Source of the DNA: a virus | DNA: 54,490 nucleotides | Virus record (IMG/VR): IMGVR_UViG_3300036861_000394 | Coordinates: 1 to 54,490 of that record | Direction: 5' to 3' (one strand) | In this document: positions 1-54,490 of the stretch, piece by piece | How positions within the stretch are numbered: the stretch's first letter is position 1 | Layout: every line of letters begins with the position of its first letter | Translations under genes and position numbers: made by a program | Notes under the pieces: generated by a model | The model's input: the letters and a program-made list of their open reading frames with translations, nothing else | What the model was told of the DNA's origin: nothing | The model's database searches: none

Positions 1-127
1 CCCCCCGGGCATCTCAAACGTGAGATCCTCGGGGAGCAGCGCTCCGAGCTTGATGATTTTTGCCAAAGGAGGGCTCCTTTCGGGTATGCTCCGTTAGTTG
101 TGATCCGCCGCCTCTTCTTCATCGCGT
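1..127. repeat. Terminal overlap, left copy (circular contig join)
   Basis: These bases are identical to 54364-54490. The exact 127-base length is the signature of a k=127 assembly graph loop, so the molecule is best read as a circle of 54,363 bp. A true terminal redundancy of this length cannot be excluded from sequence alone. Confidence 0.95.
85..90 (+). promoter_or_regulatory. Candidate -10 box for the plus-strand membrane gene
   Basis: The hexamer TATGCT ends nine bases before the GTG at 100. No Shine-Dalgarno sequence lies close to that GTG, so a leaderless or near-leaderless transcript is a reasonable reading. No clear -35 is visible. Confidence 0.4.
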
Positions 128-249
128 TCATCGTGCTCGGCGGCTGGCTGCTCTACATCCCGAAATGGATTCTTGTCGGGACGAAAGCGGGTCGAGAGCG
201 AAAAGCCATCTTGCGCGAACTCAAGCGCGCAAACGCGCAACGAGGCTAG
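100..249 (+). CDS. Small membrane protein, plus-strand moron candidate (49 aa)
   Basis: This is a GTG-initiated 49-codon frame on the strand opposite its neighbours. Residues 4-20 or so are strongly hydrophobic (RRLFFIAFIVLGGWLLY) and the C-terminal half is basic (KAGRERKAILRELKRANAQ), so it should be a single-pass membrane protein with a positively charged cytoplasmic tail. It fills the gap between the end of the tail tube gene (255) and the start of the tail chaperone gene (66, equal to 54429), and no minus-strand gene fits there. The left end overlaps the contig join, so it is intact only on the circle. Function is unknown. Confidence 0.6.
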   Translation: MIRRLFFIAFIVLGGWLLYIPKWILVGTKAGRERKAILRELKRANAQRG

Positions 250-254
250 ATCGC

Positions 255-1262
255 TTACGCACCGTACGCGCTCGCGTGTCCGTTGCCCAGCCGCATGATG
301 AGCGGATGCGTTGCGCCGACCAGTGCCTTGCCGGCGACGGTCTGGTAGACCGTCTTCCCGTCCGGATCGAGCTCGGTCAGCGTGTCGCCGCGGTAGGTGA
401 GCAGATAGGCGCCGATCTCGAAGCGACGGTTTGTCTCTGCGCCGCCGCCGTCGTACTGGTTGTAGACGACGAGTGAGCCGGTCGCCACGGAGGTCGTCGG
501 CGAGACGGCCGCGCCCATGTTTACTTTCTTCCAGAGCGTCGGGTCTTCGTAGCGCAGCGTATATTCGACGTTCGTGTCCTTGTTCTGGACGACCATCTCG
601 TCAAGCGAGATCGCCTGCGCCTGCAACTCCTCGATCCCGAACGTGTGCTCGAACTTCCAGGAGTTGATCGTGGAGTCGACCGAGCCGTCGATCCGGTACG
701 ACGGTGCATAGTGATAGACGAAGGGCTCGTTGGAGCCGGTCGGGACACCATAGGTCGGCGTCAGGATCGTCGAGGAAGCTCCGTGCGTGATCCCGACCCA
801 GGGGGCCGTGATCTTGATCGGCTCTCCTGCTGCTCCCTCGATCGTGATCCCGGTGAAGCGCGCGTCCGAGATGAAGTGGACGAGCGAGGTCGCCGGATGG
901 CCGATCTGGAAGGTTGCCCAGGGGTGCGAGGCGTGTCCGGCGTGGAAGGCGTGTGAGGCCGAGAGCGTGGCGCCGGACCAGGTGGCACCTCCCGGAATGA
1001 TCGCGAGGACCTGTCCTAGCTGCTCGGGATGCGCGTAGAAGACGAGATTTCCGACCGCCTTCTGAGCGCGCTTGTAGGTGTAGGCCCAGTTGAGCCCGCC
1101 GCCGCCCTCCCGGATGTCGACAACATCCTGCTCGGCCTGAACCTCGGCCCCGGAGAGGTAGGGCAGGAAGCGGAACTTGGCCTGAGCCGTCTGCGGCGTG
1201 CCCTTGGCGCTTTGAATGCCGACACCGAAAAATGCGGCTACGTCGGCGCTTGAAAACGGCAC
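255..1262 (-). CDS. Major tail (tube) protein
   Basis: The 335-residue product lies directly before the tail chaperone and tape measure genes (across the circle join) and after two connector/terminator-like genes, which is the invariant place of the tail tube protein in siphophages. It starts at GTG 1262 with an AAGGAG six bases upstream. The sequence is rich in beta-prone and glycine/threonine residues, with no membrane segment or enzyme motif. The identification rests on position, size and general composition. Confidence 0.8.
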   Translation of the reverse strand: MPFSSADVAAFFGVGIQSAKGTPQTAQAKFRFLPYLSGAEVQAEQDVVDIREGGGGLNWAYTYKRAQKAVGNLVFYAHPEQLGQVLAIIPGGATWSGATLSASHAFHAGHASHPWATFQIGHPATSLVHFISDARFTGITIEGAAGEPIKITAPWVGITHGASSTILTPTYGVPTGSNEPFVYHYAPSYRIDGSVDSTINSWKFEHTFGIEELQAQAISLDEMVVQNKDTNVEYTLRYEDPTLWKKVNMGAAVSPTTSVATGSLVVYNQYDGGGAETNRRFEIGAYLLTYRGDTLTELDPDGKTVYQTVAGKALVGATHPLIMRLGNGHASAYGA

Positions 1263-1289
1263 AGTGTCTCCTTAGTCAGTTGGGGTCGG

Positions 1290-1817
1290 CTAGGACCCCT
1301 CTAGCTGTTCAACTTGGTAGATCGTGAGATAGAACCCGCGCCACATCTCCGTCTGCTGGTCGGGATCGAAGACGCGGCCTGGTTGTGTTCGTAGAGGAAT
1401 GAGCCGGAAGGCAAGTGGCGATCCGTCGGCCTTGGCGAGCGCCTCCTGTGGCGCCGAATCCCAGAGAGCCTCCATCGTCGCGCGAACCTGCCGCTGCAAC
1501 CGCTTGCCGAGAAGCTGCCGATCCTTGTCCTCCTCGAGAATCCAGACGCCGATCTCGGTTTGCGAGATGAAGGAGTGCGGCCCTTCGGTATCGGGTGAGA
1601 CCTCCATCGGCCCCTCGGCGATGACGTAAGCGGGCGCGCGGGGGATCGCGGCGAGCCCAGACGTGTAGTAATCCACATCGGCCGGGACCTTCAGGGAGGG
1701 CGTCAGGATCGGGAGCGCAGCGTCGTTGTTGATTGCCTCGATGCGCGCTGCCACATTGGCTTGCAGCTTCGCCTTGACCGCTTCGACGAGAGGCTCGCCG
1801 AGCTTTAGTGACCCCAA
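1290..1817 (-). CDS. Tail terminator / head-tail joining protein, likely
   Basis: The 175-residue product sits between the gpG/HK97 gp10-like gene and the tail tube gene, the usual slot of the tail terminator (lambda gpU-like). The start is TTG 1817, chosen because AGGGAG lies eight bases upstream. The central part has a plain alpha/beta sequence (YVIAEGPMEVSPDTEG, QTEIGVWILEEDKD) with no catalytic motif. Assignment to the terminator role is by gene order. Confidence 0.55.
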   Translation of the reverse strand: MGSLKLGEPLVEAVKAKLQANVAARIEAINNDAALPILTPSLKVPADVDYYTSGLAAIPRAPAYVIAEGPMEVSPDTEGPHSFISQTEIGVWILEEDKDRQLLGKRLQRQVRATMEALWDSAPQEALAKADGSPLAFRLIPLRTQPGRVFDPDQQTEMWRGFYLTIYQVEQLEGS

Positions 1818-1832
1818 AGTTAGCTCCCTAAG

Positions 1833-1859
1833 CTTGGGTAAGGGGAAGCGCTACCCAAG
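1833..1859. repeat. Intergenic hairpin
   Basis: CTTGGGTA (1833-1840) and TACCCAAG (1852-1859) form a perfect 8-bp inverted repeat with an 11-base loop in the short gap before the TTG start at 1817. There is no T-run after it in the direction of transcription, so it may tune translation or RNA stability rather than end transcription. Confidence 0.5.
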
Positions 1860-1869
1860 GTTACGTTGG

Positions 1870-2385
1870 TTATGCCGCTATCCGCCCGAACGCCTTGGCC
1901 GCTTCGGAGTTGATCCACTTGACCATCTCCTGCTCCAGCTTCCGGCGATCCTCCACGCGAAACGGATCGGGGATCACCTGGCGCTGCGGCATCTTCGTCG
2001 TCCCCTCCTGGTGATAGCGGGCGTACTCCACGTCGGTCCCGTAGCTAAAGCGCATCGGCCCCTTGTCACCGGCCGCACCGGGGTTCGTCAAAGACTCTTT
2101 GAGCGAGCCCGTACGAACAAGAGGGTCAGAGGGCCAGCCGTGCCGCGACTTCTGCTCTAACGTCGACTGCGCGAGCGGGGGCCATGCTCCCTGACCGTGC
2201 GTGGAAAACTGCTCCTCCTCGACTTGCGCGAGGATCGGCTCGAAGCGATCCCAGAGCGGTTCGAGGTTGCGGAGCCTGCGCCCGAACGAGCCTGCCTGCT
2301 TCGCAATGAACTCGAGCGGGGGACGAAAGTGGATCGTGACACCGCCCGCGCCGGAAGTGACGCCGCCTGTTACCGGGGCGGGCAT
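1870..2385 (-). CDS. Virion morphogenesis protein, Mu gpG / HK97 gp10-like
   Basis: The 171-residue product has the features of the phage virion morphogenesis family: a helical N-terminal half, then YARYHQEGTTKMPQRQVI around residues 125-142, close to the family's YAxxHQxGxxxMPxRxF signature, and a charged helical end. Members act in tail completion or head-tail joining. The ATG directly follows the TAG of the preceding gene, so they are probably translated together. Confidence 0.75.
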   Translation of the reverse strand: MPAPVTGGVTSGAGGVTIHFRPPLEFIAKQAGSFGRRLRNLEPLWDRFEPILAQVEEEQFSTHGQGAWPPLAQSTLEQKSRHGWPSDPLVRTGSLKESLTNPGAAGDKGPMRFSYGTDVEYARYHQEGTTKMPQRQVIPDPFRVEDRRKLEQEMVKWINSEAAKAFGRIAA

Positions 2386-2592
2386 CTATGCCTCTAGTGC
2401 CTGAAGGCGTGTCTCTACGCTTTGCATCCAAGCGGCTTTAGCCGGGTCCTCGCAATCTGCCTGGTTCAGTTTCGCGTCAAGGACGGCTAGGCGGCGGATG
2501 ATCTCCTGGTACTCGTCGAACTGCGGACGTGTCCATTGCTGTGGGGGCACGTTGATCCGCATGTAATCGTGCAGGGCGCTCACTGAGCACAT
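2386..2592 (-). CDS. Small helical protein of the connector region (68 aa)
   Basis: The frame is open further upstream, but the start is placed at ATG 2592 because AAAGGAG lies eight bases before it. The product is predicted helical (EYQEIIRRLAVLDAKLN, MQSVETRLQALEA) with no recognisable domain. It ends one base before the gpG-like gene begins. Confidence 0.65.
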   Translation of the reverse strand: MCSVSALHDYMRINVPPQQWTRPQFDEYQEIIRRLAVLDAKLNQADCEDPAKAAWMQSVETRLQALEA

Positions 2593-2722
2593 CGGCAGAC
2601 TCCTTTCCTCCCGGAAACGGGCGCATAGGGTTAGGTCGAATCGGCTTCGGCTTACGCGAACTGATCTCAAACCTCTGCCCGGGGAAAGCCCGCGTAATGA
2701 ACCGCGCAAGGGCGTGACACAT
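2477..2722 (-). CDS. Doubtful small ORF overlapping the 68-aa gene
   Basis: An ATG at 2722 overlaps the TAA of the upstream membrane gene (TAATG), which favours translation. Its second half runs out of frame through the well-supported gene at 2386-2592. The first 40 or so residues look gene-like (MCHALARFITRAFPGQRF) while the rest reads like a shadow. It may be a short gene that lost its stop, or not a gene. Confidence 0.3.
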   Translation of the reverse strand: MCHALARFITRAFPGQRFEISSRKPKPIRPNPMRPFPGGKESADVLSERPARLHADQRAPTAMDTSAVRRVPGDHPPPSRP

Positions 2723-2871
2723 TACGACTTGCTCCACGGACAATCCTTGACGTGCTTGCCATTCCGGCTCTTACAAAGCGCGCAGGCGTAGCCATACAAC
2801 TTGCGATTGAATCCATTCCCCACCAGGAACATGGCGATCACTACAGCGAGGCAGAGCGTGAGTGCTTCCAT
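2722..2871 (-). CDS. Small membrane protein with a cysteine-rich tail (49 aa)
   Basis: The ATG at 2871 overlaps the upstream TAA (TAATG). Residues 3-19 form one hydrophobic segment (ALTLCLAVVIAMFLVGN), followed by a short basic tail with CALC and a further cysteine (C30, C33, C44), which could bind a metal. It lies among connector genes, but nothing shows a structural role. Unknown function. Confidence 0.6.
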   Translation of the reverse strand: MEALTLCLAVVIAMFLVGNGFNRKLYGYACALCKSRNGKHVKDCPWSKS

Positions 2872-3338
2872 TACGGCACCCAGTCCATCGTCGCCTGTGG
2901 ATCGACGCCGGAAGTAGCCAGCGGATTCGAGGTCGAATACGAGCGGGGAAGCTCGCGGCCTTGCCCCTCGGGCCCGGGCGGCGCGCCGATCAGAATGTAG
3001 TCGCCCGCGCGCAGCATCTTCAGCGCCTCCGCATAGGCCGCGCAGTAGGTATCGGCAAGCGGCATCTTGCCCGCTTCGCTGCCGGGGAAGATCACGCGCA
3101 AGGTGTGGCAGCCTGCACCGCGCACGGTCAAGAGTTGCATCTGTCCGTAGGCAGCGGTCGCGGTCGTCGAGATTGGGACTGCGTAGCCGGCGGCGGCGGC
3201 GGCGGAGTCGAGCTCGGCACTGATCTGCTCGCAGACCGTCGCCACTTCTCCGATCGTGAGCGGGAGTGAGGAGCCTGTGATCGTGCCCACGGCGGCGGGG
3301 AGCGTCAGCACGAACGAAGAGGCGTCGATGTAGGCCAC
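2871..3338 (-). CDS. Head-tail connector / adaptor protein, likely
   Basis: The 155-residue product begins the run of connector genes after the capsid region. The first 90 residues are alpha-helical and alanine-rich (GEVATVCEQISAELDSAAAA, ADTYCAAYAEALKMLRAGDY), as in adaptor proteins of the HK97 gp6/SPP1 gp15 type. The start is GTG 3338. Identification is by position and helical character. Confidence 0.55.
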   Translation of the reverse strand: MAYIDASSFVLTLPAAVGTITGSSLPLTIGEVATVCEQISAELDSAAAAAGYAVPISTTATAAYGQMQLLTVRGAGCHTLRVIFPGSEAGKMPLADTYCAAYAEALKMLRAGDYILIGAPPGPEGQGRELPRSYSTSNPLATSGVDPQATMDWVP

Positions 3339-3341
3339 TTG

Positions 3342-3842
3342 CTACCCCTTCGGCGCGGCGATCGTAGTCAACGGCATCCAGTAGTTGACTCGCCAGCGAT
3401 TCGTCCTGACGAGGATGATCCAGAAATGAAACCGGCCAGCATCGGGCGCGAACATCTCCACGATCGCCTCCACGCGATGCCCGTTCGCCTTCACAACTTG
3501 GGCGATTTCCGCAGTCACCTTGTACTTTGAGAGGAAGGGCACGACCGGGATGGTTCCCAGGCCCCACTCCGTTCGCGACATGCCCCCTTGCATCTTGGTC
3601 GTCACGAGGTCGTAGGAGCAGGCGACGCTGGTACGCGTAACTGCAGTTTTGATGAAGGTCGCGGCAACCGCGCCTGCATTGTCGGCAACCGTCGGGCAGG
3701 GCTTCGGATCGTGCTTGAACGCGGGGAGGTAGACGAATACTAGGACGAAGGCCGCGAACATCGCGAGCGCGATCGTCATCCCAATCTGGTAGATGTGGCG
3801 GATGGCAAACGGGCGCCAGCGGCGCGCGAGACGATCTCGCAT
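3342..3842 (-). CDS. Membrane-anchored extracytoplasmic protein (166 aa)
   Basis: A basic N-terminus is followed by one transmembrane segment (about residues 21-40, GMTIALAMFAAFVLVFVYLP) and a 120-residue soluble part with two cysteines. The soluble part (TRTSVACSYDLVTTKM, LGTIPVVPFL, NRWRVNYWMP) looks like the small NTF2-like or Mce-associated extracytoplasmic domains of actinobacterial membrane proteins, more like a host gene than a connector. It sits between the glycosyltransferase gene and the connectors. A host-derived envelope protein or a superinfection-exclusion factor are both possible. Confidence 0.6.
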   Translation of the reverse strand: MRDRLARRWRPFAIRHIYQIGMTIALAMFAAFVLVFVYLPAFKHDPKPCPTVADNAGAVAATFIKTAVTRTSVACSYDLVTTKMQGGMSRTEWGLGTIPVVPFLSKYKVTAEIAQVVKANGHRVEAIVEMFAPDAGRFHFWIILVRTNRWRVNYWMPLTTIAAPKG

Positions 3843-3850
3843 GAAGGCTC

Positions 3851-6800
3851 CTAGGCTGCTACGAGCGCGCGCGGCTTCCGCTTGCGTTTAGCTTGCGTCT
3901 CGCCTGCGAGCGCGAGCCAATCCTTGAACGGCTCCGACCAGTCGAGCTTCGCGGTTCCTCTCCGGGCCCGAGCGCTCCACTTCGTCCAGAACTCCTCGTC
4001 AATCAGACTGCGGACGACGTGATCGACAAACACCTTGCCGTACTCGGGCGTGTGATTATGCGGCGCATCCTCGTCGCCGCCCCAGGGGATCTGAATCCCA
4101 TGCGGGCCCACCGATTCCTTGAGAGCGGCGAGGTCTGAGGTAATCGGAACGAGTCCTGCCGCCCGCGCCTCCATCGCGCCGATGCAGGAGGTCTCGAGGA
4201 ACGCGGTCGGATACGACCAGACCCGCGCCTTCATCATCTCGTCGGCAAGCTCGCGCTGTCCGACCCGACCGCGCATGAAGACGCCGCCCTCCTCGCCCCC
4301 GCACGCTTCGGTTAGCTCGATCACCCGCGCCTTGTAGGCCATTAGATGCGGCTGGGTCAGAGCCACTCGGTCGAATACGTCCCAACCGTAGAAAACGTGA
4401 AGCTCGGCCTTCGGAACCTGTTCGCGGATCAGTGGCCAGAGTTCCAGGAGTCGATCCAGTCCGCGGTCGGCAGAGGACGAATAGATGCAGCGCGGGAAGC
4501 GGTCAACATACTCGCGCTGATACGCGATGTAGACATCCTCCCCATCCCATTCGCGGAAGCTGATCCCGTTTCGGATCACCTGTAGCTTGTTTTGCGCGAA
4601 TGGGTAAAGTCGGGCGAAGCGATCGCGCTGCCAGTTCGAGAGAGTGATGATGGAGTCGATCTTGGCCGCGCGATCCTCAGTAAGGATGCCAGGGTACGAA
4701 TGGTCGTGGCACCAGAGCGCGGTCTTGCGTGCCCCGAGCTGATTGTCGAAGACGTGCGGCATCCGGGAGACGATCAGGAGGTCGGTCTCCTCGGTCGGGT
4801 CCCAGGCGGTGTGCGGTCGCCAGAGCGCGCCGCCGTAGAGTCCCTGCTCGGCGCCGGAGTAGACCTTCGTGCGATACCCCGCCTGCGCGAAGCGGGTAGC
4901 GACCTGCACGAGCGCCGTCTCCGAGCCGCCTAGCCCACCCTCGCGGATCGAGGCCGGCGACCACGGCTCCCAACCCGCGCCCGCATAGAGGGTCACAGTC
5001 CCCTTGCGCTTCTTCGGGATGTAGCCGCAGAACGTGACCCGGTCGCCGTCACCGACATGCAGCGCCTTGACCTCGCCGCGGGCGGAGATCATCTCGGCAA
5101 GCTCGTGGATCGGGATCGCGCGCAGATGCCCCTTGCGTTCTACCTTTGCCCAATTCGGAAGCTGTCCGTTCTCGAAGGCACCGTCTGGGGTGGAGACGTA
5201 GATGCGGCCTCCGGGACGAAGCAGCGACTCGCAGACCTTCAGCGTCTTCTCGATGTCGGGGACGTGCTCGATGACCTCGAAGAGAGAGACGGCGTCGTAT
5301 GGCTCAAAGCGAGGAGGTTCGGGATAGTGGTAAATATCGGTTAGAAGCTTCCGGGCGTTATGTAGATCCCCATGAACGATTGTCGCATCACGTGAGAAGC
5401 GTTCTTTTCGTTCGATCGCCTTCTCGTAGGACGTGCGGTTGAGCTCCACGCCGTCGCAGCGATAGCCCTTGCGAGCGAGCGCCTCGCCCATCCACCAGTC
5501 GTTGCAGCCGAGATCGAGGACGATAGGCTTCCGGCCTAGCTCGGCTTCCTGCTCGGCCAAGCCATCGAGCAATCCCTTGACGCGACCGAACATCTCTCCG
5601 ACAAGGTCGATGTGCTCGTCGAGGAGCGTCGATTCCTTCGGCTCGTCCTGATACCAGCGGGCATACTCCTCCGGACGCAGGTAGTGCTTGACCATCTCCC
5701 GCTGGTCGGCCCGGGCCTTGACAATCTCGGGCCGCTCGGCGATGACGTAGGGGACGTTCTCCAGGATCGAGTACGCCTTTAGGTTCTCGTCGTAGCGAAC
5801 GCAGACCTCGCGCAGCTTGAGCGCGGCCTCTGTGACCTCGTGCTCGAAGCGCGCCTGCTCGAAGACGGCTAGCCGTTCCTGAAGCTGCGGATTGTCGGGA
5901 AGGATCTGCGCGGCCTGCGCGAAGGTGGCGCTTGCCTCTTGCCAACGGCCGAGATTCCCGTACGCCTCCGCGAGTCGGATCAGCGGCAGGAACGTGAATT
6001 CGAGCGGATTCAGGATCAGCATCGACTGGGGCATCCCGAGCTCTAGCGCCCGCTTCGCGAATTCCTCGACCCGGTTCCACTGACCCAGCACTGCGAACGA
6101 CTCGGCGAGCCCGCAGTGGGTCTCGGCCCAGTCGCCTCGTTCCTTGTACGCCTGCCACTCGACCTCGACGGCAGCGAGTGGGTTTCCGATCAGGCGCAGA
6201 CAGGTCGCTAGCTTGTGGTGGACCTGCGCGCGCTCGTCTGTCCAGCCGGCCTCGGGGTGTTCGAGGTAAGCCTGGAAGTAGCCCGCCGCTTCCTGGAACT
6301 GTCCGCGTGCCATCTGCTCGGTGCCGAGATAGGCGATCGTGCGCGGATCGAGCGGCTTTCCTTCCGCCTCTGCCCGCTCCTTCGCGGCGAGCAAGATCTC
6401 TAGGTTTCGCGTCGGCGGATAGCGGTCCGGCGGCCGCTTGTGGATATACCAGATTTGCTCTTTCTGGACCATCGCCAGATTCGAGGGTTTGCCCTCTGGC
6501 GGGACGAGAACCTCATGGACCGCGCACTGCCATTTGTAGCCCGCGCTCCGTCGCATGAGTCGCTCGCGCCAGAGCTGGCAGACACAGTTTCCGTGCTCGT
6601 CCTGCGCGTAGTCGTAGAAGAAGACGAAGCCATCTAGCTCGGGTGGTGCACTCTGCGCGAGGACGCGAAGCTGGTGGGCGTTCGCCACGACATCATCGTC
6701 ATCTAGCCAAACATTGAATTCAAAGTCATCCGGCACCATCGCGAACGATTGCTCGCGTGCCCAGGCGAAATCGTCTCGCCATTCGCCGCGCTCGATCGTG

Positions 6801-7072
6801 ATCGGTGCCAGCGGCAGATAGATGCAGTCGGCCCGTTCCTTCGCGGGCGGCGCCTTCAGCTTGCCGACCATCTCGCCGGTCTCGCGCTTGGCTGTGGCGA
6901 GTATCTGCCGGTTGAGCTTCTCGATCAGCCTGAAGGTGCCGTCAGTCGAGCCGGTGTCGTAGATGTAGACCGCGTCGACAAAGGGACGGATCGAGTCGAG
7001 GCAGGCTTCGAGAGTCTTCGCCGAGTTCTTACAGATGAGCGCGGCGGCGATCTTCGGTGGATTCACTGCCAT
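3851..7072 (-). CDS. Giant glycosyltransferase-TPR-methyltransferase-glycosyltransferase
   Basis: One 1073-residue chain joins four units. Residues 1-215 are a GT-A family 2 glycosyltransferase, with an N-terminal ICKNSAKTL strand, YDTGSTDGT and the metal-binding LDDDD at 123-127. About 240-440 are TPR-like helical repeats. About 500-690 are a SAM-dependent methyltransferase, with IVLDLGCNDWWMGEAL as motif I and LFEVIEHVPD later. About 700-1050 are a GT-B family 4 glycosyltransferase, with EGGLGGSETALVQVA near its start and the SSADRGLDRLLELWP acceptor of the second Rossmann half. Together these could build and cap a short glycan. It lies just downstream of the capsid gene, so virion proteins are possible acceptors, but cell-envelope glycans are equally possible. 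Confidence 0.85.
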   Translation of the reverse strand: MAVNPPKIAAALICKNSAKTLEACLDSIRPFVDAVYIYDTGSTDGTFRLIEKLNRQILATAKRETGEMVGKLKAPPAKERADCIYLPLAPITIERGEWRDDFAWAREQSFAMVPDDFEFNVWLDDDDVVANAHQLRVLAQSAPPELDGFVFFYDYAQDEHGNCVCQLWRERLMRRSAGYKWQCAVHEVLVPPEGKPSNLAMVQKEQIWYIHKRPPDRYPPTRNLEILLAAKERAEAEGKPLDPRTIAYLGTEQMARGQFQEAAGYFQAYLEHPEAGWTDERAQVHHKLATCLRLIGNPLAAVEVEWQAYKERGDWAETHCGLAESFAVLGQWNRVEEFAKRALELGMPQSMLILNPLEFTFLPLIRLAEAYGNLGRWQEASATFAQAAQILPDNPQLQERLAVFEQARFEHEVTEAALKLREVCVRYDENLKAYSILENVPYVIAERPEIVKARADQREMVKHYLRPEEYARWYQDEPKESTLLDEHIDLVGEMFGRVKGLLDGLAEQEAELGRKPIVLDLGCNDWWMGEALARKGYRCDGVELNRTSYEKAIERKERFSRDATIVHGDLHNARKLLTDIYHYPEPPRFEPYDAVSLFEVIEHVPDIEKTLKVCESLLRPGGRIYVSTPDGAFENGQLPNWAKVERKGHLRAIPIHELAEMISARGEVKALHVGDGDRVTFCGYIPKKRKGTVTLYAGAGWEPWSPASIREGGLGGSETALVQVATRFAQAGYRTKVYSGAEQGLYGGALWRPHTAWDPTEETDLLIVSRMPHVFDNQLGARKTALWCHDHSYPGILTEDRAAKIDSIITLSNWQRDRFARLYPFAQNKLQVIRNGISFREWDGEDVYIAYQREYVDRFPRCIYSSSADRGLDRLLELWPLIREQVPKAELHVFYGWDVFDRVALTQPHLMAYKARVIELTEACGGEEGGVFMRGRVGQRELADEMMKARVWSYPTAFLETSCIGAMEARAAGLVPITSDLAALKESVGPHGIQIPWGGDEDAPHNHTPEYGKVFVDHVVRSLIDEEFWTKWSARARRGTAKLDWSEPFKDWLALAGETQAKRKRKPRALVAA

Positions 7073-7296
7073 GCCTCATCGAAATGGGCCTTGCCCCAAA
7101 ATTCGATGAACGAGAAACCCTGGCACCAGGCGTCTTCCGGGTGCATCCCGCTTTCGATGCAGAGGCGTGCGATCGTCGCGCCTGTGTCGAAGATGTGCTC
7201 GACGAACCCGGTCAGTTCATGGGTATTGCGGACTGTGGTGAGTTTGGCTGCCTGCTTGGCCACAAGCGAGGCGGGAGGAATGGGAACTCTGGGCAA
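7063..7296 (-). CDS. Hypothetical protein between capsid and glycosyltransferase (77 aa)
   Basis: The start is TTG 7296, with GGAG seven bases before it in the same leader (AAGGAGCCCTCC then TTG) that precedes the tail chaperone gene. The product is helical, with FVEHIFDTGATIARLCIESG and AWCQGFSFIEFW segments and no known domain. It overlaps the glycosyltransferase start by ten bases, so the two are probably coupled. Confidence 0.6.
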   Translation of the reverse strand: MPRVPIPPASLVAKQAAKLTTVRNTHELTGFVEHIFDTGATIARLCIESGMHPEDAWCQGFSFIEFWGKAHFDEAWQ

Positions 7297-7321
7297 GGAG
7301 GGCTCCTTGGGTAGTGATGTG

Positions 7322-7386
7322 CCTTGACGGCGACGGGGATCTCACGGCGGAGCCCGATCCGCGAAACATCCCCGTCGCCCTCAAGG
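7322..7386. repeat. Long inverted repeat after the capsid gene
   Basis: The arms 7322-7340 and 7368-7386 are 19 bases each and complementary at 18 positions. The 27-base loop contains a second stem, GCGGA against TCCGC. In the minus-strand transcript this makes a long, GC-rich, branched hairpin shortly after the capsid stop. No U-run follows. It may lower read-through into the glycosyltransferase gene or protect the 3' end of the capsid message. Confidence 0.7.
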
Positions 7387-7395
7387 CTGGCGGGT

Positions 7396-7421
7396 GAGGG
7401 GGCCGGGCTCCTGGCCCCCTC
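7396..7421 (-). terminator. Strong GC hairpin after the capsid stop, possible attenuator
   Basis: GAGGGGGCC (7396-7404) and GGCCCCCTC (7413-7421) pair perfectly over 9 bp with an 8-base loop, 14 bases downstream of the capsid stop codon. No T-tract follows, so it may be a partial terminator that reduces expression downstream of the most abundant virion protein. Confidence 0.5.
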
Positions 7422-7434
7422 TGTGTCAAGCGGC

Positions 7435-8439
7435 TTAGGCGACAGCCGCCGTCAGCGTGTAACCGGCAAACGGGGCTACGACCTTCTCGGCGATGGTCTC
7501 GCCGACCGCGAACCCGTCGAGCCTTCGCACGTCGTCACGCCAAGACCGCGTGAGGCGCGGCTCAGACGTGAATGTGTACGCAAGGGACGGGGAATCGAGC
7601 GCGGGACCCGGGGTGACGTATGCGAGTAGCACGTCCTTGCCCCAGATGTCGGAGTAGGAAGCGGTCTGACCTTCCTTGGCCGTGTTCTTGATGTTGCCCG
7701 GCACGAGCACCCGCATCCCCAGAATCCGCGATGGAAGCAGCGGGAACTGCTGGAAGTAGGCATTCGACTCAGGCGAGCCCGTGTATGTATTCAGCGGGCC
7801 ACCGGCAGACGAGAAGATGATCGACTTGTTCATCCCCTCTGCAACAGCCGCCGGAATGACGAGCGTGTTCGGACGGACGCCGACCGACTGGCGCATTTTC
7901 TGAGCGCCGGTCGTCAACTGACCCACGAAGTCTTTCCATGTGGTCGTCGCAGCGTCCAACTGCGGAGAAGCCGCAGCGGTCATCGTGGAGTCGATCCCAC
8001 CTACGATCGGCTCGCCGTTGATGACGGTCGTCGAGGTGTTGATCTTGAGCAGTGCGGCCATCCGCATCTCGCGGAGTGTCTGCAGGTTGCGAAGCGTTCC
8101 GATCTGCTTCGTCTCTTCGAGTCGTAGCTGGCTGTCGGCGTTCTTGCGCTCGCGATCGGAGATCGTCCACGCAAGCTCACGCCGAAGCGCCGAGTACGAG
8201 CTCGTCGAGTAGCTGAAGTCGACCTCGCGGGGTGCGGCGCGGTCGGCCGTCAGGTCGGAGACATCGCTTCGGTAGAACGGACCCTGATCCCAGACCACGT
8301 AGTTGTCGGTCTCGTGGACGACTGGAAGGCGGGGGCAGATGTCCTCGGCGATGAATCCCTCTTCCAGCGGCATGTAGCGCGCTGCAAGGTTCGAGAGGAG
8401 GACGTTCGTGTGAACGTTCCCCACGGAGAGGGTTGCCAT
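7435..8439 (-). CDS. Major capsid protein
   Basis: The 334-residue product follows the protease/scaffold and decoration genes and has the size of an HK97-fold capsid protein. It is a soluble alpha/beta sequence with VPRxxxx-like early region (PRLPVVHETDNYVVW), a long helix (LRLEETKQIGTLRNLQTLREMRMAALL) that matches the spine helix, and a late P-domain-like segment (RSWRDDVRRLDGFAVGETI). The ATG has AGGAG eight bases upstream in a leader identical to that of the decoration gene. No protein-level family assignment can be made without a search. Confidence 0.85.
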   Translation of the reverse strand: MATLSVGNVHTNVLLSNLAARYMPLEEGFIAEDICPRLPVVHETDNYVVWDQGPFYRSDVSDLTADRAAPREVDFSYSTSSYSALRRELAWTISDRERKNADSQLRLEETKQIGTLRNLQTLREMRMAALLKINTSTTVINGEPIVGGIDSTMTAAASPQLDAATTTWKDFVGQLTTGAQKMRQSVGVRPNTLVIPAAVAEGMNKSIIFSSAGGPLNTYTGSPESNAYFQQFPLLPSRILGMRVLVPGNIKNTAKEGQTASYSDIWGKDVLLAYVTPGPALDSPSLAYTFTSEPRLTRSWRDDVRRLDGFAVGETIAEKVVAPFAGYTLTAAVA

Positions 8440-8451
8440 TGGTTACTCCTG
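8435..8451 (-). promoter_or_regulatory. Capsid gene leader, identical to the decoration gene leader
   Basis: The 17 bases 8435-8451 are repeated exactly at 8871-8887. Each copy carries CAGGAG, a short spacer and the ATG. A shared leader on the two capsid-shell genes suggests they are translated at matched high levels. Confidence 0.6.
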
Positions 8452-8482
8452 TGGGGCGAGCTAATCTCGCCCAGGTATCGGG

Positions 8483-8875
8483 TTAGATGAAGCTCGGGTT
8501 CACGAGGACGCTGAAGACGTCCCCAGCGGCGGCGTTGACAAGTGCCTTGCCGACCACGCCGACTGGCGCGGAGCCAACTCCGCCAGCGGCGACGAGAGCG
8601 ATAGCGCCGAGCGAGCCGAGGCCAAGCGGAGCGCCCGCCCCGATTGAGGCTCCCGCGATCATCTTCGCGACGCCGTAGGTGATGACCTCGCACGAATCAT
8701 TCGCAGCGTGCGATGCCCTCGTAACGCCGAGGGGAGTGATCCCGGAAGCGGCCGGGATCACCGATTCGTCGAGCTGTGAGCCGGCTGCCGCCACTCCCAC
8801 TCCGGCATACGCCCGAACCGCGGACGCAGCACGCTGCGAGATGACAAAAGCCGCGCTCTGACCTTCATGTGCCAT
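8483..8875 (-). CDS. Capsid decoration protein, likely
   Basis: The 130-residue product lies between protease/scaffold and major capsid genes, where head decoration proteins lie. It is low in charge and rich in alanine, glycine and valine (AYAGVGVAAAGS, ASIGAGAPLGLGSLGAIALVAAGG), like the beta-rich DUF2190-type decoration proteins. It shares its translation leader with the capsid gene. Confidence 0.7.
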   Translation of the reverse strand: MAHEGQSAAFVISQRAASAVRAYAGVGVAAAGSQLDESVIPAASGITPLGVTRASHAANDSCEVITYGVAKMIAGASIGAGAPLGLGSLGAIALVAAGGVGSAPVGVVGKALVNAAAGDVFSVLVNPSFI

Positions 8876-8904
8876 TGGTTACTCCTGAGAAGCCCGCTAG
8901 GGGC

Positions 8905-9480
8905 TTAGTAGACGAGGTTCGAGCGAGCCTCTTCGGCCGCCGTGATGTACTCGTCGGTCGTGTAGTCGTCGCCCTTGCCCTGTTCCTTCAGGACTTCGAG
9001 CGCGAGCAGATGCAGCTTGGCCGACTCGGCATCAACCGGATCGGTGGACTTGTACGAATTCGTGAACTGCGCGACATCGGCGTCGTCCGTGAAATCCTGC
9101 GAGCCGCCGGAGCCGCGTGGGGTTCCGTTGATCTTGCTGAAGCCCTCCGGCCGCGAGGCGATCAGGGACTTGAGGCCCTTCACGTTGTCCGCGAACAAAT
9201 CGGCGAGCTTGTCCTTCTCGACCGGGAGGACGCGGCCCTTCTCGACCGCCTTGGCGAGGAAGACCTCGATATCGCGGGAACGGTCGCGCCGCTCTAGATC
9301 CTCGATGCGTTCGTTGAGCTTCTCGGACTCCTTGACCTTGGCCGTGAGCGTCGTGATGTTCTCTTCGAGTGCGAGGATCTGCCCGTCCTTGTCGTTCAGG
9401 GCGGCGTTGATCTTCTTCTGAGGATCTGCGGTCTCGTCGAGGCCGAGGATCTTCAGATAGTCCGTGACCTTCTCGGCCAT
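8905..9480 (-). CDS. Scaffold protein from an internal start of the protease gene
   Basis: An ATG inside the protease-scaffold frame has AGGAG seven bases upstream (CAGGAGAACACC before ATG). Translation from it yields the last 191 residues alone: a coiled-coil region (about residues 35-75, QILALEENITTLTAKVKESEKLNERIEDLERR) followed by a charged helical end. Separate scaffold from an in-frame start is known for lambda C/Nu3 and Mu I/Z. Here it is inferred from the strong ribosome binding site. Confidence 0.7.
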   Translation of the reverse strand: MAEKVTDYLKILGLDETADPQKKINAALNDKDGQILALEENITTLTAKVKESEKLNERIEDLERRDRSRDIEVFLAKAVEKGRVLPVEKDKLADLFADNVKGLKSLIASRPEGFSKINGTPRGSGGSQDFTDDADVAQFTNSYKSTDPVDAESAKLHLLALEVLKEQGKGDDYTTDEYITAAEEARSNLVY

Positions 9481-10440
9481 GGTGTTCTCCTGTTCGGGTT
9501 CGTCCTGTTCGTCTGACTCCTCGTCGTCGGAGGAGGAGTCCTTGAGTTCGTCATCGAGTTTTGCGAGCACCGTCTCTTCGTCGGCGTCTTCGGGAAGGCC
9601 GAGCTTGACGGCAAGTGTCTTTAGTTCCACTTCCGCTCCTTGCGTGATTTCGGGATCGTTGTCGGTGCCGAGAACGGCGCGAGCGAGCTTTTGAACTCGC
9701 TCATCTTCGCTACCGAGTCCGGCGAGAATGAAATGGACGAAGTCAGAGCCGTACTGGTCGGCCAGGCCATTCAGTTGCTTCGCGTCGAGCAGGTCGCGCG
9801 CGGTGACGGCCGCGAGGTCCTCGAAGAAGGGCCGGTTCGTCAACGTCGCTGCGCCTAGCTCCTTCAGCTTCGTCATCAGGCCGCTGCGAGGATGGGTCTC
9901 GGCCATCGCCCACTCGGGGCTGATGAATCGGAAATCGCCGTCGCGGATCTCCTGCACCGCGGTCGGCGTCCATTTGACCTCGGCCCAGACGGACGGGCGC
10001 TCTTGCACGCCTCCATCTGGATTCTTCTCGTTCTCTCGAACGACGATGGCCTCACCAGTGAACCAGCCGGCAGCGCGCGTATCGCCGTCTCCGCCACCGT
10101 GGTCGCGGTCAATGGGGATACGGTTGGGATTCTCGCCAATGTAGGCCGCGAGCGTGTCGAGATCCTCGGCCGTGATCGTGAAGTACCAACGGCCGTTTCG
10201 CGCCTTCTCGGCGGTCGGCATGACCTCGATCCAGGAGCGCCCCTCGGCGTCGATCTTGGTCGCGGCGATCTCGACTGAGCCGCGCATCGTGTTAGCCACG
10301 TCTGCTCCAGTGGGAAGGTCGCCTATGGCGAGTCCCTGTTTGATTGCCTTCTTCTTCGCGCCCGGCCCCGTATAGCAGCGTCCGGATTCTCCCCATCGCC
10401 AGCCGCCCTTGCCGTTGCTCTGGCACTCCTGAAGGGGCAT
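8905..10440 (-). CDS. Capsid maturation protease-scaffold fusion, Mu gpI-like
   Basis: The 511-residue product has a short N-terminal basic-cysteine unit (residues 1-40, with GGWRWGESGRCYTGPGAKKK), a protease domain of the Mu I type (about 50-260, with PIDRDHGGGDGDTRAAGWF and FRFISPEWAM), an acidic linker (about 290-320) and a coiled-coil scaffold (about 330-511). In Mu-like phages this protein is a serine protease that processes the scaffold during head maturation. The catalytic residues cannot be assigned with certainty by eye. An internal start at 9480 can give free scaffold. Confidence 0.8.
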   Translation of the reverse strand: MPLQECQSNGKGGWRWGESGRCYTGPGAKKKAIKQGLAIGDLPTGADVANTMRGSVEIAATKIDAEGRSWIEVMPTAEKARNGRWYFTITAEDLDTLAAYIGENPNRIPIDRDHGGGDGDTRAAGWFTGEAIVVRENEKNPDGGVQERPSVWAEVKWTPTAVQEIRDGDFRFISPEWAMAETHPRSGLMTKLKELGAATLTNRPFFEDLAAVTARDLLDAKQLNGLADQYGSDFVHFILAGLGSEDERVQKLARAVLGTDNDPEITQGAEVELKTLAVKLGLPEDADEETVLAKLDDELKDSSSDDEESDEQDEPEQENTMAEKVTDYLKILGLDETADPQKKINAALNDKDGQILALEENITTLTAKVKESEKLNERIEDLERRDRSRDIEVFLAKAVEKGRVLPVEKDKLADLFADNVKGLKSLIASRPEGFSKINGTPRGSGGSQDFTDDADVAQFTNSYKSTDPVDAESAKLHLLALEVLKEQGKGDDYTTDEYITAAEEARSNLVY

Positions 10441-10443
10441 GGC

Positions 10444-10587
10444 CTAGCTCTGCTGGCCGCGGTAGGCTTCGAGAAGCCCGCCGTAACCGAACGAATCCAG
10501 CATCGTCGTGATTGCGGCTAGCTGGGCTTCCAGCTCGGCCACGCGCTTTTCGAGCTTGCTCGGCGATTGTTTCTTCGGATCTGCCAT
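10444..10587 (-). CDS. Small coiled-coil protein (47 aa)
   Basis: The ATG at 10587 shares a base with the upstream TAA (TAATG). The product is MADPKKQSPSKLEKRVAELE followed by another 27 residues, with a heptad-like central helix. It lies between the minor head and protease genes. Function is unknown; a small assembly factor is possible. Confidence 0.65.
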   Translation of the reverse strand: MADPKKQSPSKLEKRVAELEAQLAAITTMLDSFGYGGLLEAYRGQQS

Positions 10588-10901
10588 TAGAGGATGAAGC
10601 TCCGTCCTTCGTAGGAGTAGTAAAGAACTTGTATCGCGGCACTGCCCATCACATAGGCGCGGAAACGAGATAGTCCGCCGGAAGGAGCCCCGCCACCATC
10701 AATGCGGAAAGGCGGGTCCGCGCCAGAGAGCAATATTCCAGAGCTAGCCGTCAACATGATGCTTGCCGTCTCGGACCAGCGAACGGTTCCGCCATCTACG
10801 CGAATGACTGCATTGTCGGCGCCACTCGGAATCGAGGCGAGTCCGATGACAATGCCGCTCGCACCGGAGGCCGTCTCGATGAAGTTCAGGGGTCGTGCCA
10901 C
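10587..10901 (-). CDS. Small beta-rich structural protein, likely (104 aa)
   Basis: The product is low in charge and rich in serine, glycine and alternating hydrophobic residues (SIMLTASSGILLSGADPP, SRFRAYVMGSAAIQVLYYSY), suggesting an all-beta fold. It ends with FIL, similar to the FVL end of the 103-residue gene at 11804. It lies in the head gene cluster, so a virion protein is the best guess. Confidence 0.55.
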   Translation of the reverse strand: MARPLNFIETASGASGIVIGLASIPSGADNAVIRVDGGTVRWSETASIMLTASSGILLSGADPPFRIDGGGAPSGGLSRFRAYVMGSAAIQVLYYSYEGRSFIL

Positions 10902-10910
10902 GCTAGTCTC

Positions 10911-10985
10911 CTACCGGATTGGTTGCGGCGCCAGGATTGGGCCGATTGGATCTCGCTGCCCTCCGTCGGGCCGATGCTTTTCCAC
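10911..10985 (-). CDS. Possible 24-aa ORF after the minor head gene
   Basis: A GTG overlaps the TAG of the minor head gene (TAGTG), and AGGAAGG lies nine bases before it. The product is short, basic and proline-rich. It fills the otherwise empty 83-base gap. Support is only the coupling pattern seen throughout this genome. Confidence 0.3.
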   Translation of the reverse strand: MEKHRPDGGQRDPIGPILAPQPIR

Positions 10986-11803
10986 TATGCCGCCTTCCTG
11001 ATTCGCGCTAGCTCGTCCACAGTCGGCTCTGGCGCGCGCACGTCGCCCGGCCCGTAGCCGAAGACCATCAGACCCCGGCAACGTCCGCCGCCGTAGCAAT
11101 CGGTCGGAGGCAAGTGGCTGAAGTAGGCATCCGAGCCGACCTCGTAAATCTCGCCGTGCGCGCGGACGCAGCCGTCACAAGTTGCCTTGTCTAGCTGCTC
11201 GCTTCGCAGAGCAAACTCGGGCGGGTTCTTCATTGCCATCGCGCCCGCGGTGCGACCGAGATTGAGTGTCTCGCCGACGAGTTCCAGGACGTGGTTGTGA
11301 AGTGTCTTCAGCGCGGCGACCGATGCGACCGTGACCAACGTGACCACATCGCGCTCGGGCGAGTCGGCGACTGCGGCCGTGGCGGAGGTCCCGATCTCAT
11401 AGGCCGTCTGCTTGGCACGATGCTGGATGAGCGCCACGATCCCGGCTACCCCGTGTCTGGCGAGCCGCGCGTAGTGACCGGCGTCGGGGATGGAGTAGGC
11501 AAGGATCGGCTCGGTAGGTACGTATTTCTGCCGGGACGATGCGTCCAACTTCCGCAGTTCCGCCTGCGCCGAGCGATAGCCGAAATGAAGTACCCGGCTG
11601 AGCTCGGTCTGAAGGCGCCGCTCGAGCGTGTCGAGCGCGGCCAGCGGCAGCAGGCGCAGGCTGGCGACGAGGTAGGCGATCCGTTTCGTCGATGGAGTCG
11701 CGCCGGACTCGACGTACATGCGCTCGAAGATGATTACGGCGTTATGGGCTTGGAAGTCAACCTGCCGTTCGGCGAGGGTGAGCGGGACCCGGGGCTGGAA
11801 CAC
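10985..11803 (-). CDS. Minor head protein, SPP1 gp7 / Mu gpF-like
   Basis: The 272-residue product is helical for its first 200 residues and ends in a cysteine region: DKATCDGCVRAHGEIY near residue 208, then PTDCYGGGRCRGLMV near 235. A late D-x-x-T-C-x-x-C followed by a cysteine/histidine pair near the C-terminus is the hallmark of head morphogenesis proteins of the SPP1 gp7/Mu gpF family, which sit at the portal and help DNA exit. GTG start at 11803, one base after the upstream stop. Confidence 0.75.
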   Translation of the reverse strand: MFQPRVPLTLAERQVDFQAHNAVIIFERMYVESGATPSTKRIAYLVASLRLLPLAALDTLERRLQTELSRVLHFGYRSAQAELRKLDASSRQKYVPTEPILAYSIPDAGHYARLARHGVAGIVALIQHRAKQTAYEIGTSATAAVADSPERDVVTLVTVASVAALKTLHNHVLELVGETLNLGRTAGAMAMKNPPEFALRSEQLDKATCDGCVRAHGEIYEVGSDAYFSHLPPTDCYGGGRCRGLMVFGYGPGDVRAPEPTVDELARIRKAA

Positions 11804-12115
11804 CTAGAGGACGAAGCTCTGATCGACGTCGAAGTACCATTCCTCCGCCGCCTGAATCCCGCCCGTCCCGATCGAGCGGTAGTACCAGCGCCCGTAGTTG
11901 TCGACCGTAATGTCCTTGTAGTAGGCGCCGGTCGGGACGCGAGTGATCGAGGCACCGCCTACGCCGAACGCATAGCAGGCGACCGTGGTGGCCGGACTCT
12001 TGACGAGAAAGATGATCGTCGACGGATCGGCCGGGGTGACGAGATCGGTGGAGACGTAGGTGGCGATCAGGCGGACTAAATCGCCCACGTCGTAACGGCC
12101 TAGGCTTGCTGGCAC
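11804..12115 (-). CDS. Small virion-associated beta-sandwich protein, likely (103 aa)
   Basis: The product opens with GRYDVGDLVRLIATYVSTD and ends GIQAAEEWYFDVDQSFVL, with a central GAYYKDITVDNYGRWYYRSI. This order (D-G-D-V-R-L strand, proline loop, GxYxxDI, WxYR, AAEExxFxV) is common in small phage proteins encoded near head or tail genes and predicted to be Ig-like. GTG start overlaps the end of the repeat protein gene. Confidence 0.55.
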   Translation of the reverse strand: MPASLGRYDVGDLVRLIATYVSTDLVTPADPSTIIFLVKSPATTVACYAFGVGGASITRVPTGAYYKDITVDNYGRWYYRSIGTGGIQAAEEWYFDVDQSFVL

Positions 12116-13285
12116 TTAGACCCCCGGAGTGTCGGCGAGTGCGGCGTCATTGACGAGGGCGCCGCTGGTCGTTACGCCCATTCGCTCCTCGTCCGAGAGT
12201 CCAACCTCGTGGACGCTGCGAGCGCCGAGCGTAACGGACATCATCGCGCCATCGAAGAGCGCCAGGTGATAGACGACTCGGTCGCTCAGTGTGACCGATC
12301 CGAATGCGCTCGCGAACATTACGGTTCCGACCGTAGCGGTACCGAACTCCTCGCGCGAGGGGATCGACTGGACGAAGACGATCTGCGGGCTCTTGGTCGG
12401 AGTCCCGAACGCCTCGCGGCTGACGATCCCTACGACTTGGACGAGCCGGACGAGCTTCGTTACCCCGAAGGACTCGCGGGTGACGATCCCACCAACGTTG
12501 GCGACCAGGCGAGAGAGTGTGGTCGAGCCGAACGCTTGCAGGGTCGGAATCGCACCCGCGTTCTTGACCAGCCGGGTCAGATTGGCCGATCCGAACGCTT
12601 CCGCCGAAGGGATCTGCCCGACGCCCGTGACGAAGACGAGGCCGAAGGAGACCGTCGCCGTTCCGAACGCCTCGCCCGTGGTGATGCCACCCGCGAGCTT
12701 GACGAGCCGAACGACGTTCGTGGAGCCGAACGCCTCACGCGAGTCGATTTGGCCCGCGCCGGTTACGACCTTCTTCGAGAGATCGGCGGTGCCGAACGCC
12801 TCGCCGGAAGTGATCGCCCCGGCGTTCTTGATGAGGCGAATGACGTTCGGAATCCCGAACGCTTCCTGAGATCCGATTCCCGTTCGGACCTGAACGTAGA
12901 TCAGGCGCGGAGTGCCGAAGGCTTCGCTTGTCGAGATCGCGCCCGCGTTGGCAACGAGTCGAACTACTCGGGTCGTGCCGAAGGATTCCGAGCTCGGGAT
13001 TGCGCCGGCCAGCTTGACCTGGCGCGTTACCCTCGTCGTACCGAATGCTTCCCTGGTGGAGATCGCGCCCGCATTGAAGATGAGCCGGGTGAGCCTGGTT
13101 GTTCCGAAGCTCTCGCCGGAGGCGATCGCCCCTGAGTTCTTGACGAGCCTCGTGAGTCTCGTCGATGCGCCGAATGCCTCAGCGGAGGAAATCTGCCCAG
13201 CACCGGTGACCGTCTGAGTTGCAGGCCCGCCGTCTGCTTGCTGCTGGCCCGCGCCCGGAAGGAGTGGCCCCCACCAGGGATGCAT
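12116..13285 (-). CDS. Tandem-repeat virion protein with I-x-S-x-EAFG motifs (389 aa)
   Basis: From about residue 25 to 320 the chain is a series of about 14 repeats of 20-25 residues. The consensus is a hydrophobic strand (RLVKNAGAI), S/T, x, E, A/S, F, G, T/S, two variable residues, then L/V-x-R. This EAFG repeat is seen in tail and fibre-like proteins of actinobacterial phages. The end (residues 330-389) is a different beta-rich domain (VTLSDRVVYHLALFDGAMM). The array suggests an extended beta structure exposed on the virion. One more repeat unit appears at the end of the zinc finger gene at 16108. Confidence 0.7.
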   Translation of the reverse strand: MHPWWGPLLPGAGQQQADGGPATQTVTGAGQISSAEAFGASTRLTRLVKNSGAIASGESFGTTRLTRLIFNAGAISTREAFGTTRVTRQVKLAGAIPSSESFGTTRVVRLVANAGAISTSEAFGTPRLIYVQVRTGIGSQEAFGIPNVIRLIKNAGAITSGEAFGTADLSKKVVTGAGQIDSREAFGSTNVVRLVKLAGGITTGEAFGTATVSFGLVFVTGVGQIPSAEAFGSANLTRLVKNAGAIPTLQAFGSTTLSRLVANVGGIVTRESFGVTKLVRLVQVVGIVSREAFGTPTKSPQIVFVQSIPSREEFGTATVGTVMFASAFGSVTLSDRVVYHLALFDGAMMSVTLGARSVHEVGLSDEERMGVTTSGALVNDAALADTPGV

Positions 13286-13630
13286 TTAAGCGATCTTTCT
13301 AATCGACCAGGGGTAGGCCCTCCCAGTACCGGCTGTCTGCTTCAGCGTCACGTCCCAACCATTCATCAGCACGAGTGCCGGCGAGACCCAGAGATTGTCA
13401 TCGGCCGAAGGATCGTGGGCGAGCACGGCTTTGAGACAAGTGCGCTGCGTATCTCCCGTCCGTGCCTTCTCCTTGACGCGGATCTCAGTGATGTCGCCGA
13501 GCGCCATCGCATCGATGTCGATGAAGACCTGATAGATGCCGTCAGTCGTCTCGGGAGTCGTCGTATTCAATGTGTGCTCGGTATTGATCGTCGCCGTCTG
13601 CGAGCCGGTTACATGCTCGGTGATCGCCAT
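13286..13630 (-). CDS. Structural protein of the fibre-like cluster (114 aa)
   Basis: The product is threonine-rich at the N-terminus (GSQTATINTEHTLNTTTPET) and then alternates strands (GIYQVFIDIDAMALGDI, TEIRVKEKART), consistent with an all-beta virion domain. It lies in a compact run with the two larger structural genes upstream. No catalytic motif. Confidence 0.55.
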   Translation of the reverse strand: MAITEHVTGSQTATINTEHTLNTTTPETTDGIYQVFIDIDAMALGDITEIRVKEKARTGDTQRTCLKAVLAHDPSADDNLWVSPALVLMNGWDVTLKQTAGTGRAYPWSIRKIA

Positions 13631-14283
13631 TAGACAGTCAGCCGATCGTTATGCATTCCGAGATGATTAGCCTGCTCGATCGTCAAGGCAGGCGCTCCCC
13701 ATGCCTCCTCATCACCGACCAGAGCGTGATGCGGTCCGCAGCCGGTGAACGAAGTGGCCGTCTTGCCTGTATAGGTGACCTGGTGATCGTCCTTGCCATC
13801 CACGAAATCGGTGAGCTTGAACGAGCCCGAGCTGGGGAACCCGTCCGTCTCGTTGACGTTGATCGTCGCCGAGTCTGCGGCGTGTACTCCGACGACGAGC
13901 GCGTAGGGAACGCCGTAGATGACGTCGCCATCGCTCAAGGCGAGATGCCCTCCGCATTGCAGGAAGGAGGTGGCCGTCTTCCCTGTATGCCAACAGAAGC
14001 CACCCTTGATGTAGATGTAGCCATCTGTCGAGAAACCAGCCGTTGAGATGACGTTGATTACCGTGGAATCAAGGGCATTGGCACCATTAGAGGTGGTCTG
14101 ACCGGTGAAGGGATCGATTATCAACACATTTGAGCTCGTATCGCCACTCGCGTACACGAGTCCCAGCGTGTCGATCTGAAAGCCCATGCCGAACGCGTGC
14201 TCGAACACGCGCGCCAGGCCGCGATAACACTCTGCTCGATCTACGAAGGGAGTATTGTCGAGGTAGTAGAAGGTGTTGTACAT
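13630..14283 (-). CDS. Fibre-like structural protein with a duplicated domain (217 aa)
   Basis: Two units of about 60 residues are recognisable: GFSTDGYIYIKGG followed by GKTATSFLQCGG, and GFPSSGSFKLTDF followed by GKTATSFTGCGP. The shared GKTATSF-x-x-CG core with a preceding G-F-S/P-x-x-G strand shows an internal duplication. This pattern occurs in phage tail-associated beta domains. ATG overlaps the next stop. Confidence 0.6.
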   Translation of the reverse strand: MYNTFYYLDNTPFVDRAECYRGLARVFEHAFGMGFQIDTLGLVYASGDTSSNVLIIDPFTGQTTSNGANALDSTVINVISTAGFSTDGYIYIKGGFCWHTGKTATSFLQCGGHLALSDGDVIYGVPYALVVGVHAADSATINVNETDGFPSSGSFKLTDFVDGKDDHQVTYTGKTATSFTGCGPHHALVGDEEAWGAPALTIEQANHLGMHNDRLTV

Positions 14284-14289
14284 CTCGAC

Positions 14290-15141
14290 TCAATAGAGCC
14301 CATAGAGACCAGCGTCGAAGGTCTGCGCATCTGTGCCCGACTGCTCGACCCGCACCTGAAGCTGAGTCCCGGACGGAATCTGCCCGAAGTAGGGAAGAGG
14401 CGGTATCGGCCCGGAGACCATCTCCGTCGTGTTCGTCCCCATGTAGTACTCCATCAGCGTCGTCGAGGAGTAGCCGATCTCGAAGTGGTAGGCGATCGAA
14501 GTAGTGGTCGTGTCAGCAAGCGTCCCCCCGATCCCGAGCAGAAGTCCGCTATAGGGCTGAGAGGTCGTGGAGCCGACGTTGAACCAGGCCGACTCATTGC
14601 CGCCACCTGTCGTAACGGGCGTGATCGTAGTTCCGTTAGAAGCCCCAGCGGAGGTGATGCCATAGGCATCGGCGCCCCGGAAAGTAGCCCACGCGATTCC
14701 GTCCGCGCCGCCGAAGAGCCAACAACTGACCGAGACGGTGTCGCTGGCGGTATTGGACTGACAGCGGGCCGAGAGGCGCACGCCCTTGGGGAGAAAGAGC
14801 GGCAGCACAAACTGCTTCGGCATCAAGGCCGATGCGGCCGGCACCGACGACCAGCCCGCGAGATAGTTGGGGATGATGACTTGCTCGGAGCCGCCGCCGG
14901 AAGTGCCAATACCGATGTCGACCAGGAAATCCGTGCGCGTCGCGGAAAGAAACGAATTGTGGAAGACGAAGTAGGCGAGACAGTTCTCGTAGGGCACGGG
15001 ATCGACCAACGAGGCCCAAGAGCCTTTGACGTTCGCGGCCCCGGCAGTGAGAACGGTGCCGGGATTGTTGATGCCTGGCGTCGCCGTCAGGTTGTGGACT
15101 GGCGCGTTGCCAAGTATCGAAGGGGCAATCGCCAGGCTCAT
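14290..15141 (-). CDS. Fibre-like structural protein (283 aa)
   Basis: The start is placed at ATG 15141 (MSLAIAPSILG), eight bases past the upstream stop, rather than at the longer reading frame. The product is rich in glycine, serine and threonine with aromatic strand ends (LVDIGIGTSGGGSEQVIIPN, IAYHFEIGYSSTTLMEYYMG), resembling jelly-roll tail or baseplate proteins. It belongs to the 15.6-12.1 kb group. Confidence 0.6.
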   Translation of the reverse strand: MSLAIAPSILGNAPVHNLTATPGINNPGTVLTAGAANVKGSWASLVDPVPYENCLAYFVFHNSFLSATRTDFLVDIGIGTSGGGSEQVIIPNYLAGWSSVPAASALMPKQFVLPLFLPKGVRLSARCQSNTASDTVSVSCWLFGGADGIAWATFRGADAYGITSAGASNGTTITPVTTGGGNESAWFNVGSTTSQPYSGLLLGIGGTLADTTTTSIAYHFEIGYSSTTLMEYYMGTNTTEMVSGPIPPLPYFGQIPSGTQLQVRVEQSGTDAQTFDAGLYGLY

Positions 15142-15148
15142 CGAGCTA

Positions 15149-15586
15149 TCACAACTTGAAAATCTTATTAGCCCCTGCGTCCCAGGCCACGGAAACATCG
15201 CCGCCATTCGGGAGGAAGGGCAATCCCGTAGCTACGCCGATATAGCCGATGAGCAGGCTCGTATTCGAGGCATTCGTCTGATTGACGAGCACGAGCCCGT
15301 CAGCAGTCGCGGCGCCGCTCGAGCCGACTCCCGTGAAGGTGATGTCGTCCGCGTCGGCAACGCCCGCCGTCGTCGTCTTGTTGGCAAGCGCGACGAGCGC
15401 GGATTTCCACATGTTGCCAGTAAGGGGGATGTCGGAGAGAAAGACGTTTGCCGCCTGGCTCAGGTTGTAGGACGAGATGATGTAAGCGACGATAGAGGCC
15501 GGGACCGATCCCGCCTTCCAACCGCCGGAGGCGACGAGAAACATCTCCCTTCCTGAATCAAAAAGTCCGTTAGTCGCGGCAGCCAA
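15149..15586 (-). CDS. Fibre-like structural protein (145 aa)
   Basis: TTG start at 15586 with AAAGGA six bases upstream. The product is beta-rich with many small residues (GVGSSGAATADGLVLVNQT, DVSVAWDAGANKIFKL). A homologous layout (several such proteins in a row) suggests receptor-binding or decoration proteins. It is the first gene of the fibre-like block. Confidence 0.55.
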   Translation of the reverse strand: MAAATNGLFDSGREMFLVASGGWKAGSVPASIVAYIISSYNLSQAANVFLSDIPLTGNMWKSALVALANKTTTAGVADADDITFTGVGSSGAATADGLVLVNQTNASNTSLLIGYIGVATGLPFLPNGGDVSVAWDAGANKIFKL

Positions 15587-15616
15587 TTTGCGTCCTTTGG
15601 TATCCGGCTAGTCCAG

Positions 15617-15622
15617 TAAAAT
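15617..15622 (+). promoter_or_regulatory. Candidate -10 box for the plus-strand HNH gene
   Basis: TAAAAT is followed by seven bases and then the GTG at 15630. No Shine-Dalgarno lies between, so the transcript is probably leaderless. No convincing -35 is visible. Confidence 0.5.
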
Positions 15623-15629
15623 TCTGAAT

Positions 15630-16103
15630 GTGCCGATGGTCAGAAGAAATTGCTTAATGTGTGGAAAGCCCTTTGAGCGGGCGGTCTGGCCCAGCGAATA
15701 TCGGCACAAGAAGAACCCCGGCCGTTATTGCTCCAGGTCTTGTGCTGCTAAGCAAAAGCGGGGCGGCAAGTATCCGGGCAGAGAAATGATGCAGGCCGCC
15801 GGGCACCCGCTTGGGGGCGAAAGGAATGGCGTAATCTTCGTCTATCGAAAGATACTCTACGACGCGATAGGCCCTGGAAAGCATCCATGCTGCTGGTGCG
15901 GAGAATTGGTGAAATGGACTACGGGCGGCAAGGGAAGGGGCTGTCACGAGGGAGCGTTAGTGGTAGACCATCTCGACGGCGACCGCTACAACAATGCCCT
16001 AAATAATCTCGTCCCGGCTTGTAGTAGCTGCAACACGGCACGCGCCCTGATTCGTCGGTGGACTGAGCGAACAGGTCGCAGTGTCACCGAGCTTCTGTCC
16101 TAG
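15630..16103 (+). CDS. HNH homing-type endonuclease, plus strand
   Basis: The 157-residue product begins with a zinc knuckle (CLMCGKPF, then CSRSC near residue 36) and ends with an HNH core: CCWCG, then VDHLDGDRYNNALNNLVPAC with CSSCNTARA about residues 113-140. Free-standing HNH nucleases of this make are mobile intruders in phage genomes. It lies on the strand opposite its neighbours and exactly fills the gap between 15586 and 16108. GTG start chosen because of the -10 box just before it; ATG 15636 is an alternative. Confidence 0.85.
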   Translation: MPMVRRNCLMCGKPFERAVWPSEYRHKKNPGRYCSRSCAAKQKRGGKYPGREMMQAAGHPLGGERNGVIFVYRKILYDAIGPGKHPCCWCGELVKWTTGGKGRGCHEGALVVDHLDGDRYNNALNNLVPACSSCNTARALIRRWTERTGRSVTELLS

Positions 16104-16107
16104 CTAG

Positions 16108-16314
16108 TTACTCCTTGGGATCTGGATCGGTACCGAAGGCGGTTCGAGATTCGATGCCGCCGGCTCCGGTAATCTGAATCGGGGTAGGGGGATGCTCGGT
16201 CTCGCGATGAGCGATGAAGACTTGTCGGCTCAGGAATGACGCGCCACAATCGGGGCATTCAATGGCGAGCGTGTTGCGTACCTTCCAGAGATACCCCGGT
16301 CGCGTGTTCGTCAC
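16108..16314 (-). CDS. C2H2 zinc finger protein with an EAFG-like tail (68 aa)
   Basis: Residues 20-41 hold a C2H2 finger (CPDCGASFLSRQVFIAHRET with a further H). The last 20 residues (GAGGIESRTAFGTDPDPKE) match one unit of the tandem repeat of the 389-residue protein at 12116. GTG start overlaps the upstream stop (GTGA). The repeat tail may be a recombination trace or an interaction tag. Confidence 0.7.
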   Translation of the reverse strand: MTNTRPGYLWKVRNTLAIECPDCGASFLSRQVFIAHRETEHPPTPIQITGAGGIESRTAFGTDPDPKE

Positions 16315-16505
16315 GGCTCATCTCCCAGCCCGTCGATGTGCTCCTGAAACACGAACGCGACGTCCCAGTCGAACCGGATCTGCTCCTCCGGCGAAAGCGG
16401 TGGGTAGTTCTCGGGCGAGATGGCCCGGTCAAGGTGCAGGTCGCGGGCGTGCTCAAGGAACTCGCGGAGCGTGAGGCCGCTGAAGCCCCAGCGATCGACG
16501 CTCAT
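16311..16505 (-). CDS. Small hypothetical protein (64 aa)
   Basis: The product is acidic and helical at the front (LTLREFLEHARDLHLD) with a conserved-looking PPLSPEEQIRFDWDVAF middle. ATG follows the stop of the upstream membrane gene. No function recognised; small proteins of this composition are common near portal genes. Confidence 0.6.
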   Translation of the reverse strand: MSVDRWGFSGLTLREFLEHARDLHLDRAISPENYPPLSPEEQIRFDWDVAFVFQEHIDGLGDEP

Positions 16506-16613
16506 TCAGCCCGCCCCGATGAAGAAACCTAGGCAGAAGATGAGTACGCCAACGCCCAGGATCTCAAGAGCGCCTATGACCATCTGGCGACGCACCCAGA
16601 TAGGATCATTCAT
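16506..16613 (-). CDS. Single-pass membrane peptide (35 aa)
   Basis: The ATG at 16613 overlaps the stop of the beta-helix gene (ATGA). Residues 11-33 are hydrophobic (MVIGALEILGVGVLIFCLGF). A short WVRR motif precedes the membrane segment. Unknown function; its coupling to a secreted protein suggests a role at the envelope. Confidence 0.55.
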   Translation of the reverse strand: MNDPIWVRRQMVIGALEILGVGVLIFCLGFFIGAG

Positions 16614-18061
16614 CGCTCGAATGCTCCAAGATCCGGCGCGCCATTCCGAGGGTTGCCGTCGAAGTCGAAGGGCAGCGCGTAGTCGGGATCGGCCCGGTCG
16701 ATCGCCGCGCTGCCGGCGTTGAGGTGGTAGTCGAAACCCGCGCGATCCACGAACAGCGGATCGGCTTCGAGGTTCTGCGTCCCGCAGCTTGTGTAAACAC
16801 CCTGCCCGTCGGAGAAATCGAGGATCAGATGGCCCGACGTATTTCCGCAGCGCGTCGTACTCGTGTCCCAGGCCAGGTTCGTGAATGCGCGGTTCATGCT
16901 CGCCGGGGGATCGGAGCCGGAGCCGTAGAGGCCATAGAGTTCTTGCTGTCCGTTGAGCGAGAAAGCCGAGATGTTGTTGCGGAGCCGCACGCCCGAGCAG
17001 TTGTTCTCGACGTAGATCCCGCGCCCGCCGGCAGTCGAGGCATAGGGAACGTCAACGACCGTGTTGCCGGTCACGATTACGGCGCAGGTCTTGACCGTTG
17101 AGGTGTCGGCGCGAACCTGGATGCCGAAGCCGTGCGGGTCGTGGTAGACGACGTTGTTCGCGACCATCCCCGAGTCGGCCTGGATGTAGAGGCACTGGCG
17201 CTGCGTCGAACCGTTGCCCCAGTCGTGGCAGCGGTTGCCGACGATGTTGATGTTCGTCGCGCCCGGGCCGACGAGGAAAGCGGTGATGTCGTGGCCGGTC
17301 GTCGTGCCCGCGTCGTAGCCCGCAAGGTCGTTGCCGATGACGTCGATATCGTGTGCGCCACCGACCCCGGAGATGTAGAAGGGCTGGCGCCCCGTGCCTG
17401 TCCATAGCGTCGGGGTCGCTTCGATCTTCAGGCCCTTGATGCGCTTGAAGCCGCCGGTTACTCGCAGAATCTCAGAGCTGGAGGCGGCGGCATGGAGGAT
17501 CGCCACGCCCCCGTAGCTCTCAAGCGTGATCGGCTCGGTAGCCGTACCGCTGGATGTCCAGTTCAGATTGACGTCGTAGGTGCCCGCGGTCGCTTCGATC
17601 CGGTTGCCTGCGACCGCCGTATTGATGCCGGTCTGCATCGAGCAGGGAACCGAGAGCGTGCAGGCTGAGCCCGAGCCGAGCGGGGCTACAAAGAGTTGCG
17701 GTCCGGTGGAGTCGGGGAGCAGCGGCGGAAGCGCCTGGCCAATCGGTGGCGGTGGAGGAGGTGGCGGTGGAGCAGGCGGAGGCGGTGGAACGGGGGGCGG
17801 GGGTGGAGGAGGCGGGGGTGGTATTGGCGGAGGTGGTGGAGGAGGGGGCGGTACTGGTTCGGTCTCACAGGCGCTCACCTCGTGGATAGCGGTGTGGATC
17901 TTGCTCAGCCGCGTACTCGGCGACCCGGACGAATGCCATGCCGTCTCGATGTTGGCGATCTTCTGGAGACAGGCGGCGTGAATCGGGTCGTGGTTCGCCG
18001 AGGCCGTGGGAAGGAAGACGAGCAGGGCGGCGCAGGCCGCGAGGGCGAGTATGAGACGCAA
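16610..18061 (-). CDS. Secreted polyproline right-handed beta-helix protein
   Basis: TTG start at 18061 with AAGGAG six bases before it. Residues 1-22 are a signal peptide (LILALAACAALLVFLPTASA). A helical, two-cysteine region (about 25-65) leads to a polyproline stretch (about 69-113). The rest (about 120-483) is a right-handed parallel beta-helix of pectate-lyase type: repeated short turns with N and G (DIDVIGNDLAG, NINIVGNRCHD, AVIVTGNTVVD, VRLRNNISAF) and a C-terminal DADPDYALPFDFDGNPR-like calcium-type loop. Such proteins bind or cleave surface polysaccharide. Export by the host, rather than assembly in the virion, is implied by the signal peptide. The active site is not assignable by eye. 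Confidence 0.75.
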   Translation of the reverse strand: MRLILALAACAALLVFLPTASANHDPIHAACLQKIANIETAWHSSGSPSTRLSKIHTAIHEVSACETEPVPPPPPPPPPIPPPPPPPPPPVPPPPPAPPPPPPPPPIGQALPPLLPDSTGPQLFVAPLGSGSACTLSVPCSMQTGINTAVAGNRIEATAGTYDVNLNWTSSGTATEPITLESYGGVAILHAAASSSEILRVTGGFKRIKGLKIEATPTLWTGTGRQPFYISGVGGAHDIDVIGNDLAGYDAGTTTGHDITAFLVGPGATNINIVGNRCHDWGNGSTQRQCLYIQADSGMVANNVVYHDPHGFGIQVRADTSTVKTCAVIVTGNTVVDVPYASTAGGRGIYVENNCSGVRLRNNISAFSLNGQQELYGLYGSGSDPPASMNRAFTNLAWDTSTTRCGNTSGHLILDFSDGQGVYTSCGTQNLEADPLFVDRAGFDYHLNAGSAAIDRADPDYALPFDFDGNPRNGAPDLGAFER

Positions 18062-18070
18062 ATGGGCTCC

Positions 18071-18205
18071 TTAGGGGTTTCGGCGCTCGACGACCCAGCG
18101 GTACCACTCGGCGCCGGAAACGCGGGCACGTTCGAGGTCTCGCATCAGCAGAGCCAGGATGCGGCGCCGCTCAGCGCGCTTGTGGTCAGGCCGGGGTCGA
18201 TCCAC
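18071..18205 (-). CDS. Small basic helical protein (44 aa)
   Basis: The GTG at 18205 abuts the TAA of the upstream gene. The product is arginine-rich and helical (HKRAERRRILALLMRDLERA), ending AEWYRWVVERRNP. No similarity recognised. It was found by reading the gap between portal and beta-helix genes. Confidence 0.55.
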   Translation of the reverse strand: MDRPRPDHKRAERRRILALLMRDLERARVSGAEWYRWVVERRNP

Positions 18206-18376
18206 TTAGGCGGTTCGCTCGATCAGAGCGTGTGCGTAATCGGCTTCGCGTAGTGCCAACTCTGCGCGCGGACGCTTCGACGACTCATAGCCGCAGGAAC
18301 AGACGACCATGAACTCCTGATCGCCGACTGCCTCCACCTTCTGCTCGTGGACCTTGCGCTTCTTTCCGTCTGGCAC
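18206..18376 (-). CDS. Small protein with a CxC motif (56 aa)
   Basis: The GTG overlaps the portal stop (TAGTG) and has AGGAG six bases before it. The product has a strand pair ending in FMVVCSCGYESSKRP and a helical C-terminus. The CSCGY turn is common in small phage zinc-binding proteins. Coupled to the portal gene. Confidence 0.65.
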   Translation of the reverse strand: MPDGKKRKVHEQKVEAVGDQEFMVVCSCGYESSKRPRAELALREADYAHALIERTA

Positions 18377-19791
18377 TAGCTCTCCTGTGGGGGTGGCGTA
18401 TCGGTCTGCTGGGCTGGCTGCGGATCTCCGGGCTGCCGCTCTTGCTCGATCGGGGGCAGCGGCTCGGGGGCTAGCTGCTCCTCTGCGTCATCGTCCTCAT
18501 CGGGCGCGCCGATTGCCTCGCGCGCAAACTCGCGCAGCGACTTGTCTGGTAGCACGGCCGCCGAGGCGACGAGCTTCGAGAGCGAGTCCGCAAACTCGGT
18601 CAGGTTGCGAGACTCGATGTCGTGGGCGACGAGCTTCGGGTATCGCTCGGCCGTGTAGTTGGCATCGACCAGGCGACGAATCTGATCGTCGTGCGAGTCA
18701 CCGATCTGGCGCGCGACCGCGTGCAGCGCGTCGTACCAGACCTCGGACTGCACATCTCCGGTTGCCCGGGCACCTGTCGACCCATGGCCGAGCTCGGCAA
18801 AGCGCGCGAGCACGTTGCCCTTGATCTCGCCGCGGCAGTATTCGAGCAGGTCGGTGAAGTCGGGGACGCCACCCGACGGGGAGGCGATCTCGAAGGTGAA
18901 GCCCTCGCCGCCGATCGTGCCGAGCGCCTTGGGGCCGGGGAAGACGAGATAGTTGAACTCGCCGGAACGGAGATTCTGAAGCATCTCCTCGATCCGGTCC
19001 ATCAGGGCGTCGTCATCCTTGGCCGATGTGGGGACGTAGGCGACCGGCGTCCCGACTCCGTGCCGCTCGACGGCAACGAGCGCCACCTTCTCGGTTAGCT
19101 CCTTCATCACCCATGCCTTGTAGGCGGAACGCAGGAGGCTGATCCCGGTTAGGTCGTCTCCCTCGCGCTCGTGGGTATAGACGAGGAGGGTCTCGGCGGG
19201 GATCTCGATGTTCTCGTAGTTCCCGTCTTTGTAGACCCTCTGGGTAATCGCGACCAACTCGCCGTCTTCGACGTTCCACTTGTAGATCGTCTCGGGAAGC
19301 CGTTGAGCGAAACGGCGCAGGGTCAAGAACTGGCGACGGGGGAGCTTGCGCGGCGTGCCGTCCGGCTCCTCTACCTCCAGCTCGTCCTCGACGACTTGCT
19401 CAACGCGCTCGAAGACCTGATGCCCGAAGGTGAGAAAGAGAAGAGCCTGGGTTAGGTGCTCGAGGAAGGGCTGCGCCGGCCACTCGAAGTACGAGCGGCG
19501 CACGAACTCCGCGACCTCCAGGTCTTCCGGTTCGTCGGAGGCTGCCTCGATCTCCCAGGTCGCGTTGCGGATCGGGGCGACGATGTGCTGGAGCGCCTCA
19601 CGGACCGAGGCATCCGATCGGCGCATCCTGTCGAAGATGCGGATAGCCGCTTGCCCACGCAGGTCGTTGTTGTACTCGGCCTGAACGAGCAGCCCGTCTT
19701 GGAGGATCGTCCCCGAGGCTCCACGCTCACGGCGGGGCTGCGGTATCTCGGCAGCGCGGATGCGCCCGATCTCGATGGGTCCGATCTTCAA
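18376..19791 (-). CDS. Portal protein, DUF935 (Mu gp29-like) type
   Basis: The 471-residue product has the DUF935 layout: a helical N-terminal region (QAAIRIFDRMRRSDASVREAL), a W-E-I-E strand, then LTQALLFLTFGHQVFERV, and a long C-terminal stem/wing. Proline- and glutamate-rich tail. The start is TTG 19791, chosen for an AGGAG five bases upstream; an upstream TTG at 19815 overlaps the metalloprotease-like gene and is less likely. The portal is the DNA entry ring of the capsid. Gene order (terminase before, protease and capsid after) fits. Confidence 0.85.
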   Translation of the reverse strand: MKIGPIEIGRIRAAEIPQPRRERGASGTILQDGLLVQAEYNNDLRGQAAIRIFDRMRRSDASVREALQHIVAPIRNATWEIEAASDEPEDLEVAEFVRRSYFEWPAQPFLEHLTQALLFLTFGHQVFERVEQVVEDELEVEEPDGTPRKLPRRQFLTLRRFAQRLPETIYKWNVEDGELVAITQRVYKDGNYENIEIPAETLLVYTHEREGDDLTGISLLRSAYKAWVMKELTEKVALVAVERHGVGTPVAYVPTSAKDDDALMDRIEEMLQNLRSGEFNYLVFPGPKALGTIGGEGFTFEIASPSGGVPDFTDLLEYCRGEIKGNVLARFAELGHGSTGARATGDVQSEVWYDALHAVARQIGDSHDDQIRRLVDANYTAERYPKLVAHDIESRNLTEFADSLSKLVASAAVLPDKSLREFAREAIGAPDEDDDAEEQLAPEPLPPIEQERQPGDPQPAQQTDTPPPQES

Positions 19792-19805
19792 GGGCGCTCC
19801 TATAG

Positions 19806-20375
19806 CTAGGGCCAAATACCGTCCCCGGCCGTCAAATCCCAGACACCATCCGGCGCGCAGCGCTGCGAATCGCGATAACGGGGCACTTCACGAATGAGTC
19901 GCCGATGATCCCGGTAGGCATAGCCAAGAACGAGCGCCGTCCAGCGAGCATCGAAGGGGCCGAACAGGCTCATCATCTCGTCGACCTGCTGGAAGGCGAG
20001 GCATTCGGTCTTCGCCTCGTTGGCCGTGCCGCGCTGATGGATCGCCTCATGGGTGAGAATGATGAGGCCGATTCCCTGCCGGACGGGCGTGACCTCCACC
20101 TGTCCCGACATCGCGCGGAGCGGGCTACAGAAGTGATCCTCGATCCAGACCGTATTGAGCCACCCGGACGAGGCTCCGCCACCCAATCCCCTGACGCAGG
20201 AAACCGTGACCGGGTGTCCGACGTAGCGGGTAGCTATTGCGCCTAACGTCGGACTCGGCCCATCGGCGGCAGCGGAGGCCGCGAAGACGAGGGCGAGCAG
20301 ATGCCCGCAGACGATGCAGCGCCAGGGCGGCGCTTTGCGGATCGGCCAGTGGCCGCGTAGTAGGCGGTGGATCAT
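19806..20375 (-). CDS. Secreted HExxH metallopeptidase-like protein B
   Basis: The 189-residue product starts at ATG 20375, overlapping the upstream stop (ATGA). Residues 1-37 are a basic segment plus a hydrophobic stretch ending in an Ala-rich signal cleavage region. Zinc site: HEAIH at 109-113, G at 116, N119-E120 and E124-C125. The order H-E-x-x-H-x-x-G-x-x-N-E-x-x-x-E-C is spaced exactly as in the plus-strand protein at 49068. An upstream cysteine (VWIEDHFCSPL, C83) also matches. The pair define one family of small secreted zinc proteins. Cell-wall or surface protein hydrolysis is a plausible role, not shown here. Confidence 0.7.
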   Translation of the reverse strand: MIHRLLRGHWPIRKAPPWRCIVCGHLLALVFAASAAADGPSPTLGAIATRYVGHPVTVSCVRGLGGGASSGWLNTVWIEDHFCSPLRAMSGQVEVTPVRQGIGLIILTHEAIHQRGTANEAKTECLAFQQVDEMMSLFGPFDARWTALVLGYAYRDHRRLIREVPRYRDSQRCAPDGVWDLTAGDGIWP

Positions 20376-20506
20376 CGGCGCCTGCCCTTCCGCCTCCGCC
20401 CTTGCGGCTTTGGGAACTCGCAGGTCCGGCATTGGACGACGCGCCCATCCGCGCTCACCCAGCCATGTCGCTTCGGTCCGGGCAGCTTGCCGCGACAGCG
20501 GCCCAT
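20372..20506 (-). CDS. Small basic CxxC protein (44 aa)
   Basis: The ATG at 20506 gives a 44-residue product, MGRCRGKLPGPKRHGWVSAD and so on, with CRTCEF and a strongly basic end (RRRKGRRR). Its stop overlaps the start of the secreted HExxH gene (ATGA). It is not a long frame but has clear zinc-knuckle or nucleic-acid-binding features. Function unknown. Confidence 0.55.
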   Translation of the reverse strand: MGRCRGKLPGPKRHGWVSADGRVVQCRTCEFPKPQGRRRKGRRR

Positions 20507-20514
20507 GCATCGCC

Positions 20515-20682
20515 TCATTGAGCGGCGATCACGCAGGCGAGGCAGCAGTACTCTCGCTCCTCATCGCCGACGAGGTGGAGGAACCAGCCTGCTTCGCGCC
20601 ATTCGTTCTCGGGATCGTCGCCGTTGAATGTCTCGCTGGCCGTGCACCATTCGCAGGTCGCCGTGATCGAAGCGATGGCCAC
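20515..20682 (-). CDS. Small zinc-ribbon protein (55 aa)
   Basis: A GTG at 20682 shares a base with the upstream TAG. The product carries CEWC near residue 10 and CCLAC near residue 48, a typical two-pair zinc ribbon. No further domain. Part of a chain of coupled small genes before the portal. Confidence 0.6.
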   Translation of the reverse strand: MAIASITATCEWCTASETFNGDDPENEWREAGWFLHLVGDEEREYCCLACVIAAQ

Positions 20683-20879
20683 TAGAATCCGAGATCCCGC
20701 CGTGGCCGACGCCGCTCGAATGTGATCGCCTCGTCCATGTAGATCTCGCCCTTGCGAAGCGTGACTGTTAGATCGCTCTCGGCCGGGAGCCACATCTCGG
20801 GCAGCTCGGCATCTGGCGGCTCGGCGACGTCGCTTGCATCGGGGGCGGCTTCGATCTCGCTCACGTCTTCGTCGGGCAT
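20682..20879 (-). CDS. Small acidic protein (65 aa)
   Basis: The ATG at 20879 has AAGGAG seven bases before it, so the upstream in-frame codons are left out. The first half is acidic and proline-rich (DEDVSEIEAAPDASDVAEPP), the second half is a basic-ended strand (LTVTLRKGEIYMDEAITFER). Function unknown. Confidence 0.65.
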   Translation of the reverse strand: MPDEDVSEIEAAPDASDVAEPPDAELPEMWLPAESDLTVTLRKGEIYMDEAITFERRRPRRDLGF

Positions 20880-20898
20880 GTCGGCTCCTTGTGGGGCT

Positions 20899-21021
20899 TC
20901 ACCCTTGACCAAGTTCCCGGTCCGCCCCAGGGACGATCTCTAGCTTCGATCCGCCCAAATACCGAGATACTTCCCAGCAACCATGAGACTCGCCAGCACA
21001 CATGGTCAAATCGCGTGTCAT
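20899..21021 (-). CDS. Possible small protein upstream of the acidic gene (40 aa)
   Basis: An ATG at 21021 gives a 40-codon frame that ends just before the AAGGAG of the next gene, as expected of a real gene. GAGGAG lies 14 bases upstream, rather far. An alternative frame from ATG 21028 is longer but runs into the next gene. The composition (ESHGCWEVSRYLGGSKLEIV) looks protein-like. Confidence 0.4.
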   Translation of the reverse strand: MTRDLTMCAGESHGCWEVSRYLGGSKLEIVPGADRELGQG

Positions 21022-21131
21022 CCCTCATATCGGACTCCTCTCAGGCGCGCTTGCCACGGCCCCCTCCATCTGCCGTGACGTGACAGCCTCCGAACTCAAG
21101 AGCTCTGGTGGGACTGTCTCCCTCTCTAAAG

Positions 21132-21203
21132 GGGGTCGCCCGGGACTTGCATCCGGCTCCACGGGTCCACAACCCGAGGGCTCGCTGCCTAGCCTTGCGA
21201 CCC
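21132..21203 (-). tRNA. tRNA-His(GTG)-like sequence
   Basis: A 72-base cloverleaf can be drawn on the minus strand: a perfect 7-bp acceptor stem (GGGTCGC with GCGACCC), a 4-bp D stem with GG in the loop, an anticodon loop TTGTGGA giving GTG, and a T arm. Weak points are A at position 8, one mismatch in the anticodon stem, an A-C at the last T-stem pair, G in place of T55, and no encoded CCA. It lies in a 270-base stretch with little else between terminase and the next gene. It could be a degenerate phage tRNA or a tRNA-derived remnant. Confidence 0.5.
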
Positions 21204-21214
21204 GTTAGAAAACC

Positions 21215-22750
21215 TTAGAAAACCTTTTCCTGAATCCCCGCCGAGATCGCGCGGGCCGACTCCGGTCGTTCTTTGTCACCGTTCTGAGATCCGCCCCACT
21301 CCCGCGGCATTCGCAGAAGGGCCTGGCTCATCGCATCGACTTGGTCGTCATGCGTGGCGTTCGGGAACGCCGCCGCCTCGTCGATTAGCTCTTGCACCCA
21401 GGATGGTGTTCGTCCTGAATCGGGACCCTGGCCGTCCGCGGCCGCATGACCAGGAACGTAGACCTGCCCGGCCTCTAGCTGTGGTGCGATCGCATGGGCG
21501 CGCTGAGTCTTGTCGCCCTTGACGACGGCGGGGATGATTCCCTGAATCTCGTTCCGCATTGAGGCAATGATCTCCGGCCCGTTGGCCGAGTTCTCGACGA
21601 GAACCGAGTGGGGGATATTGGGCAGATAAGCACGCGCCCACTGGCACATCTGCCGTATCTGTGTCTTCGTCTCGGGAAGATCGAAGCGTCCGCGCACCGA
21701 GCGGAGCAGGTAGCGGTTCGCGCCGATCCCGCCCCAGAGCTGGCCGACGACGTAGTCCGAGGTCTGCTTGTCCTTGAAGGCCGTGTCCCAGGAGGAGACG
21801 AGCCGCTGCGGGACGATGCGCGAGAAATCAGGCTCCGAGACTGTGGCCGGGTCGAAGTAGCGCCACCAGGCCCGCTTGAGGATGCCGCCCTCGGCCGGCG
21901 CGGGAAGCTGCTGGTACTGGCCCGCATAGCCGTAGGAGCCGAGGTCGATCTTGACCGACGCGATCTCGGGGTCGCCCTCGCGATCGGGCCAGAGTAGCTC
22001 CCCCGGCTCTGACCGGCGGTCTGCGGGCCAGACGAAGGGATGGGAAGGGCTGAACTCGGCCGGGAGGCAGAGATGCTCCCAGCCCCGCTCCTTGGCGAGC
22101 AGATGCCCCGTTACGTCGTCCTCGTGGAGCCGCTGCATGATGACGACGATAGCGCCGGTTCGCTTGTCATCGAGGCGCGAGGCGAGCTTCTGGTCGAAGA
22201 GGCGATTGGCCTTCTCGCGCTCGATGTCGGAGAGGGCCTGCTCGGGATCGAGCGGGTCATCGACGACGAGGATATCGCCGCCCTTGCCAGTCGCGGTGCC
22301 GCCGAGCGAGGTCGCGACCATGTGCCCGCGCTGATCGTTCAGGAACTCAGTCTTGACGTTCTGGTCGGAGGCGAGGGTGAAGCGGTCGCCCCATCGTTCC
22401 TGGAACCAGTCCGACTGAATAACCGTGCGTCGATCGACCGAATGCTTGGTTGCAAGTGACTGCGAATAGCTTGCGAAGATCCAGCGCGACTCGGGCCGAT
22501 GCGTCCAGGTCCAGGTTGGCCACATGACCGATACGCAGATCGATTTCATGTAGCGGGGCGGGATGTTGACGATCAGGCGGAGCAACTCGCCGCGCGAGAC
22601 GGCCTCCAAGTGCTCGGCGATTACGTCGATGTGCCAGTTCCGCAGATACTCGGTTGTCGGCTCTAGCACCGGCCAGGCGCGGGGGATGTAATCGGCGAGT
22701 GCGCGCTCGCAGAGCTCGGCCTCGACCTCGGCCAATGTCAGGTCAGACAC
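21215..22750 (-). CDS. terL: Terminase large subunit
   Basis: The 511-residue product carries an ATPase domain with PPRYMKS (Walker A-like, about residue 65-71) and GGDILVVDDPL (Walker B), then a RNase H-like nuclease domain with SSWDTAFKDK (first acidic residue), and THDDQVDAMSQALL (last acidic pair). This motor cuts and packages DNA. The GTG at 22750 overlaps the small subunit stop by 8 bases. The long in-frame extension upstream overlaps the small subunit and is a shadow. Confidence 0.95.
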   Translation of the reverse strand: MSDLTLAEVEAELCERALADYIPRAWPVLEPTTEYLRNWHIDVIAEHLEAVSRGELLRLIVNIPPRYMKSICVSVMWPTWTWTHRPESRWIFASYSQSLATKHSVDRRTVIQSDWFQERWGDRFTLASDQNVKTEFLNDQRGHMVATSLGGTATGKGGDILVVDDPLDPEQALSDIEREKANRLFDQKLASRLDDKRTGAIVVIMQRLHEDDVTGHLLAKERGWEHLCLPAEFSPSHPFVWPADRRSEPGELLWPDREGDPEIASVKIDLGSYGYAGQYQQLPAPAEGGILKRAWWRYFDPATVSEPDFSRIVPQRLVSSWDTAFKDKQTSDYVVGQLWGGIGANRYLLRSVRGRFDLPETKTQIRQMCQWARAYLPNIPHSVLVENSANGPEIIASMRNEIQGIIPAVVKGDKTQRAHAIAPQLEAGQVYVPGHAAADGQGPDSGRTPSWVQELIDEAAAFPNATHDDQVDAMSQALLRMPREWGGSQNGDKERPESARAISAGIQEKVF

Positions 22751-23150
22751 GCTCGGCTTTGGCCAGCAGCCTTTCCAGGTCGCGCAGCTCATCCTCGGAG
22801 AGATTGGCGAGGCGCCGGGTGCGCGGGACCCTGACCTCGTGCTCGACCTTCGCGTTCCGGCGATAGAGATCGGAGCGGCGCGCGTTGAGGACGGCGCAGG
22901 CGGAGGCGACACGGGCTGCGTTCGGAGTCTCGCGCCCAACGGCCATGTCCAAGAGTGACTGCTCGACCATGTCCAGGCCCGATTGGTACGCGTCCGCATA
23001 GGCGACGGCAAACTTCTCGTCCTCCTGGCGGAGTCGTAGGATCGAGCGACGGGATGTAGCTGCGGCTCGTGCGGCCTTTTCGGGCGAGTTGCCATCGCGC
23101 AAGTGCTGGAGGAAGACCTCGCGCTGGTCGGTGGTAATCTTGCTAGCCAC
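22743..23150 (-). CDS. terS: Terminase small subunit
   Basis: The 135-residue product has an N-terminal HTH-like DNA-binding region (FLQHLRDGNSPEKAARAAAT and following SRRSILRLRQ), a central oligomerisation helix, and a charged C-terminus (LSEDELRDLERLLAKAERV). Its place immediately before terL is the rule. The ATG overlaps the upstream stop. Confidence 0.85.
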   Translation of the reverse strand: MASKITTDQREVFLQHLRDGNSPEKAARAAATSRRSILRLRQEDEKFAVAYADAYQSGLDMVEQSLLDMAVGRETPNAARVASACAVLNARRSDLYRRNAKVEHEVRVPRTRRLANLSEDELRDLERLLAKAERV

Positions 23151-23358
23151 TTCGCTTCTTCGCCTTCTCGATCAGCATGTCCGCAAGCTCGGTCGGCGTG
23201 ATCGACGCCTTGGACGTGCGGGCGACCTTGAGCTCGTACTCGAAGCCTTCGAGCGATGGCGGATACGAGGGTGGATGGATGTGTTTGGACATGCTCGCCC
23301 AGGCTGCGGCGTAGCTCGTTCCCTCGCGGTTGTAGAAGTCGGCTTCAACCAGCGTCAT
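23143..23358 (-). CDS. Small hypothetical protein upstream of terS (71 aa)
   Basis: The ATG at 23358 has AAGGAG six bases before it. The product is mixed alpha/beta with a proline-rich centre (HIHPPSYPPSLEG) and a helical basic end (ELADMLIEKAKKRSG). It overlaps terS by eight bases. Unknown function. Confidence 0.65.
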   Translation of the reverse strand: MTLVEADFYNREGTSYAAAWASMSKHIHPPSYPPSLEGFEYELKVARTSKASITPTELADMLIEKAKKRSG

Positions 23359-23367
23359 CGGGACTCC

Positions 23368-23796
23368 TTAGCTTCGCCGCGCACTCGCCTGCCCGGTCGC
23401 CTGTTCCCAGGTCAAGCTGGTCATCTCGTCGTGAACTCGCACGGCGTCGCGCCAGGTCTCGAAGCCGCGCTCAAGCACCTCGTAGCCGTCGCTGTCGATG
23501 TCGTCGACCGCGAGCCCGCCGTAGAACTTCTGGCGCAGATCCGAGAACGAGGACGGCTTCGTGCGCTGGCAGACCTCGAACACGATCCGCGGCGAGTAGT
23601 AGCCGCAGGAATCGCGGTCGCCCAGGTAGAGGCCGATCAGGTCCCGCATTGTCGGCGTTGGCGGGGCTGTGGCCTGAGCCATTGCACCGGCTGCGACTAT
23701 TCCGGGCTCAGACCAGCGCTTGCGTGAGTCGCGCCAGAACACGGCGATACCAAGGAAGACGCCGACCAGTAAGAGCGAGGCCCGTGACGGGGACAA
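23368..23796 (-). CDS. Membrane-anchored hypothetical protein (142 aa)
   Basis: The start is TTG 23796, chosen for the GAGGAG eight bases upstream. Residues 6-20 form a membrane segment (ASLLLVGVFLGIAVFW). The rest is soluble (RDLIGLYLGDRDSCGYYSPR, LERGFETWRDAVRVHDEM). The long upstream extension lacks a ribosome binding site. Unknown. Confidence 0.6.
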   Translation of the reverse strand: MSPSRASLLLVGVFLGIAVFWRDSRKRWSEPGIVAAGAMAQATAPPTPTMRDLIGLYLGDRDSCGYYSPRIVFEVCQRTKPSSFSDLRQKFYGGLAVDDIDSDGYEVLERGFETWRDAVRVHDEMTSLTWEQATGQASARRS

Positions 23797-23876
23797 GATG
23801 GGTCTCCTCGCTATAGAGCTGTACGAGGCTGCGCCCGGGCGGTGCCGCAGCATTGCCAATGAAAAAGACGCGAACG

Positions 23877-24185
23877 CTAGGCTGCTGTGGGGAGTTCTTC
23901 GGCATCGGCTTGCTCCCTCTCTTTGATCCGCTTCCTCATATCCGCCCAATACTTCTCGGAGCCAACATATGGCGTCAACACACGAGCGCGGAATTTCTCC
24001 CAGGAGTCAATGCGCCCGTCCATTGATTTCCGGGTCGATTTACCCCACGCGAGGTCATCCTTTGTTGCGACGTCTTCGTTCAACCAATCATCGACAGCAT
24101 CCTGATAGTCGCGGTCGGCCCAGTAGTAGTACGGGTCCTCTCCGGCCTGATTGTCTGACCAGTCCATGTCATCCCACCAAGCCAT
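23877..24185 (-). CDS. Hypothetical protein rich in W, D and Y (102 aa)
   Basis: The N-terminal half is unusually acidic and aromatic (MAWWDDMDWSDNQAGEDPYY), the C-terminal half helical and charged (WADMRKRIKEREQADAEEL). ATG overlaps the upstream TAA. Unknown function; acidic aromatic proteins of this kind can mimic DNA, but this is speculation. Confidence 0.6.
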   Translation of the reverse strand: MAWWDDMDWSDNQAGEDPYYYWADRDYQDAVDDWLNEDVATKDDLAWGKSTRKSMDGRIDSWEKFRARVLTPYVGSEKYWADMRKRIKEREQADAEELPTAA

Positions 24186-24475
24186 TACGCCGCTTCCCTT
24201 TCGGGATCAGCGACGAACATCCCCGCGCGCCGCTTCGCCGCAAGCGTGACCGGAGCATCCTCGGGATCATCGGCGCGAACGAGACCGAGGCCATTGCCGG
24301 GTCGCCCAATCGGATCGAGGCCGCGTGGTTGCCACCACATGCCATACTGCTGCCAGTATTGCCGCGTTCCCCGGTGGCCGCGTGGGCCGAAGGGCGCAGC
24401 GAAACATGTTCGGCAGACCGCATCCACAAACGAGGGGTTGCGAAGCTGCCCACCGCACTTAGTGCAAGCGGACAT
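24185..24475 (-). CDS. Zinc-ribbon hypothetical protein (96 aa)
   Basis: Two CxxC pairs at residues 4-7 (CTKCGG) and 21-24 (CRTCF) form a zinc ribbon, followed by a tail rich in G and W. The ATG at 24475 has AGGGAG eight bases upstream and follows a transcription terminator, so this is the first gene of a new transcription unit. Unknown. Confidence 0.65.
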   Translation of the reverse strand: MSACTKCGGQLRNPSFVDAVCRTCFAAPFGPRGHRGTRQYWQQYGMWWQPRGLDPIGRPGNGLGLVRADDPEDAPVTLAAKRRAGMFVADPEREAA

Positions 24476-24487
24476 GTTGGACTCCCT

Positions 24488-24518
24488 TGAAAAGAAAAGA
24501 ACCGGCCGAAGTCGGTTC
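24488..24518 (-). terminator. Intrinsic terminator ending the early operon
   Basis: On the minus strand GAACCGAC, a TTCG tetraloop and GCCGGTTC form an 8-bp stem with one A-C mismatch, followed directly by TTTTCTTTTC. This is a typical intrinsic terminator. It separates the early/regulatory block from the packaging and head block. Confidence 0.8.
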
Positions 24519-24543
24519 GCGGGCAGGACTTTTCAGTACCCTG

Positions 24544-24561
24544 GCGGAATGTGGATTCCGC
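24544..24561. repeat. Perfect 7-bp hairpin upstream of the terminator
   Basis: GCGGAAT and ATTCCGC with a 4-base loop form a perfect stem in the stretch between the 59-codon zinc-ribbon gene and the terminator. It could stabilise the message end or be an operator. No T-run follows. Confidence 0.5.
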
Positions 24562-24589
24562 AGAAAAGGGCCATAGACCCTCTCCACAA

Positions 24590-24769
24590 CTAGGTTAGCA
24601 GTAATTGCGGTCGGACTGTCAAATCGGACGGGCGCCACTCGGCGGGATAACTCTCGGCGTAGTAGTCGCGGACAATGGCCGGATAGTCCACGATCCGACG
24701 GCAGAACTCGCAGCGCGCAAGCCAGTCATGGGGGAGTGGGATACCGCAGCCGCGACAGCGGGCTATCAA
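24590..24769 (-). CDS. Zinc-ribbon protein, short gene (59 aa)
   Basis: The TTG at 24769 directly follows the TGA of the HNH gene, with GGGAGG six to eight bases upstream. The 59-residue product has CRGCG near residue 5 and CEFC near residue 20, then a well-formed sequence (IVDYPAIVRDYYAESYPAEW). It is the last gene before the terminator. Confidence 0.65.
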   Translation of the reverse strand: MIARCRGCGIPLPHDWLARCEFCRRIVDYPAIVRDYYAESYPAEWRPSDLTVRPQLLLT

Positions 24770-25120
24770 TCACGCCGCCTCCCGCACAAACCTGAACCGG
24801 AACTGCTTGGGTATCGGATACCGCTCGATGAAGTCCAGATTTCGCGCCGTGTTGCAGGCCCGGCAAGAGCAGGCGAGGTTGTGCGGCTCGTTCGCTCCCC
24901 CGGCAACTAGCGGCCAGGCATGATCGAACGACGCCGCATCTTGGCTCCACGGATCGTCCGGTTGGATCTTCGTGAAGTCGAGAGAGGAGCCGCAATAGAC
25001 GCAGGCCGATCCGTCGCGTTCGATGATCTTCCGAAGATCGAGCCCGGTCACACGACCCGGGATTCCGTGCATCCGAGCGCGGTTGTTCATCCGCCATGCG
25101 CGATTTGACCAGATGCTCAC
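24770..25120 (-). CDS. HNH endonuclease
   Basis: The 116-residue product has an HNH core: CVYCG near residue 40, FDHAWPLVAGGANEPHNL with the metal-binding H and N, and CSCRACNTARN near 85-95. It may be a homing nuclease, or, since it lies next to packaging genes, an HNH that acts with terminase as in HK97-like phages. The start overlaps the stop of the upstream zinc/HTH gene (GTGA). Confidence 0.85.
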   Translation of the reverse strand: MSIWSNRAWRMNNRARMHGIPGRVTGLDLRKIIERDGSACVYCGSSLDFTKIQPDDPWSQDAASFDHAWPLVAGGANEPHNLACSCRACNTARNLDFIERYPIPKQFRFRFVREAA

Positions 25121-25968
25121 GCCGCCACCACCGATGTAGCCACGATCTTCGACACCGCGGACTGCGAGAGCCCGAACTCCCGCGCCAGCCGCGCCTGCTT
25201 CCAGCCCTCCTCGCCGTGGAGCCGCCGGATCTCCGCGTTCCGCTCCCCGGTCGCGGTCAGGTCCGAGCGCCGCTGTCGCGTCGGCTCCTTCAGCACCGGG
25301 ACGTGCGCCGGCAGGATCGGCTTGTCCATCCGCAGGGCCACGAGCAGGACGAGCCGATTCACCCTGCCCTGCATCCGCGGCGACTGGATCTCCAGGCCGT
25401 GCACGCAGAAGCGCCCGAAGTCCCGATAGCGGCGATACTCCCGCTCCCGCATTCCTAGCCAGACCCGTTCAAGCTCGGCGTACGACCCACGCTCGTATTG
25501 CCGATCCTTTGCCGAGCAGGCGGCCGTGTAGGCATCGTCGGTGCCCTCGATCGCAGCCTGCATCCGAGCGAGCTCGGACTCGTTCCGCTCTCGCTCCTCT
25601 GCCCGCAGGTCGCCGCGGGTGCCGGGGTCACGGTTCAGGTGCTCGTAGTGGGCGGAGAGCGATTCGTCGCCGGCCACTCGCTCGCGGCCTGTGTAGGCGT
25701 CGACCTTGATTCGCCCGGTCGCGGAACAGCGCTCGCAGGGCATGGGGATGCCGCGAACCCGCTTCATGCCTTCGCCCTCGCAGCGCGGACAGGGCTTGAA
25801 CTTCGAGGGGACCTCTCCCGGCTTGGCGCCGAGCGCGACGATCATCCCGGTCGAGGTCTTGACGTGCCGCGCCCAGTCGTAGAGAGTCGCGGCCAGAAAC
25901 CGCACGCGGGCAAGGTCGGCCTGACTGGCCCGCGGCTTGACGTTCAGACCGTTGCTCGATCCGGCCAC
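25117..25968 (-). CDS. DnaJ-type zinc finger plus HTH protein
   Basis: The 283-residue product has two DnaJ central-domain-like repeats (CPRCEGEG and CERCSATG, about residues 60-87), a long charged helical middle, and a C-terminal HTH (RLHGEEGWKQARLAREFGLS then QSAVSKIV). That order is unusual: a chaperone-type zinc module fused to a DNA-binding end. It is a candidate regulator of the late block, since it lies just upstream of the terminator. The GTG start has GGAGG upstream. Confidence 0.7.
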   Translation of the reverse strand: MAGSSNGLNVKPRASQADLARVRFLAATLYDWARHVKTSTGMIVALGAKPGEVPSKFKPCPRCEGEGMKRVRGIPMPCERCSATGRIKVDAYTGRERVAGDESLSAHYEHLNRDPGTRGDLRAEERERNESELARMQAAIEGTDDAYTAACSAKDRQYERGSYAELERVWLGMREREYRRYRDFGRFCVHGLEIQSPRMQGRVNRLVLLVALRMDKPILPAHVPVLKEPTRQRRSDLTATGERNAEIRRLHGEEGWKQARLAREFGLSQSAVSKIVATSVVAA

Positions 25969-25996
25969 CGGCGACCTCCGACAGTCGGGGGGTAAG

Positions 25997-26008
25997 TTCC
26001 CTAGGGAA
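25997..26008. promoter_or_regulatory. 12-bp palindrome before the zinc/HTH gene
   Basis: TTCCCTAGGGAA is a perfect 12-bp palindrome in the 57-base gap just upstream of the HTH gene. A symmetric site in this place may be an operator, possibly for the gene's own product. No promoter boxes are clear. Confidence 0.4.
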
Positions 26009-26025
26009 GTTCTTGGGGCGAGAGG

Positions 26026-26478
26026 CTAGCGGGGCGGTCGGACGATGCGCCGACGCGTTGCCGCGATCTCGTCACGGCGTGCCTGGACTCGGAGCTCGTC
26101 CGTGTTTGCTGCGATGTTCGCATCCACCATGCAACAGCCCAATGGAGGATTCTCCAATGCCTCATCGCGAACGGGGCAGCCCCTGCGGTGTTCACATTGC
26201 GGCGGAGCACTAGGCCAATTGCAGCCATCACCGCCACATGAACAGTCGAATGCACTTCCGTAGCGCCACATCTGACCGACCCCGAGACCGCCGAGGCCAC
26301 CGATCAGCGTGCGATTGTGCTCCTCATCGTGCTCAATCACAAATGAGCGTAAACCGTAACGAAGACGTGGAAACCCAGGCTCCGAATCCTTCTCCTCCCC
26401 GCAGCCAGCACACAGACCGTCCGTGCGGATCGCGGGGTGTTTGCGGCAGATGAGGCAGGCTTGGCCGAAGGTGGTCAT
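26026..26478 (-). CDS. Cysteine-rich zinc protein (150 aa)
   Basis: The start is ATG 26478, chosen because GGAGGA lies near it and the upstream part is a shadow. The product has CLICRKH, CAGCGE, CSCGGDGCNW, CEHRRGC and GCCM motifs, spread over residues 8-120, so it could bind two zinc ions. Unknown function. Confidence 0.6.
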   Translation of the reverse strand: MTTFGQACLICRKHPAIRTDGLCAGCGEEKDSEPGFPRLRYGLRSFVIEHDEEHNRTLIGGLGGLGVGQMWRYGSAFDCSCGGDGCNWPSAPPQCEHRRGCPVRDEALENPPLGCCMVDANIAANTDELRVQARRDEIAATRRRIVRPPR

Positions 26479-26482
26479 GGGG

Positions 26483-26710
26483 TCATCTGTCCTCCTGCGG
26501 TGGTGTCCATCCGGCTTCGAGTAGAGCATCGAAAAGAGTTATCAACTCATCTCTTGGTCGGACGAGTAGCGAACGCGTCAAGGTGTTGGCAAGAGGCTCA
26601 AGCCGGGCCGCACCCGAGGGCCATTCGATCTCATGGACGACCAACAAGCGACCGTCCATCCTCACAACATCGAACGGTCTCGGCTTACGAAATCTGATGG
26701 GAATCCTCAT
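26483..26710 (-). CDS. Small hypothetical protein (75 aa)
   Basis: The ATG overlaps the upstream TGA (ATGA). The product has alternating basic and hydrophobic segments (IPIRFRKPRPFDVVRMDGRL) and a helical end (LITLFDALLEAGW). Unknown. Confidence 0.6.
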   Translation of the reverse strand: MRIPIRFRKPRPFDVVRMDGRLLVVHEIEWPSGAARLEPLANTLTRSLLVRPRDELITLFDALLEAGWTPPQEDR

Positions 26711-26910
26711 CGAGACAACCATGGTCGGCGGAAGACGTCGATGAGCGTTTGTCCAAGTTCATCCAGTGCGTCGCCGAGAACGGCTAGCTGGTAGGTCATC
26801 GTCTTTTCCAACTGCTTGACGACGAAGGAGCGATCCACTGGATGACTAGCGCCGCTGCCGATTATCCAATCGTCTAGTAGGGATTGGGCTCGTGGGCCTC
26901 GCTTGCTCAT
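26707..26910 (-). CDS. Small helical hypothetical protein (67 aa)
   Basis: The ATG at 26910 overlaps the upstream stop and has AGGGAGCAGG immediately upstream. The product is helical (KQLEKTMTYQLAVLGDALDE). Unknown function. Confidence 0.6.
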   Translation of the reverse strand: MSKRGPRAQSLLDDWIIGSGASHPVDRSFVVKQLEKTMTYQLAVLGDALDELGQTLIDVFRRPWLSR

Positions 26911-27086
26911 CCTGCTCCCTTCGTTTTTGGTTGTGGGCGGCGCATTCTCTGACGAGCCGCATGAATGATGCAGGCCTCGATGTTCACGACCTTGAAGCAC
27001 TTGCCGCACAGTGCTGTGACCAGATAGGCCTCCACAATCCCCGCGTTACAGCAAGGCGTCTTAACAGCGATCATCGTTTGACTCAC
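26907..27086 (-). CDS. Small zinc-binding protein (59 aa)
   Basis: GTGA overlap with the upstream stop. CCNAG near residue 12 and CGKC near residue 28 make a zinc ribbon, followed by a basic tail (RQRMRRPQPKTKG). This pattern (CCxxGxxxA...CxxC) recurs in small actinophage proteins. Confidence 0.65.
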   Translation of the reverse strand: MSQTMIAVKTPCCNAGIVEAYLVTALCGKCFKVVNIEACIIHAARQRMRRPQPKTKGAG

Positions 27087-27283
27087 CCCGCCCCCGCCCC
27101 AAGCCGACACAGCACCATCACGACCCTGCCCTCCAACTCAACCTCGACCCACTCGCGTCCATTCGAGACTCGCGCTCCCCGCGGCAGCTTCATCTCCCGG
27201 CCAGCACCGGGGTTGTAGACGATCGGCTCGCCGTTGACGAGCTCGCTGTAGACGAACCACCGTTCTTTCTTTCGTCGTTTCAT
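27083..27283 (-). CDS. Small basic hypothetical protein (66 aa)
   Basis: The ATG at 27283 gives MKRRKKERWFVYSELVNGE and a strand-rich remainder (GREWVEVELEGRVVMVL). A short GAGG lies before it. Upstream in-frame codons overlap the previous gene and are unlikely to be used. Confidence 0.55.
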   Translation of the reverse strand: MKRRKKERWFVYSELVNGEPIVYNPGAGREMKLPRGARVSNGREWVEVELEGRVVMVLCRLGAGAG

Positions 27284-27311
27284 TGGCCTCGTTTGAAGTA
27301 AAAGTGGAACA

Positions 27312-27530
27312 TCAACGGCTTCCGTAGTTGGCAACATAGAGCGCGGCATCAGCAGACCGACCGGCACTCCCCGCATTCTTTTCAGCCCGTTCAACGCGAA
27401 CGAGCAGCCACATAATCCAACATCGGCAGCAGTTCTTCCCGCCCGGGTGCCCTCGCATGTCTGGCGGTCTATCAGCCCTGTATGCAGGATGATCGGAGCA
27501 GGTCACGCCGCACGACGTTTCATTGCTCAT
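27312..27530 (-). CDS. Small cysteine-containing protein (72 aa)
   Basis: The ATG at 27530 lies just inside the end of the upstream gene. The product includes CGVTCSDH and CCRCW, suggesting metal binding. The upstream in-frame extension overlaps the previous gene and is discounted. Support is modest. Confidence 0.45.
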   Translation of the reverse strand: MSNETSCGVTCSDHPAYRADRPPDMRGHPGGKNCCRCWIMWLLVRVERAEKNAGSAGRSADAALYVANYGSR

Positions 27531-27837
27531 GCCCCGCGGGGAGAACGTCAACGCCCTTCGGATCTCGGACATAGCTGACTCCGTGCGTCCCCTTTGCCAT
27601 CCGCCAGCCTGTTCGCCGCTGTCCACCAGTCGCTCCCCCTAGATGTTCGCCCTGTCCGATCTTGTAGACGAAGAGGCCCGCAGGATTCGCGCCCTCGAAT
27701 GAGGCGAGCGCAACCTCGATCGTTCTATCGGGTGCTTGCTCGAATGCCATCCAAGCCAGACGCAATGCCTGACCGCGAAGGCTCAGATCCGAGAACAGCG
27801 TTTCGGCCATCTCGCGCGGAAGTAAGCTTACGTTCAT
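27520..27837 (-). CDS. Hypothetical protein (105 aa)
   Basis: The product begins MNVSLLPREMAETLFSDLSL and has a G-rich late part (GEHLGGATGGQRRTGWRM). AAAGGA precedes the ATG. No family recognised. Confidence 0.6.
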   Translation of the reverse strand: MNVSLLPREMAETLFSDLSLRGQALRLAWMAFEQAPDRTIEVALASFEGANPAGLFVYKIGQGEHLGGATGGQRRTGWRMAKGTHGVSYVRDPKGVDVLPAGHEQ

Positions 27838-27854
27838 GGTTGGATGGTCCTTTC

Positions 27855-28223
27855 TTATTCTTCTTCTACTTCTAGGGAAGCATTTTGCGCCATTTTGCTA
27901 GCACGGTGATTGCGTCGGATTGGCTCAACAAAGCGGATAGCTAGCAGTTCTTGTAGACCGGTTGTTACGGTTTTGTCCGTCATATGTACTCTTTTTGTCA
28001 GCCATTTGCTATCCGTTGTAATCCGATTGTCTCGTTGCATGGCGATACACATGAGACAAGTCGCGAGCTCACGAGTGGGGGGGCGCAATTGCATCAACTC
28101 AGGATCTCCCAGCCGCTCGTGCCCGTAGACTTTGAACCAGATCATTTTCCGCGATTCATTCTGGTAATGCTGATACTTGTCCCAGTTGCGAATGCGGATG
28201 TGCTTCGGAATCCTCGGCGGCAA
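27855..28223 (-). CDS. Replication-initiator-like HTH protein, possible (122 aa)
   Basis: The start is TTG 28223, with AAAGGG upstream. The product has the layout of phage replication or regulatory proteins with a winged HTH: WDKYQHYQNESRKMIWFKVY, then LATCLMCIAMQRDNRIT, then DSKWLTKRVHMTDKTVTTGL and an LLAIRFVEPI end. It could bind the phage origin. This is suggestive only. Confidence 0.5.
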   Translation of the reverse strand: MPPRIPKHIRIRNWDKYQHYQNESRKMIWFKVYGHERLGDPELMQLRPPTRELATCLMCIAMQRDNRITTDSKWLTKRVHMTDKTVTTGLQELLAIRFVEPIRRNHRASKMAQNASLEVEEE

Positions 28224-28224
28224 C

Positions 28225-28422
28225 TCATGGCCCTTTGTTCGTCGGCGGACAGGTGAAGTGCCGGCTGACCGGAGTACCCCCCGGACCTCCGAAGCGCGAG
28301 AAAAAGAGATGCTGATAGCGCGGCTCGAGCTTCTTTGTATTGAGGGCGAGAGTGGCTCCGCAGAACTCGCATTCACGCGATTCCCAGCCGCCCCAGACAG
28401 TGTGTGATCCTTTTGAGGTCAT
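28225..28422 (-). CDS. Small zinc-knuckle protein (65 aa)
   Basis: The ATG overlaps the upstream stop (ATGA). CEFCG near residue 18 is the first half of a zinc site, with a CPP end. The rest is basic (LNTKKLEPRYQHLFFSRFGG). Unknown. Confidence 0.55.
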   Translation of the reverse strand: MTSKGSHTVWGGWESRECEFCGATLALNTKKLEPRYQHLFFSRFGGPGGTPVSRHFTCPPTNKGP

Positions 28423-28799
28423 TCGTCCCCTGACTCGCTGAGGGCGGCGTCCAAAATCCTCAGCGTTGCCGAGTGTGCCTCATCCTTGTTCACGAACGCA
28501 CGCTCGCAATCTCTCGCTTCCCGCAGCGCCTCCATCAGCCGCTCCTCCCGCTTGCGAAGTCGGGTGAAAGCATCAGCGCGCTCTTGCCAATCGTTGAGAT
28601 ACTGACCGCCATCAGGGACGCCGAACATCGTGGCTAGCTTCCGCTCTCGTTCACGAAGCCGGGTGAGTTCGGCCTCAGCTTGCTCTAGATCGATGAGGAG
28701 ATCCCGAATCGCTCCTCGCCCGAAGGGTTCGGTAAGCGGCCCGTGGACAATCCCCCGCAGACGTTCTCTACGCTCTTGCGTCACTCGCCGCTCACTCAC
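28419..28799 (-). CDS. Coiled-coil protein with R-L-R-K-R-E-E module (126 aa)
   Basis: The start is GTG 28799 at the shared junction (AAGGAG then seven bases then GTG), overlapping the upstream stop by 8 bases. The product is mostly coiled coil (LIDLEQAEAELTRLRERERK, RLRKREERLMEALREARDCE). The RLRKREE-x-L-x-EALRE stretch recurs in the gene at 29566. Function unknown. Confidence 0.65.
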   Translation of the reverse strand: MSERRVTQERRERLRGIVHGPLTEPFGRGAIRDLLIDLEQAEAELTRLRERERKLATMFGVPDGGQYLNDWQERADAFTRLRKREERLMEALREARDCERAFVNKDEAHSATLRILDAALSESGDE

Positions 28800-29175
28800 G
28801 GGGCGTCTCCTTGTCGGCCCATTGCCCGACTCGACCACAGACCTGACACTCGGCCCAGCCGCCACCGAGAGCAACCTGCGGATCACACGGGTACGTTTCA
28901 TCCTCGTCGGGGCCGTTCGGGCACTCGTTAAGGCCGAAGCCTTCCTGCCGCAGACGGCGCAGATCGAACTGGCGAACGTCTAGGTCGCTCATCGCGTCTC
29001 CTTGAATCGTCGGCGGTTCCTTGTCGTGCAGCTCACAGTAGAGACGGTTGTACGCGGCGCAGAGCCGAGCCGTTTCCGGGCCAAGGACAGGGTCAAGAGA
29101 GATGTCGGGATGATTCCGCAGGGCTTGGAGCAGTTCGTCAGCGAGCGCATCGATAGGTCCGACGTACTGGCTCAT
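28792..29175 (-). CDS. Small protein, apparent fusion of two junction-bearing genes (127 aa)
   Basis: The ATG overlaps the previous stop (ATGA). Residues 1-61 are a helical unit (IDALADELLQALRNHPDISL). From ATG 28992 the remainder has its own AAGGAGACGC and ATG (MSDLDVRQFDLRRLRQEGF), exactly like the between-gene junctions, but no stop precedes it. C-terminal zinc site: CPNG, CDPQ, CQVCG. It therefore looks like two genes fused by loss of a stop, or one with an internal start. Confidence 0.65.
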   Translation of the reverse strand: MSQYVGPIDALADELLQALRNHPDISLDPVLGPETARLCAAYNRLYCELHDKEPPTIQGDAMSDLDVRQFDLRRLRQEGFGLNECPNGPDEDETYPCDPQVALGGGWAECQVCGRVGQWADKETPRE

Positions 29176-29573
29176 GGCGTCTCCTTGTCGGTGAGGGCGG
29201 CACTGAGCAATCCCATCTTTGAGTGAGAACCCATTGCTCCGTAGATATGCATATGTTCGTCAACCACTTCTTGGGCTGCTTTCTTCACCCGTTCCAGTTC
29301 GGCCTCGGCTTGCTCGGCCCTGGATTCAGCCTCTTCTAACTCCTCTTTGTACGCCTCGTGCGCGTCCGCCAGCGCAAAGTTCGCCGTTTCCCGCGTCGCT
29401 TTGTATGCCTCGTCCCGCTCCCGTGTCAGTTGCTCGACCTGGGCTTCGAGATGCCGCACATACGAAAGCGCTTTGGCTGCACCCGATTCTGATGAGGCTG
29501 AAACCCGTGACAACTCAGCCCGAACCTCGTTGCCGATTTCCCGCCAGCCCTCTCGGTCTATTGATTCAGGCAT
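29172..29573 (-). CDS. Coiled-coil protein (133 aa)
   Basis: The start is ATG 29573, whose ATGCCTGA overlaps the upstream stop. Nearly the whole chain is a heptad-type coiled coil (YVRHLEAQVEQLTRERDEAY, ESRAEQAEAELERVKKAAQE). A 37-base segment of the gene (29285-29321) is identical to 30144-30180 in another coiled-coil gene. Unknown. Confidence 0.65.
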   Translation of the reverse strand: MPESIDREGWREIGNEVRAELSRVSASSESGAAKALSYVRHLEAQVEQLTRERDEAYKATRETANFALADAHEAYKEELEEAESRAEQAEAELERVKKAAQEVVDEHMHIYGAMGSHSKMGLLSAALTDKETP

Positions 29574-29850
29574 GGCGGGCGAGGGCGGCGCGGGCGATTT
29601 CCTCAGGATGGCGATAGCCAACAAGTCGTCCTAGACCGGGCGCAGGCTGATAAGCGATCTCTCGCAGCGCCTCCACCAGCCACTCCTCCCGCTTGCGAAG
29701 CCGGGAGAGTGCGGTCTCAAGTTCGGCGATGCGGGCCACAGACGCTTTGTGCACCGCAAGAACGCCTAGCGCCAACAAGTCACCGCTTGCCCTAGCTTGC
29801 CGTTCTATCTCCGCACATTGAGCTTCGGTCAATGCCTCGCGGTCAGTCAC
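29566..29850 (-). CDS. Coiled-coil protein, paralogous to the 28419 gene (94 aa)
   Basis: GTG start at the shared junction (AAGGAGACGCCCC then GTG). The product holds ARIAELETALSRLRKREEWL and VEALREIAYQP, matching RLRKREERLMEALRE of the 28419 gene at both protein and nucleotide level (about 40 bases, few mismatches). Unknown function. Confidence 0.65.
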   Translation of the reverse strand: MTDREALTEAQCAEIERQARASGDLLALGVLAVHKASVARIAELETALSRLRKREEWLVEALREIAYQPAPGLGRLVGYRHPEEIARAALARHA

Positions 29851-30028
29851 GGGGCGTCTCCTTGTCGGCCTCGTACTCGTGTTGCTCGTTCCGCAGTTCC
29901 CACGGCATCCAGCCGTAGTTCCAGTCATCGAGGTTTTCTCCGGTGAAGATGTAGCGACGAGCGGTGAGCGGATCGACCCATACGTCACCGACTTGGGACT
30001 TGCTCGGGCCGGGTGGTAGCAGGCTCAT
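29843..30028 (-). CDS. Small hypothetical protein (61 aa)
   Basis: The ATG overlaps the upstream stop (ATGA). The product begins MSLLPPGPSKSQVGDVWVDP, has many aromatic residues (YIFTGENLDDWNYGWMPWE) and ends in the recurrent DKETPRD. Unknown. Confidence 0.6.
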   Translation of the reverse strand: MSLLPPGPSKSQVGDVWVDPLTARRYIFTGENLDDWNYGWMPWELRNEQHEYEADKETPRD

Positions 30029-30372
30029 GGCGTTTCCTTGTCGGCGAGGGCGGCGTCAACAACGGCCCAGAGCGCATCCTTGATGGCTAGCTCGTCATAG
30101 TCCGGTGCGGCGGCGGTAGACCGGGCGCTCTTGGCAAATTCCCTCACCCGTTCCAGTTCGGCCTCGGCTTGCTCGGCCCTCTCGCGCCAATAGTTTGTAC
30201 GCCGCATCCATTGGCCGACAACTATTCTTTCGGCGTACCGATCCTGTGTCAGTTGCTCGACCTCATCGGCCAGGCTCGACACGGAGCCACGGAGCCACAC
30301 AGGACTGTTGGCACGAACAGACAGAGGTCGCTCATTGGCAAGCGCCTTGAGTTCTCTTGACTGCTCGCTCAT
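30025..30372 (-). CDS. Coiled-coil protein (115 aa)
   Basis: The ATG overlaps the upstream stop. The centre is a coiled coil (ADEVEQLTQDRYAERIVV, ERAEQAEAELERVREFAK) sharing the RAEQAEAELERV module with the 29172 gene. It ends in DAALADKETP, one of several genes with this end. Unknown function. Confidence 0.65.
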   Translation of the reverse strand: MSEQSRELKALANERPLSVRANSPVWLRGSVSSLADEVEQLTQDRYAERIVVGQWMRRTNYWRERAEQAEAELERVREFAKSARSTAAAPDYDELAIKDALWAVVDAALADKETP

Positions 30373-30665
30373 CGTTCCAACTCCTCATCGAGGCGAGCGA
30401 GGGCGGCATCGAGCCTACGGAATGCGGGGCCGTCTTCCATATCCCACTTTGCCGACTGCGCCGCCTCCGCCACATCCAGCAAGGTCTCCGCTGCGTTGAC
30501 GGCCTGGACGATGAGGGCGGCATCGTTCTTTCTGCTGTCCCGCGCCACATATGCGTCGTACTCGGTGTTCGTCAGGACGTCCCAGACGTCGGCATGCACC
30601 TCGTGATGCCACGGCCTCTCCGTCGCCTCCCCAAGTAGCTTCCTGAATCGCTCGATGCCGCTCAT
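30369..30665 (-). CDS. Conserved-type phage protein (98 aa)
   Basis: The sequence RKLLGEATERPWHHEVHADV, then RKNDAALIVQAVNAAETLLD and a helical end, is the pattern of a small phage family with a P-W turn and D-x-x-LIVxAVNAAxxLLD. ATGA overlap. The exact function is not known. Confidence 0.65.
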   Translation of the reverse strand: MSGIERFRKLLGEATERPWHHEVHADVWDVLTNTEYDAYVARDSRKNDAALIVQAVNAAETLLDVAEAAQSAKWDMEDGPAFRRLDAALARLDEELER

Positions 30666-30811
30666 GCTGCGCTCCGCGTTTCGAGGTACTTAATCGAGCG
30701 CTCGCCCATATTGTCCGTGAGCAGAGTCCAGAAGCACTCGCCCAACAATCCCGGCCGCTGCCCTGTAACCGCGAAGATCACAAAGAACGATCCGTGTCTT
30801 ATGCCGCTCAC
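30662..30811 (-). CDS. Small hypothetical protein (49 aa)
   Basis: GTGA overlap at 30811. The product includes SFFVIFAVTGQRPGLLGECFW and a C-terminal RSAA. It is similar in its first residues (MSGI) to the next gene, MSGIERF, because both follow the same junction motif. Unknown. Confidence 0.5.
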   Translation of the reverse strand: MSGIRHGSFFVIFAVTGQRPGLLGECFWTLLTDNMGERSIKYLETRSAA

Positions 30812-30996
30812 GCTGCTGAATCTCGGTCGATAGCTTCCATGAGTCGAAACCGCAAAGCCCGCTCCTCGGCCCATTTCTCTTCTAGCTTGCGAGCGACGGT
30901 CCAGCCGGAACGGAACACGCAGCCCCGCTTATGCCCCTTGGGCTCAGCGCACAGCTTGTCGCCGTGAACATTCAGACAAAGACGATTGCCGGTCAT
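30808..30996 (-). CDS. Small cysteine-containing protein (62 aa)
   Basis: ATGA overlap at 30996. The product (MTGNRLCLNVHGDKLCAEPK with a further cysteine) has three cysteines in its first 30 residues and a basic helical end. Possibly zinc-binding. Confidence 0.55.
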   Translation of the reverse strand: MTGNRLCLNVHGDKLCAEPKGHKRGCVFRSGWTVARKLEEKWAEERALRFRLMEAIDRDSAA

Positions 30997-31274
30997 GCTG
31001 CGCTCCACCTCCAGCCCATTTCCCACAGGCCGAGTTCGATCCCATGTACGAGCCGTTCTTCAATGGCGCTGCCTGCCCAATCCGGGTGTTGGGTCTGAAT
31101 CAGTCGGTGGAGGACTTCGTGAAGCAGGACGCGTTCGTCGTACTCGCGCAATGCGATTTCCCGACAACCGGGAGCATTCCGAACGATGCCGCGAGTTTTA
31201 AGCGTGGGATCGTGCCGGACCCAACAGTCGATTCCTTCGACCTCAATGCGGAAGGGCATCTCAGGTTCGCTCAC
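30993..31274 (-). CDS. Minigluzincin-like HExxH protein (93 aa)
   Basis: The product carries LLHEVLHRLI at about residues 50-59 (HEVLH) followed 17 residues later by IEERLVHGIELGL. This is the layout of small phage and prophage metallopeptidase-like proteins (minigluzincins): HExxH with a downstream glutamate. There is no signal peptide, so it acts in the cell. It differs from the two secreted HExxH proteins. The GTG start overlaps the methyltransferase stop. Confidence 0.65.
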   Translation of the reverse strand: MSEPEMPFRIEVEGIDCWVRHDPTLKTRGIVRNAPGCREIALREYDERVLLHEVLHRLIQTQHPDWAGSAIEERLVHGIELGLWEMGWRWSAA

Positions 31275-32125
31275 GCTGCGCTCCGGGTTTGGGCTAGGTG
31301 CTGCATCAGCTGGTGGCCTATGAGCTCGGTGTAGGCTGGCGGGATTGCTTGCGACAGTTCGCGCCAGTTGGCCCAGGGCATCTCGAACGCTTCGCGTGCC
31401 ATCGCTAGACCTTCTGCTGCGCGAAACTGCCCATTCTCTACCGAGGTGGCACGCCTCCGGTCGCGTGCGTGGTCGCCGTAGATGCCGAGCGTAGGGCGAC
31501 CACTGTGAGCGCAGGGAGGAACGAGCAGTGGCCAGTTCGTCTCGAAGAGACGGTGGCGGCGGATCTCGTGCGTTGCCGTGCCGAGCACAGTTGACGAGCC
31601 GCAGATTTGTACCGGGCTCACCATCGGAGCTCCAGGAACGTTTTCGATGACGTATGGGAGGCTGAGCTCAATCAGTAGCTCCCGCGTCGGTGTCAGAAGA
31701 TCCTCGTGCTCGCCAGCGTTCCACATTGTCTTGAGATCGGTGAAGGCCTGGCAGGGTGGCGAGGCATGAATTGCAGCGAAGTCCTTGACTTCCAGAGCCG
31801 GCTTTGTAGAGTCGAAAGCGACACCGACCAAAGGAGCGGCATGCCTCGCACGATCCTCATCCACCTGAACATCGAAGCCCCGGATACCGACAGCCGCACC
31901 GCCGACGAGATCGCCGACGCGATCCTCGCCAAACTCAGCAGAGAAGAACTTGCCATCGTCGCTCCACTGGCTGAGGAGGTCTAGCGCGTCAGCCTGTACG
32001 AACTCGAACGGATACCTCGGCTGCGGCTTGATGTCCACGCCCACGACCTCGAAGCCCGCGCGGCTGTAGCCCATCGCTGCGCCGCCAGCTCCGCAAAAGA
32101 GATCGAGGAGGCGAGGTTTACTCAC
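31271..32125 (-). CDS. C5 cytosine DNA methyltransferase with an internal insert
   Basis: The 284-residue product has motif I DLFCGAGG (residues 8-15), catalytic PPCQ (124-126, C125), ENVPG motif (161-165) and RRHRLF (motif VIII). It methylates cytosine at C5, protecting phage DNA from host restriction or acting in regulation. Residues about 53-115 between the Rossmann strands and motif IV are atypical, and coincide with a plus-strand gene lying antisense in the same DNA. The GTG start (GTGA overlap) has GGGAG eight bases before it. Confidence 0.9.
   Translation of the reverse strand: MSKPRLLDLFCGAGGAAMGYSRAGFEVVGVDIKPQPRYPFEFVQADALDLLSQWSDDGKFFSAEFGEDRVGDLVGGAAVGIRGFDVQVDEDRARHAAPLVGVAFDSTKPALEVKDFAAIHASPPCQAFTDLKTMWNAGEHEDLLTPTRELLIELSLPYVIENVPGAPMVSPVQICGSSTVLGTATHEIRRHRLFETNWPLLVPPCAHSGRPTLGIYGDHARDRRRATSVENGQFRAAEGLAMAREAFEMPWANWRELSQAIPPAYTELIGHQLMQHLAQTRSAA
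31785..31812 (+). promoter_or_regulatory. Promoter of the nested antisense gene
   Basis: TTGACT at 31785-31790 and TAGAGT at 31807-31812 are separated by 16 bases. Both match the vegetative sigma consensus of actinobacteria (TTGACA, TANNNT) well. The pair lies inside the C5 methyltransferase gene, on the other strand, directly before a ribosome binding site and an ATG. Confidence 0.65.
31841..31984 (+). CDS. Small protein nested antisense in the C5 methyltransferase gene (47 aa)
   Basis: AAAGGAG sits six bases before the ATG. The product opens MPRTILIHLNIEAPDTDSRT and continues ADEIADAILAKLSREEL, a short beta strand then a helix. Its amino acid make-up and codon use look genuine, and from memory it resembles small proteins of actinobacterial phages, though I cannot check. 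It has its own promoter. It is read opposite to the methyltransferase, whose frame stays open through it. Confidence 0.7.
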   Translation: MPRTILIHLNIEAPDTDSRTADEIADAILAKLSREELAIVAPLAEEV

Positions 32126-32643
32126 GGCTTGCACTCCCATTGCCCCCATCTAGGCTTATGAGCTCGGACTGCGCGCGCCACCGTATACGCCGCGGTAAAC
32201 ACGTTCGCGTACGGATCGAAGACGCTAAAGCCCGCTCGCCCGAACGGCCCGTGCTCAAACATCGGACCTTCCTGCATCACGCCCCGGTAACGACCGTTCC
32301 GGGCTAGCGGGTAGAGGTGCGACTCGCACGAGCCGACGCTGACGAGCTCAGCCCGCGGCACGCCCCAGATCGTCGAGGCGAGGGAGATCGCGTGGAGGAC
32401 ACTCGGACGCCAGTAGCGGCGAGCCTCGCGCTGCAGCCTCCGCACTCGCCGCCCATTGATCCTCGCCGAGCGCCGCGCCTTCCGAAGCTTCACCCGCAGG
32501 ACGCGATTCTCCCGCTCGAGCGAAGGCTCCCGCTGTGCCCTGACCGCGTGGATGATCCGGTCGAAGCCGATCGGCGGGCCTCCCTTGGCGCTGGAGACGA
32601 AAAGGAAGAGAGCGGTCAGGCAGGAGGCTAGGGCGAGCTTCAT
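32122..32643 (-). CDS. Secreted transglycosylase-like protein (173 aa)
   Basis: ATGA overlap at 32643. Residues 1-22 are a signal peptide (ALASCLTALFLFVSSAKGG). A basic coiled region (45-85) is followed by a lysozyme-like/transglycosylase end: GSCESHLYPLARNGRYRGVM and QEGPMF, with GFSVFDPYANVFTAAYTVA later. The E of CESHLYP fits the catalytic glutamate of lytic transglycosylases. It lies far from the lysis cassette, next to the methyltransferase genes, so host cell-wall remodelling during early infection is more likely than lysis. Confidence 0.7.
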   Translation of the reverse strand: MKLALASCLTALFLFVSSAKGGPPIGFDRIIHAVRAQREPSLERENRVLRVKLRKARRSARINGRRVRRLQREARRYWRPSVLHAISLASTIWGVPRAELVSVGSCESHLYPLARNGRYRGVMQEGPMFEHGPFGRAGFSVFDPYANVFTAAYTVARAVRAHKPRWGQWECKP

Positions 32644-32960
32644 GGCTGATGCCGTATTCGGTCCCATGCTTTTTCAAGGGGTGATAGCTGGCACTCGCAG
32701 GCTGCGGTTGTACGCACGATTCTCGGCTCACCTTCGGGATGGAGAATCCAGCCAGTGGGAGCGAGGTCCGGCCTACGCTCGTCGGCGATTAGCGAGAAGC
32801 ACAGCGGACAAAGGAAGGCCCACTCATCGACGCCACCTTGCCGAACTACCGCATTCCAGACATCGTGCGGCGCAAACCAGACAGGATAGTCGCGATCGCA
32901 GAGATCACAGAGAAGCTCGCGGTGTTCCCGCCCCTCTGCCATCGCATCCCCTGGGGTCAC
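32640..32960 (-). CDS. Zinc-ribbon protein with CxxC pairs (106 aa)
   Basis: The start is GTG 32960, overlapping the methyltransferase stop (GTGA); ATG 32942 is an alternative. CDLCDRDYPVWFAPHDVW and FLCPLCFSLIADER form two CxxC pairs around an aromatic core. Similar small proteins with a C-x-x-C ... FAPxDxW layout occur in actinophages. Unknown function. Confidence 0.65.
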   Translation of the reverse strand: MTPGDAMAEGREHRELLCDLCDRDYPVWFAPHDVWNAVVRQGGVDEWAFLCPLCFSLIADERRPDLAPTGWILHPEGEPRIVRTTAACECQLSPLEKAWDRIRHQP

Positions 32961-34594
32961 GCCGACCCCGCTTCCGCGAGTACCGAAAGCTGCTGGGTCC
33001 GCCGCGCGGCCAGCTCGCAGTACACCTCGCTCAACTCGATCAGGATCGAGCGGCGTCCGTGCTTGCGGGCGACGAGGCCGGTTGTGCCTGAGCCGGCAAA
33101 GCAATCCAGGACCGTCCCCGCAGTTCGAGAGGCGCTACAGCAGACGCTTACCGGATCGCGAACGTCTTGCCGCAGTGCGGGCAGGCCACCGTTCCTCGGT
33201 GCGGTTCCCGCGCCATGATCTCCAAGTTCTCCGGGCGGTTGTCCGTCTTGATCGCGTTCCGGTGATGCACCGTCTCCCCTCGTTCGAGTGATCGGCCCAG
33301 TACTTGCTCCATCACCACGCGATGCTCCAATAGGTACTTCCGTTGCTCGCGGCTGTAGATCCTGACGTACCCGTTCACATCGATGACTTTGCCGCCCTTC
33401 CAGTTCGCCGCTCGACGCTCCGGTGGGAACGGCCTGCGGTTCGCCCCCGTCTTCGTCGCCCACTCCCCGGCACACTTCAGCGAGCAGCACTTGCTTCGCA
33501 TCCTCTGTGTGGGCTGCCCGCAGTTGAGACACGCAGGCCGCGTCTTCACCCGTAATCGATTCTTCGCCGTCGTGCTGCAACTCCGGCTGCAATACATCGG
33601 CCCGCGACCCTCGTAGTACTTCCCGCACTCGTCGCACTCCCTCTTGTGCGGGCGGTCGCTCGGCCAGTTTCGAGTGCTGCTCATCTACGAATGGAGCATA
33701 ACAGGCGGAGCAGACATACTCAGGGCATCCGGCGAGAATGCAGCGGCGGACGAGCTCCTGCGGGTAGGTGGCGAAGTGCGCCTCGGGATAGGGCTCGGTG
33801 GCGATCTCCCAGACGGAGCGGATGTTGCGGCCCGAGCCTGGCGTGAATCGCTCGTCAGTTCCATGCCCTCCGTCGATAGCCGAGCTCCGAGCCCCGCCCT
33901 GTCGTCCTGCGAAGCCGTTACCACTCGGTAGTCCAGCGTCCTTTTCGCGGACAGCCTCGGCATCCCAGAAGTACCGAGCCGACTTCGAGAGCAGGAAGAT
34001 CCGCGAGTGCGAAGTCGTTGGCCGATCTCTCGTCGACTCTGGCATCGGATTCGACTTGTGCCAGATGATCTCGCTCCTGAGATACCAGCCGTCTGCGCGG
34101 AGGGCGAAGGCTAGGAGCCAGGGTGCGCCGATGAGGTCCTTTTGCTTCAGCCCTGCTACGGCTGTATTCGCCGCCCGCCCTCCTCGATCGCGCCACGCCG
34201 CAAGCCCTCGCGCATGTTCGTATCGCTCGTCATCCTCATATCGAGCCTGTCGGCGCTGGTCGTGCGCGCTGGACTGATCCTCGATCTGCTTCCCACCAGC
34301 CTGCGCGTAACTGTCCCCGATTTCGATCCAGCAGGTGCCATCGGCGCGCAAGATCCTTCGCACCTCCTGGAAGACCTCAACGAGCTTGGCGACCCATTCC
34401 TCAGGGGTGGGCTCGAGACCTAGTTCAAGCGACTTGTCCTCATGCCCGTCAGGCAGATACGAACGAAGCCCGTAGAACGGCGGCGAGGTCACGCAGCAGT
34501 GAACCGACTCGCTCGGGAGCTCGCGAAGGACGGTGAGCGCGTCGCCCTGATAGAGGGTGAGGTCGGCATCCTCAAGGTAGGACTTGGGGGTCAT
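32957..34594 (-). CDS. N6/N4 DNA methyltransferase interrupted by a nested HNH gene
   Basis: The 545-residue frame has the beta-class order: motif IV TSPPF (residues 36-40) first, YPQELVRRCILAGCPE (277-292), then motif I FAGSGTTG (499-506) and ILIELSEVY. The product would methylate adenine N6 or cytosine N4. Residues about 302-485 form an insert that reads in a different frame as an HNH homing endonuclease gene. The insert has low-complexity composition in the methyltransferase frame (RGDGASTGPITRTRGDG). A CSAC knuckle just before it (residues 295-299) resembles the zinc insert of other phage methyltransferases, so the HNH gene seems to lie inside an existing loop. Confidence 0.85.
   Translation of the reverse strand: MTPKSYLEDADLTLYQGDALTVLRELPSESVHCCVTSPPFYGLRSYLPDGHEDKSLELGLEPTPEEWVAKLVEVFQEVRRILRADGTCWIEIGDSYAQAGGKQIEDQSSAHDQRRQARYEDDERYEHARGLAAWRDRGGRAANTAVAGLKQKDLIGAPWLLAFALRADGWYLRSEIIWHKSNPMPESTRDRPTTSHSRIFLLSKSARYFWDAEAVREKDAGLPSGNGFAGRQGGARSSAIDGGHGTDERFTPGSGRNIRSVWEIATEPYPEAHFATYPQELVRRCILAGCPEYVCSACYAPFVDEQHSKLAERPPAQEGVRRVREVLRGSRADVLQPELQHDGEESITGEDAACVSQLRAAHTEDAKQVLLAEVCRGVGDEDGGEPQAVPTGASSGELEGRQSHRCERVRQDLQPRATEVPIGASRGDGASTGPITRTRGDGASPERDQDGQPPGELGDHGAGTAPRNGGLPALRQDVRDPVSVCCSASRTAGTVLDCFAGSGTTGLVARKHGRRSILIELSEVYCELAARRTQQLSVLAEAGSA
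33148..33684 (-). CDS. HNH homing endonuclease nested in the methyltransferase gene
   Basis: The 178-residue product has zinc knuckles (CDECGKYY with CSRSC; CLNCGQ with CSLKC), an HNH_3-type core (GYVRIYSREQRKYLLEHRVV, then TVHHRNAIKTDNRPENLEI), and a final CPHCGKTF. It runs in the same direction as, but another frame from, the methyltransferase. HNH_3 nucleases of this type move by cutting an uninterrupted allele. No Shine-Dalgarno sequence is seen before ATG 33684, so it may be expressed poorly or from a coupled start. Confidence 0.85.
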   Translation of the reverse strand: MSSTRNWPSDRPHKRECDECGKYYEGRGPMYCSRSCSTTAKNRLRVKTRPACLNCGQPTQRMRSKCCSLKCAGEWATKTGANRRPFPPERRAANWKGGKVIDVNGYVRIYSREQRKYLLEHRVVMEQVLGRSLERGETVHHRNAIKTDNRPENLEIMAREPHRGTVACPHCGKTFAIR

Positions 34595-34812
34595 ACTGCC
34601 TCCAGATTGGCCTCGCGCTCAATACGCCTGCGGTCCGCCCAGTACGCCTCTTTGCGGCCTCGATCTTTAACCTCATAAACGACTTCTTCCTTCTCAAACC
34701 AAAGCTTTGCGTGGGCATACGAGCAGAAGTGCCACTGGTCATTGTTGACCGCAATCTTGGAGTGATAGCCACAGTCCTTCTTGCACCAGTCACAATGTTT
34801 ATGAATGCTCAT
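34591..34812 (-). CDS. Small zinc finger protein (73 aa)
   Basis: ATGA overlap at 34812. CDWCKKDCGYH with CSYAHAKLW makes a CxxC...CxxxH finger in residues 7-33, followed by a basic helix. Possibly nucleic-acid-binding. Confidence 0.65.
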   Translation of the reverse strand: MSIHKHCDWCKKDCGYHSKIAVNNDQWHFCSYAHAKLWFEKEEVVYEVKDRGRKEAYWADRRRIEREANLEAV

Positions 34813-35036
34813 GCCAAATCTCCCTTTGCCATCCCATGCGGCACAAGCCGATCGAACCGATCCTCGTAGTCACGCAATACGGCTGCAAGCGCATCATCGA
34901 GCCCCCGGTAGGTGCCGAGATCGAATCCGAAGGCCATCGCCTGATATCGCGCAGGCTCGTTCCTGGTGATGAGATAGTGCCTGCCGCCCCAGGAATATGT
35001 CTGCGGTGTCGGCTTTCGTTGGCGGTGGAACTTCAT
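34809..35036 (-). CDS. MKFxRQRK paralogue B (75 aa)
   Basis: Start at ATG 35036, not the longer frame, because MKFHRQRKPT mirrors the start of the gene just upstream (MKFRRQRKTT). The rest has a strand (GRHYLITRNEPARY) and a helical end (LDDALAAVLRDYEDRFDR). A duplicated gene pair. Function unknown. Confidence 0.6.
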   Translation of the reverse strand: MKFHRQRKPTPQTYSWGGRHYLITRNEPARYQAMAFGFDLGTYRGLDDALAAVLRDYEDRFDRLVPHGMAKGDLA

Positions 35037-35046
35037 TTCCCGGCCA

Positions 35047-35235
35047 TCACTGGAGCCATCCCGGAAGCCGCCCGCGCCGTCGGGCAAAGAGACGGCAGCC
35101 CAGCTTTGTATTGAAGGTACGAAAGACGAGATATTTGCCCGCGTTGTAGTTCACGCTGTATCGCGGGAAAGGCCGCGGGCCGTGCCAACGCTCGAATATG
35201 AGATAGGTCGTCTTTCGCTGACGACGGAATTTCAT
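35047..35235 (-). CDS. MKFxRQRK paralogue A (62 aa)
   Basis: The ATG overlaps the upstream stop (ATGA). MKFRRQRKTTYLIFERWHG starts like paralogue B. Strand-rich remainder (YSVNYNAGKYLVFRTFNT). Differences from B are mostly at synonymous sites, so the pair is not recent. Unknown function. Confidence 0.6.
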   Translation of the reverse strand: MKFRRQRKTTYLIFERWHGPRPFPRYSVNYNAGKYLVFRTFNTKLGCRLFARRRGRLPGWLQ

Positions 35236-35486
35236 GCCGACCTCTCGCAGTCGCTCTCGGAGCGGGCCGAGGCGCTCGACGAGCGGGGGGCCGACCTATA
35301 AAAGTCTGCACCCAGCGGCCAGTCGCTATCTGTATGGCCTCCCCCTAGGCGGCGAAGCCTCCAGGGTACTACCACCGCTTGCTCCCGCTCGTCCAACGCC
35401 CGCTGAATCTCAGAAGCCTGGCCCAGCCCGTAGGCGATGTAGAGGAAGCCAAAGGCAATCAGAACGTAGGCGAGGGTGGCGATCAT
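35232..35486 (-). CDS. Single-pass membrane protein (84 aa)
   Basis: ATG 35486 overlaps the upstream stop (ATGA). Residues 1-22 are hydrophobic (MIATLAYVLIAFGFLYIAYG), the rest hydrophilic. Unknown function. The C-terminal part is low complexity (RSSSASARSESDCERSA). Confidence 0.55.
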   Translation of the reverse strand: MIATLAYVLIAFGFLYIAYGLGQASEIQRALDEREQAVVVPWRLRRLGGGHTDSDWPLGADFYRSAPRSSSASARSESDCERSA

Positions 35487-35695
35487 GCGATTGACCATCG
35501 CGCTTCGTCCGCTAGCTCAAGCGTCTTAACGTCTTCGTCTGTGAGCTCAAACCCCCAAATAGCCAAGCCCGGCGCGTGCTTCGTCCAGCCATCTACCGGA
35601 TGCTTCGTAAGAATGTCTCCTGGAAGGAGCGGATAGTTCGTATGGATGGGGTGCTTACCGGCGAGCTCCACCGTTACGCGGTATTGGTGCTTCAT
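35483..35695 (-). CDS. Small hypothetical protein (70 aa)
   Basis: Strand-rich product (YRVTVELAGKHPIHTNYPLL, LAIWGFELTDEDVKTLELA), with a proline-rich turn and an acidic end. It is the last small gene before the candidate attachment site. ATG at 35695. Confidence 0.6.
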   Translation of the reverse strand: MKHQYRVTVELAGKHPIHTNYPLLPGDILTKHPVDGWTKHAPGLAIWGFELTDEDVKTLELADEARWSIA

Positions 35696-35707
35696 GCTGC
35701 CCCAGCC

Positions 35708-35753
35708 TTTGTAACACCGAAAACCCCGCGATATGCAGGGAGAGTGTTACAAA
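35708..35753. repeat. Perfect 10-bp inverted repeat near the attachment site
   Basis: TTTGTAACAC (35708-35717) and GTGTTACAAA (35744-35753) are exact complements with 26 bases between. It lies in the 223-base gap that holds the tRNA-like sequences. It could be a recombinase or excisionase site or a hairpin at the end of the small genes. No T-run follows. Confidence 0.55.
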
Positions 35754-35772
35754 CTACTGAGGCGTTCCTAAC

Positions 35773-35797
35773 AGCGGTTCGAGCCCGCTCAGGGACA
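35773..35797 (+). other. tRNA 3'-end-like sequence 1
   Basis: AGCGG-TTCGAGC-CCGCT is a perfect T-arm and is followed by CAGGGAC and A. No matching 5' half is nearby, so it is a fragment. It lies in the candidate attachment region. Confidence 0.45.
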
Positions 35798-35825
35798 TGC
35801 GTCTGTTGCCAAGGCTGACGAAGTT

Positions 35826-35898
35826 CCTGCAAATACCCGGAATCGGATTGACCCTGAACGCGGGTTCGATTCCCGCCGCCTCCAATGTCCCTGCAAAT
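35826..35898 (+). other. attP: Candidate attP with tRNA 3'-end core
   Basis: GCGGG-TTCGATT-CCCGC (35860-35876) is a perfect T-arm, followed by CGCCTCC and A at 35877-35884, the 3' acceptor strand of a tRNA. There is no 5' half upstream. Tyrosine integrases use tRNA 3' ends as attB, and the phage carries a copy that rebuilds the tRNA on integration. The integrase gene lies just downstream. CCTGCAAAT occurs on both sides (35826-35834 and 35890-35898), as arm-type integrase sites would. The acceptor strand CGCCTCC fits a tRNA-Ser with GGAGGCG, but this is inference. Confidence 0.6.
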
Positions 35899-35918
35899 GG
35901 GGATTTCGGTCTGTCGCG

Positions 35919-36275
35919 TCATTTGCTTGATCCGGCATCCCTGATTGACTCCACGCGGCCATGTGTAAACCGCGCGATGTATTCCATCCAGCCACCGTTG
36001 GGGCCGGATGCGTAGAACGTGATATCGCCGTGGTGTAAGACTTCCTCCTGGCCTAGATCGGTTCTCCTGAACGGATGGTTACCTGCCGCAAAGGGCTTGT
36101 TTTTGTCGTGGTCTAGATTCTCGTCGAGGAGATGGCGGTCCACGAGCAATCGCCCGTCCTCGGTGATGGTGTACATGTCGAGATTGCAGTCGAGGTCCTT
36201 GGTCTGGAACGCGAAGTCTTGAGCCTCGGGGTCGGGCAACGGGTATTTGCACCGGATGTCATCGAACATGCCCAC
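35919..36275 (-). CDS. Conserved-type phage hypothetical protein (118 aa)
   Basis: The product begins MGMFDDIRCKYPLPDPEAQD and has FQTKDLDC, MYTITEDGRL and YASGPNGGWMEYIARF, the hallmark layout of a widespread small phage/prophage protein of unknown role. GTG start with GGAGGAG five bases upstream, just after the integrase stop. Confidence 0.7.
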   Translation of the reverse strand: MGMFDDIRCKYPLPDPEAQDFAFQTKDLDCNLDMYTITEDGRLLVDRHLLDENLDHDKNKPFAAGNHPFRRTDLGQEEVLHHGDITFYASGPNGGWMEYIARFTHGRVESIRDAGSSK

Positions 36276-36277
36276 CG

Positions 36278-37393
36278 CTACTCCTCCACCATCGCCCTCA
36301 ACGCAGCCTCAAGGTCTGCCGTCGTCAGATGCGCATACATGGCCGTCGTCCGAATGTTCTTATGGCCGGCGAGCTTCCGCGCGAGCTCCAGGTTGCCCGT
36401 GGCGCGCAGCAGGTCGGTGATCGCGCCGTGCCGCCCCCGATGCATGTTCTGGCCGCTCGTCGTGCCCTTATCAACAAGGCCTGCGTTCTCTAGGCAGCGA
36501 TACCACCAGAGGTGCATCCGCTTCCCGGAGGGCTCGCGGTCGTGCTTGCGGCTCGTTGTCCAGGCATAGCCCTGCATCGTTCCCGGCTCGATCTCCAGGA
36601 TCTCGGTTGCCTCTTCGATCTCTACCTTCCGCCGACGCGTGTCCGTGCGCCAATTGATGAGGTAGTCGTCGGAGCCGAGGCGCAACTCAAGCTGCGTCAG
36701 TCCGAGCTCGCGCCAGAATTCTTCCTCCGGGATAGGCAGCGGATAGATACGCCCGCCCTTCGTGAAGACGGTGATCTCTCGCTTCTCAAAGTCGAAATGC
36801 TTGAACTGGCAAGCGGCGAGCGCGCCGCGCCGTAGGCCGTAGCGAAGAACGAGGACGCAGCCCAGGCGGTCAGGAAGGTAAGCCTGACCGGCGATCATCG
36901 CTGCCACGAACTCGTGGGAGAAGGTCTCGATCAGGACATCCCGCTTCTTCGGCGAGGAGAGGGCTCGGGCCGGATTGCCGCGCATCTTTCGCTCGCGCAC
37001 GGCCCAATCGAAGAAGTCAACCCAGACCGAGCGCACCTTCGCGCGCGTCCTGCCGGAGAGGTCGCCCCAGTAGCGATCCCAGCATTCGCGCAGGCGATCA
37101 GTCCCGTCCGGCGGCTCGAAATCGGCGAGGCCGAGCTCGGCATGGAAGAGAACTAGGCGCGCGAGGATCGCCTCGTAATCGACAAGCGTCAGGTCAGCTG
37201 CGCCCCATTCGTTCTTCTTCCAGCGCAGGTAGAGACCGACCTCTGGCCCGGTCGCGGTGTTTACCCGGTAGCTCTTGTCCTTCAGGGCTTCTCGGATGAT
37301 CCTCGCCGCTTCCCCTACGGTCAAGGCGGAATGGTCAGGCATGTCCCCCCATTGGGCGGCGGTCAAGTAGGTCTCGGTGGCGAGAGCGGTCAA
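36278..37393 (-). CDS. int: Tyrosine integrase
   Basis: The 371-residue product has the catalytic set: R188/R189 in YGLRRGAL, K212 in TKGG, H318-R321 in HRGRH, H344 in GHKNIRTT and Y353 in AMYAHL. An N-terminal DNA-binding core domain with helices (ALSSPKKRDV) precedes it. It would recombine attP with a tRNA attB. The start is TTG 37393 (TTGA overlap with the upstream stop, GGAAG five bases before). Confidence 0.9.
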   Translation of the reverse strand: MTALATETYLTAAQWGDMPDHSALTVGEAARIIREALKDKSYRVNTATGPEVGLYLRWKKNEWGAADLTLVDYEAILARLVLFHAELGLADFEPPDGTDRLRECWDRYWGDLSGRTRAKVRSVWVDFFDWAVRERKMRGNPARALSSPKKRDVLIETFSHEFVAAMIAGQAYLPDRLGCVLVLRYGLRRGALAACQFKHFDFEKREITVFTKGGRIYPLPIPEEEFWRELGLTQLELRLGSDDYLINWRTDTRRRKVEIEEATEILEIEPGTMQGYAWTTSRKHDREPSGKRMHLWWYRCLENAGLVDKGTTSGQNMHRGRHGAITDLLRATGNLELARKLAGHKNIRTTAMYAHLTTADLEAALRAMVEE

Positions 37394-37641
37394 GACACCC
37401 GCTTCCCGGTGCCAGGCGGATCGCCCTTTTTCCACAAGGTCATTTCGCGCGTCAGCACATCTACGTCGTCGGGGCTGCGAAGGATGTGCTCTGCGACAAG
37501 ATCGAAGACGGCTGCCACGGCGTCCTCGTGGCCTTCATCGTCCGCATCAAAGAGAGCGCGCTTCTCCGCTTCGCTCCATCCTTCGATGACGCGGCTCAGA
37601 GCAATGCGGCCGGAGACTTCAAGCTCGACGTAGACGCTCAC
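37390..37641 (-). CDS. Small protein upstream of the integrase (83 aa)
   Basis: GTG 37641 overlaps the upstream stop (GTGA). The product has strand-rich start (MSVYVELEVSGRIALSRVIE) and acidic, helical centre (DADDEGHEDAVAAVFDLVAE). Linked to int by TTGA. A recombination directionality factor is possible but not supported by a motif. Confidence 0.55.
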   Translation of the reverse strand: MSVYVELEVSGRIALSRVIEGWSEAEKRALFDADDEGHEDAVAAVFDLVAEHILRSPDDVDVLTREMTLWKKGDPPGTGKRVS

Positions 37642-37763
37642 CCCACACCCCGCGTCCAGAACCTCCGCGAGCGGGGCGACGGTATCTCTCCGCCGGGTAT
37701 CCCGTACCTTGGTCCCCGCTCGCGCAAGTTCTTGGCGATGAAGGTGAGGGTTGAGACGTTCAC
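37638..37763 (-). CDS. Small basic protein (41 aa)
   Basis: Two GTGA overlaps join it to both neighbours, with starts at GTG 37763 and stop at 37638. The product MNVSTLTFIAKNLRERGPRY and so on has basic, flexible composition. Short and possibly regulatory. Confidence 0.5.
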   Translation of the reverse strand: MNVSTLTFIAKNLRERGPRYGIPGGEIPSPRSRRFWTRGVG

Positions 37764-37906
37764 GTCTTCGCCTCCATGACAGAGACGAACATGGCGCCCA
37801 ATCCAATGAGCAGGAGGAGCACCCATGCATTCACCAACATGAGCAGAGCTGCGAGCGTCGCGGCGAGACCGCCGATAAAAACGAGATTCGCGACCCTCGA
37901 ACTCAC
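37760..37906 (-). CDS. Two-pass membrane peptide (48 aa)
   Basis: Joined at both ends by GTGA overlaps. Two hydrophobic segments: ANLVFIGGLAATLAALLMLV and NAWVLLLLIGLGAMFVSVM. It is a small two-span protein. Unknown function. Confidence 0.55.
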   Translation of the reverse strand: MSSRVANLVFIGGLAATLAALLMLVNAWVLLLLIGLGAMFVSVMEAKT

Positions 37907-38187
37907 ACTCTCAACTCCTTCAACGCGCGCCCAACCGCAATATCCCGCCCGATCCGCTTACAGAACGTGTCCTTGTCGGAACACTTGGCGACGCCGAATG
38001 CAACGCGGCCGTCGGCAAGCGCAATCCGCGCGCTCGTTCGGCCACCCTTTGCGGCAATCTTTAGGCCCATTGTTTTTGCCATCACGTGATGGCTGATGTA
38101 GCCCTCGGGAATGTTGCTATCGGGCAAGATGACCGCGCGCAGATGCGATACCTTTACGCTCGCGCCTTCGGGGATTTGGGGTCTCAT
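37903..38187 (-). CDS. Conserved-type phage protein (94 aa)
   Basis: ATGA overlap at both ends. The end CSDKDTFCKRIGRDIAVGRA is a motif that recurs in small phage proteins (CSxKDxFCRxxGRxIAxGRA). The front has LRAVILPDSNIPEGYISHHV. Unknown, but clearly conserved in form. Confidence 0.65.
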   Translation of the reverse strand: MRPQIPEGASVKVSHLRAVILPDSNIPEGYISHHVMAKTMGLKIAAKGGRTSARIALADGRVAFGVAKCSDKDTFCKRIGRDIAVGRALKELRV

Positions 38188-38426
38188 GCCTTCACCAGAC
38201 GCTTGAATCGGACGATGCCGTCCGCCTTCTCAACCATGCAGGGTTTGCCGTCCAGCTTCTCGATGCTATAAACGCTGCCGAGAAGTGCCTGTCCTTCTTC
38301 CGAGTTAATTTCAAAGACCTGGAGTGCACTCCAGCCCTCGCCTACCACATCGAAGAACATGACGGGATGGCCGAGGTCGCGGCGTCCACAGCCAGGTTCG
38401 CGGATGATCGCTAGTTCTTCGCTCAT
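38184..38426 (-). CDS. Conserved-type phage protein (80 aa)
   Basis: ATG 38426 overlaps the upstream stop. The layout LGHPVMFFDVVGEGWSALQV, then YSIEKLDGKPCMVEKADGIV, RFKRL, matches a common actinophage protein. Unknown role. Confidence 0.65.
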   Translation of the reverse strand: MSEELAIIREPGCGRRDLGHPVMFFDVVGEGWSALQVFEINSEEGQALLGSVYSIEKLDGKPCMVEKADGIVRFKRLVKA

Positions 38427-38635
38427 GCCGCCCACCGACTCCCGCAATCCTCACACCATCCGACCGGCTCCAGTCCCTCCTCGATGTGCACGACCGAAGC
38501 GCCGCAATCCGGGCAGGCGAACTCGTGACAATCGCTGATCCCCTCGTGATCGACGTGGCAGGACGGGTCGCAGCGCACGAAGCAGCGGGCGGCGTCGTCC
38601 CAGAGGCGGTGTGGGGGGAGGGCGTGGGCGGTCAT
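38423..38635 (-). CDS. Zinc-ribbon protein (70 aa)
   Basis: ATG 38635 is preferred; GTG 38641 overlaps the upstream stop and is an alternative. CPDCG and CEDCG near the end, with earlier CFVRCDPSCH and CHEF, form zinc pairs. Unknown. Confidence 0.6.
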   Translation of the reverse strand: MTAHALPPHRLWDDAARCFVRCDPSCHVDHEGISDCHEFACPDCGASVVHIEEGLEPVGWCEDCGSRWAA

Positions 38636-38637
38636 GG

Positions 38638-38997
38638 TCACGCGCTCGCGTCCGCAGCTTTCCTGAGTGCCGCGACGACTTCTGCCTTCGTGCGACCGGG
38701 CTGATCGTTCCAACACGCGACGTTGCGGATGTAATCGGAACGCCAGAGACCCGCGGAGAGCTCCTCCCAGCCTCCTCGCCCGCTCCCGAGATCGGCGCCG
38801 GACTGCCGATATGCGCCGTAAACACAGAACGCCTCAGGAGAATGAAAGCGACAGTCCGTATGCCCGAACTCACAGACCCGGTAGTGCCCCTGGCACCACC
38901 CGAACTCCTCGATCAGGTCGGCGGCGCGATGGAGCCGCTCGCGGATCGTGACCTCGGGCCTGGTCTCTACCTGTTGCTCGATCTCGATGGTTGCCAT
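38638..38997 (-). CDS. DUF6197-type protein (119 aa)
   Basis: The start is ATG 38997, with AAAGGAG six bases upstream. The product has RLHRAADLIEEFGWCQGHYR, and FCVYGAYRQSG, the typical A-A-D-x-I-x-x-x-G-W-x-Q-G and C-x-x-G-A layout of DUF6197, found in actinobacteria and their phages. Function unknown. Confidence 0.7.
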   Translation of the reverse strand: MATIEIEQQVETRPEVTIRERLHRAADLIEEFGWCQGHYRVCEFGHTDCRFHSPEAFCVYGAYRQSGADLGSGRGGWEELSAGLWRSDYIRNVACWNDQPGRTKAEVVAALRKAADASA

Positions 38998-39008
38998 CAG
39001 GACTCCTT

Positions 39009-39218
39009 TCAGTCCTCGGGGTCGGCTGGCTCTAGCGGGTCGGGATGCGGCGCTACAACATTCGGCTCTACAACATTCACGTCGTCCTCCTGGAAGTCGG
39101 GGTGGCCGGACCATTCGTCCTTGTGTTCTCGGAGGCGCAGCGCATTCGAGGCAGCCGCATCGAGATAGGCCGAGACCTCGTCATCGGTGACAAATCCGCG
39201 ATCATCATTCCAACCCAT
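39009..39218 (-). CDS. Small acidic protein with a VVEPNVV repeat (69 aa)
   Basis: ATG shares its last base arrangement with the upstream stop (TGATG). The first half is helical (DEVSAYLDAAASNALRLRE). A short direct repeat (CTACAACATTC twice, 39051-39077) codes for NVVEPNVV. Unknown. Confidence 0.55.
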   Translation of the reverse strand: MGWNDDRGFVTDDEVSAYLDAAASNALRLREHKDEWSGHPDFQEDDVNVVEPNVVAPHPDPLEPADPED

Positions 39219-40162
39219 CAGAAGGGAACCACCTCGGCTTGGAGCGACTGCCAGAGCTCTCCTCGCTCGGCGTTCGTCAGCTTGGATGCACTCTTGCCGG
39301 GGAAGAGCTCGTGGCCGATCGCCTGCACGACCTCGCGCTCGATTCCCGCCTCTTCGATCTTGGCGTTCAGGGCATCGGAGTCAAGGCCGATCCGCATTCC
39401 CCGCGATTCGGAGGCTGGCTTATCGGGCTGAGCCTTTCCGCCCTTGGCCCACTCGCCGAGCAGCTTCCCGGTCTCCTCGTCGATCGGCTGATCGGGCGGG
39501 AAGAATGGCTTGTGCTGTTCCTGCAACTTGATTGGCTTCGGGATTCCCGGAGCGCCCGCCATGAGCAGGAATGAGGCCGTGAGCTCATAGGGCAGCATCT
39601 TCTCGGTGATCGGGAGCCAGCCATCGAGGCCGGTCAGGGATGCCTTCGGGACGATCTTCCATTTCCCATCCTGATCCTTGACCTGCTCAACCTTCGGCTC
39701 GGCGCGGAAGCAGAGGATGACGTGCGCGTTCACTTGAAGCAGGCGCGTGACCATCTTCTTGTGCTCGCGCTTGACCGGAATCCAAGCGGAGAGGTTCTTC
39801 TTCGGATCGCCGCCCGCGATCTCGTCGTGCCAGTCGAGGCATCCGCCATCGCCTGCCCACTCGTGCGAGACCGAGTCAACGAGGATTACGCCAAAACCCT
39901 CAGCGTCCGCCGCTTGAACCGCGTCCGCATACTTGTCTGGACGGAACGGCGCCGTGATGTCGGCGTGCTGCATCTCCGGGAACAGGTCGGCGTAGTGCTT
40001 TGCGCGTCCGTTCTCCGTGTCCACGATCGCGAACGGCTGCCCGCCCGCGAGACCGCGCGCGAAGAGAAGTGCGCTATAGGTCTTGCCGCTTCCGGTTCCG
40101 CCAGCGAGACCGATCAGGAGCGGGACGTTCTCCCGCTTGGCGGGACGGAAGACAAAGCTCAT
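39218..40162 (-). CDS. Sak4-like RecA-family recombinase
   Basis: The 314-residue product has Walker A GGTGSGKT (21-28) and Walker B GVILVDS (about 91-97), then a RecA-like core and a helical charged tail (LQEQHKPFFPPDQPIDEETG). Sak4 proteins are phage single-strand annealing or strand-exchange partners, encoded near exonucleases. Here it lies next to a PD-(D/E)XK exonuclease, supporting a recombination role. ATGA coupled. Confidence 0.8.
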   Translation of the reverse strand: MSFVFRPAKRENVPLLIGLAGGTGSGKTYSALLFARGLAGGQPFAIVDTENGRAKHYADLFPEMQHADITAPFRPDKYADAVQAADAEGFGVILVDSVSHEWAGDGGCLDWHDEIAGGDPKKNLSAWIPVKREHKKMVTRLLQVNAHVILCFRAEPKVEQVKDQDGKWKIVPKASLTGLDGWLPITEKMLPYELTASFLLMAGAPGIPKPIKLQEQHKPFFPPDQPIDEETGKLLGEWAKGGKAQPDKPASESRGMRIGLDSDALNAKIEEAGIEREVVQAIGHELFPGKSASKLTNAERGELWQSLQAEVVPF

Positions 40163-40362
40163 GATGTTTCCACCGTCTGCATCACGGTCTGAAGAACGTG
40201 GTCGTAATCGCCACTCATTGCCTCAGCGATAAAGGCGTCGATTTCAGCCTTCGGAATGTCGGCGCGGCGAAGCGCCTTTGAAGTACGCGCGATGATGAAC
40301 ATCGCATTCCCGTCTTCGCCCGAAAGCTGTACTTCAATGTGCGGATACCTGACTCCACTCAT
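40159..40362 (-). CDS. Small protein between recombinase and exonuclease (67 aa)
   Basis: ATGA overlaps at both ends. The product (VRYPHIEVQLSGEDGNAMFI, then IPKAEIDAFIAEAMSGDYDH) resembles a small family often found in phage recombination cassettes. Unknown function; helper of the exonuclease is plausible. Confidence 0.6.
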   Translation of the reverse strand: MSGVRYPHIEVQLSGEDGNAMFIIARTSKALRRADIPKAEIDAFIAEAMSGDYDHVLQTVMQTVETS

Positions 40363-41240
40363 ACCGCTTCCCTACCTTCCTTTTCGAGCCAGCGCGCCTC
40401 TTCCCATGCCGGGAGCTCGGCGTAGCAGACTTCGGTCGGGAAGGCCGGCCATTCATTCGAGGCGAGGCATTCGCGCCAGCGGTTGATCGCGTAGTCGACC
40501 TTGGCATCGGCTACCGCGAGTACGTCCGGTCCGAGTGAGACAACGCTCAGCGCATAGGGCGGGAAGGTCTCCTGCACGATGTAGCGCATGATGGCGTCGA
40601 TGCCCGTGATCGCCTTGAGGCCGCGCAGATAGAACGCGCTCTGAATGTCGGCACCGATGCCGAACAGCGTCCGCCGCGTCCAAACCTCGGGGTTCGCACT
40701 CGCGCTCGTCGTCTTAAAATCGTCGATCGCGGAGTAGTCGTTCCGAAGCCAGTCGAGAAGCGCGCGGCAAAGAATGCCGTCTTCCTCCCAGATCAGAGAT
40801 TGCTCTGGCTGCCCGTCAGTGAGTAGCGGCGGCTCGGCATTCACAGCGGCGAGTTGCCGTCTGGTCGCGGTCAGCATCGCCGCAACGCTCTCTACGGTAT
40901 GGGCGAGGAGCGCGACCTTGCCCGCCGCACGTGCCGCCTCCCGCTCGTCCTTTGCAGCGTTCGTCCGCCAGTCCTTTGCGTTGACGATGACCACCGCGTC
41001 CTCGAGCTCCCGACCTTCCAGGAGAAGGGAATGCGCGACCGTGCCGAGATCGAAGCGGTCTTCGCGCCGTTCCCTGAAATCCGGGTTCAGCTTCGGATGC
41101 GCCGTCCAGGCATGGAGTGGCGATTGCGAGCAGAGAATGTAGGCGATCGACGCCGAGAGCGATGGGCGCTCACACGGATCGGCGTGGTAAGCCTCGGCCG
41201 AAAGCGAGATGATGCCCGGAAGTTGGGCCACTTCGCTCAT
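40359..41240 (-). CDS. PD-(D/E)XK exonuclease, RecE/Cas4-like
   Basis: The 293-residue product has the phage exonuclease layout: RFDLGTVAHSLLLEG (motif with H and L), ALLDWLRNDYSAIDDFKTTS (with the D of motif II and the DFKTT lysine of motif III), and GADIQSAFYLRGL (QxxxY). It degrades DNA to give single strands for recombination. Linked to the Sak4-like gene. Confidence 0.8.
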   Translation of the reverse strand: MSEVAQLPGIISLSAEAYHADPCERPSLSASIAYILCSQSPLHAWTAHPKLNPDFRERREDRFDLGTVAHSLLLEGRELEDAVVIVNAKDWRTNAAKDEREAARAAGKVALLAHTVESVAAMLTATRRQLAAVNAEPPLLTDGQPEQSLIWEEDGILCRALLDWLRNDYSAIDDFKTTSASANPEVWTRRTLFGIGADIQSAFYLRGLKAITGIDAIMRYIVQETFPPYALSVVSLGPDVLAVADAKVDYAINRWRECLASNEWPAFPTEVCYAELPAWEEARWLEKEGREAV

Positions 41241-41428
41241 TCCGGCCGATCGACCACCCTGAGCGATTGCCGCCGATTATCCGGCCATTGCGCAGATTCG
41301 CGTATCCCCTGCGCGCGTAGTTCCTCCGCCCCCCGGCGCGTCGTCACCGCGAGCTCCTCGAGCTCGTAGGCGATCTTGTCGAACAGATCAGCTACGACTT
41401 CGATGACCGGATCGGAGGGCGGCCTCAT
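41237..41428 (-). CDS. Small helical protein (63 aa)
   Basis: The ATG at 41428 (TGATG overlap, GGAAG six bases upstream) starts MRPPSDPVIEVVADLFDKIA. The rest is helical and basic. The longer in-frame extension overlaps the zinc gene upstream and is discounted. Confidence 0.6.
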   Translation of the reverse strand: MRPPSDPVIEVVADLFDKIAYELEELAVTTRRGAEELRAQGIRESAQWPDNRRQSLRVVDRPE

Positions 41429-41592
41429 CACAGCTTCCGCCCCTCCCGTTCCGTGATCCCGTGGTATGCCTCGGAGCACTTGCGCGAACAGAACGGATCG
41501 GCCTCGTAGTAGGCGCGCTCGGTGTAGAAGACTCCGGGCAACTTCTTGCGCTTCCCGCATTGCTTGCAGTGATCGGGAGGCGGCTTCGTCAC
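41428..41592 (-). CDS. Small zinc-ribbon protein (54 aa)
   Basis: GTG 41592 overlaps the upstream stop and has AAGGGA upstream. CKQCGKRKKLPG and FCSRKCSEAYHG are two zinc pairs. The longer frame is not supported by a ribosome binding site. Confidence 0.65.
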   Translation of the reverse strand: MTKPPPDHCKQCGKRKKLPGVFYTERAYYEADPFCSRKCSEAYHGITEREGRKL

Positions 41593-41714
41593 GGATATTC
41601 CCTTCGTGCGCTGCCGAGATGCAGCCTGCGCTTGAGCCACCAGAGGAGTTGGCCCCGCGCACCGATTGCATACGCGCGGGGCGTCCACTCATCTACCCGT
41701 GCCCAGCGTCTCAC
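41589..41714 (-). CDS. Small basic protein (41 aa)
   Basis: Found by reading the gap: GTG at 41714 and stop at 41589 both overlap the neighbours (GTGA). MRRWARVDEWTPRAYAIGAR continues with LLWWLKRRLHLGS. Basic and tryptophan-rich. Unknown. Confidence 0.5.
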   Translation of the reverse strand: MRRWARVDEWTPRAYAIGARGQLLWWLKRRLHLGSARREYP

Positions 41715-41821
41715 CAGATCCCCCTTGCCACCAGCCAGGCAAGCCCGACGTAGATCACGAGCCAGAGAAAGAGAGGCCAGCGACGGCGGGCTTGGTACTC
41801 GGAGCTCCAGGAGGGACTCAT
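41711..41821 (-). CDS. Single-pass membrane peptide (36 aa)
   Basis: The ATG at 41821 overlaps the upstream stop (ATGA). Hydrophobic segment PLFLWLVIYVGLAWLVARG. Unknown. Confidence 0.5.
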   Translation of the reverse strand: MSPSWSSEYQARRRWPLFLWLVIYVGLAWLVARGIW

Positions 41822-42006
41822 TGTTCTAGCTTCCCGCCACCTGCCCCATGGATAAACGCGCCCGTTAACTTCAGCGCCTGGGCAACCTCAAAGCCTTCCT
41901 CCAAGCATCCCTGGAAAAGATTCCAGGCAAGAGTCGCTGCGCTTCGTATCCCGGCGATCGCTTCAGCGGTCTCAATTGGGTCCCCTCTGCGCCCTTCATC
42001 TGTCAT
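41818..42006 (-). CDS. Small helical protein (62 aa)
   Basis: The start is ATG 42006 (ATGA overlap). Helical (TAEAIAGIRSAATLAWNLFQ and EVAQALKLTGAFI). Unknown. Confidence 0.6.
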   Translation of the reverse strand: MTDEGRRGDPIETAEAIAGIRSAATLAWNLFQGCLEEGFEVAQALKLTGAFIHGAGGGKLEQ

Positions 42007-42281
42007 AGCTGATGCCAATGCCAACAGGCGTAGCGGCTGTACCCGCAGCCCCAGATCCAGCCGTTATCCGGCTCGTAATGGCCGCTGCCGTAGTGGTAGG
42101 CGAAGTGACAGACCATGAGCGCGGGGCCGTAGTAGGCCCGCTGCCCATCCGCGTATTGGTCGCAGTAGTAGCCGCCTCCGTCGCCGTCTAGCGATGGGTA
42201 GTCGGGAGCTCGTGCAGCGCTGACCGTCGCTCCGATCAGGAGTAGGGCCGTCAGGACTGCGAGGGCGAGGGTGAGCCTCAC
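42003..42281 (-). CDS. Secreted small aromatic protein (92 aa)
   Basis: GTG start abuts the stop of a 10-residue leader. Residues 1-22 are a signal peptide (LTLALAVLTALLLIGATVSA). The mature part is rich in Y, W, H and C (GGGYYCDQYADGQRAYYG, GWIWGCGYSRYACWHWHQL), so it probably folds with disulfide bonds outside the membrane. Possibly a surface-acting or superinfection-exclusion protein. Confidence 0.65.
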   Translation of the reverse strand: MRLTLALAVLTALLLIGATVSAARAPDYPSLDGDGGGYYCDQYADGQRAYYGPALMVCHFAYHYGSGHYEPDNGWIWGCGYSRYACWHWHQL

Positions 42282-42314
42282 TTACGGGCCGTCCCAGAAT
42301 GAATCACGAATCAT
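42282..42314 (-). CDS. Short leader peptide before the secreted protein (10 aa)
   Basis: MIRDSFWDGP is preceded by AAAGGAACT and its TAA abuts the GTG of the secreted protein. The same frame is open upstream to ATG 42416, which overlaps the previous stop (ATGA), so a 44-residue protein ending in the same way is the alternative. A short leader in front of a coupled gene, after a hairpin, could be regulatory. Confidence 0.45.
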   Translation of the reverse strand: MIRDSFWDGP

Positions 42315-42344
42315 CGTGGAGTTCCTTTCGATAGACGCTCCGAA

Positions 42345-42398
42345 AGCCGACCGCGCAGGAGGACCCCATGAGCAGGGGAAGGAGGAACACGGTCGGCT
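42345..42398 (-). promoter_or_regulatory. Hairpin upstream of the leader peptide
   Basis: AGCCGACCG (42345-42353) and CGGTCGGCT (42390-42398) pair perfectly over 9 bp. Between them CCCC and GGGG (42364-42367 and 42375-42378) give a second stem. The structure lies between the zinc/HTH-like gene and the leader of the secreted protein and may act as an attenuator or processing site. No T-run. Confidence 0.5.
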
Positions 42399-42412
42399 AT
42401 CGCAACGTCCGG

Positions 42413-42904
42413 TCATACGGCGACCTCGTAATAGAGGTCGGCTAGGTCGGTGTGCCAGAGGTGATTGAGATCCATCGCTGAGAGCAGGCGGTCTGCCTTC
42501 GTAAAGGTGATCCAGTGGCAACGGCGAATGCGCCAGATCGCATTGGCGTCTAGTCCAGCTACCAGCGCGAGTTCGGCTAGCCCGCCCCTCGCTTTTGGTT
42601 TTGCCGCGATGGGCCAACTAGAAAATCCTCCAGCCGGTTGGACATCATGTGCAGAGATCCAGGCCGCGACAATTGGCCAGATGCGGTCCGCGGGAATCCA
42701 ATCGACACGTCTTGGCGGCACCGAACTGCGATCGATCTGCTCGCGCGCTGCTGCTTGGCTTAGCCTCTTGCGCTCCCTCCAACGACGCTGGGAGACCGAG
42801 CGATGCGCGCGACATTCGTCGCAGCGGCAGCGATGCTTGCGATACGCGGACTCAGTTCCGTGAACGAGACCTCGGCCGACATGAACAAAAGGCCGGGCAT
42901 TCAT
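42413..42904 (-). CDS. Zinc-motif protein with an HGTxxAYxxxxCRC module (163 aa)
   Basis: Residues 16-30 read HGTESAYRKHRCRCDEC, a conserved N-terminal zinc/DNA-binding motif of actinobacterial small proteins and some HNH proteins (HGTxxGYxxGCRCxxC). The remainder is helical, with ALVAGLDANAIWRIRRCHWI resembling an HTH. ATGA overlap. A DNA-binding regulator is a reasonable guess. Confidence 0.6.
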   Translation of the reverse strand: MNARPFVHVGRGLVHGTESAYRKHRCRCDECRAHRSVSQRRWRERKRLSQAAAREQIDRSSVPPRRVDWIPADRIWPIVAAWISAHDVQPAGGFSSWPIAAKPKARGGLAELALVAGLDANAIWRIRRCHWITFTKADRLLSAMDLNHLWHTDLADLYYEVAV

Positions 42905-43149
42905 GACGACTTCTCCAACTTGCCCCGCGCCCTAATTGCCTGGCGGCGGAACTTCTCAGCCCTCTTGCGGTACTCCTCGGACTGCTCGCGCCAGAACTCG
43001 CGCTCGTCTATGAGGGTGTCGATCCGCTCGCGCAGCCGCAGATGCAGCGGCGCGTTGAGACTTTCAGGGGCGGGTGTTTCATGAGGGGGATCAGCAGGCC
43101 CCGTGCGCGGGATCTCCCCGGCCACCATGCCCGCCCCGGACTTCGTCAT
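42901..43149 (-). CDS. Coiled-coil protein (82 aa)
   Basis: ATG 43149 overlaps the upstream stop (ATGA). N-terminal part proline-rich, C-terminal half a coiled coil (LRERIDTLIDEREFWREQSE and following). Unknown. Confidence 0.55.
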   Translation of the reverse strand: MTKSGAGMVAGEIPRTGPADPPHETPAPESLNAPLHLRLRERIDTLIDEREFWREQSEEYRKRAEKFRRQAIRARGKLEKSS

Positions 43150-43376
43150 TCGGACTCGCCCCCGCGAAGCCATGCGCGCAGCTTCCTGTCCAAACGCTCA
43201 CGCTCGTTGAGGAGAGTCTTCTCGCGGCTTACAAGTTCTTCGTATTCGCGCTGATTGCCGTCAATCTCTGCGCGAACACCGGGGAGCAAAGTATCGGCGA
43301 GATGGTCGATTCGCGCGAGGATGGCGTCAACGCCTATCTCTTCGGCGCGGTCGATATTCAGGGTCTCGCCATTCAC
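43146..43376 (-). CDS. Coiled-coil protein (76 aa)
   Basis: GTG 43376 (GTGA overlap with the gene before) has GAGGGAG eight bases upstream. The chain is helical and charged (IDGNQREYEELVSREKTLLN). Unknown. Longer in-frame codons are discounted. Confidence 0.6.
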   Translation of the reverse strand: MNGETLNIDRAEEIGVDAILARIDHLADTLLPGVRAEIDGNQREYEELVSREKTLLNERERLDRKLRAWLRGGESE

Positions 43377-43498
43377 CCGAGCAACTCCCTCGCCGTGACG
43401 AACGTGATGTACGCGCAGAAGGCGAGCGCGAGGGCGAGCCAGGCGCACTGTCGGCGGCGTCGGTTCTCGGCCCTAGCTTCTCCTCGTGTGATCTCCAT
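43373..43498 (-). CDS. First gene of the minus-strand operon, small membrane protein (41 aa)
   Basis: ATG 43498 gives MEITRGEARAENRRRRQCAW and a hydrophobic LALALAFCAYITFVT, ending with GTGA overlap with the next gene. No Shine-Dalgarno is obvious, so it may be leaderless or weakly translated. It is the first gene after the control region. Confidence 0.5.
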   Translation of the reverse strand: MEITRGEARAENRRRRQCAWLALALAFCAYITFVTARELLG

Positions 43499-43549
43499 AT
43501 GGGGAGATTGCCACACGAACAAGACTTAGGGAAGGCCCTCAGGAAGAAA

Positions 43550-43579
43550 ACTCTAGCAATTTGCGGGAATCTCGTTCAG
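43550..43579 (-). promoter_or_regulatory. Candidate promoter of the early minus-strand operon
   Basis: On the minus strand CTGAAC (43579-43574) and TAGAGT (43555-43550) are spaced 18 bases apart. The TANNNT form fits actinobacterial promoters. The box lies between the plus-strand regulator gene and the first operon gene. The -35 is weak. Confidence 0.4.
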
Positions 43580-43634
43580 GATGCAGCCTCCTAAGCCGCA
43601 GTTCCCGCGTCTTACTTCGCATACCGACTGCGGC
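43563..43634. promoter_or_regulatory. Interleaved inverted repeats in the control region
   Basis: GCGGGAA (43563-43569) pairs with TTCCCGC (43602-43608), and GCCGCAGT (43595-43602) with ACTGCGGC (43627-43634). The repeats overlap, giving alternative structures between the regulator and the operon. They may be operator sites for the XRE-like protein or an RNA switch. Confidence 0.45.
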
Positions 43635-43659
43635 GGTACCCCCCGAGTAGGAGCCCCGC

Positions 43660-43968
43660 GTGGCGGAACGTCTAGAGGCAGCAGAGCGCGAGGAGGTTCG
43701 CGGCTTCGTGCGCTGGCTCTACGAATACTCGGGCAAGAGAAGATGGGCGGACTTCGCCCGGCTGACCGAGGTCTCGGAATACAGCCTCTCCGAATGGCGC
43801 TCCGGCCGCGGGATGCCGAACGCGCTCAACCTCCTGCGGATGCTGGAAGCCGTGAGCGCCCTCAGCCCGGAGGCTAGCCAGGCGCTCTCTCATGCCCGCG
43901 AATCAGCGCAGTCTGCAACCGCTCAAGCAGAAGGTCTGCCTCGTGTTCCGCGCAGGCGAGGTCAGTGA
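43660..43968 (+). CDS. XRE/Cro-like HTH regulator
   Basis: The 102-residue product has a helix-turn-helix (RRWADFARLTEVSEYSLSEW and following RSGRGMPNALNLLRMLEAV), which fits a Cro/CI-type fold. The GTG has AGGAG seven bases upstream. It is divergent from the early operon, the usual place of a repressor, and overlaps the end of the convergent 43874 gene by 95 bases. It is a good candidate for the lysogeny repressor. Confidence 0.75.
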   Translation: MAERLEAAEREEVRGFVRWLYEYSGKRRWADFARLTEVSEYSLSEWRSGRGMPNALNLLRMLEAVSALSPEASQALSHARESAQSATAQAEGLPRVPRRRGQ

Positions 43969-44134
43969 GAACGGCATCGACCTCATCGCGCAAGTCCTCT
44001 GCTCGGTTCGCTGCCCGGCGTAGATTCGTCCGCACCGCCGAGATGTCGATGAGCCAGGTCCCGGCTGGAACGCCTTCGGCCTGGAGTCGCTCCACGAGTG
44101 CCTCCAGCAGATCGCTGCGATCGTCTCTCTCCAT
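43874..44134 (-). CDS. Helical protein, end overlaps the regulator gene (86 aa)
   Basis: The product is helical throughout (DLLEALVERLQAEGVPAG, AVRTNLRRAANRAEDLRDEV). It converges on the plus-strand regulator with 95 bases of overlap. No strong ribosome binding site is seen at ATG 44134, so its start is uncertain. Unknown function. Confidence 0.5.
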   Translation of the reverse strand: MERDDRSDLLEALVERLQAEGVPAGTWLIDISAVRTNLRRAANRAEDLRDEVDAVLTDLACAEHEADLLLERLQTALIRGHERAPG

Positions 44135-44192
44135 CCCTGACGCCGCAGCAAATCAATAGACGCCGAGAGTCATCCTACCTTGCGGTCTGCCG

Positions 44193-44486
44193 TCAACTCA
44201 GAAGATGGAGTCTTCGAGAGAGGTAGACGATCGCGTCCGCGATCTCCTCGGCCGCTTCCGCGAGCAGCGCGTCGGCGTCGTACTCGAACAGGCCCTTCTC
44301 TTGAAAGCGATAGTGGCCTGCGACGTGGCGCCCGCGCGCGAGTACTATCAGGTCATGGCCGTTGTCGCCGAGCCAGCGGACGAGGAGATCGACGGCGTGT
44401 TGGGCTTGGGCATCGAAGCTCGCTAGCTTCGCGTCGAGGTCTAGAGTGGTCCCTTCCGTTCGATCATCGCAAGCGCAGCCCCTCAT
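44193..44486 (-). CDS. Small helical protein, NTP-pyrophosphohydrolase-like end (97 aa)
   Basis: ATG 44486 follows the upstream stop with GGAG eight bases before. The end LLAEAAEEIADAIVYLSRRL resembles the E-E-x-A-D-A-I-V-Y-L helix of MazG-like and related all-alpha proteins. The rest has RWLGDNGHDLIVLARGRHVA. Only a weak hint. Confidence 0.55.
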   Translation of the reverse strand: MRGCACDDRTEGTTLDLDAKLASFDAQAQHAVDLLVRWLGDNGHDLIVLARGRHVAGHYRFQEKGLFEYDADALLAEAAEEIADAIVYLSRRLHLLS

Positions 44487-45062
44487 TCAAGGTCTCCAGA
44501 GAACGGGCGGGGCGAGCATTCCGCGGCTTAGCATCCGCTCGCGCATTTGCTTATGCTGGCGGACATCGCTTTCGACACGCTCGCGTTCTCGTTTCTGGCC
44601 TCCGCGCGTCAGCCTTGTCGCCCGCCGCCAGTCTGCATCAGACATGTGGTACTTCGTGGCGGCTGTCCGCAACATGCTGGAGAGATTCTCCTGCGACTTG
44701 CTAAGTCCCTCGAACTGGATCAGCCCGGTTTTTGTGTCCTGCACGAGCTTCTCCGACATCGGGGGCATCCCCCATTCGAGACAAGATCCATTCAAAATCG
44801 GCAGATCGAACTTTCCGATGTAGTGCCCCGTGACCAGTGTGGCCTCGTCGTAGAACTCAAGGAACCATTCCAACATGTGCGGGATGCGTTCTGATTCTCC
44901 AAGCAGGAGCGAATGTACTTTGCTCTCCCCGATCCAGGAGCAGCCGATGGCGATCGGCTCGCAACCAGCGGGCTTGAACTTGCCCGCCTGGTAGAAACCG
45001 ACTAGGCGCGTCTCTATGTCGAAGTCCAGGGTCCTACTCTTCGCTGTGTGAATCGGCTCCAA
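44487..45062 (-). CDS. DnaQ-like 3'-5' exonuclease / RNase H-like protein
   Basis: The product has LDFDIETRLVG (DEDD motif I), ATLVTGHYIGKFDLPILNG (motif II) and RVESDVRQHKQMRERML (motif III-like). It is a small DEDD exonuclease, probably for proofreading or for DNA metabolism. The start is uncertain: TTG 45062 or GTG 45086 are more likely than the long proline-rich extension, because the gene at 45034 overlaps that part. The DEDDy tyrosine is not clear. Confidence 0.7.
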   Translation of the reverse strand: MEPIHTAKSRTLDFDIETRLVGFYQAGKFKPAGCEPIAIGCSWIGESKVHSLLLGESERIPHMLEWFLEFYDEATLVTGHYIGKFDLPILNGSCLEWGMPPMSEKLVQDTKTGLIQFEGLSKSQENLSSMLRTAATKYHMSDADWRRATRLTRGGQKRERERVESDVRQHKQMRERMLSRGMLAPPVLWRP

Positions 45063-45309
45063 CTTCGATTGCTTCTTGTGGGACACTTGCACCAGCCGCG
45101 AGGAAGGAAGAGGCGGCAGACTCGAAAGCCTCGATCCCAAGCTGTCTTCCTTCGAGCTCGGTTCCGGGCTGGGCGTCGGCAATCTTTGAGCCGAGATAGG
45201 CGTAAGCAGCTTCAAGAATCCTCCTCTGATACTGTCCGATTAGGCCAGACGTCTCAAGGCGGACGCGATGTTCAGCGTCGCGCCTCAGGTGATCCTTGGT
45301 GCTTGCCAC
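45034..45309 (-). CDS. Helical hypothetical protein (91 aa)
   Basis: GTG 45309 overlaps the upstream TAG (TAGTG), with AAGGAGG eight bases before, one of the best ribosome binding sites here. The product has TKDHLRRDAEHRVRLETSGL and a helical end. Unknown. Confidence 0.65.
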   Translation of the reverse strand: MASTKDHLRRDAEHRVRLETSGLIGQYQRRILEAAYAYLGSKIADAQPGTELEGRQLGIEAFESAASSFLAAGASVPQEAIEVGADSHSEE

Positions 45310-45626
45310 TACCAAAACCTCCTTAGGTTGTTGACCATATTCCGAAGGTCTTGCTTGCTTTTGCAGAACTCGCAGATTTTTATTCCTGGCAGGGCTATCT
45401 CCCCGCAGTGCCTACAAAGTCCTTGCTCGATGCGAAGACGCGCCAGGCGACGTTTCGCGGCATTTCTCTGCTCGATCCTGCGGCGATCGCTGCGGCGTTT
45501 CGTTTCCCGATAGCAGGCGCGACAGCGGCTTCGGACACTGGGGGGGCCACGCCACTCATCGTCCGGGTCGATCTCGTGCAACCCGTTCCTGCACAACTTC
45601 ACCACTGGAAGTTCCTGCACGGACAT
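45309..45626 (-). CDS. Zinc-ribbon protein with two CxxC pairs (105 aa)
   Basis: ATG 45626 overlaps the preceding short gene (TGATG). CRACY near residue 35 and CRHCGEIALPGIKICEFC near 73-90 form zinc pairs around a long basic helix (RRSDRRRIEQRNAAKRRL). Resembles DNA-binding zinc proteins of phages. Unknown role. Confidence 0.6.
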   Translation of the reverse strand: MSVQELPVVKLCRNGLHEIDPDDEWRGPPSVRSRCRACYRETKRRSDRRRIEQRNAAKRRLARLRIEQGLCRHCGEIALPGIKICEFCKSKQDLRNMVNNLRRFW

Positions 45627-45742
45627 CACCACAGGAAGTTAGCCATGTCATCGGACGACACGGGGGGTGCGCAAAGCAGCCGACCCCACGATGTCGCGAG
45701 GTCGGCCGAATCGGTATCGAACATGAGGACACATACAGACAA
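45626..45742 (-). CDS. Possible small gene after the holin (38 aa)
   Basis: TTG 45742 lies only three bases after AAAGGAG, too close for an ideal start; an internal ATG (MFDTDSADLATSW) is an alternative. The stop overlaps the next ATG (TGATG), supporting real coding. The product ends SSDDMANFLW. Unknown. Confidence 0.4.
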   Translation of the reverse strand: MSVCVLMFDTDSADLATSWGRLLCAPPVSSDDMANFLW

Positions 45743-45768
45743 GGGCTCCTTTGTCCGGGGACTAGGCG

Positions 45769-45939
45769 TTACTTCGGCAGGTGTCGTCCTGCCGCAAGCA
45801 TGGCGGCGACGATCAGACCGGCCGCCGACATGGCAACCTCGTTCGGAAGATCGAGGCCTAGTTGGCTCGCGGTGTAGCCGAGGATCGACGCGACGTAGGT
45901 GGCGAGGATTGCCGCCGTAGCGTTCGGGTGTGACTTCAC
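45769..45939 (-). CDS. Holin (56 aa)
   Basis: The start is GTG 45939, chosen for AAAGGAG six bases upstream. The protein has two hydrophobic segments: AAILATYVASILGYTASQLG and VAMSAAGLIVAAMLAAG. It lies in the lysis cassette. This size and layout fit a small holin that makes membrane holes at the time of lysis. Confidence 0.75.
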   Translation of the reverse strand: MKSHPNATAAILATYVASILGYTASQLGLDLPNEVAMSAAGLIVAAMLAAGRHLPK

Positions 45940-45949
45940 AGGGCTCCTT

Positions 45950-46024
45950 TCAGACGAGGATTCCGGCATGGCAGAGGACGAAGCCCAGAATCAGGCCGAT
46001 GGCGAAGACGAGTACGTCGCTCAA
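45950..46024 (-). CDS. 24-residue hydrophobic peptide in the lysis cassette
   Basis: TTG 46024 has AGGAG six bases upstream. The product MSDVLVFAIGLILGFVLCHA ends GILV, a single membrane span. It sits between the holin and the 98-residue membrane protein. It could be an accessory holin or antiholin, or a regulatory small protein. Confidence 0.5.
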   Translation of the reverse strand: MSDVLVFAIGLILGFVLCHAGILV

Positions 46025-46040
46025 GATCGCTCCTAGTGGT

Positions 46041-46337
46041 TCAACAGTCGAGAATGTCTAGGGTCTTGCGCGTGCGCTTCGAGTTGGTGAGGCCCCGCTG
46101 GATCACCGAAGCCGAGATGCCGGGGATGCCATTGGGATTCTCCTTGAGGAACTGCTCCGAGCTACCGATCTGTACGTCGAGGGCGTGTCGCTGCGCGCAG
46201 AGAACGATGTTGTTGCGATGAGCGACCGTGAAGACGTAGGCCCCGAGCGCGACCGTGATGAGAAAGAGCAAGCAGGTTGCGCCGACGAGCAGACGGAAGG
46301 CGTTTCGGATGCTGTGCTCAGTTGCGGGTTCGCTCAT
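46041..46337 (-). CDS. Membrane protein of the lysis cassette (98 aa)
   Basis: ATGA overlap at 46337. One membrane segment (LVGATCLLFLITVALGAYVF, residues 17-37) and then FLKENPNGIPGISASVIQRG, a motif (x-x-HPxGIPGI) often seen in actinophage lysis-region membrane proteins, with two cysteines. Likely accessory lysis protein. Confidence 0.65.
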   Translation of the reverse strand: MSEPATEHSIRNAFRLLVGATCLLFLITVALGAYVFTVAHRNNIVLCAQRHALDVQIGSSEQFLKENPNGIPGISASVIQRGLTNSKRTRKTLDILDC

Positions 46338-46612
46338 GTGTCCTTTCTCGTCGCGCCGTTAACAAGTCGCAAGAGGCGTGCGTTTTCCTGGCGGAGAACG
46401 TTTAGCTCATCGCTCAGCTTGTCGAGGCGTATCGACAGGTAGCGGTTTCGTTCCTCCAGCTCGCGCCGGATCGCGCTTGATTCCTTCCAAAGCTCAGCCG
46501 CATCGGAGGTCCTAACCCTCCCGCTCAACCTGCGTGCGGCAGCTAGGTAGGCCCCGAGCGCGCCGACGACGAGGCCGAGGAAGGCAACGAAGGGTGCATA
46601 ACTCGTTATCAT
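46334..46612 (-). CDS. Small membrane-coiled-coil protein (92 aa), holin-like
   Basis: ATG 46612 has GAGGA six bases before. Residues 5-26 are a membrane segment (APFVAFLGLVVGALGAYLAA), then a coiled coil (SIRLDKLSDELNVLRQENAR). It follows the amidase. Either a second holin-like protein or a spanin-type helper. Confidence 0.6.
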   Translation of the reverse strand: MITSYAPFVAFLGLVVGALGAYLAAARRLSGRVRTSDAAELWKESSAIRRELEERNRYLSIRLDKLSDELNVLRQENARLLRLVNGATRKDT

Positions 46613-46629
46613 CGGCTGTCCTCGATCAT

Positions 46630-47415
46630 TTAGAGCTTCTCGATGATGATGCTGCCGCCCGGCCCGATCTTCTTGAACAGGCGGGCAACTAGAACGCCCG
46701 GATAATCCGTGTGTCCCTGATCGACCGTGCCTGCATCTCTCACGGTGTAGGACGCCTTCTTCTCGGGTTCAGGCGGAGGAGGCGGCGGGGGCGGGGCGGG
46801 CACCTTCGTGCGAGCGATGCGTAGGAGTTCGGTCCAGCGGTACTGTCCCGGGTCCCAATGAGAGTTGCCGGGAATCTCAACGTGGCCGTACCAACCCGCG
46901 ACGCGGCCCCACTTGCCAGAATGGCGCCGACTGAAATTCCTCGTCGCCCAGGGGAGCGGAGGCATCGCGTCCGGGAACGGGTGCAGGAGTGGGATTCCGG
47001 CAGCGCCCTTGAGCGTCGCGAGCAACTCGGCGAGCGCGTCGAGCGTGCGCGTGTCGAACTGATAGAGCGTCGTCTTCGAGTAGCCGACGACCTCGATCTG
47101 CGCGCGGCAGACCCGGTTTGTCTCCGGGAAGCCGGACGGATGCTCAACGGCAGCCGCCATCTTTCCGAGCGGGATGAGTTGGGCGATCCGGCCTAGCCCG
47201 ACGAGGAAATGGGGCGCGTAATGCTCGCGGAAGACCTGGAGCGCGGAGGCCCAGCCGCCCTCAGTCGTGTGCAGGATTCCGGCAGGCGGAGCCCCGAGGT
47301 CTACGTCGTCGTTCGGATGCGGGCAGGGGATCTTCTCGATCCGGTACGGGCCTGCCCTATCGAGCCACGCGCGCGCGGGCGCACCGCCGTCGATGACGGC
47401 AAGGTTTGGAGGCAT
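46630..47415 (-). CDS. Endolysin, N-acetylmuramoyl-L-alanine amidase
   Basis: The 261-residue product has an amidase_2/PGRP core: LHTTEGGWASAL with zinc ligand H49, then GHVEIPGNSHWDPGQ (H178, H186) and KWGRVAGWYG. It cuts the amide bond between N-acetylmuramic acid and the peptide. A polyproline linker (about 212-220) leads to a C-terminal domain (YTVRDAGTVDQGHTDYPGVL) of unknown type that may bind the wall. AGGAG precedes the ATG. Confidence 0.85.
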   Translation of the reverse strand: MPPNLAVIDGGAPARAWLDRAGPYRIEKIPCPHPNDDVDLGAPPAGILHTTEGGWASALQVFREHYAPHFLVGLGRIAQLIPLGKMAAAVEHPSGFPETNRVCRAQIEVVGYSKTTLYQFDTRTLDALAELLATLKGAAGIPLLHPFPDAMPPLPWATRNFSRRHSGKWGRVAGWYGHVEIPGNSHWDPGQYRWTELLRIARTKVPAPPPPPPPPEPEKKASYTVRDAGTVDQGHTDYPGVLVARLFKKIGPGGSIIIEKL

Positions 47416-47428
47416 GTGCTCTCCTAAG

Positions 47429-47452
47429 AAAGTCGGAAAGTCGGAAAGTCGG
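47429..47452. repeat. Triple 8-bp direct repeat before the endolysin gene
   Basis: AAAGTCGG occurs three times in a row (47429-47452) in the short gap between the tail gene and the endolysin ribosome binding site. The short array may be a slippage product that changes spacing, or a protein binding site. Confidence 0.6.
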
Positions 47453-47453
47453 A

Positions 47454-49040
47454 CTAGCCCGTGACGCCGCGGGTGGCCGCTGCGAGCCGAGCGAGCAAAA
47501 TATCGGAGCGCCTCGTCTGGCCCTCGATCTCGAGCACAACGCGTCCCGTTTCGAGTTCGGCCTCGGTGCCGATAATGTGGAACAGGGTCTCTCCGTCACG
47601 GCCGGACTGAAAGAGGTCTGTCTTGGGCAGATCGGAGACGAGGACATTCTCGCCCGAGCGAATCTGGAAGGCGGGAAGGGACGGTCCGTTCGCGCGTTTG
47701 ACGGGAAGCATCGCGGGCAGAACCAGCCGTCCTCGGATCGCCGGATATGACCCCTGATCCGTCACAAGACGCGAAGAAAGCTGCGCAGAGGTCGAGCTCG
47801 TCATCGGAAAGCCGGGAGCAACGAGCACGTCCTGGGACTTGCCCTGCTTGACGTAGGGGTTAGCCTGTGTTGTGGAGGTAGACGATGCTTCCTTGTCTCG
47901 CTGCTCGGCTGCATCCATGTAGAGAACGTAGACCGTCTTCGCGAGTCCGTCGACCGATGAGGTGATCTCGGTTCCCGATTGAAGATCGGCGACTCGCGTC
48001 AACCATTGCGGCTCGTCGCGATTGGCGGTCTTCCAATCGAAGCGGCCGTCTTCCCAGATCGACCACTCGCGCGCATAGAAGCCCGCGACCTCCTCGACAA
48101 CCGACATCGACGACGAACGGACAGCACGCTCGATCGTTTGAATCGTGAAATCGGAACCGTCCTCGATGATCCCGAGCGTGAGACCAGGCACGAGCGCGAT
48201 GAGATCGCGCAGGATCGATCCGCCATAGAAGCCGCCCGCTACATCCTCGCCAAGGGAGGTGCCGAGGATTCGGATGTTCAGGAAATCACAGAACTCGGAT
48301 GCGATCGGCGTCTTGTTGACTCCTGAGTTGTTCCAGCCACAGAAGCCAATCGAGTCTCTTGAGGCACCGGAGACCGACTTCGCTCCGCTCGTAGTGAAAT
48401 CCGTAGAGGCCAGGCTGCCAGAGCTGTAGGAGTTCCATGTCCAGACGCGAGCTGCCGCAAGATTGGCGGGGCCGATCGTCAGATCGAAAAGAATCGTTTG
48501 GACCGAGATGTTCGGGCCAATCAACGCGAGAGCCGCGCCACCCGCGCTGGTCGCGACCACCACTCCATTTCCGGCAACCCGGACGCCGATCTTGGTCAGA
48601 TCGCTAATATCGACTTGACCGATCGAGACACTCAGATCGGCCTTGGCGAGATTGCCGATGCCCGTGAAGGGCATATTCGCGCCAAGCCCGCCGGGTGCTT
48701 CAGCCCAGGGGAGATCGCGTTTCGACCAGATCCGACGGACGCTGACCTCCTCCAGTTTGCGCCGGAATCCGAAGCAGGAAACGGATACGCCCCCGTCCGC
48801 CGGGCGCAGCGTCACGTCTTCGACCTGCCCCTCCCAGATGACAAAGGTATCGAGGACGATGCGGACTGTGGCGAGATGGGGGATCTCACGCTTCCAGCGT
48901 CCGGCATCGCCGGGGAGCTCGAACGAGCATGCGCCGAAGCCGCCGATCGCGGCCGTCGTCCAACGTAGGCTACGTTGCAAGGGGGTTAGGCGCAGGGGTG
49001 TTGAGCCGGGGCGGCCGATTGCGACTTCGAGCGGGATCAC
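47454..49040 (-). CDS. Minor tail protein (528 aa)
   Basis: GTG 49040 has AGGAGG five bases upstream. The start MIPLEVAIGRPGSTPLRLTP with FELPGDAGRWKRE and VIWEGQVEDVTLRP resembles the hub/baseplate-type minor tail proteins of siphophages (distal tail with a lysozyme-like or tail spike domain). It lies between the Dit-like gene and the endolysin. Function is assigned by position. Confidence 0.7.
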   Translation of the reverse strand: MIPLEVAIGRPGSTPLRLTPLQRSLRWTTAAIGGFGACSFELPGDAGRWKREIPHLATVRIVLDTFVIWEGQVEDVTLRPADGGVSVSCFGFRRKLEEVSVRRIWSKRDLPWAEAPGGLGANMPFTGIGNLAKADLSVSIGQVDISDLTKIGVRVAGNGVVVATSAGGAALALIGPNISVQTILFDLTIGPANLAAARVWTWNSYSSGSLASTDFTTSGAKSVSGASRDSIGFCGWNNSGVNKTPIASEFCDFLNIRILGTSLGEDVAGGFYGGSILRDLIALVPGLTLGIIEDGSDFTIQTIERAVRSSSMSVVEEVAGFYAREWSIWEDGRFDWKTANRDEPQWLTRVADLQSGTEITSSVDGLAKTVYVLYMDAAEQRDKEASSTSTTQANPYVKQGKSQDVLVAPGFPMTSSTSAQLSSRLVTDQGSYPAIRGRLVLPAMLPVKRANGPSLPAFQIRSGENVLVSDLPKTDLFQSGRDGETLFHIIGTEAELETGRVVLEIEGQTRRSDILLARLAAATRGVTG

Positions 49041-49055
49041 GCGACCTCCTGCTGA

Positions 49056-49061
49056 TACACT
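49056..49061 (+). promoter_or_regulatory. Extended -10 box for secreted protein A
   Basis: TGATACACT ends six bases before ATG 49068, with no ribosome binding site between. The distance is that of leaderless actinobacterial promoters (TANNNT, 6-8 bases, start codon). It lies in the 27-base divergent gap. Confidence 0.5.
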
Positions 49062-49067
49062 TCGGAT

Positions 49068-49517
49068 ATGGGTCGCGCAGGCATCGTGTTTCTAATCGCC
49101 TTTGTCCTAGTAGGATCAGCATCGGCCGCCACGTATCGCCCTGGTTTCAGCCGGGCAACTGAAGCGGCGGCGTACTGTTTGACGGCTTCCGAATGGGTCG
49201 CTTTTGCCGCAGACCCCTGGGATGGGGGCTACTACTTGCCCGAAACACAACAGGTATTTCTGAATCCATGGGACTGCCGCGTTCTAGATCACCGAAAACG
49301 AGCCCGCCCGTATGAACTCATTCCTGCTGTTTTTACGCTTGCACATGAGCGACAGCATGTTCTTGGCGTTCTGGACGAAGACGAGGCGGATTGTCAGGCG
49401 GGGCGTACTCTTCCGCTGATCGCCCATCGCCTCGGAATTCGTTTTCGTACGCGAGACCTCCGCGCCTTTTTCAGCAACCCACCAACAGCGGCGGAATGCC
49501 GCCCTCCGATCTCTTAG
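49068..49517 (+). CDS. Secreted HExxH metallopeptidase-like protein A
   Basis: The 149-residue product has a signal peptide (residues 1-20, AGIVFLIAFVLVGSASA), a mature part with C37, C70 (VFLNPWDCRVL) and a zinc site HERQH (93-97), then G100, D103-E104 and D108-C109. The order H-E-x-x-H-x-x-G-x-x-D-E-x-x-x-D-C is identical in spacing to the minus-strand protein at 19806. It is on the strand opposite the tail genes, with its own -10 box, and fills the space between the minor tail and Dit-like genes. Probable moron. Target unknown. Confidence 0.7.
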   Translation: MGRAGIVFLIAFVLVGSASAATYRPGFSRATEAAAYCLTASEWVAFAADPWDGGYYLPETQQVFLNPWDCRVLDHRKRARPYELIPAVFTLAHERQHVLGVLDEDEADCQAGRTLPLIAHRLGIRFRTRDLRAFFSNPPTAAECRPPIS

Positions 49518-51010
49518 ATACCGCGGGCGAAGGCAAAGCGAGGTCGATAGCTAAGGCTCGCAAACGCCTGAAGGGGACCTGAATAGATAAGGGGTTCACT
49601 TGTTGTGGCGATGCGTTTGCGAGCCGCCGCAAAGAGATCGAGCTGGATGGTGCTGCCCCCAACGAGCGGGAGTTGACCTCGGTAGTAAAGATGGGGATTT
49701 GCATAAGGGGTATTGGTTGGTGCTCCGACTCCATCTCCGGAGAGATACATGCGACCATTGGTATCTGCATGAAACCAGGTCTGGACGTAGTTCGCGGCGT
49801 CGGTGATCGTGGGCTGAACCAGTCCGCGCGGCATCACTCCGGCTGGTGCATCTAGAGGCAAAAGAAAAACCCCGCCGAGCGAGACAATCGGTGTCCCCAC
49901 GCCTACATTGGTCGTTGCGGGACTCGCCCAAATGCGAATGTCGGAGCGAGCCGTAATGCCAGAGCCAATGATAGGAACAGCAAGTTCGCCTAGATCCAGC
50001 ACCGTGAAGGCTGGAGAGGGCTGGGCGCCATAGCCACCTGGAGCGCCAGAGGCAACGGCGGGAGCGATTGTGGCAATCGGAGCTGCGCTCGCAAGCGCAA
50101 TCCCCGCTCCGATAGGGGCGACATCGGCCGATAAATACCAAGGGAGCAGCTGGCTCGGGCCAATGCGCGCTAAAGCGAAGATTCGATGGCGACCCCGGAA
50201 GGCTGGTTCAAGGGCAGTGGCTAGCTGGATCTGCGCGGCTACTTGCCAAGTCGTTACCGATGCATAGATGTCGAGCGCCTGCGAACCGGGAACGAATGGC
50301 TGGCCAGTAAGTGTTCCCGCCAAAATCCTAACTATGCTTCCAGCGGGCCAATGGGCGGTGAAGCTGGGCCGCCCGGCGAGACTCCACATCAAAGCATCGG
50401 GTTGCCAATTAGCGCCGCTCGCCGGATACCCAGTCGCCGCCGTTGGGGCGATGTGCAATTCGCCAATACCGGGCACGTCTCCGAGTATGCTGCCAGCGCT
50501 AAAAGTGAGTTTGCCCGGCAGACCGACCGAGGCCGCCGACGCGAGGATGATCTCGGTCGGCAAATAACCGAACGGCTGCGGGCCGATGTCGAGCTCCAGC
50601 GTCCCGAGCCGAACTCCGATCTCCTGATGTCGAATCTTGTAGTCCGGCTTCCAGCGGCCCGAGAGAACGTCAAAACGAACGGCGGCCGTCGCCTCCGCTG
50701 GCAGAATGTCTACATAGGCACCGCCGGGACGCGCCGCTAGCCGGAAGTTCTGCTCCCACTTCTGGACGCTCCGGGCGGTGATCGGATCGCCGACACCCGA
50801 GGGGACGAGAAGCGGGAAGCGCATCGTCCGCGGTCCGATCGACTCGAACGCGAACTGGCCTCCGTCGGCAGCCGGACTCTGTGCGTATTGCGCCTCCATC
50901 CACGAGTCGCCGAAGTCCGGCCCATCCTCGGCGCGAATGAAGGAGGCGAGCTCGTAGGTGCTTCCGCCCGGGGAGGTCAGGACGTAGCTATCGTCACCGC
51001 CGAGTCCCAT
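49514..51010 (-). CDS. Distal tail protein, Dit-like (498 aa)
   Basis: It directly follows the tape measure gene, where the distal tail protein lies. The first part has SPGGSTYELASFIRAEDGPD and PRTMRFPLLVPSG, as in siphophage Dit proteins. The rest is beta-rich (many G, A, P, V). It links the tail tube to the tip. ATG abuts the upstream stop. Confidence 0.75.
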   Translation of the reverse strand: MGLGGDDSYVLTSPGGSTYELASFIRAEDGPDFGDSWMEAQYAQSPAADGGQFAFESIGPRTMRFPLLVPSGVGDPITARSVQKWEQNFRLAARPGGAYVDILPAEATAAVRFDVLSGRWKPDYKIRHQEIGVRLGTLELDIGPQPFGYLPTEIILASAASVGLPGKLTFSAGSILGDVPGIGELHIAPTAATGYPASGANWQPDALMWSLAGRPSFTAHWPAGSIVRILAGTLTGQPFVPGSQALDIYASVTTWQVAAQIQLATALEPAFRGRHRIFALARIGPSQLLPWYLSADVAPIGAGIALASAAPIATIAPAVASGAPGGYGAQPSPAFTVLDLGELAVPIIGSGITARSDIRIWASPATTNVGVGTPIVSLGGVFLLPLDAPAGVMPRGLVQPTITDAANYVQTWFHADTNGRMYLSGDGVGAPTNTPYANPHLYYRGQLPLVGGSTIQLDLFAAARKRIATTSEPLIYSGPLQAFASLSYRPRFAFARGI

Positions 51011-53893
51011 CTAGAACCTGCCTGATCGACGGCGCTCGTCAGCCTTGCGTCCGAGCTTCATGCCGATGTCGTCGGCCGCGCCCGAGAACTCGACTCGCAC
51101 GAACTGCTTGAGCCAGGCCATCGCCTCATCCTCGACAATGATGTCCACGTTTACATCGCCGATCGAGCCGCCGTCGCCGCCGGAGCGCACGCCCGAGGGC
51201 GTGATGCGCTCGCCCGCATGAACCATCGCGAGACCCGTCTCAGGAACGTGGAGAGTGCCCTTCTGGAAGGAGCCGATGATTCCAAGCTGGGCAGTCTGGA
51301 TGCCGAGCGCGAGGCGCAGTTGACCGATGATGCGCTTCAGTTCCTCCGCGTCCTCGCCGCCTCCGCCCGGCGGAGCACTCGGCGGGAGCGTCGTTCCCGA
51401 AACATCCTTCCGCTCGGCCCGCAGGCGCTCCTCGTCAAGCTCGACCCCGCGGCGCTCGAAACGGATCTCGTGACCGAGGTTGTGGCGCACTGTGTCGAGG
51501 TCGCTGGACAACTCGCTCACTTGGCCGCTGAGATTGGAGGCGCGCGACTCGTGCCCCGACTGCTGACGCTCAAGGCGCGAGATCAGGTTCTCATTCGGCC
51601 TCTTCTTACGCCGCTCGGCCGTGATCTGACGAGCGAGTGTGCGAGCGGCGCGAGTCTCGGCGCGGATCTGGTCACGGAGCGCGGCGATGGCCTTGCGCAA
51701 TGCTGCGATCGCCTTCCGAAGCTCGGCCTTCTCCTCATCGACGAGCGCCAGCATCCGGTCGCGGTGAGCAAGTAGCTGGTCAATCTCGCCTAGCCGCTGG
51801 TCGATCGCGGCATTGTCGATTCGCTCCAGCCCCGTCGCCGGATCGGTGACGATGTAGGTCTCCTGCGAGATGTCGAAGGTCTCGACCATCTGCCCGTATT
51901 CGCGGTCGAGATCCTCCTCGCGCTGGTTGATCGCCTCGACGCCGGAGAAGAGTGCGCGGGCCTTGCGGACCTTGCCTCGGGTACGGCGGCGCGAGTGGGG
52001 AGAGCGGGATGCGCGCTTGCGCTTGGGCTTGGGCCTGCCGACGATGCCGCCGCCTGCGAAGCTCGGACCTTCCGCTCCGGTGAAACCAAAGAAGTTCGCG
52101 ATCGCGCCCTGTCCGCCGAGTGCCGCCTGCTGAGCCTGGTTGAGGACGACCTCCCCCGCGTGCGCGAGGATAACTACCGGATCACCGGAAGAACCCGGAA
52201 CGAATCCACCATGCTGGCGAAAGGGCAGGAGTTTGTCGGCGAGTCCACGACCGGGAATGCTGGGCAGATGCGGCGTCGGGATGCTGCGGATCGCATCCGA
52301 GAGCGCCTCTACCGCCCGCCGAACTGCATCGAACGCGGCTTCGAGCGCGTGAAGGATCGCCATGATGACTCTTGCAGTACCGCGGAAGATGGCTGCGGCG
52401 GCGCTCAGCCCCGACGAGATGGCGCTAGCAACGACTTGGACGGCTGGCGCGATCGCTCGCATGGCCTGGATGACCAGGAAGGAAACAGTTCGCATACCAG
52501 CCGCCCAGGCCCGAACGGTGAGGAGCATCGCTAAAAACGCCACTTTAAAGAGCGGGGCAAGCGCGCGGATCAGCGGCATGAAGGTAACGACCGTCTGTCG
52601 CACGGCTGCGAACTCCGCGCGCACAGCCGCCCAGACAGCCCGGACAGTGGAGGCGATCTGCGGCCAGTTGGCGCGAATGAATTCGGCGAGACGTCGCGCG
52701 GCCTGGGCGAGCTGATCGAAGTAAGGATGCGCCGCCGTGAGTGCTGATCGAACAGCCGCGACCGTTTGCTGGACAACCGAGCGAATCTGCGGCATGTAGC
52801 GATTGATCGTCGTTGCCAGAACGGAAGCGCCCTGTGCGGCCTTGATGAGCGCGGGGAAGAGAAGCGTCCCAAGCGGAATCGCGGCAGCGGTGAGGGATGC
52901 CTTTGCGCGCTGCCACTGGAATGAGATCGACTTCGCCTGTTCGGCGAATGCTCGCTGAGTTGCGCCGACACCCTCGGTTGCAGTACCCATCCCGCGAACG
53001 AGGTCGGTGTATTCACCGAGGTTCTTGCCCGTCAGGTTGATGATGCCGCGCAAGCCGCGAATGTCACCGAACCAGGACGCGAGGATCTCCTGGTTTCCGT
53101 GCGCGTCCTTGGAGAGACGACGCATGACGCCGGAGAGGCCGAGATGCGCGACCGCCGCCTGACCCGACTCGTAGCCCATCTTCTTGAACTCGGCCGCAAG
53201 CTCGTCGGTCGGCTTAATCATCGAGGTCAAGATGCGCGCGACCTGGGTCGAAGCCTCGGCCATGCTCGTCCCGTGGCGGGTGATGAGGGCGAGGGCAGCG
53301 GAGACCTCGCTGAAAGGCACCTTGAGCGCTGCGGCTGCCGGGGCCGTGTCGCCGATGTTCTGCGCGAGTTCCTCGAAGGTGTTGACGCCGAGGTTGACTT
53401 CCTGGAAGAGAACGTCCGAAACCTCTCGTGCCTTGCCCGCTTCAAGGCCATAGGCGTTGAGGATCGCCACGACGGCCTTAGTTGCAGTCGCGGTATCGGT
53501 CAGACCGGCGGTCGCGGCTTTCGCCGAAGCGGCGAGAATCTTCAGGCCCGCCTGCGCCTTGAAGCCCGAGGACACAATCTGGTAGAGACCCTCGGCCAGC
53601 GTCTTCGGAGCCTGCCCGGTCGCACCTGCGAGCTTTAAGACCTCTTTCGAGAGTGAGGCGAACTGCTTTTCGGAAAGCTGCGCGATCGCGTTGACATTGC
53701 GCATCGACCGATCGAAATCGACCGCGGCCTTGACCGCGAGGCCGAGGGCGCCGACAACGGCGGTCCCGACCGCGGCTGCGGCAAGCGTCGCCGTTCGTCC
53801 GAGACTTGAGAAGCCGCTCTGCAACCGTGAGACAGAGCGGACGGCGCTCGATGCATCGCCGAGGAAGAGAACGCGAACCGAACTCTCAGCCAC
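51011..53893 (-). CDS. Tape measure protein
   Basis: The 960-residue product has the TP901-type N-terminal domain (about 55-300: SLGRTATLAAAAVGTAVVGA, VSSGFKAQAGLKILAASAKA), central hydrophobic segments (about 430-540) and a charged coiled-coil end (about 640-870, with RDQIRAETRAARTLARQITA). The tape measure sets tail length and leaves the tail with the DNA. GTG 53893 directly follows the tail chaperone extension stop (53894). Confidence 0.9.
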   Translation of the reverse strand: MAESSVRVLFLGDASSAVRSVSRLQSGFSSLGRTATLAAAAVGTAVVGALGLAVKAAVDFDRSMRNVNAIAQLSEKQFASLSKEVLKLAGATGQAPKTLAEGLYQIVSSGFKAQAGLKILAASAKAATAGLTDTATATKAVVAILNAYGLEAGKAREVSDVLFQEVNLGVNTFEELAQNIGDTAPAAAALKVPFSEVSAALALITRHGTSMAEASTQVARILTSMIKPTDELAAEFKKMGYESGQAAVAHLGLSGVMRRLSKDAHGNQEILASWFGDIRGLRGIINLTGKNLGEYTDLVRGMGTATEGVGATQRAFAEQAKSISFQWQRAKASLTAAAIPLGTLLFPALIKAAQGASVLATTINRYMPQIRSVVQQTVAAVRSALTAAHPYFDQLAQAARRLAEFIRANWPQIASTVRAVWAAVRAEFAAVRQTVVTFMPLIRALAPLFKVAFLAMLLTVRAWAAGMRTVSFLVIQAMRAIAPAVQVVASAISSGLSAAAAIFRGTARVIMAILHALEAAFDAVRRAVEALSDAIRSIPTPHLPSIPGRGLADKLLPFRQHGGFVPGSSGDPVVILAHAGEVVLNQAQQAALGGQGAIANFFGFTGAEGPSFAGGGIVGRPKPKRKRASRSPHSRRRTRGKVRKARALFSGVEAINQREEDLDREYGQMVETFDISQETYIVTDPATGLERIDNAAIDQRLGEIDQLLAHRDRMLALVDEEKAELRKAIAALRKAIAALRDQIRAETRAARTLARQITAERRKKRPNENLISRLERQQSGHESRASNLSGQVSELSSDLDTVRHNLGHEIRFERRGVELDEERLRAERKDVSGTTLPPSAPPGGGGEDAEELKRIIGQLRLALGIQTAQLGIIGSFQKGTLHVPETGLAMVHAGERITPSGVRSGGDGGSIGDVNVDIIVEDEAMAWLKQFVRVEFSGAADDIGMKLGRKADERRRSGRF

Positions 53894-54085
53894 CTAACCT
53901 GCCTTCTTGCGCTCCCACTCGGAGCGTGCCTGCGCGTTGCGGCGCTGGATGTGCCGCTTGATGGCGAGTCGTTGCCACTCCCGGAACTCGGGCAGCGTGA
54001 TCCGCCGCCAGTAATCAGGCGGGAAGCGGAACTCGTCTACGAGGATTGCGAGCCACTCGACCGCTTCGATCGTTTGGCTCGCTTG
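53894..54085 (-). CDS. Frameshift extension of the tail assembly chaperone (G-T type)
   Basis: In the frame one base back from that of the chaperone gene, an open frame runs EWLAILVDEFRFPPDYWRRI and on to ERKKAG and stop at 53894. No start codon is needed if the ribosome slips -1 near the chaperone end (stop at 54037). Slippage in this place, yielding G and G-T proteins, is nearly universal in siphophages. The boundary given here is approximate; no canonical slippery heptamer is seen. Confidence 0.7.
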   Translation of the reverse strand, partial: QASQTIEAVEWLAILVDEFRFPPDYWRRITLPEFREWQRLAIKRHIQRRNAQARSEWERKKAG

Positions 54086-54429
54086 GGAGGGTCCGGCTCT
54101 TCGCCCTCGGCCTCCTGGCCGAAGTTGTATTGGCGGAGCAGTTCCGCGACGAAGTGCTGGACACCGATGACGCCGAAGGGACTGGCCTTAATGTTGGGAT
54201 CGCGCATCCGAAGGAGACTCAGTACCTCTTCATCCAATTCCCGGAGGATCTCTAGCCCGATCGCGTCCGCCTCTTCCTCGTCTGACCCCTCGGCCCGCTC
54301 AAAGAGCGAGGCGATCTTAAGAATCAGTTCGAGTGGCGGATCTCCGGGTGCAACAAAACGCTGCCCCCCGGGCATCTCAAACGTGAGATCCTCGGGGAGC
54401 AGCGCTCCGAGCTTGATGATTTTTGCCAA
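54037..54429 (-). CDS. Tail assembly chaperone
   Basis: The 130-residue product (TTG 54429, GGAG seven bases upstream) lies between tail tube and tape measure genes. It is acidic and helical (LELILKIASLFERAEGSDEE, LGLEILRELDEEVLSLLR-like). It ends with a basic stretch (KRAKRSKRSSGS) that is followed, after a -1 shift, by the extension. Chaperones of this kind coat the tape measure before tube assembly. Confidence 0.8.
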   Translation of the reverse strand: MAKIIKLGALLPEDLTFEMPGGQRFVAPGDPPLELILKIASLFERAEGSDEEEADAIGLEILRELDEEVLSLLRMRDPNIKASPFGVIGVQHFVAELLRQYNFGQEAEGEEPDPPKRAKRSKRSSGSQSS

Positions 54430-54490
54430 AGGAGGGCTCCTTTCGGGTATGCTCCGTTAGTTGTGATCCGCCGCCTCTTCTTCATCGCGT
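54364..54490. repeat. Terminal overlap, right copy (circular contig join)
   Basis: Identical to 1-127. The tail chaperone start codon (54429, equal to 66) lies within it, so each end has part of that gene. Confidence 0.95.

Follow-up and report, generated by a model that had tools for sequence, protein, structure and literature searches.

Two accessory genes of a temperate phage encode predicted exported HExxH proteins of a widespread, mostly actinobacterial family with a proposed gluzincin-like site

The 54,490-base IMG/VR virus record analysed here (the window) carries two related genes, copies A and B (Table 1), both of which are accessory genes. The probable reading is that they are carried by a temperate phage and encode exported, compact, gluzincin-like zinc peptidases of a widespread but uncurated bacterial family. 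They are best read as captures from actinobacteria, and we infer their activity, substrate and expression.

Table 1. Coordinates of copies A and B, their motifs and surrounding features in the window
Feature	Position	Strand	Remark
Copy A, 149 aa, ATG start	49068..49517	+	exact ORF
A zinc-site motif, H93-E94-R-Q-H97-V-L-G100-V-L-D103-E104-D-E-A-D108-C109	49344..49394	+	
A upstream motif FLNPWDCRVL, contains second conserved cysteine C70	49257..49286	+	
TACACT (TANNNT), weak -10-like hexamer, no -35 match	49056..49061	+	6 nt before ATG of A
Insertion with A between two tail genes	49041..49513	.	473-bp gap between minus-strand tail genes
Conserved 528-aa tail gene in divergent orientation to A	47454..49040	-	start codons 27 bp apart
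Conserved 498-aa tail gene	49514..51010	-	stop overlaps stop of A
Copy B, 234-aa ORF	19806..20510	-	overlaps portal start by 10 bp
B zinc-site motif, HEAIHQRGTANEAKTEC	20001..20051	-	
Accessory stretch between terL and portal, B plus one or two small ORFs	19816..21214	-	1,399 bp
Portal protein	18376..19815	-	52-54% identity to portal of relatives G778 and G779
Terminase large subunit (terL)	21215..23095	-	
Integrase	36278..37435	-	phrog_1, E 3e-28

Both proteins contain the site HExxHxxGxx[DN]Exx[AT][DE]C at exact spacing, read in A as HERQHVLGVLDEDEADC, together with an upstream [FW][LI]xxxxCxxL motif that takes the form WIEDHFCSPL in B. A DNA pattern for the zinc-site motif matched the window twice (49341-49394, plus strand, and 20001-20054, minus strand) and none of 100 shuffles. 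The original prediction that the two genes are related and share both motifs holds. A and B align directly over ~100 residues (E = 0.006). On a profile from which both copies had been excluded, A scored 46.7 bits and B 77.3 bits, and the best of 500 motif-preserving shuffles on the host-only profile reached 32.8 (A) and 42.8 (B). Because both outscore these shuffles, A and B are members of the family, B more clearly than A, and chance sharing of the motif was rejected on the same scores. Both also look exported, as had been predicted, with a signal-like hydrophobic segment in each: residues 4-20 in A (maximum mean hydropathy 2.57 at residue 4, 15-residue window) and a segment with a maximum of 2.21 at residue 65 in B (again over 15 residues). 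The exported domain of B begins at about residue 84, and the true start of the gene may lie further inside the ORF. Small ORFs with signal-like N termini can also be seen at 42003-42281 and 32122-32667 (both minus strand), so the phage may export several proteins.

The family has more than 110 homologues in the bacterial genomes searched. With a corrected motif pattern, at least 120 matching stretches were found in bacterial genomes and four in viral contigs; the pattern matches L011, L112, L075 and L124 were excluded as unrelated or doubtful, and after removal of unrelated or truncated matches the alignment comprised 116 rows (114 proteins plus A and B). A and B satisfy the family motif HExxHxxGxx[DNS]Exx[AT][EDN]C and have the family cysteines C1 (VxVxC), C2 (CxxL) and C4 (near the C terminus). 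These three were not specified in the search pattern, and their conservation extends to 114-115 of the 116 rows. The cysteines of A are C37, C70, C109 and C144, and C1, C2 and C4 of B are C105, C128 and C218. All four are found in 123 of 134 distinct sequences, ten others being fragments or having unaligned ends; in one member among the 134 (L121), C1 and C4 are lost together and C2 and C3 kept, a single case that suggests disulfides C1-C4 and C2-C3. An N-terminal or upstream hydrophobic segment is present in 96 of 108 host members, as expected for a membrane-anchored exported domain. Two of the excluded matches, in a Brevundimonas MAG (L075, 4776-4829, plus strand) and a viral contig (L124, 4999-5052, minus strand), have an AHECAHxxGxxNExxADC site within a different surrounding frame, suggesting from this second type of protein that the compact site may be more widely shared.

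Within the motif, H, E, H, G, E and C are invariant in alignment A3, whereas at residue 10 Asn occurs in 58 of the 116 rows and Asp in 50. Since Asn is found there as often as Asp, residue 10 is not expected to be the third ligand and the invariant Glu at position 11 is the candidate; we read residue 10 as a putative helix cap and Glu11 as the presumptive third ligand. A metzincin site with D103 as ligand was rejected because of the 58 rows with Asn, and C109 as a metal ligand was rejected because it is conserved alongside three other cysteines. The original prediction had raised the question whether the motif Cys lies at the metal; the conserved set is four cysteines rather than one, and C109 is more likely to lie in a disulfide. 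Of the E104/E120 pair that it also named, the second residue does not exist, residue 120 of A being His. In the proposed mechanism, H93 and H97 of HExxH and E104 of the glutamate helix (ExxA/T) would hold the zinc, E94 would activate water and D108 would support the zinc site, while disulfides C37-C144 and C70-C109 would brace this small extracytoplasmic domain.

Pfam, NCBIfam and PHROG models gave no convincing match to any member, PADLOC gave no match and a PDB sequence search nothing relevant; the libraries searched hold no name, function or structure for the family. The claim that the proteins have no other recognisable domain agrees with the searches of these curated models. The idea of a new small family holds in so far as it lies outside curated families, but the family is not specific to phages and is common on actinobacterial chromosomes. 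In AlphaFold2 models made with the family alignment (pLDDT 83.0 and pTM 0.78 for A, 90.6 and 0.87 for B), the HExxH of A (73-77 in modelled-chain numbering) closes helix 61-78 and the invariant Glu (84) begins helix 84-101, which also holds C89 (C109 of the full chain); B has the same arrangement with helices 59-75 and 82-98. As far as secondary structure goes, the suggested fold check puts HExxH and E104 in neighbouring helices, with E120 dropping out of the comparison. The glutamate-helix step is ExxA in A and ExxT in B, with the Glu opening the next helix in the models at a spacing far shorter than usual. Foldseek searches of PDB and BFVD (viral models) at E <= 0.001 gave no match for the predicted A and B folds, so it is the motif and the order of the helices that argue for peptidase activity.

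Across bacteria, profile A3 found members in 72 of 299 sampled Thermoleophilia genomes (up to four copies), 27 of 247 Actinomycetia genomes (the class of Cellulomonas) and 4 of 229 Gammaproteobacteria genomes (the class of Legionella), examples being L110 from Thermoleophilia, L054 from Cellulomonas composti and L012 from Legionella quateirensis. In 50,697 phage records and 72,556 plasmids, tblastn returned chance-level matches only, and the members L125, L110 and L101 had no match in the same records. Scanning viral contigs with A, B or A1 as single queries turned up no confirmed relatives. The only members found in viral contigs are L125 and one gene represented by L122 and L123, which come from different metagenomes and have near-identical surroundings. 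A portal scan of viral contigs gave no match, yet the relatives identified by way of the tail gene do have portal homologues; such pattern-based scans overlook relatives, which makes the family's rarity in viruses an estimate. Judged by sequence, the family is a widespread bacterial one, mostly actinobacterial and rare in phages, and this phage is unusual in having two copies. Host members are chromosomal single genes, and their gene neighbourhoods showed only local synteny within clades and no conserved neighbour hinting at a substrate.

The nearest phage relatives, L156 and L157, share 41-42% identity in the 528-aa tail protein. The tail genes that flank A are 1 bp apart in L156 and leave no space for another gene in L157, and terL and portal are separated by 10 and 20 bp in the two relatives compared with the far longer stretch that includes B in the window, so the empty sites place A and B at two separate insertion sites. 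No family member was found elsewhere in the available sequence of L156 and L157. By gene content, with an integrase, the phage is temperate. Copy A is antisense to the tail operon and, as predicted, divergent from a tail gene, and this orientation and the close spacing of the start codons leave its reading as a moron well supported. The GC3 of A (0.53) is below that of its neighbours (0.64-0.83), and that of B (0.75) is not lower than in surrounding genes. The original prediction of a moron suits A, which is antisense, missing in both nearest relatives and low in GC3 in a phage with an integrase; the putative expression in the lysogen is not transferable to B, which is co-directional with terL, portal and head genes.

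The host is probably actinobacterial, with the distribution of the family and the nearest relatives of B (L101 and L103) pointing to Actinomycetota; portal relatives in Thermoleophilia were found in only 2 of 399 genomes, at 29-36% identity. The record appears to be cut between 255-1262 (probably the major tail protein) and a tail chaperone-like gene at 54037-54429, and the tape measure of L156 is preceded by a chaperone-like gene. This is probably a near-complete, circularly permuted genome. Elsewhere in the window, an HNH-endonuclease-like gene (15630-16103, plus strand) opposes minus-strand genes in the structural module and is possibly also inserted. A 1,073-aa gene, apparently a glycosyltransferase-methyltransferase-glycosyltransferase fusion (3851-7072, minus strand), lies inside the same module. 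The secreted protein of 483 aa encoded at 16610-18061 (minus strand), which combines a long Pro tract with a repetitive, beta-helix-like region, has no PHROG match.

Leaderless actinobacterial promoters have a TANNNT -10-like hexamer near the ATG. The TACACT before A would suit a leaderless transcript, and a sigma-70 scan at A detected no promoter; of the leaderless-type promoter originally proposed, the hexamer is present and the scan gives no backing. Given its antisense orientation to the tail operon, A would most naturally be expressed while that operon is silent. Copy A might have a promoter of its own that is active in the lysogen, where the protein could trim an exported or surface protein of the host, and such trimming might change the envelope, for example by blocking superinfection, or help the host. 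Copy B runs in the same direction as terL and portal and overlaps the portal start, so late expression is probable; it may be produced with the head genes, late in infection.

This arrangement of B, together with an endolysin gene (46630-47415) 1.6 kb from A, would also fit a role of both proteins in lysis or virion assembly, as late exported zinc enzymes that open or process the cell envelope on release, or process virion proteins. Such a role appears unlikely, since A runs against the late operon, both genes are missing from the two nearest relatives, whose remaining head and tail module is kept, and host members are single genes on chromosomes that show no recurring lysis neighbours; it is possibly likelier for B than for A. 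It is rather improbable that the domain, whether zinc-binding or just retaining the motif, is a disulfide-braced exported binding or inhibitor domain and no peptidase. E94, the catalytic residue, is unneeded for metal binding and yet invariant in all aligned members (though fixed by the search pattern), against which stand the lack of a fold match to solved peptidases and the very small size of the domain, with a short loop between its two helices.

Capture of the two genes from hosts has its own competitor, in which A and B are paralogues duplicated within the phage lineage; this is possible, if doubtful. A single clade of A and B is not rejected by the tree (p-AU 0.666), in which both are long branches that limit its reading on their origin. 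Their identity is only 20-24%, however, GC3 differs (0.53 in A vs 0.75 in B) and they fall into different length classes: B carries a host-like C-terminal tail, DLTAGDGIWP, close to that of L101 and L103, whereas A ends at C4 like the phage members L122 and L125 and is shortened relative to host members. Capture from hosts remains the preferred reading, possibly as two separate events. As a more tentative extension, this may be a new, very compact family of zinc peptidases (HExxH-x6-E, two disulfides) of the actinobacterial surface, captured twice by the phage to remodel host surface proteins, for example to exclude competing phages. An unnamed exported family present in roughly one in four of the sampled Thermoleophilia genomes, and having a minimal-zinc-peptidase-like site, would be a defined target for biochemistry. 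Two copies in one temperate phage suggest usefulness to the prophage, which offers a simple entry to function through lysogeny and superinfection assays.

Among known systems, gluzincins are defined by an HExxH active-site helix and a glutamate helix with ExxA (PMC6414381). As in gluzincins such as M48/M56, the models of A and B have an HExxH helix followed by a candidate glutamate helix, with a putative third-ligand Glu and Ala/Thr three residues on. The family differs in that only 6 residues separate the Glu from the second His (HExxH-x6-E), a link that is usually much longer in gluzincins, and no sequence or fold match between the two was detectable. DUF3810 (PF12725), the one faint link to a curated family, weakly matched 9 of 36 members (best 8.9e-5), and a profile comparison gave a probability of 71% (E 3.7e-5) over the active site only. 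Six Bacteroidota DUF3810 proteins have the same HExxHxxGxxxE spacing, e.g. HEMAHQIGFASESECNF, with an ExxA-like step at the active site, but DUF3810 proteins are ~360 aa long and without the four-cysteine frame; membership was rejected because A, at 14.5 bits, falls below the curated cut-off of 28. Snapalysin M7, a metzincin, has the motif HExxHxxGxxD, and the family shares with metzincins the Gly of the metzincin turn, placed three positions past the second His, but its residue at the metzincin third-ligand position is Asn in half of the members and never His. Like phage morons such as the ant morons of P22-like phages (PMC2629481), A and B are extra genes between conserved morphogenetic genes and missing from relatives. 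They differ from these in that a single genome carries a pair from the same enzyme-like family at separate sites, and in that no terminator was seen at A. With the unnamed actinobacterial and gammaproteobacterial HExxH family, A and B share the motif, the four cysteines and the order of helices; host members are usually membrane-anchored N-terminally and have a longer C-terminal end (GGxLD...WP), which is shortened in A and of which B shares the tail ending in WP.
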